A DNA stretch of 21,433 bases, from positions 1-21,433 of the IMG/VR virus record IMGVR_UViG_3300022200_009226; one strand, written 5' to 3'. The notes under the pieces were generated by a model. The model did no database searches. It saw only the letters and a list, made by a program, of their open reading frames with translations, and was not told the DNA's origin. Source of the DNA: a virus. Shown piece after piece: positions 1-21,433 of the stretch. Numbering within the stretch: position 1 is the first letter of the stretch; the number at the start of each line of letters is the position of its first letter. The position numbers were made by a program, and so were the translations under genes.

Positions 1-2678
1 CGGGTGGACTCCTTCACGCGGCCGGTCTTGGGGCCGCGCCGAACCTTGATGTCCTTGTCGTTGAACACGACATAGTTGTAGCGTAGTTCAGTATCCACAC
101 CTTCGGCTAAGGCCTTTCGGGTATAGCCGGTGTAATACTTATTCCCGCGTACACCCTGTTTCAGGAGCGCCTCACTAGCGGCCGACTGCGAGCCAAACCG
201 CTTCGTAAGCACTTTGTAGATATTCTCACCCTTTTGTCCTTTTCGCTCCTCGATACCGAGTCTTGTAAGTGCGGCCTTCACCAGGTCGGATTGTTCGCTA
301 AACCCCTTCTCCCAATGGAGATATTCCTCCTGTGAAGGGGCCAGATCGACGTTATATTCGTAGGTAGGCCGCTTGATTTTTTGTGGCTCTCCAAAGGGAT
401 AGTAGTTACCTACATCCTCCCCTTCCATGAGTCGCCTCTCAATATCGTCTACAGATAGCCCATCAGGCAACTTGATCCGAGTAGGATCCTCTAGATCATC
501 AACAGGAAGATAGACCGCCCAGAGTCCCTCCCTATCCTTGACAATGGTTGGAGAGTAGTCCCCCATCGGATGAGCGAGAACCTTAGCACTTTGCGGATCA
601 GGAACAAAATCCGTAGCACTACTCTTCCCGCCCCGTGTCCAAGAGTAGGCGACCTCGCCTAGTGTTTCTTCGTAGAAATCCTTTACCTTGGAGCTATCGG
701 TGAAGTAAAGGCCGTGCCCGAACTTCTGCGCCCCTTCGCCGGAGCCCACCTCACTCAGCTTGAACTCCTCGAACTCATAGGGGGAGACGTGGTAAAGCGT
801 GCCCTCAATCGGGGTATCCTGCTTGGCAAGCCGCTTCTCCAGATCGACCTGGGCCTCCATGATCTCCGTATTGGTCATGGAGCCGACGCGCCGGCCCTTC
901 ACCCGCTTGCCACCGGACACCATGTTGTGCCGCCACGGGCGCAGGAGATCGACGGGGCGCGTGAACTCGACACCGCCGGTGGTCACCTTCTCCGCGTCCA
1001 GGGCTTGCGGGACGAAGGGAACCTTCTCATCGAAGGGGCTGCCCCGGACGGTGGCCTCGATATCGTCGAGGAGCCGCTGGAGGAAGGCGTGGCCCTGCTC
1101 GGTCACCCCCTCGCCCTTGAGCGCGTTGCGGATCTGGAGTTTCGCTTGCTCCAGGGTGGCCGGCGCGCGGCTGACGAGTTGATCGGTAAGGGCGTTCAGG
1201 CTGGCGAGCGCGTCCTTGCTGTTCCCGCCCATGTGACGGAGGTGTTCGATCACCTCGTCGGCGGCAGGATCCAGTTCTGCGAACGAGGCCATGAGGCCGT
1301 GGACGAGTTCGGGGCGGACACCGAGCTGATCGGCTGCGGCCCGGACACCCTCCTGGAGGTCGCGGGTGACCTGTTCTGCGCCCTGGAGGATGCTGTTCTG
1401 GTGGATCTTGCGCGTCCGCTCGGCGGCTTGGATCGCATCACCCTTGAGGTTCAGGTCAGAGATGAAGCGGCGGCGCAGACCCGAGGTGACCGACTTGCTC
1501 AACTTGAACAGGCCGGGGAACTGGAGCGCGTCCTTGCTGAATCCGCCGACCACGGCGGCCTCGGCCCCGGAGATCGCGGCCTGGGCCTGTTGGATTGCGC
1601 CGTAGAACAGTCCGGTGTTCTTCTCCAGTTCGGCGGCGGTCTGCGGGATTCTGATCTCTTGTGAGAGGGTTCCCGTGGGATCGAGGATCGAGCCGTAGAG
1701 TTCGCGCGCCCGGGCCAGCCCCTTCTCGGTGGGCCGGATACCGAGCGCGATGGCGAGAGCCTGCTCATTGGTCTTGCCTTGCGCTTGCGCCTTGGCGAAC
1801 AGAGAAGCCATTTTCGCCCGGCGGGGCAGGAGTCGCGCACCGAGATCCGTGGAGTTGGTGATGACGTGCGAGGCCATCTCGGGCGTGAGGAAGTGCCCGA
1901 GGGCATCGGGGAGTGCCCCGACCACGGGCGCGAAGGTCGCCGCGCTCCTGCCCTGCGAGATCGCACGGCCGGCGGAAGCGAGCGAATCGAACATATCGGC
2001 CACTCCCGGGATTGCTCGCATCGGCTTGGCGAGGGAGGCCGCCATCCCAACGAGCTTCTTGTTGCCGCTGTGGAGCATCTCGAACCAGGAGTTCGCGTAG
2101 GTGGGGACGCGGATCGAGAGCCCGGTGGCCTTGCCGATGAGGGGCGCACCGACGAGTAGGTCGTGGTCGCGTCCGCGCTTCATCAGGTCGGCCACGGTGT
2201 TGATGTTCGGGTCGCTCGGCAGCGCGTCGATGAGCGCCTGGAACTTCCGGCTGGCCTTCGGGTTGCTGATCTTCGCTGCGGCCTTCTGCGCGGCATCCTT
2301 GAAGTCGCCGTAGAGCATACGCCCGACACCGGCCTCGGTGGAGGCGAACTCGGCCAGGCGACCGGAGCGGGCGATCTTGGTGGCGGCGTGTGCCCCCTTC
2401 GCGGCGAGGGTGGGCGCAGAGAAAAGGAAGGACAGCGGATCGGTCACCACCGAGCCGCCGAGTTGCGCCCATACATTCTCCCCAAACATCTCCTCGGGCT
2501 CGACGTCGTTGGCATGGGAGAAGGCCATACCCAGCACGGGCGTAAGCGCGGGGTCGAGGAGCCCCTCCTTGCTGAACAGATCGACATCTTCCTCCTTGAG
2601 CGCCCGCCAGATTCTCCAGACGAGTTGTTGGGGCAGCCCGAAGGTGCTGTTGATGACGCGGTTGAAGGTGCTGTCCAT
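1..2678 (-). CDS. Ejection (internal virion) protein, gp16 position, with C-terminal ART-like domain; partial
   Basis: I read an uninterrupted minus-strand frame from ATG at 2678 to the window edge (at least 892 residues), so the C-terminus is missing. The first ~600 residues are Ala-rich and helical with hydrophobic stretches (for example around residues 75-95), as expected of a large internal virion protein. Residues ~626-880 match the ART-PolyVal family pattern: GTLYHVSPYEFEEF, a GSGEGAQKFG stretch, HGLYF (H655, Y658), then GFSEQSD, ASEALLKQGVRG and YNYVVFNDKDIKV near the end. Candidate ART residues are H630 and Y658; the third catalytic residue is not resolved. The gene starts 4 bases after the preceding stop with no clear ribosome site, so translational coupling is likely. 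Position last in a gp14/gp15/gp16-like trio suggests it is ejected with the DNA. Bases ~61-710 are much less G+C-rich than the rest. The gp16 role is inference; the ART-like domain is a strong family match from memory. Confidence 0.8.
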   Translation of the reverse strand, partial: MDSTFNRVINSTFGLPQQLVWRIWRALKEEDVDLFSKEGLLDPALTPVLGMAFSHANDVEPEEMFGENVWAQLGGSVVTDPLSFLFSAPTLAAKGAHAATKIARSGRLAEFASTEAGVGRMLYGDFKDAAQKAAAKISNPKASRKFQALIDALPSDPNINTVADLMKRGRDHDLLVGAPLIGKATGLSIRVPTYANSWFEMLHSGNKKLVGMAASLAKPMRAIPGVADMFDSLASAGRAISQGRSAATFAPVVGALPDALGHFLTPEMASHVITNSTDLGARLLPRRAKMASLFAKAQAQGKTNEQALAIALGIRPTEKGLARARELYGSILDPTGTLSQEIRIPQTAAELEKNTGLFYGAIQQAQAAISGAEAAVVGGFSKDALQFPGLFKLSKSVTSGLRRRFISDLNLKGDAIQAAERTRKIHQNSILQGAEQVTRDLQEGVRAAADQLGVRPELVHGLMASFAELDPAADEVIEHLRHMGGNSKDALASLNALTDQLVSRAPATLEQAKLQIRNALKGEGVTEQGHAFLQRLLDDIEATVRGSPFDEKVPFVPQALDAEKVTTGGVEFTRPVDLLRPWRHNMVSGGKRVKGRRVGSMTNTEIMEAQVDLEKRLAKQDTPIEGTLYHVSPYEFEEFKLSEVGSGEGAQKFGHGLYFTDSSKVKDFYEETLGEVAYSWTRGGKSSATDFVPDPQSAKVLAHPMGDYSPTIVKDREGLWAVYLPVDDLEDPTRIKLPDGLSVDDIERRLMEGEDVGNYYPFGEPQKIKRPTYEYNVDLAPSQEEYLHWEKGFSEQSDLVKAALTRLGIEERKGQKGENIYKVLTKRFGSQSAASEALLKQGVRGNKYYTGYTRKALAEGVDTELRYNYVVFNDKDIKVRRGPKTGRVKEST

Positions 2679-2682
2679 TGGC

Positions 2683-5211
2683 CTAGTTGATCCGGTTGCG
2701 CGTTTCCTTGATGAACTGGTGGACGAGTTGACTGGCATCCTTCCCGTCCCACGCCCACATCGAACGCGGGTAGAGGCTGTTGAGGCGTTCGACACCCAAC
2801 TCCTCCAAGTCCTCGGTGGCCTTGATATAGATGTTTGCGAGGCGCTCGAACTCGTCAGCGGTAGCCTCGGCTTGGGCACTCCGGCTCGCCGCCTGGGGGT
2901 CGGCCCCTTGCGAGAACTGATCCTTCCGGGTGCGCCAGATGGTAGCGATGCGGAGCAGCTTGTCGCCGTAGTCCAGTTCGGAGTAGTCCTCCCCGAGGTC
3001 GGTGGCGATGACTTCCTGGAAGTTGTCGAGGTTGAAGCCCTGCTTGACGAACTTGCCCTGGAGTCGCTCCGCCAGTTCTTCCGCCGATCCGCTCAACCAG
3101 TCCTCGTCAATGAGCTGCCGGAGGATCGGGCGGGTTTCGGTCTGGGCCTTCTGCCGCGCTTCGAGCTTCTGGAGTTGGAGGTTGGCGCGGGTCAGTTCGG
3201 AGGTTTTCTGGTCACGAATGACTTGCGGGGCCGCTTCGCTGAGTGCCCCGAGTTCATCTTCGAGCCGCTTGGCGGTAGCAGCCTGCGCAATAACGGCCTC
3301 CTCCTCAATGGAGGGTTCGACCATCACAGCGGCGAGCTGTCCGACCACCGCGTCCGCTGCCAAGGGGCGTTCCTCTTGTCTAACGACAACCGCTGCCGCA
3401 CGGCTATAGGTTCCATTTTCGATGAAGGTATCAACTTCCCCGCGATCTTTCAGGGCAAGATACCACCGCGCCCTGACGATATTAGGCCCGTAGTGTTGGG
3501 GCATGGGCCCGCCGGACTTGACTCCGAGGAACCGGGCGACCGGCCCGTTTTGGATCGCCAAACCGATGCGGCCCCACTCGCCCATATTATTGTAAGCCCT
3601 GGTTTCCTGTTCGAGTAAGGGTAGTTTGGTAGCAAGTTCCTGCGCATCCTCGATGAGTCTACGCCGCGCGGCCTTTCCTTCCGGGCCAGCGGAACTCAGT
3701 TCACCCGCATTATCCCTCTCCCGTACCATGACCTTGGGGCTGCCTAGTCCAGGCACACGTTCGGGTGACGAGGTAGGCCACCGCCCCCTCCTGATCTTCA
3801 CTTCTTCCCTCCCTACGCCGCCAACAGCGGAGTCAATGGCAGAAGCGAGATCAAGCGTCTGGGAAACATCGGCCCGATCGACGAGCGCGGCCGACTCCGC
3901 CGGCGACGGCGTGGGGCCGGGCATACGCTCGCTCATCATCTCGTAGATTTCGGTGGCTGTTCCAGCGCCGAGGAGCGCGTTGAGCCGGCGGGTGTCCGTG
4001 TAGGGATTCACGCTCCTCCGCGCAAAGTCGGTGGCGAGATCCTCGATGAACAGGTTGCGCCCACGCGGAGTGAGCGTCCCGTCCGTGTTCATCACTTCCT
4101 TCGGCTTGGCCCGCGCGAACTTGCCCGCATCGAAAGCCTCCGGGCTACCGCCGAAAGAGTTACCCAGGCGGGTGACATAAGCCGTATGGAGTTCCCCAAC
4201 CGTCTGTTCCTCCTTCTGGGCGGTTTCCCTATCAAGTTTAGACCGCACCGCATCAGGGGAGAGCCGCTGGATATCGGCGTAGAGGGCCGGATCCTCCAGG
4301 AGGACATCTTCGAGAGTCTTTTCTCCGATCTTCTTCTGGAGCGCCGTGATTTCAGGGTCGTCGGTTACCGCGTTGATGATCGCGGTGTAGTTCGGCTGGT
4401 ACGGCGCGATGGCCTGGTTGACGATAGCAGAGCTACCTTCCACCTGCTTGATGAGTCCTGGAACACCCGACAGTTCCTCGACACCACCGGCGAGAGCCTT
4501 GCGGAGAGTGTCCTGCTTGATCGTACGGTTCTGCGCCATATAAGCCGCTCGGAACGCGCGGTCGCTGGCCTCCTCGGGGGTGAGCCCGTTGACCGCGATG
4601 TTGAGTTCCTCGGCGGTGGTCGCGCGGAGTACTGCCTCCGTTCTGCGGTCGTTGGCCTTCTGCTGTCGTTCTTGCGCCCGAACCTCCCGATCCTCCTTCT
4701 CGTAGTACTGTTGCTCCATTTGGAGGCCAAGAGCCGCGCGCACCTTTACGGGCAGGTCGGGGTTCTCGCGCATCAGGGTACTCATGGGGCCCCCGACCTT
4801 ATCATCCTCCAAGAGCCGCTGAACCTGGGCCTCCGCGAGCAGGTTGGCCTCCTCCTCGGTACGCACCTTCTCCTGGGTGTTCAGGCGGTTCCCGAGGGCC
4901 GCGTCCAGTTCACTCCCCGATGCCCCAGCGAAGGCTTCCGCGCCGCCCATCTCGTCGAAGGCGGCCTTGGTGAGCGGATTGGAGTTCGCCCGTTGGATGG
5001 CGCGGTCGAGTCCTTCCTGCCGTTCGGTGTCCGCTTCCTCCTTCTTACGCCGGCGTTCGTCCTGTGCGGCGAGTTGTTGGAGGTACTGCGGGAGGGTATT
5101 CGTCTTGTTTACGGCGTCCGCGTAGCCGATCACGCCGCCCGCGAGCGCAGCGGGAAGCGAGGCGAGGAAAGCCTTGCCGAGGTTCGGGGAGGTGTCCTTT
5201 TCTTCTGCCAT
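2683..5211 (-). CDS. Ejection (internal virion) protein, gp15 position, coiled-coil rich
   Basis: 842 residues, highly charged and mostly helical, with long Glu/Lys/Arg/Gln-rich coiled-coil segments (about residues 45-75, 160-195, 640-700). A hydrophobic segment lies near the N-terminus (about residues 14-32, ASLPAALAGGVIGYADAV). No enzymatic motif is visible. Length (T7 gp15 is about 750 residues) and position between a small helical protein and a very large one fit the middle protein of a T7-type ejection complex, which forms part of a channel across the periplasm during DNA entry. The ATG at 5211 follows a good ribosome site (AAGGGAG, 7 bases upstream) 17 bases after the preceding gene. 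Base composition drops in the middle of the gene (about 3300-3900), hinting at mosaicism. The assignment rests on gene order and architecture, not on a recognised sequence family. Confidence 0.65.
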   Translation of the reverse strand: MAEEKDTSPNLGKAFLASLPAALAGGVIGYADAVNKTNTLPQYLQQLAAQDERRRKKEEADTERQEGLDRAIQRANSNPLTKAAFDEMGGAEAFAGASGSELDAALGNRLNTQEKVRTEEEANLLAEAQVQRLLEDDKVGGPMSTLMRENPDLPVKVRAALGLQMEQQYYEKEDREVRAQERQQKANDRRTEAVLRATTAEELNIAVNGLTPEEASDRAFRAAYMAQNRTIKQDTLRKALAGGVEELSGVPGLIKQVEGSSAIVNQAIAPYQPNYTAIINAVTDDPEITALQKKIGEKTLEDVLLEDPALYADIQRLSPDAVRSKLDRETAQKEEQTVGELHTAYVTRLGNSFGGSPEAFDAGKFARAKPKEVMNTDGTLTPRGRNLFIEDLATDFARRSVNPYTDTRRLNALLGAGTATEIYEMMSERMPGPTPSPAESAALVDRADVSQTLDLASAIDSAVGGVGREEVKIRRGRWPTSSPERVPGLGSPKVMVRERDNAGELSSAGPEGKAARRRLIEDAQELATKLPLLEQETRAYNNMGEWGRIGLAIQNGPVARFLGVKSGGPMPQHYGPNIVRARWYLALKDRGEVDTFIENGTYSRAAAVVVRQEERPLAADAVVGQLAAVMVEPSIEEEAVIAQAATAKRLEDELGALSEAAPQVIRDQKTSELTRANLQLQKLEARQKAQTETRPILRQLIDEDWLSGSAEELAERLQGKFVKQGFNLDNFQEVIATDLGEDYSELDYGDKLLRIATIWRTRKDQFSQGADPQAASRSAQAEATADEFERLANIYIKATEDLEELGVERLNSLYPRSMWAWDGKDASQLVHQFIKETRNRIN

Positions 5212-5228
5212 CGTATTCTCCCTTACCT

Positions 5229-5759
5229 CTAGAAGATCGCCGCGCCGAGCGCAGTACCGAACCCACTACTCATAAGGCCGCCCGCAACACCCGCCGCCGC
5301 ACTAAGCCACTCGTTCCGCTTCATCGAGGCGGCCTGGATTTCCGCAGCGCGGATAGTCGCATCAGCCGAGATGAGCGCGTCGATCGGGGCTCCCTTGAAG
5401 CCTGCCTGCGTCTGCTGGACGAGGATCCCGGTTTGCTGCTGAATCATGCTCTGTCGTGCGAGCTGGTTCTTCACCCGCATCTGCTCGCGCTGGAGGAGCC
5501 CCTGACTAAGCGCACCGAGCGCGGCGTAGGGGTTCACTCGCCCACCGAGCCCGGCCTGCTGTCGGGCCTGGACATCCGTGGTGGCGATCTGCGAGCGGAT
5601 CGCCTGGGTCACTCCTGCGCTGAGGATCGGGTCGAGGTCGTCCTGCGTCTCCAGATCGTCGATCTGCCGCAGGAGCATCGCCTGAGAGGTGGCCGCACCC
5701 TGGACGCTCTGGAGTTGTTGGCGGCCCAGAAACTTCGATTGTCGCATGTAGTCGGTCAT
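5229..5759 (-). CDS. Small ejection (internal virion) protein, gp14 position
   Basis: 176 residues from the ATG at 5759. This ATG overlaps the TGA of the upstream gene (TGATG) and has GAGGTGGG as ribosome site; an in-frame GTG at 5768 would add three residues but is less well placed. The protein is Gln/Ala-rich and helical (repeated QQ, QAG and RQS stretches). It ends in a Gly/Ala-rich hydrophobic segment, AAAGVAGGLMSSGFGTALGA, that could insert in a membrane. T7 gp14, the ejection protein that lodges in the outer membrane, has similar size (196 residues), composition and position after the nozzle gene. Role inferred from these features; no catalytic motif. Confidence 0.65.
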   Translation of the reverse strand: MTDYMRQSKFLGRQQLQSVQGAATSQAMLLRQIDDLETQDDLDPILSAGVTQAIRSQIATTDVQARQQAGLGGRVNPYAALGALSQGLLQREQMRVKNQLARQSMIQQQTGILVQQTQAGFKGAPIDALISADATIRAAEIQAASMKRNEWLSAAAGVAGGLMSSGFGTALGAAIF

Positions 5760-6028
5760 CAGTCCCACCTCGCTAGTACGGCGAAGTCGCTACCAGGGGC
5801 AGCGTCGGTATTGAACACAATGTCTTTCGCGCCGGGGCGGGTGGCCCTGCGGTCGATTTCGCTATTTCCTGCGAGTTGTCCCACGATGCGGAGCGGTCGC
5901 CCCTTTCTGGGGTTCTCGACCACTCCCCCGCCGTCAGACATAGCCTTGCCACGAAGCACAACGGCCCCGTCCCAGTCTGCGCCATTGAGCGGCAGGCCGT
6001 CGCGGTCGAAGTGGTTGGGCTTAGGCAT
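5759..6028 (-). CDS. Hypothetical small virion-operon protein
   Basis: 89 residues starting MPKPNHFDRDGLPL and ending FAVLARWD. I do not recognise a family. It is soluble, has no membrane segment, and the middle (VENPRKGRPLRIVGQLAG) looks beta-rich. The start lies within the end of the nozzle gene (8-base overlap ATGCCTAA) with GGAGGTG as ribosome site inside that gene, and the end overlaps the start of the gp14-like gene, so it is made coupled to both. Position between nozzle and ejection genes suggests a small tail or assembly component, but this is only context. Confidence 0.75.
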   Translation of the reverse strand: MPKPNHFDRDGLPLNGADWDGAVVLRGKAMSDGGGVVENPRKGRPLRIVGQLAGNSEIDRRATRPGAKDIVFNTDAAPGSDFAVLARWD

Positions 6029-9000
6029 TTACACCTCCAGTCCTATCCCCTTGTAGGGGGCTGATTTCCGCAGAGATGTATCCTACACGATTTGCTGCCG
6101 GAGCGCAAGCCCGCGCCACGATCCGATGGAACCGCGCCCGTGTTCCCACCGTGGTCGGGAACGAGGACTGGTAGTTGTCCAGGCCGGAGAGGCTGGCCGG
6201 GTCGCCGGGGTCGTCCTTGCTCTCATGGGACACCTCCCAGGTTCCCGAGATCGCGGACAGATCGACATCCTTGAGGCGGACGGCTTCCGCGCCGCCCTCG
6301 GTCAGGTTGTCCGGGCCGGTGTCGAGGAAGGTGTAGTTGTCGTCCACTCCGAAGTAGACGAGAGCCCCCTCATTGGGGGTGAAGCTCAGGGCGGACTCCA
6401 GGATGATGCCGTTCGCATCGGAGTAGTCCACGACCCCGGTATCCCTGTTACTGCCGTCCACGACGAGGACGCGCTGGCCCTTGTAGTCCCAGTAGCGCGT
6501 AGTATCGTCGGGCTGCTGGATGTTGGTCGTCAGACCCGTGAGCTTGATGTTCTGGGAGGTGGTCGTCGTCTCAGCCGCGTCGTCCACGTCCTGCGCCGCG
6601 TAGACCTCATCGCCATAGGTCGTCTTGTCGCGGTAGGAGGCGAACCCGGTCGTGTGGACGAACCATGCCTTTCCGTCCACGTCCGTCGTCCCCCGGATCT
6701 CCCGCGTTTCGCGCGTCCATTCCTTAGAGGGGAAGTGGTAGCGAAGGCTGTCGCCCGTGGACTCGTCGATCACGATGAGCGAGGCGAGAGCCGCGCTGAC
6801 GGCGAGGCGGCAGTTGTCCACCGAGGGGAGGAGATCACGGATCGGGCGGCCGAAGTCCACGGGCTCTTGTCCGGGCACTAGTTCCCAGAGCGTCCCATTG
6901 AAGGAATAGGCGCGGCCGGCGTGGGTTGTCAGGCAGCGGGCGTTATCCGCGCCGATGCCGCCGCCGAGGGACACCGGGCGGGTGGCCGAGGGGCTGCCCT
7001 CCAGGAACATCGCCCAGTCGCGGCCCATGACGAGCGCGAGGCCGCCGAGTTCGGTCGCGGCGGTGATGGCCGAGCCAGAGGGGGCGGTTACGTGATACTT
7101 CATCCAGACCGGATAGGACTCGATGCCCTGCTCACCATACTCTGCGAACCACAGGACGTGTTCCTCCAGGGGGTCGCCAAACAGCCCGAGTTGCTGGTTC
7201 CAGAGGAATGCGCCCTTGACGTGGGTGGGGGCGATGCCGCTACCCTCGTCCACGATGGCTCCGAGGCCGGCGTCAGGGATGTTGTCCCGGTAGGAGGCCA
7301 CTCCCACGGGGATCGTAGCGAGGACAAACATCGGCTGATTCCGCACGATGCGCTTCGCTTCCCGGACTTCCTCGTCATCCAGGGGATCCTCGACAGGGAA
7401 GAACTCCGTGCGACAAAGCTCGAAGGCAGAGATGTACTGTCCGGGCGGGGCCGGAATATCGCGTCCAGACAGCGCGATGATCGTAGCGTCCGCGCTGGTG
7501 TAGGACATGATATCCGGGCTGACTACCGAGGTTCCCTTGTTGTCGATAGTGTTAGGCGTCCCGGCGGTCACGTCCCCCGTGAGCATCCGGTAGTAGTGGA
7601 CGAGTTCCGACCAGTTCGCTTGAGGGACGCGGGTAGTGATCCACTTGAAGTCGCCAGGGGTGGTGTACTTGTGGGTATCCCACATACGCACTTCGGCCAG
7701 GTCGGTCTTGTATTGGTTGTCGCCGCCCTCGCGCCACGTGCCGTAATCACAATCCCAGACATTTGCCCCGCTCGTCGTATCCCGCGCCACAGCGTTGCCG
7801 GCCACGCCGGTCTTTCGCTGTCCATTGAGGAACAGGTCGTTGATCGCAATCGTGCCGCTCGCGCCGTCCGTCGCCGTGAAGTTAGCGGTGACCCAGTTGA
7901 AGGCGCGGCGGTTCGTCGTGAGCGGATTGCTGTTACCCTGGTCGAGCCGCTCATTGAACTCGCTGTAGAGAAGCGAGTCGCCAGAGCCGGCGATGAGCGA
8001 ACCGTTACCGATGCGCGACCATCCCCAGTAGAACGGGGAGGTGCTCACATCGGTCGAGGAAGTCGGACGCATCACTTGCGCCCACGCCGTGTACTCGAAG
8101 TCCCAGACGGAGGGGCAGGAAGCACGGAGGCGGTTCTCTTGGTGGCCGCCGTTGGCTCGCGTATCCCTGTCCTTCCGGTTGATCCAGTAGTCGATGTTCT
8201 GGACACGATCCCGCACCTGCTTGGTCGTGTCGTAATGGCGGTCGGTAGCGAACGGGATGTCGTGGAGCAGATCGACCAGCATGTTCGCGTCGAGGAGCGG
8301 ATCGAAAAAGCGATACTTCGTCTCGCGCACTTGGAGGTCGCTCAGGCCACGCTCCCAGAGGCGGAAGTGGCTAAGGGTGTGGTCATCCTTGAGCTTCGTG
8401 TTGCTTCCGTCCGGGATGTTCGTGCCCGCCGACTGGTAGATACCCGGCTCGTTGATCGAGCGGCAGCAGCCGATCCCGATGTTCGCTCCAGGCCGCCCGA
8501 TGAAGTTGGAGAGGGTGATCGTGGTGGTCTGCTTCGTCCACGTCTCTACGCCGGCGGCCGTCCGCTCGTAGACCCACATCTCGACCAGATCGCCCACCTT
8601 GGTCAAGACGATGTTGTAGAAGTTCCCGGTGGTGAGCTTCTTGTCGGCCGCGTTGTTGAACCACGTCATAGTATAGACGTAGGCTCCCGAAATGGTTTCG
8701 TGGCGCGTATTGCCGTAGGACACGACCAGTTCATTGTCCCCCGAGCCGCTGTTGTCGTTGAACAGCGAGACAACGATATCATTGGTCAGGGTATCGGGAT
8801 CGGAAACCGCTACATGGCCCGTCATGTCGTTTACGCGCCCAATGGTGAACAGCGTTTCCGCGTCATCGTTAGCGGGATCAGCCCCGAGCGCATAGGCGAA
8901 CTGGACGGTGAAGTCACCAGAAGTGTCCACCGTGCCGTTCTCGACACCGTTGATCTGCGCCCACAGTCGGGCGTCGGCCCCGGCTTGGTCGTCCCCGAGT

Positions 9001-11249
9001 AGGCCACGCTCCCAGATTTCCTCTCGGAGATCCCGGTCATCTAGGGTGGGGTCGAGGCGGACGAGGGACTCTACCGAGTAGTTGCCGGCCGGGACGGAGT
9101 TGTGGACACCGACCGAGTAGTCGTCGGCCGTGCTAAAGTGGCCGTCCGCCGGAGTGACCGTTTGGCCGTATTCCGCGCCGAGGCCGTTACTCGCGCCGCC
9201 GATGCGGGCCGCCTCGTTCTCAAACAGCGAGGGGCCAAAGCGGAGGAGGGGGCCGCGCGTCCCGTCCTTGGTGAGCCACCGGTAGCCGTAGGCGCACACG
9301 CCGTTCAGGAGGCCCGGGCCGGACGGGATAGGCGTGAGCTTCACCGTAGGCTTGGGAACACCGAGCGGGCGCATGGCCTTGGAGTCGGTGTTGATGACGT
9401 ATGCCTTGTTGTTCGAGGCAAGCAGCACCCGGTTACCAAAGCGGAGGGTCACCGCGTCGGTCGCCAGGAGGTCATTCAGCATCGGCTCGATGTAGGGGGC
9501 GGGCTCGGCGCTTGTCGAGGGGACGAGCGGCCCGAACTGCCCAAAAAGGAGCGAGTGCCCCGCCGCGACCACCTCGCCGTCGTCGATCGGCCCATCCGTC
9601 CAGAACGGGGGAGCCTGCTCGTCACCGGCAGACGAAGCCGGAATCTCCAGAGCGGCCGTGAGGTTGTTCTTGCCGAGGTCGGGCACTCGATCCTCGGTGG
9701 CCCGGGTCGCGTCATGGAACATGATCGCAGCATCCGGGCGGATTTCCGCCAGCGCCGACAGGCCAGAAGCGAAGGCCGCGAGCGGGGTATTCGAGCCCCA
9801 CATGGCCCACCCCTTCACCTTGCCTCGGAAGGGGTAGGTGAACTGCTCGCCCGACGTTCCGGGGGTATCGTCGCGGTACATCCCGATAAACAGTTCGGGG
9901 AGGGTATCCTCGTCCAGTTCGGGGCCGAGGCCCACGATGGCGGTCGAGGTCGTCGCGTCCCCGTCCACTCGCAGGCGAGCGCGGGCGGGCGAGCGGTTGA
10001 CCGAGAAGATATACTGAGTGCTGGCCGAGAGGTTGGTCGAGTTGGTGAGGTTCTTTGTGCCCTCGCCCGTTTCGACGTCAGCAAACACACGGAGGTTGCC
10101 CGCCACATTCTCCAGATAGATATGAAACAGGCCGGGGAGGTGCGCCAGCGTGGCCTTCGTGCTGCCCGAGGAATCATAGAAGGTCGTCTCGGTCGGCGTA
10201 GTGGCCTGGATGATGAACGACCAGTCTTGTTCCTTCTGGTCGGTTTCCGGCGTATCGAAAAACTGTTCGAGGAGCGGGCTATACTCGACGTGGGCCACCC
10301 CGCCGTCCCCGGAGAACTCGATGCTGTCGCCCTCGTTGAGGACAGGCCGGTTCGGGACGAGGTAGGAACGCTCGGTGGTATAGTCCGCACCACTTTCTGC
10401 GAAGGAGCCGCCCTCGTTACCCTTGAAGTAGAAGTCCAGGTTGGCCGCGTCGTCGGCGGGGCGGTCACCGATGGAGGCGAGCATCGCGGCGTTGGAGAGC
10501 GCGGTGCGGTAGACCTTGACGTTGGCGACCACGGGGGACACCCCTTCCGGCTCGGCGTTGAGCTGGGTATCCGCCCGGAAGGACTTGCCGAGCAGGGTCG
10601 TTTCGATCTGGGTCGTGCCGCTGAATACGTGGGTAGTCAGCGCGGCGGTATCCTGCTGGTTGAGCGAGGTGGGGTGCTTGCCCACCACCCCGAACAGGTA
10701 GAGGTCGCCGGCAGCCGGAGCGCCGTCCCGCTGGAAGAATACATGGATCGCCTGGTCGGGACTGGGGATCGTCGTGGACGGCCCCCACTCCAGTTCGGTC
10801 GTGCCCGTGCCGGAGTCGGTAAAGGATGCGACCACGGAGTAGACGGGGAGGCCTGCCCCGCCGTCGCCGTTCACTCGCAGGGCGATGGCGATCTCGGCCC
10901 TGGTCGAGTCGATGTCGCCGGAGCGGAACAGGATGAAATCGCGGTCGCTGTTGGTATCCGTGGCGAGAGCGCCCGGCTTGAAGGACAGGCAGACCGTCCA
11001 GTCGTTAGCGAACGTCTCGCCCGAGGCGAACAGCGGCGCACGGGACATGACATACCCGTTCGTACCCTGAGTCCGAGAAACGCCGCCGCCCGGAGCCCTC
11101 CGCGAAGTGGCGGAGCGCACCGAGCCGTATCGGGTATCCAGCGTAGCCGACCCCGGCCGCGTGTTCTTCTTATCGAACGCGGCGGGGGTATCGACGAGCG
11201 GGTTCCGATTGAGCGGAAGCCGGTCGAGTCTTACCCTTTGATGCGCCAT
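6021..11249 (-). CDS. Giant tail nozzle-like beta-propeller protein with four LamG-like modules
   Basis: 1742 residues. The N-terminus (LNRNPLVDTPAAFDKKNTRPG, residues 13-33) resembles the opening of podovirus nozzle/tubular proteins. Residues ~65-265 and ~305-500 read as LamG/concanavalin-like modules (SFKPG, GKVKGWAMWG). Residues ~555-690 have nozzle-type propeller sequence (NRVLLASNNKAYVINTDSK, CAYGYRWLTKDGTRGP). Two more LamG-like modules follow at ~715-985 (HFRLWERGLSDLQVRE) and ~1040-1225 (AEVRMWDTH). The propeller then resumes at ~1270-1560 (LALVMGRDWAMFLEG, RCLTTHAGRAYSFNGTLWEL), with a beta-rich C-terminal region after it. The position after capsid and adaptor genes matches T7 gp12, which is only about 794 residues. 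The sugar-binding type modules would decorate the tail tip and may take part in host binding. The start at 11249 is supported by the conserved-looking N-terminus, although it overlaps the upstream gene by 80 bases and its ribosome site is weak. Module boundaries were judged by eye. Confidence 0.75.
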   Translation of the reverse strand: MAHQRVRLDRLPLNRNPLVDTPAAFDKKNTRPGSATLDTRYGSVRSATSRRAPGGGVSRTQGTNGYVMSRAPLFASGETFANDWTVCLSFKPGALATDTNSDRDFILFRSGDIDSTRAEIAIALRVNGDGGAGLPVYSVVASFTDSGTGTTELEWGPSTTIPSPDQAIHVFFQRDGAPAAGDLYLFGVVGKHPTSLNQQDTAALTTHVFSGTTQIETTLLGKSFRADTQLNAEPEGVSPVVANVKVYRTALSNAAMLASIGDRPADDAANLDFYFKGNEGGSFAESGADYTTERSYLVPNRPVLNEGDSIEFSGDGGVAHVEYSPLLEQFFDTPETDQKEQDWSFIIQATTPTETTFYDSSGSTKATLAHLPGLFHIYLENVAGNLRVFADVETGEGTKNLTNSTNLSASTQYIFSVNRSPARARLRVDGDATTSTAIVGLGPELDEDTLPELFIGMYRDDTPGTSGEQFTYPFRGKVKGWAMWGSNTPLAAFASGLSALAEIRPDAAIMFHDATRATEDRVPDLGKNNLTAALEIPASSAGDEQAPPFWTDGPIDDGEVVAAGHSLLFGQFGPLVPSTSAEPAPYIEPMLNDLLATDAVTLRFGNRVLLASNNKAYVINTDSKAMRPLGVPKPTVKLTPIPSGPGLLNGVCAYGYRWLTKDGTRGPLLRFGPSLFENEAARIGGASNGLGAEYGQTVTPADGHFSTADDYSVGVHNSVPAGNYSVESLVRLDPTLDDRDLREEIWERGLLGDDQAGADARLWAQINGVENGTVDTSGDFTVQFAYALGADPANDDAETLFTIGRVNDMTGHVAVSDPDTLTNDIVVSLFNDNSGSGDNELVVSYGNTRHETISGAYVYTMTWFNNAADKKLTTGNFYNIVLTKVGDLVEMWVYERTAAGVETWTKQTTTITLSNFIGRPGANIGIGCCRSINEPGIYQSAGTNIPDGSNTKLKDDHTLSHFRLWERGLSDLQVRETKYRFFDPLLDANMLVDLLHDIPFATDRHYDTTKQVRDRVQNIDYWINRKDRDTRANGGHQENRLRASCPSVWDFEYTAWAQVMRPTSSTDVSTSPFYWGWSRIGNGSLIAGSGDSLLYSEFNERLDQGNSNPLTTNRRAFNWVTANFTATDGASGTIAINDLFLNGQRKTGVAGNAVARDTTSGANVWDCDYGTWREGGDNQYKTDLAEVRMWDTHKYTTPGDFKWITTRVPQANWSELVHYYRMLTGDVTAGTPNTIDNKGTSVVSPDIMSYTSADATIIALSGRDIPAPPGQYISAFELCRTEFFPVEDPLDDEEVREAKRIVRNQPMFVLATIPVGVASYRDNIPDAGLGAIVDEGSGIAPTHVKGAFLWNQQLGLFGDPLEEHVLWFAEYGEQGIESYPVWMKYHVTAPSGSAITAATELGGLALVMGRDWAMFLEGSPSATRPVSLGGGIGADNARCLTTHAGRAYSFNGTLWELVPGQEPVDFGRPIRDLLPSVDNCRLAVSAALASLIVIDESTGDSLRYHFPSKEWTRETREIRGTTDVDGKAWFVHTTGFASYRDKTTYGDEVYAAQDVDDAAETTTTSQNIKLTGLTTNIQQPDDTTRYWDYKGQRVLVVDGSNRDTGVVDYSDANGIILESALSFTPNEGALVYFGVDDNYTFLDTGPDNLTEGGAEAVRLKDVDLSAISGTWEVSHESKDDPGDPASLSGLDNYQSSFPTTVGTRARFHRIVARACAPAANRVGYISAEISPLQGDRTGGVNA

Positions 11250-11745
11250 AAGCCACGGTGTTCTCGGAGTTCTGTCCGCGCAGCGCCGCCTTCTCGATCC
11301 GGTAGATTTCCGATTCGTGGAGGAGGACGTAGGCGGTATTGACAGCAGCAGCCGCGAGGCCGGAGGTCACCTCGAAGGCGAGCCCACCCGGGCAGTAGCG
11401 GCCGGCGATGATGTCCGGCGTTGAGCGGGAATCGCTGCCAGGAGTACGGATTACCCAGATGAGATCCTGCCCGGAGGCCGGGGTGGATACATCGGCAGGG
11501 GACGACCACTTCACCTCGGTCGGGTTAGCATTCTGGTTCACGACCTCGCCCTTGATGAAGAAACAGGGCTCCTCCGTGATAAGGACGGTAGAACCCGCAG
11601 CCGCGCCGCCGACATTGGTACGGACTTTCGACGCCCGCCAATCCCCCTGAATGACGGTCTGCCCCTGCGTACGGACATTACTAGTCGTCGCGGTCGGGGG
11701 CTCAGGGCCGCCTCCTCCGCCCGGCGGGGTAATGGGTTCAGCCAC
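11170..11745 (-). CDS. Hypothetical beta-rich protein between adaptor and nozzle
   Basis: 191 residues from a GTG at 11745 that overlaps the upstream stop (8-base overlap GTGGCTGA). The N-terminus is low complexity (PITPPGGGGGPEPPTATT). The centre (residues ~25-165) is beta-rich with alternating hydrophobics (TVLITEEPCFFIKGEV, DLIWVIRTPG, TAYVLLHESEIYRI). The last ~22 residues are Arg-rich and lie inside the nozzle gene in another frame. No family recognised. The position suggests a head-decoration, tail or fibre-attachment protein. The unusually long overlap makes the true C-terminus uncertain. Confidence 0.7.
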   Translation of the reverse strand: MAEPITPPGGGGGPEPPTATTSNVRTQGQTVIQGDWRASKVRTNVGGAAAGSTVLITEEPCFFIKGEVVNQNANPTEVKWSSPADVSTPASGQDLIWVIRTPGSDSRSTPDIIAGRYCPGGLAFEVTSGLAAAAVNTAYVLLHESEIYRIEKAALRGQNSENTVAYGASKGKTRPASAQSEPARRYPRRVR

Positions 11746-12565
11746 GCTTGTAGACCTGCTTGGCCGAAGCCGTGTTCTTCATCTCGTCGGAGGTGTCCTG
11801 AACGGCGCGGGCGGTCGTGCCCACGGCGACCGGATCGGCCACCTCGTCCCAGGTTTGCCAGATCGAGCGCATCTTCTCCAGCACGGCATCGAGGACAGGC
11901 TCGGGCCACTCCAGCTCTGTGCCGTCCGCCGTGATCTTGGGGTTGAACTTCGACTGGTAGACCGCCACGCGACGGGCCGCCGAGGGCGCGGGCCACAGCG
12001 AGATGAACGAGGCGTCGTGCGCGTCGGAGTAACCCTGGTGGAAGTAGTTGGGCTCGGCGTGATCGGTCGCGCCCGCCTCGATCGCCATCGGGAGCGGGTG
12101 GAGCCGGCGGCCGTTGTCGCTGCCCGCCAGGTTGACCACGCTGCCTACTTGCCCCTCGGAAGGGAGCTTGACCGCGCGGCGAGTGATCGTGATGTCGCCC
12201 GTCTGCGCGTCGAGAATCGGTGCGCCGACATCAAGCACCGTCTCGCTGGTCACCTCGTAGACGAGGTATTTGTTCGAGCCGATGGTCACGATGTCGCCCT
12301 CGAACACCCCGTCCGTGATGAAGGAGGACGCGCCGCAAGTGATCGAGGAGGACTTGGCCGAGTGGGCCGTGATGGTCGCGCTGAGGGATCCCCAGGTCGA
12401 GCCGATCATAACGCGAGAAGCGAGGCCGCCCGCCCCATCAGAGAGGAGACGGGCGACCGCAGCATTGAGGCACTCGTCTGCCCTGCTGGTGGCAATCGTC
12501 GAAGCGGTCGAGATACCAAGCCGGGTGAAGAACCGGCTACGCAGAGCAGAGCGAGTTTCAGCCAT
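11738..12565 (-). CDS. Putative head-to-tail adaptor (tail tubular A / gp4-like)
   Basis: 275 residues. The N-terminal ~45 residues are helical and look like an adaptor N-terminus (RSRFFTRLGIST, ADECLNAAVARLLSDG). A beta-rich middle follows (residues ~50-185), and the C-terminal third includes WPEPVLDAVLEKMRSIWQTW. In podoviruses the gene right after the capsid gene usually encodes the ring joining portal to nozzle (T7 gp11, P22 gp4), and both size and helix-beta-helix layout fit. It starts 9 bases after the capsid stop with AAGGG as ribosome site and is coupled to the next gene. Assignment is mainly by position and architecture; I do not see a diagnostic motif. Confidence 0.65.
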   Translation of the reverse strand: MAETRSALRSRFFTRLGISTASTIATSRADECLNAAVARLLSDGAGGLASRVMIGSTWGSLSATITAHSAKSSSITCGASSFITDGVFEGDIVTIGSNKYLVYEVTSETVLDVGAPILDAQTGDITITRRAVKLPSEGQVGSVVNLAGSDNGRRLHPLPMAIEAGATDHAEPNYFHQGYSDAHDASFISLWPAPSAARRVAVYQSKFNPKITADGTELEWPEPVLDAVLEKMRSIWQTWDEVADPVAVGTTARAVQDTSDEMKNTASAKQVYKRG

Positions 12566-12574
12566 CAGCCCTTA

Positions 12575-13747
12575 TCAGGCAGAAGTGAAGGTGTAGCCGG
12601 AGATGCCGAAGAACGAGCGGCGGCCGCCATCCAGGGCGAACTGACGCTTGTACTCGACACGCTGGTACAGGTTGGACTTGAGATCCACGACCTGGACACC
12701 GCCGATCCGACGCAGGAAGCTGAACGACTGACCCGGAGCGCCGGTGTAGGAACCGTCGCCGCTGTGGCAGAGGTTCAGACGCAGGCTGTTCAGGTTCATG
12801 CCGATCATCGGGAGGCAGGCGGTAGCCGTCGCGGTGTTCAAGTCCCAGTCAGCATCCAGATCCCAGTAGCGCGTCCAGTCGATCATCACGCCGCCGAAGT
12901 TCAGCTCACCGAAGGTGGTCACCTGGACGCCCATCGGAGCCTCGAACGCGCCCTTGTCGCGCAGGAGATCCTTGAGCTTGGTGTAACCAACGAGGGTGGT
13001 CAGCACGTGAGTCGGACGCTCCACTTCCGAGTAGGAGCAGGTGGCGATGGCGTTGTCCAAGTCGTTCCACAGGTTCGAGCCGTCCGGGCTGGCCGTCTCG
13101 AAGTTCTGCGGGGTGTGCTTGGCAACGTCAGCCGTCTTGATGTTGGCGAAGGTGGTCGAGGTGGCCGAAGCCAGGTTGCCGGCGAAGCCAGTCGAAGTGT
13201 TCAGGATCGACAGGATGTTCATGGGCATACCCGCCGAATAGCCGGTGTCCGCCTCGGCAGGCGCGTGAAGGGCGTAGGTCGGGTTACCGTCGCCATCCGG
13301 GTCGCCGGTCAGGAACAACTGCTCCTCGGTGTTCCAGATGTTCATCATCTTGGCCTTGACCAGGTTCTCCATGTAGGAGAGCTGATCGCCCTGCGGCTGG
13401 CTCTGCGGGAACACGAAGTTCTCGGTAGCCGCAACGTAGTGGTAGATCGAGTGGGTCAGGAAGTCCTCGGCGGAAGTGCTGAGGGCAGTACCCGGGGCCG
13501 CAGAGTTGAAGGTCGAACCCGAGAGGTGATCGGCCTCGTACATCGCGGTCTTTTTGGTCAGACCGTAGAGCAGCGGGTAACGAACGTTGTCCGCGTCCTT
13601 CACCAGGAACACGCGGCCACGCCGGTTCAGCTTGTTGAGGATCTTCTCCCCACCATCGGTGAGGGTGTTGGCCGGGTTGCGGCCGTACTCATCAATGACC
13701 GTCGCAACGGTCGTGTTCAGCGTTTGAGTGTAAGTCGGGAGCGCCAT
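12575..13747 (-). CDS. Major capsid protein
   Basis: 390 residues, the expected length for an HK97-fold capsid protein. The N-terminal region (residues ~1-110) is followed by a helical segment (ENLVKAKMMNIWNTEEQLFL, 127-146) that reads like the spine helix, then the loop TGDPDGDGNPTYAL (147-160), in the place where many capsid proteins carry a GD-rich loop. The C-terminal part has beta strands of the A-domain type (LNFGGVMIDWTRYW, GGVQVVDLKSNLYQRVEYKR). The gene follows the scaffold-like gene directly, and its ribosome site is the strongest in the window (repeated GGAGG just before the ATG), as expected for the most abundant virion protein. Codon use is strongly biased to G/C-ending codons. 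The assignment is firm from context and fold pattern, though the exact family is not named. Confidence 0.85.
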   Translation of the reverse strand: MALPTYTQTLNTTVATVIDEYGRNPANTLTDGGEKILNKLNRRGRVFLVKDADNVRYPLLYGLTKKTAMYEADHLSGSTFNSAAPGTALSTSAEDFLTHSIYHYVAATENFVFPQSQPQGDQLSYMENLVKAKMMNIWNTEEQLFLTGDPDGDGNPTYALHAPAEADTGYSAGMPMNILSILNTSTGFAGNLASATSTTFANIKTADVAKHTPQNFETASPDGSNLWNDLDNAIATCSYSEVERPTHVLTTLVGYTKLKDLLRDKGAFEAPMGVQVTTFGELNFGGVMIDWTRYWDLDADWDLNTATATACLPMIGMNLNSLRLNLCHSGDGSYTGAPGQSFSFLRRIGGVQVVDLKSNLYQRVEYKRQFALDGGRRSFFGISGYTFTSA

Positions 13748-13749
13748 GA

Positions 13750-13763
13750 CTCCTCCTCCTCCC
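13750..13763 (-). promoter_or_regulatory. Strong ribosome binding site of the capsid gene
   Basis: On the minus strand GGGAGGAGGAGGAG ends two bases before the capsid ATG, giving several overlapping perfect anti-Shine-Dalgarno matches, including one at optimal spacing. It is the richest such site in the window and fits high capsid output. Confidence 0.75.
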
Positions 13764-13802
13764 TTTCGGGAAAGTGAGAACCAACCGCCCCCGACTCAGA
13801 TC

Positions 13803-14510
13803 CTACAGCTCGCCCCAGTTGATGGTGATGTTGCCGGAATCCTTCCCGCCACGCAGGCGATCACGGATCCGCTGGCTCGTCTCGCGGGCTCTTTTCATCT
13901 CCTCCGGCTCGTTGATGGATCGCTCCTCACCGTTCACTACGGAGAGAGGGATACCATCACTCGTCGAATAGCCGTGCTGCGGGCCAGCGGCCTCGGCCTC
14001 GGCTTCCGTCAGAAGTGCCCCCGAGAGGAGAACCAGCGAGTTCACCCCCGCCTGACTCAGGAGAACCTCGGGCGTGATTCGCCCCGCCTCGACCTGCTCC
14101 TTGTAGTAGGAGGCAAACTTGTCGTAGGCAGGAGTGCCCTTCTTGATCCCCTGTTGTTCCAGCGTGGACGACAACGAACGCCGCGCCGTTTCGCGCTTCT
14201 CGATCAGTTCGAGAATGCGCTCCTCCGACATCTGCGGCGGCTGAGTTTCCTTGTCTTGGGTTTGGTTAGCTCGGTTTTGAAGGAACTTCTCGTCCCACTT
14301 CTCCCGGGCCTTGTTCACCGCCTGAGAGGTGCGCGACTCGACCGCGTTACGGATCGACTCGGGCCACTCGTCGAACGGCTTGCTCGGATCGAAGCTACTG
14401 GACGATACCGGCGGTTTGCCGGGGTTAGCAGCAGCGTTAGCGGCTTCCTGTTCCAGGTCTACCGACTTGGGCGGCTCCTGGTGAGGATCTACCTCTTTGC
14501 TATCAGTCAT
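13803..14510 (-). CDS. Capsid scaffolding protein (putative)
   Basis: 235 residues, strongly hydrophilic. A disordered acidic and Pro/Ser-rich N-terminus (residues ~1-45) precedes charged helices (ESRTSQAVNKAREKWDEKF, EERILELIEKRETARRSL). The C-terminal helix (PEEMKRARETSQRIRDRLRG, ~201-220) is basic, typical of scaffold C-termini that bind the capsid protein. There is no catalytic motif, so a separate protease function is not indicated. The gene sits directly before the capsid gene, after a consensus promoter and a leader of about 72 bases, with AGAGGAG as ribosome site. Scaffold is the usual occupant of this position in podoviruses; identified by composition and place. Confidence 0.75.
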   Translation of the reverse strand: MTDSKEVDPHQEPPKSVDLEQEAANAAANPGKPPVSSSSFDPSKPFDEWPESIRNAVESRTSQAVNKAREKWDEKFLQNRANQTQDKETQPPQMSEERILELIEKRETARRSLSSTLEQQGIKKGTPAYDKFASYYKEQVEAGRITPEVLLSQAGVNSLVLLSGALLTEAEAEAAGPQHGYSTSDGIPLSVVNGEERSINEPEEMKRARETSQRIRDRLRGGKDSGNITINWGEL

Positions 14511-14589
14511 GTGTGGCTCCTCTGGCTGGGCTACCCCTCCCCGGAATAGGGAACGGCTCCAGCGGTGGGTCTACCCCTCAGACCCACAG
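14511..14589 (-). promoter_or_regulatory. Leader of the scaffold/capsid transcript with a repeated element
   Basis: Between the promoter and the scaffold ATG, the RNA-sense strand carries GAGGGGTAGACCC (14567-14579) and GAGGGGTAGCCC (14528-14539). These are two near-identical copies about 39 bases apart, each able to form a very small GGG/CCC hairpin. The second lies about 20 bases upstream of the ribosome site AGAGGAG. A role in translation or stability is possible but unproven. Confidence 0.4.
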
Positions 14590-14618
14590 ATTGTAACATG
14601 TGACGGAGGGGCTGTCAA
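14590..14618 (-). promoter_or_regulatory. Sigma70-type promoter P3, before scaffold and capsid
   Basis: On the minus strand: perfect -35 TTGACA (14618-14613), a 17-base spacer, and -10 TACAAT (14595-14590) preceded by TGT (extended -10). Expected transcription start is near 14583. The spacer's last ten bases and the -10 are the same as in the promoter at 17647. It lies just behind the zinc-ribbon gene and would boost scaffold, capsid and downstream tail genes. Confidence 0.85.
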
Positions 14619-14620
14619 GC

Positions 14621-15028
14621 CTAACCGTGGATTTTTCGGCGGTTTCCGCCCTTCTTCTCCAGGGTTTTCTTGGCCTCCCGGCGGCCCTTGGCGCGATACT
14701 TGGCGCACCGGGCGTCATATTTCTGTTGGTCGATCACCTGGCCGGTGTCCCGGTCGAGGCCCGCGTCCCGGCAGACCTCCGTGAGCTGGTTGGGCGAGGT
14801 GACGAAGCGGTCAGGGTCGCCCTTCACCAGGGGGGCGACCATCTTCCCGTCCGTCCATGCGGTCTTTCCGAAACCCATCGTCCCGTGGGTCGTCAGCATA
14901 TCGCCTCGGATCTCGCGGCCAGAGGACTCGGCGCATTGGGGGCACTCCGTCTCCGGCGCATAGTCCGCCATCGTGCTCCACTTCTCGAAGGGGCCACAAT
15001 AGGGACAATGGTAGGTATAGTTAGGCAT
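14621..15028 (-). CDS. FmdB-like zinc-ribbon protein
   Basis: 135 residues. The start MPNYTYHCPYCG and a second CPQC give two CPxC pairs (C8/C11 and C29/C32) about 18 residues apart, the layout of FmdB/CxxC-type zinc ribbons. The rest is basic, ending in a Lys/Arg-rich helix (YRAKGRREAKKTLEKKGG). Such small zinc-ribbon proteins are often found among phage head genes, with no well-settled role; nucleic-acid binding or an assembly function is possible. The start overlaps the upstream gene by 8 bases (ATGCCTAA) with GAGG as ribosome site. Confidence 0.75.
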   Translation of the reverse strand: MPNYTYHCPYCGPFEKWSTMADYAPETECPQCAESSGREIRGDMLTTHGTMGFGKTAWTDGKMVAPLVKGDPDRFVTSPNQLTEVCRDAGLDRDTGQVIDQQKYDARCAKYRAKGRREAKKTLEKKGGNRRKIHG

Positions 15029-15302
15029 CGTCCTCGGATTCTTCCTCGTTCTCGATCTGGATCACGACGGGGGCTGCGAAGTGTTTGCTCTCGATCGCCA
15101 TCAGCGCGTACCTAAGCATTCCGACCACCTCGTAAATCCCACCGCCCGATGCGGAATAGGTGACGAGGGGCTCATCAGATGCCCCGATTTCTTCATCCTT
15201 ACGGTAGATGAGGACGAACGCATCATGCCTTTTGACGAACTCGGACAGGAGTTCATCCGAACTATAGAACTCAAGCGGACTCGGGCCACGTTCTCTAGGC
15301 AT
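15021..15302 (-). CDS. Hypothetical small protein after the portal gene
   Basis: 93 residues: a mixed alpha/beta core (AFVLIYRKDEE, GIYEVVGMLRYALMAIES) and a very acidic tail (IENEEESEDDA). No family recognised and no membrane segment. It starts inside the end of the portal gene through an 8-base overlap (ATGCCTAG) and ends inside the start of the zinc-ribbon gene in the same way, so its translation is coupled on both sides. Confidence 0.75.
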   Translation of the reverse strand: MPRERGPSPLEFYSSDELLSEFVKRHDAFVLIYRKDEEIGASDEPLVTYSASGGGIYEVVGMLRYALMAIESKHFAAPVVIQIENEEESEDDA

Positions 15303-17241
15303 TTCGCATCAGGCCGGGGGCAGCGCCGGCGGCGAGGAAAGGCGAGGCGGCGTTGTCGGTCACCTGCGCCCCTACCGTGCCCTGCGCGGCCATACCGAGT
15401 TGGCGCTGCTCTTGTCGCTGGAGGGCGAGCTGGTGCTTGTCGCGGGCGATCTGGATCTCCCCGATGTCCATAGCACCCTGAGCCAGGGCCGGGTTGCTCA
15501 TCACCTTCTGGAGGAGCTGGTCATAGTAGGCGAAGAACATCGCGTGTTGATCGCTATCAAGGACGGGCAGCGGATCGCCGCTCATCGCGTGTTCGATCAG
15601 ACGCTCCTCCGGCGAGGTGTCCAGCGACGGCACGTTCAGGAGGACATCGGCATCGGACACCCCCGAGAGCTTGGCAAGACGCCGCACCATTTCGCGGACA
15701 AGGGCGGGCATACGTCCGCCGAAGTTCGCCATCTGCTGCCCGATGAGCTGAGTGATGAACGTCAGACTGTCGATCTCACCGCGCCGGCTCAGGGCTTCCA
15801 GTTCGATCGGATCAACGTCGAAAGTGTAGGCCGCCTCGCGCGGATCGGGAACCGGGAGCTTCTTGGTAAGGAGGCGCTGGCCCACCGTGACCGGGATCTC
15901 CAGCGTCTTACCGTAGAGTTCGCGCTGGTAGGCGTGGGCCACGCGGGCCAGCTTCGAGAAGGCTCGGCTGATGATCTTGAGGCGCTGGCGGTTCTGGCGC
16001 GAGGACACCGCCGTAATGGCCTGAGCCTCGGTCGCGGACTTGCGCGGCTGCGCCGGGATGCCCCGCTCCTGCGGGCCGATGCCGATCACGTCATCGAGCA
16101 GCGCCATGTACTGCTGGAGAGTGCCCAGGTAGTTCCCCAGAACATCGTCGCGCTCGACAGGGCGCATCGTGGCGTTGACGCCATTGTCCGTGTCGTCGTT
16201 GTCTACACCGATGTAGATGGTCGCGCCGGGGTTGCCTGTGATGATCTCCTGGATTGACTCTCCCGCGATCTTGTTCTTGTCGAACAGGACGATCTTGTTG
16301 GTCGTCTTGATCTCCTTGTCGATCTGGACGAGGAGTTGGACGATCATACGGAGGACAGGCAGCCAGGAGAGCGCCTCCGGGGGCGGGATGTCCTCGCCAA
16401 GGGCAGGTTCGAGGAACGCCTCAATGACGATGGGGCACTCCCGGGCTCGCTCGGTGGTGACGTAGTTGCCGAAGCCGGCGGTGTCGCGCTTGCTCTCCTC
16501 GGGCGCGGAGTTTGCGTCACAGTTGACCCACACGGAGAGGGGGACGCCGGGCTTGCCGCGCTCGGGATCCCAGCCGCCGGGGTGGTAGACCTCGGTGACG
16601 CGCACCATGTCCCAGTCCTGTTTGTCCTTGACATCCTTCGGCCGCCACGACTTCGGCAGTTCACCCCACGGCTTATCGTAGGTGTGCCAGAGGTAGCGCC
16701 GGTAATGAGGCTCGTAACCGCATTGGGTCGGGTTGAGCGTCTCGAACTTGACCTTCTTGTAGTCCTCCTTCTCGTCCTTACAAGGAATCATCTTGATAGC
16801 GAAGAAGGGCGAGATCAGGCCGAGGAAGGCGGCCCGATCCATCGCTTCGACCAGTCCGCCGTGATCCGTCTGCCATTCCGTGATGGCGTTCTGATGCTCG
16901 GCCATGCGGACGGCCCCGTGGTTCCTCGCCTTGACCATGAAGGTAGGCTTGGCGGCGACCAGCGACGACACCAGAGTTCTGACCCTAGAGAGGAAAAGGT
17001 TGGCGGTCGTCTCAGGAGGTGACCATCGCTGGCCCACCGTTTTCGTAGCCTCGATCTGGTTGATCGGGATGTCGCCCGTCTGGTTGAGATAGGTGACGAT
17101 AGAGCCGGAGTTGGGGTCACGGCCCGTGTAGATGTCCGCGATCAGGTCGGCCGTCTCCCCGAACACCGGGTCGAACAGACCCTTGGCCTGCTCCATGCTT
17201 TCCTGGAGCGCCTGTGCGGCGTTGGGGGAGAGTTTAGTCAT
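15295..17241 (-). CDS. Portal protein
   Basis: 648 residues, in the size range of large podovirus portals. The N-terminal helical region contains ANLFLSRVRTLVSSLVAAKP (80-99). A central mixed domain follows, then long helices (LPVLRMIVQLLVQIDKEI) and the typical late segment with PRKSATEAQAITAVSSRQNR leading into another long helix, as in portal wing/stem regions. The C-terminal ~50 residues are Gln/Ala-rich (crown-like). The portal forms the dodecameric ring at the capsid vertex through which DNA is packaged by the terminase and later ejected. It begins 3 bases after the 123-aa gene and overlaps the next gene by 8 bases. Identified by pattern, length and neighbours (TerL before, scaffold and capsid after). 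Confidence 0.85.
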   Translation of the reverse strand: MTKLSPNAAQALQESMEQAKGLFDPVFGETADLIADIYTGRDPNSGSIVTYLNQTGDIPINQIEATKTVGQRWSPPETTANLFLSRVRTLVSSLVAAKPTFMVKARNHGAVRMAEHQNAITEWQTDHGGLVEAMDRAAFLGLISPFFAIKMIPCKDEKEDYKKVKFETLNPTQCGYEPHYRRYLWHTYDKPWGELPKSWRPKDVKDKQDWDMVRVTEVYHPGGWDPERGKPGVPLSVWVNCDANSAPEESKRDTAGFGNYVTTERARECPIVIEAFLEPALGEDIPPPEALSWLPVLRMIVQLLVQIDKEIKTTNKIVLFDKNKIAGESIQEIITGNPGATIYIGVDNDDTDNGVNATMRPVERDDVLGNYLGTLQQYMALLDDVIGIGPQERGIPAQPRKSATEAQAITAVSSRQNRQRLKIISRAFSKLARVAHAYQRELYGKTLEIPVTVGQRLLTKKLPVPDPREAAYTFDVDPIELEALSRRGEIDSLTFITQLIGQQMANFGGRMPALVREMVRRLAKLSGVSDADVLLNVPSLDTSPEERLIEHAMSGDPLPVLDSDQHAMFFAYYDQLLQKVMSNPALAQGAMDIGEIQIARDKHQLALQRQEQRQLGMAAQGTVGAQVTDNAASPFLAAGAAPGLMRNA

Positions 17242-17244
17242 GGA

Positions 17245-17616
17245 TCAGGGGCGCTTACGGATGAACTCCATCGTGATTACTGCCTGAACGCCCGCGCCGC
17301 CGGCCAAGGTGACCCAGAAGAAGCGCGGCACGACACGGCTATACCCGAAAGTAGTTCCCGTAGGCAGCTTGGTCACCGCCGTATCAGAACCCAGAACCGT
17401 CTCGCCACCAGAAGCAGACACGCTATCGCCCACAAAGGCAATCGTAGGACTACCTACGACAGACTGGAGGGAAACGATCACCTCGTCATAGTGGCCCCAT
17501 TCGAGGTGCTCCATCGTGTCCGAGGTGTCCGCCGCCAGCGCGGCGCTAGTCCGAACGACGACGCGATCCGTGATCCCGGGCTTGCCGCTCAATACGGTAA
17601 GGGTTCTCTCAGCCAT
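17245..17616 (-). CDS. Hypothetical beta-rich protein between TerL and portal
   Basis: 123 residues, rich in Thr/Val/Ser/Gly with alternating hydrophobics (LTVLSGKPGITDRVVVRT, GHYDEVIVSLQSVVGSPT, FWVTLAGGAGVQAVITMEF), so probably an all-beta domain. No family recognised. It is the first gene after its own consensus promoter and has an excellent ribosome site (AGGAGGAAGGAG), so it is probably made in quantity. A head-decoration or other structural role would fit but is a guess from expression signals and fold type. Confidence 0.75.
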   Translation of the reverse strand: MAERTLTVLSGKPGITDRVVVRTSAALAADTSDTMEHLEWGHYDEVIVSLQSVVGSPTIAFVGDSVSASGGETVLGSDTAVTKLPTGTTFGYSRVVPRFFWVTLAGGAGVQAVITMEFIRKRP

Positions 17617-17646
17617 TTCTCCTTCCTCCTATCTGGGGCTTGGCCC

Positions 17647-17675
17647 ATTGTAACATGTGACGGCCCCTATGTCAA
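17647..17675 (-). promoter_or_regulatory. Sigma70-type promoter P2, before the 123-aa and portal genes
   Basis: On the minus strand: perfect -35 TTGACA (17675-17670), a 17-base spacer, and extended -10 TGTTACAAT (core 17652-17647). Expected start is near 17640, giving a short leader of about 24 bases that contains the ribosome site. The -35 hexamer includes the TGA stop codon of the terminase gene, so promoter and gene end share bases. Confidence 0.85.
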
Positions 17676-19294
17676 CCCGGCCACGGGCCTTGACCTGGAG
17701 GCGTACGATTCCAGATTTCGACCGCCTTGTCCACCGCTGCTCTCTGGCTTGTGTCGGTGAGGGCCACTCCCTTGCGTTCGAGTGGCTGGCTCAGGAGGGC
17801 CAGGGCCGCGATCATGTCGTCGTACTTCACCATCGGGTAGTCGTTCAGGTCGCGCAGCATCTCGTCGCGCCCATCGAACTCCGGCGGGATGCGGAAGTGT
17901 CCCTTTCGCATGGCGGTCACCAGGCCGCTCACGCGGTAGGGCAGCGCCTTGGTCGGGATCTTCTGCTTCTTGACCCGGATGCCTCCCAACCGGTTCCGTT
18001 CCTCCATCCAGGACGCGATCACTCCCTGGGCGGCGACGGTTTCGATCCACAACTCCTTGAAGTTGAAGCCTTTACGCTTTACAAGATCCTCCTCGATGAA
18101 GCGGGCCGCGTCGTCCACCGTGCCTTGAAGTTTCATGGCGAACAGCGGGACGAAGATGTTGCGGTTCGGGTCGGGCGGCCGGGGGTCGATGTAGGCCGCC
18201 GGGATCGCTCGAACGACCACGATCCCATTTGTGTCGCCCAGCTTGCCCTCCGTCCGGCCCACCGGATCCCAGAGGATGATGTCGGGGCAGCCCGAAACCT
18301 TCGACCCACGACCGAAAAGTACCTGCCTGGTGAGTTCTTTGTCGCCGGCCGCGCGGGTGACCTCGGGCGGGAAAAGCGCATTCCTAGCCGGGATGGGATC
18401 ACAGAGGTATTGAGAGGCGAAGAACACCGGATCGAGGTTCGACTGTAGCTCGAAAATCTCCTCCGCATTGAGATATCCGGCATCCAGCGGCCAAGCACCG
18501 TCCGGCCCCGGCCCCGCGCCGTCCTTCTCCCCCGTCAGGGGGTTCACCCCGTCCCAGCATCCCAGCCGGATCTGCGCCCACTTCCCCGAGTCCCTCATGT
18601 AGTCCGAGACATCCCCGAAGGCCCAGGGGGTTCCCCGATGGCGGATAGGGGAGTCGGGGGTGTACATCACGGGTTCGAGTTGCTCGATGAACTCGATTAC
18701 GCCGGCACGTCGCTCGGCGGTGTGGCTGTTCTGCTCGTCCACCGGGTCGTCGATCGTCGCCTTCTTCGGGTGGCGGCCGGCCATCGAACGACCGACCGAC
18801 ATGGCGAACAGCGTAGGCTCGCGCTCCATGCCCACCCGTCCCCGCACATTGAACTCCTCACACGGGCCGTTCCGCCGAGGGTCGCTGTCCGGCACGGCAT
18901 GGGGAAATATCTCCCCGAGGGGCACAGACCACCCCGGCGCAATCTCCAAGTCGCCGTGGAGCATCGTGCGGACGTTACCGACCATCATCTTAGCAAGCCC
19001 GAGCGCCGCCGAGCCAATCATCTGCCGGTCAGAAGGGTCGAGACAGAGTTCCCAACCAATCTCACACTCCGCGAGCGTGGTCTTGCCGTGGCCCCGCGAG
19101 ATGATCGTGGACGAGCGCGGAGAAGCGTGGCCCTGGTCGATGATCGCCTGGTGGATCGGGCCGAAACGCTTGCGGATCGTCCCGTCCGGCATGACGATCC
19201 CCTTGCGCCCGACCGCCTCAGCAAAAGCGAGCGGGCTGCGGTAAATGCGGAGCAGATTCTCCGCAAGCTGGAGCGGGCTGGTTACTCCTCCCAC
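17672..19294 (-). CDS. terL: Terminase large subunit (ATPase and nuclease)
   Basis: 540 residues with both terminase domains. ATPase: Walker A-like SRGHGKTT (66-73), Walker B ATIDDPVD (179-186, acidic pair D182/D183), and a motif III-like RGTPW (220-224). Nuclease, RNase H-like: D343 in IILWDPVG, E418 in LWIETVAAQ, and the YDDMIAAL motif (D492/D493). It drives DNA into the prohead through the portal and cuts the concatemer. The start used is a GTG at 19294, inside the end of the 49-aa gene (13-base overlap). The next in-frame ATG (residue 35) would remove part of the N-terminal segment that precedes the ATPase core, so it is less likely. The stop lies within the next promoter's -35 box. No small terminase subunit was recognised beside it. 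Confidence 0.93.
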   Translation of the reverse strand: MGGVTSPLQLAENLLRIYRSPLAFAEAVGRKGIVMPDGTIRKRFGPIHQAIIDQGHASPRSSTIISRGHGKTTLAECEIGWELCLDPSDRQMIGSAALGLAKMMVGNVRTMLHGDLEIAPGWSVPLGEIFPHAVPDSDPRRNGPCEEFNVRGRVGMEREPTLFAMSVGRSMAGRHPKKATIDDPVDEQNSHTAERRAGVIEFIEQLEPVMYTPDSPIRHRGTPWAFGDVSDYMRDSGKWAQIRLGCWDGVNPLTGEKDGAGPGPDGAWPLDAGYLNAEEIFELQSNLDPVFFASQYLCDPIPARNALFPPEVTRAAGDKELTRQVLFGRGSKVSGCPDIILWDPVGRTEGKLGDTNGIVVVRAIPAAYIDPRPPDPNRNIFVPLFAMKLQGTVDDAARFIEEDLVKRKGFNFKELWIETVAAQGVIASWMEERNRLGGIRVKKQKIPTKALPYRVSGLVTAMRKGHFRIPPEFDGRDEMLRDLNDYPMVKYDDMIAALALLSQPLERKGVALTDTSQRAAVDKAVEIWNRTPPGQGPWPG

Positions 19295-19431
19295 TCGGAC
19301 AGCTCGGGCGGATACTTGAAGTGCTGGCGCATCTCCTCGATCGAGGCGTAACGATCCTCCAGATCGAACTGCGGCCAGCGAATGGTCACCGTCCCGTCGT
19401 CATGGATGATGATGTTGCCGTAACGGTTCAT
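19282..19431 (-). CDS. Small hypothetical protein (49 aa) coupled to terL
   Basis: Translating the minus strand between the 97-aa gene and terL gives an ATG frame of 49 residues, beginning MNRYGNIIIHDDGTVTIRWP and ending PPELSEWEE with a TAA stop. Its ATG lies one base after the upstream stop (TAGTATG) and its end overlaps the terL start, so it fills the gap exactly. It is acidic, with a short beta-hairpin-like N-terminus and a helical second half (YASIEEMRQHF). No family recognised. Exact tiling and natural codon use make it likely to be real. Confidence 0.7.
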   Translation of the reverse strand: MNRYGNIIIHDDGTVTIRWPQFDLEDRYASIEEMRQHFKYPPELSEWEE

Positions 19432-19432
19432 A

Positions 19433-19726
19433 CTACCCCAGGAACTTGACGTGGATCACAGAATCGCCGTCCGCCCGCATGAGCGGCGGCAGGAAGGGCA
19501 CTCGCTCGATTCCCTGGTCGCTGATGAGAGCGACCGTGTGCCAGACGACGCCGGCGATCGAGCCCTGAATCTGCCCGATCTTCGCGCCCTCCAGCGCCGG
19601 CCCCTGCCGCTTGCCGCCGCCGATAAGCTGGATGATCGCAGGAACACCGTCCTTCCCCGTGGGGAGAGCCGACGTCTCGTTGGTGATGGTGAGATCAGGC
19701 TGCGGGTTAGCTGTTGAAACGGGCAT
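19433..19726 (-). CDS. Hypothetical small protein (97 aa) upstream of terL
   Basis: 97 residues, starting MPVSTANPQPDLTITNET, with a Gly-rich middle (IIQLIGGGKRQGPALEG) and a beta-rich C-terminal part (AGVVWHTVALISDQG, VIHVKFLG). No family recognised; it lacks the helix-turn-helix character usual for a small terminase, so I do not call it that. Its start overlaps the end of the sulfotransferase-like gene by 20 bases. The other side is separated by one base from the 49-aa gene. Confidence 0.7.
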   Translation of the reverse strand: MPVSTANPQPDLTITNETSALPTGKDGVPAIIQLIGGGKRQGPALEGAKIGQIQGSIAGVVWHTVALISDQGIERVPFLPPLMRADGDSVIHVKFLG

Positions 19727-20378
19727 GGTCTTTGTCGAAGGTTGAGCCCCGGGCGGCTGAGTTCAGCGCCTCCAGGGCGGCATCAGGGGACACCCCCCAA
19801 CGCTCCGAGATGTACTCGGCCAGCGCAGGGTCGTGCCCCTCGTCGTTCAGGATGAAAAGGTGCTTCTCCCCCCCGAAGGAGGAAAGAGCGGTGTCGAGAG
19901 TGCGCTCGCGCCACTTGATGACCGGCAGCATCTCCTCGACCGTGCGACTCAGGGCAAACATCGAACCCCAGGATCGGGCCACTCGCCGCGCGTCCCGCGT
20001 GAGCCGCAGGATCGTGTCCGGGACGAGCCCCTCCGCGAACCAGTAAGGCAGCGTGACCGAAAAGCGCGGATCCTTGACGATTTCCGACGAGGGCGCGTGA
20101 TGGAACACCTCCCACATCGCTTGTCGGATCCCCATTGATAGCTGGGCCGGCGGCTCCCCAGGAATCGAGTGGATCCACCCCCGCCCATCCGCGTTCTCCT
20201 CCGGCGAGTACACCTCCCCGAGGATCGCCGTGTTTACCCGCACGAACGAGCGGTGTTCCGTCGAGTTGTCCCGATGAACGTCCGGCGACTCCCACAGGCC
20301 CAGCTCGCGCAACCCCCGCATGAAGGACGTCGAGCCACAGCGCCCAGGGGTGACGACCCAGGTTCTCCGGTTTACCAT
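19707..20378 (-). CDS. Sulfotransferase-like protein
   Basis: 223 residues. Near the N-terminus TWVVTPGRCGSTSF (6-19) matches the 5'-phosphosulfate binding loop of PAPS-dependent sulfotransferases. VKDPRFSVTLP (101-111) and LTRDARRVARSW (126-137) match the later conserved strand and the 3'-phosphate binding Arg/Ser segment. Known members move sulfate from PAPS to a hydroxyl or amine on sugars, lipids or proteins; the substrate here is unknown. An in-frame ATG at 20411 falls inside the promoter's -10 box, so the ATG at 20378 (leader about 25 bases) is chosen. There is no strong ribosome site. It is the first gene of the virion operon, so it may modify a virion or host-surface component late in infection; that is inference. 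Confidence 0.8.
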   Translation of the reverse strand: MVNRRTWVVTPGRCGSTSFMRGLRELGLWESPDVHRDNSTEHRSFVRVNTAILGEVYSPEENADGRGWIHSIPGEPPAQLSMGIRQAMWEVFHHAPSSEIVKDPRFSVTLPYWFAEGLVPDTILRLTRDARRVARSWGSMFALSRTVEEMLPVIKWRERTLDTALSSFGGEKHLFILNDEGHDPALAEYISERWGVSPDAALEALNSAARGSTFDKDHARFNS

Positions 20379-20409
20379 GAAATCACGCGGTGCTAGGCCC
20401 ACGCCCCCC

Positions 20410-20439
20410 ATTGTACCAAGGGACTAGGGGGTCTGTCAA
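20410..20439 (-). promoter_or_regulatory. Sigma70-type promoter P1, before the sulfotransferase-like gene
   Basis: On the minus strand: perfect -35 TTGACA (20439-20434), an 18-base spacer, and -10 TACAAT (20415-20410). Expected start is near 20403. Flanking bases (GGC before -35, GGG after -10) resemble the two other promoters of the window. The 14-bp tandem repeat begins two bases upstream of the -35 box. Confidence 0.8.
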
Positions 20440-20441
20440 GC

Positions 20442-20497
20442 CTGCGGCCCCCGGTCTGCGGCCCCCGGTCTGCGGCCCCCGGTCTGCGGCCCTTGGG
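20442..20497. repeat. 14-bp G+C-rich tandem repeat
   Basis: Three perfect copies of CTGCGGCCCCCGGT (20442-20455, 20456-20469, 20470-20483) and a degenerate fourth (20484-20497). The array abuts the -35 box of the minus-strand promoter. Each copy puts a run of five G on the minus strand at regular 14-base steps. Confidence 0.9.
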
Positions 20498-20533
20498 TGG
20501 GGGGGAGCGCCGCTGGGGGGTAGCCCCCGGGGG

Positions 20534-20614
20534 GTTGCCGAGTTGCGAAACTATGCGACAGTTGCCGAGTTGCGAAACTATGCTACGGTTGCCGAGTTTC
20601 GAAACTACGGGATA
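20534..20614. repeat. Three 27-bp tandem repeats with 12-bp dyads
   Basis: Units at 20534-20560, 20561-20587 and 20588-20614 all begin GTTGCCGAGTT. Each holds AGTTnCGAAACT; the third copy (20595-20606) is a perfect 12-bp palindrome AGTTTCGAAACT and the first two differ at one base. The layout suggests iterated binding sites for a dimeric protein, as in an operator or an origin. A weak plus-strand promoter-like pair (GCGACA, 18 bases, TATGCT) overlaps units 1-2. Confidence 0.85.
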
Positions 20615-20757
20615 GTTCGCCGGCCGCCGGCCGTAGCTGGGCACTCCCCGCCCCCGGCTCGAATACTCGGCGGATTTTCCGCTACCACGGCGGCGAACTG
20701 CCGATATACTAGGTGAAGGCCGATAAACCTTTGGCCGGGATACTGGAAACTAGAACC

Positions 20758-21030
20758 ATGAGCACGCAAGAAAAGTTAATCCACCTAGTAGACTCCCATC
20801 ACGGGATCTACTCGCCCCAGATTTTCGCGGAAACAATGCCGCGCGCAACGGCTAACCCCGAAGATTGGGATACCGTTTTGGCTGGCCCCGAACACGCCGC
20901 ATACTGGGAAGCCTGGGAAGGGGTAATCCTTAGCTGGAATCTCGACGGCTATACCCTCCTAGAATCCGAGGGACTTTTCCTCGTCCACGAGTCAATCGAC
21001 CCCGAAAACTTGGACGAGTTCCTGGGCTAG
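20758..21030 (+). CDS. Hypothetical acidic protein (90 aa), divergent from virion genes
   Basis: 90 residues from the ATG at 20758, beginning MSTQEKLIHLVDSHHGIYSP. It is acidic and Trp-rich (AAYWEAWEGVILSWNLDGY), soluble, with an acidic end (HESIDPENLDEFLG). A GTG at 20713 in the same frame would add 15 residues, but it sits three bases behind a TATACT box. GGAAA eight bases before the ATG and the natural N-terminus favour 20758. No family recognised. Transcribed away from the virion genes, it is probably part of the phage's early or accessory gene set. Codon use is less G+C-rich than in the virion genes. Confidence 0.65.
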   Translation: MSTQEKLIHLVDSHHGIYSPQIFAETMPRATANPEDWDTVLAGPEHAAYWEAWEGVILSWNLDGYTLLESEGLFLVHESIDPENLDEFLG

Positions 21031-21133
21031 ACTCGCCCCGCCCCGCCCCTTGCCCCGTTCCGGCCAGTCCGGCGCGGGGCTAGGGTAGTGAAAGGGGGCC
21101 ATTTCCGCCCCGTAAACCCTAAACCCTAGACTG

Positions 21134-21427
21134 ATGAAAACAAATCCCTTACTTGAAGTGGAACGGCTGACGGCGCGGACGCGACAGGCGGAAGATTCCG
21201 GATTATGCGGATGGGAGGCGGTAGCGGCAAATCGGATGCCGTTTATTGCCGAACTCGCGCGCAAGGCCACTGAAGAAAGGCGGCGCTTGTTCGAAGCACT
21301 TTCGGAAATTATCGCGGAATGGGATGCGGAGCGGGCAGAAAAGGATTCTCCCCAAAACGGCTTTTTGGAGGATACTTTCGGAATCGACCTGGCGCGCGCG
21401 GCTCTCGTCTATTGCGGAGCAGAGTAG
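21134..21427 (+). CDS. Hypothetical helical protein (97 aa)
   Basis: 97 residues, starting MKTNPLLEVERL. Mostly helical and charged, with a long central helix (LARKATEERRRLFEALSEII, 40-59) followed by AEWDAERAEKD and a C-terminal helix ending VYCGAE. No family recognised, no membrane segment and no DNA-binding motif that I can name. It lies 103 bases after the preceding plus-strand gene, and no ribosome site is visible before its ATG (the upstream bases are CCCTAAACCCTAGACTG). Lower G+C than the virion genes, like its neighbour. Confidence 0.6.
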   Translation: MKTNPLLEVERLTARTRQAEDSGLCGWEAVAANRMPFIAELARKATEERRRLFEALSEIIAEWDAERAEKDSPQNGFLEDTFGIDLARAALVYCGAE

Positions 21428-21433
21428 ACGCCG

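Follow-up and report, generated by a model that had tools for sequence, protein, structure and literature searches.

The DNA analysed here, referred to as the window, is the entire IMG/VR record IMGVR_UViG_3300022200_009226, a linear virus fragment of 21,433 bases. The gene at its edge (3..2678, minus strand), which by gene order takes the gp16 position, raises the question whether a protein of the phage ejection apparatus contains an ADP-ribosyltransferase (ART) and, if so, whether this ART could enter the host cell from the infecting particle. From the ATG at 2678, 892 amino acids can be read. A sequence-only reading had placed the ART at the end of the protein. This is not the case, as no stop codon occurs before base 3 of this linear fragment, so that the apparent end of the protein is the end of the contig, which truncates the gene (2678..<3 in the ORF list, open at the 3' end), and as the giant relatives of its clade continue past the ART. 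Most likely, the protein hence continues beyond the contig end like those of its clade, and the ART domain is probably interior to a giant protein.

An ART domain of the H-Y type

A profile built from 70 viral relatives, with the row of the window excluded, scored 156.7 bits over residues 628-880 (39..797, minus strand), and 1,000 shuffled versions of the region reached at most 8.1 bits with the same profile. The ART domain is thus real and far above chance. All five motifs named in the sequence-only reading were found in their place on the minus strand, namely YHVSP (794-780), GEGAQKFG (740-717), HGLYF (716-702), ASEALLKQGVRG (179-144) and YNYVVFNDKDIKV (80-42), and tblastn detected vir555 (E 5e-21) and phiGT1 (E 2e-9). 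The expected match to ART-PolyVal was borne out by the profile of the relatives and by the fold but not by the Pfam model itself (PF18760), which gave 14.4 bits (E 0.066) against a cut-off of 31.2 and covered model positions 9-46 of 140 only. Since the Pfam model alone stays below its cut-off, family membership rests on the relatives, some of which, giants among them, pass that cut-off, and on the fold. We conclude that the domain is a divergent relative of PF18760, not to be filed as a Pfam member, and that it is related to the ARTs of polyvalent proteins, as had been proposed and as the profile, the tree, the Foldseek matches to viral models and VIA-align all indicate. When the PDB was searched with a sequence profile, nothing came up but chance matches to coiled coils, such as HIV gp41. 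Conservation of residues 647-654 was excluded as evidence, because the scan motif had selected for those residues.

The AlphaFold2 model, computed from 71 sequences, has a mean pLDDT of 78; its core blocks exceed 90 on average, and an insert (model residues 67-99) was poorly modelled. In VIA-align, which is a second look at Foldseek's own list, the top PDB match was 9k3a_B (Z 9.8, rmsd 4.4, 143 residues, 20% identity), followed by tankyrase, PARPs, MbcT, NatT and cholix at Z-scores of about 5-7 (7.3 and below), and nearly all rows listed were ARTs. With Foldseek alone, no PDB entry matched at better than 0.001. Against viral models, proteins with ART-PolyVal-like names were found at E 2.7e-13 and weaker, in a list that also holds unnamed and polyvalent proteins up to E 2.4e-15. 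The predicted structure is accordingly a split-sheet ART fold of the ADP-ribosyltransferase superfamily, H-Y clade, with PARPs and other ARTs among its matches, and the proposed identity of the domain was in this respect supported by structure prediction.

The strand 1 histidine H630 (789..791, minus strand) and the strand 2 tyrosine Y658 of GLYF (705..707, minus strand), the latter outside the scan motif, are each invariant in 75/75 relatives, so that the window ART has the H-Y pattern and not the R-S-E active site of the T4 Alt / VIP2 clade. Asparagine N868 at the start of the last core strand (75..77, minus strand) is found in 69/69 aligned relatives and corresponds, as we assume from motif alignment, to the position of PARP1 Glu988, the catalytic glutamate of PARPs. 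R854 is also conserved, and retained in the window. Polyvalent ARTs have been described with H, Y and a strand-5 aspartate (Iyer et al., 2017, PMC5512222), for which N873-D874 (57..62, minus strand) is the candidate site. Column 873, directly after VVF, holds D in 52, N in 8 and S in 6 relatives, and 65 of the 69 carry an acidic residue at this column or the next; the window has N873 with D874 beside it.

Relatives and the surrounding genes

Relatives of the domain are encoded on at least 560 IMG/VR viral contigs and in 85 stretches of bacterial genome contigs, whereas of 50,697 phage records only four or five encode one. They fall into two kinds, short ORFs of ~310-480 aa and giants of 2,000-4,200 aa. 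Of 15 giants scanned, 13 have PF18760 matches at E<0.01 (best E 1.6e-68), some of them perhaps to a second ART copy, and LPD22, LPD23, LPD38, LPD39, ddrB-ParB and DarB-like were each matched in one to three. These extra domain families are the mark of polyvalent proteins, for which at least two unrelated effector domains are expected; in the sequenced part of the window gene, cut by the contig end, the ART is the sole one recognised. For residues 1-620 of the window protein no homologue was found, nor any PHROG, Pfam or NCBIfam match marking a gp16 or internal virion protein family, and the protein gave no PADLOC match. Relatives of the domain also occur in very large LPD23 proteins of two Pseudomonas plasmids (L006, L007), which are large and typed as non-mobilizable.

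Maximum-likelihood analysis of 75 ART sequences places the window ART in an 18-member clade (98/96 support), the other 17 members of which all lie in ORFs >1,000 aa. Its nearest neighbour is L017 (95/87), a placement that is rough given the long window branch and a bootstrap that had not settled. The 3'-complete ORFs listed for the clade extend 1,122-2,273 residues beyond the ART, and that of Tunturi_5 about 440. Neighbours of the giants include the tail tubular proteins phrog_376, 394 and 9239 and the internal virion protein phrog_418, and tail tubular B relatives are present at 12 ART-bearing loci. The order in vir555 and L080 is tail tubular B, phrog_418, gp15-position protein and ART giant. 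The giant of vir555 (BK063671) is complete at 1974 aa, with an ART ~30% identical to that of the window, and the one of LS06-2018-MD07 (OP947163) comprises ~3120 aa or more, with an ART ~25% identical; both adjoin internal virion protein genes. Close relatives of the window phage itself were found in none of five single-protein IMG/VR scans (ART, residues 1-621, terminase, capsid, tail-tube A), and no phage record matched its portal, capsid, gp15 or tail-tube B proteins.

All assigned neighbouring genes lie on the minus strand. The clearest of them encodes a large terminase of the T7 type (17672..19294; PHROG 38, E 4e-36), which scored E 6.6e-10 against NCBIfam termin_lrg_T7, below the cut-off of that model, matched roseophage CRP-5 and lau218 in tblastn and was aligned by HHalign at 96% to the A-4L terminase family; in HHalign of the window proteins against tail, portal, capsid and ejection families, it was the terminase only that matched. 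A 648-aa portal-like gene (15295..17241) has weak PHROG matches to head-tail adaptor (4.7e-4) and portal (7e-3). By gene order, a 235-aa gene (13803..14510) that resembles the A-4L scaffold protein in size takes the scaffold position, a 390-aa gene without a homologue found (12575..13747) that of the major capsid protein, and a 275-aa gene (11738..12565) that of tail tubular protein A; for the latter, a single-sequence AlphaFold2 model was unusable (pLDDT 34). The tail tubular protein B position is held by a 1742-aa gene (6021..11249) with a weak laminin-G match (residues 382-481, E 0.011); its counterpart in A-4L has 1015 aa, and the tail tube protein may contain lectin-like insertions. An 89-aa gene (5759..6028) without a homologue found stands in the place of A4L_30 (75 aa). 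Then follow a 179-aa gene at the gp14 position (5229..5768), assigned by order and composition only (Q-rich, hydrophobic C-terminal segment), and an 842-aa gene at the gp15 position (2683..5211), assigned by gene order only, no homologue having been found.

The gp16 position claimed for the ART gene is thus plausible from gene order and sizes, which agree with A-4L, whereas sequence similarity to gp16 families was not found. The same applies to the proposed T7-type ejection apparatus: the terminase is of the T7 type and the order of the genes fits, but homology confirms the terminase only, and the neighbours apart from it (and, weakly, the portal) have no recognisable homologue. From our point of view, the T7-type label is a partly supported, reasoned reading of gene order and terminase, for which the clearer relatives and the A4 particle carry the support.

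Three sigma-70-like promoters with TTGACA and a TG-extended TACAAT can be recognised on the minus strand, at 17647-17675, 14590-14618 and 20410-20439, preceding the 123-aa/portal genes, the scaffold-position gene and a 234-aa gene, respectively; the first two have 17 bases in common (CCGTCACATGTTACAAT). As judged from these motifs, the structural genes may be read by host RNA polymerase. Upstream of the gene at 20411, tandem repeats are found at 20442-20492 (14-base unit, 3.6 copies) and 20534-20622 (27-base unit, 3.3 copies). No tRNA and no Rfam match was detected in the window.

An ART-like fold in the cyanophage A4 pre-ejectosome

The best structural match, 9k3a, is the pre-ejectosome of cyanophage A4 according to the title of Hou et al. 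(PNAS 2025, as cited in PMC12810830). Chain 9k3a_B has exactly the sequence of A4L_27, a 1717-aa protein of Anabaena phage A-4L in which the ART-like fold comprises residues 1419-1610. In A-4L, the order is terminase, portal, scaffold, capsid, tail tubular A, B, a 75-aa protein, A4L_29, A4L_28 and A4L_27, and A4L_27, following the internal protein A4L_28, hence occupies the gp16 position. The two proteins have in common the ART-like fold, which in A4L_27 was solved in the virion, and this position, which follows the genes for tail tubular A and B and for two internal proteins; they differ in sequence, with 20% identity in the structural alignment. The profile of the ART relatives does not detect A4L_27, so that the link to A4 is structural, and a blastp alignment between EGSLYHGT...GSGTYFSKSS near residues 1421-1454 of A4L_27 and EGTLYHVSP...GHGLYFTDSSK of the window is weak (E 0.084). 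A hydrophobic 'DP' motif, putatively shared between residues 70-95 and A-4L protein 27, was not retained, as the pattern had been derived from the window and blastp gave E 8. Protein 27 of A-4L (L088 20116-25269) is annotated merely as a tail protein, and its ART-like fold was missed by Pfam. With an ART fold at the matching gene position of a solved particle, delivery inside the virion has a precedent in A4 and appears plausible for the window phage.

Delivery, activity and competing explanations

Taken together, we consider it moderately probable that the gene encodes a large virion protein at the gp16 position of a short-tailed phage with a T7-type terminase, and that this protein has an interior H-Y ART that is ejected and ADP-ribosylates a host macromolecule. 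In this account, the protein would belong to a pre-ejection core packed inside the head and would leave via the tail, with or before the genome, thereby bringing its ART into the cytoplasm of the host close to the entering DNA, where it could transfer ADP-ribose from NAD+ to a host macromolecule in favour of the phage. Packaging and ejection are inferred from the gene position, the A4 virion and published work on the ejection proteins of T7 and N4 (PMC8954989, PMC12633501); catalysis and target are guesses. T7 gp16 is stated to build the inner membrane complex and at the same time to recruit the RNA polymerase of the host (PMC12633501). One could speculate that this polymerase is one candidate target of the ART, since the sigma-70-like promoters would fit the use of it by the phage.

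Among the known systems, ART-PolyVal and the N4-like ARTs reside in giant multidomain proteins encoded near virion genes, for which injection and modification of host proteins have been proposed (Iyer et al., 2017, PMC5512222). The window ART shares the strand-1 histidine and strand-2 tyrosine with ART-PolyVal, but differs by its score below the Pfam cut-off, by N873 and D874 at the third-residue column and by the lack of a second polyvalent domain in the sequenced part. The comparison with T4 Alt that had been drawn is apt in its logic, namely an ART delivered from the virion at infection (which for the window is inferred), but not in its lineage, since Alt belongs to the R-S-E and not the H-Y clade and is no ejection-core protein (PMC5512222). 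T7 gp16 and the N4 vRNAP (gp50), a giant enzyme among ejection proteins (PMC12633501), resemble the window protein as the largest and, in gene order, third ejection protein, yet no sequence similarity of the latter to gp16 was found, and its sequenced part has neither a transglycosylase nor an RNAP domain.

One rival reading, rather doubtful in our view, is that the ejection protein retains the ART fold for structural reasons or in degenerate form and no longer transfers ADP-ribose. The window ART may indeed be inactive, given its divergence: it deviates at 15 of 49 conserved columns (median 3), with G631V and D850T among the changes, and only one of the 75 sequences is more divergent. The window ART further has N at 873, commonly an Asp column, and the A4 domain, while keeping YHGT and GSGTYF (by eye), ends in TLVINPDAV without the N or D. 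On the other hand, H630, Y658, R854 and N868 are all retained, and the sister sequence L017, which has the same NDKD end, deviates at one conserved column. The ART could also be an NADase or act on small ADP-ribose compounds, for instance blunting an NAD-based host defence, with no modification of host proteins. H-Y clades do include NADases and NAD+ phosphorylases (PMC9503650), and MbcT and NatT, both solved as toxin-antitoxin complexes, are among the structural matches; their Z-scores are however tied with those of PARPs, so that the fold does not choose, and protein modification is what Iyer et al. expect of polyvalent ARTs (PMC5512222). We regard an action of this NADase or small-compound kind as unlikely. 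Still less probable is a role outside the ejection apparatus, with the protein remaining in the head or serving as a minor head component in the manner of the short ARTs encoded near the portal: about half of the sampled relatives lie in ORFs <1,000 aa, and phiGT1_5, of the short kind, is found two genes after its portal, but the window gene is located beyond the tail-tube positions rather than beside the portal, and its ART groups with the giants.

The composition of the gene bears on both the integrity of the contig and the origin of the domain. GC3 is 0.855 over residues 1-600 and 0.587 over residues 629-880, and after residue 880 it recovers (12/12 codons); within the ART module, a synonymous GC3 valley spans residues about 661-868 (75..698, minus strand), and the observed ART GC3 of 0.58 compares with 0.85 expected for identical amino acids. 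An abrupt change inside a gene near the contig end is what an assembly chimera would produce, in which the low-GC last 800 bases were joined by error. We nevertheless judge such a join to be highly improbable, as the frame is open across the change, GC3 recovers behind it and the ART of relatives lies at the equivalent gene position, and as such valleys are usual at their ARTs: synonymous GC3 was lower in the ART than in the rest of the ORF in 31 of 35 giant relatives (among L008-L085), which are not independent of each other, against an average of 16.4 and a maximum of 23 of 35 for equal-size random windows over 200 draws. The simplest reading of the valley suggests that the ART was acquired or exchanged as a cassette; a constraint on translation could be an alternative cause. 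A wider version of this idea, to which we would assign a low probability, is that the ART travels as a mobile effector cassette, inserted repeatedly by short-tailed phages into the ejection protein that is first in the host cytoplasm, so that a membrane-anchored ART would modify host RNA polymerase or another target at the site of DNA entry, with the window showing a recent acquisition and the A4 pre-ejectosome being the first such particle to be solved.

Overall, the window ART is a further example of the class of injected ARTs that was proposed in 2017, with relatives in hundreds of uncultivated phages. Among injected ARTs, T4 Alt is still the case that has been worked out, and most of the relatives come from phages not in culture. 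The analysis connects the domain with the gp16 position, with these hundreds of phages and with a domain in the solved virion of a cultivated one, and the recurrent synonymous GC valley suggests that ART effectors are exchanged as cassettes. As such, the prediction of an injected ART becomes testable, since A-4L is a cultivable phage whose protein 27 is open to assay.
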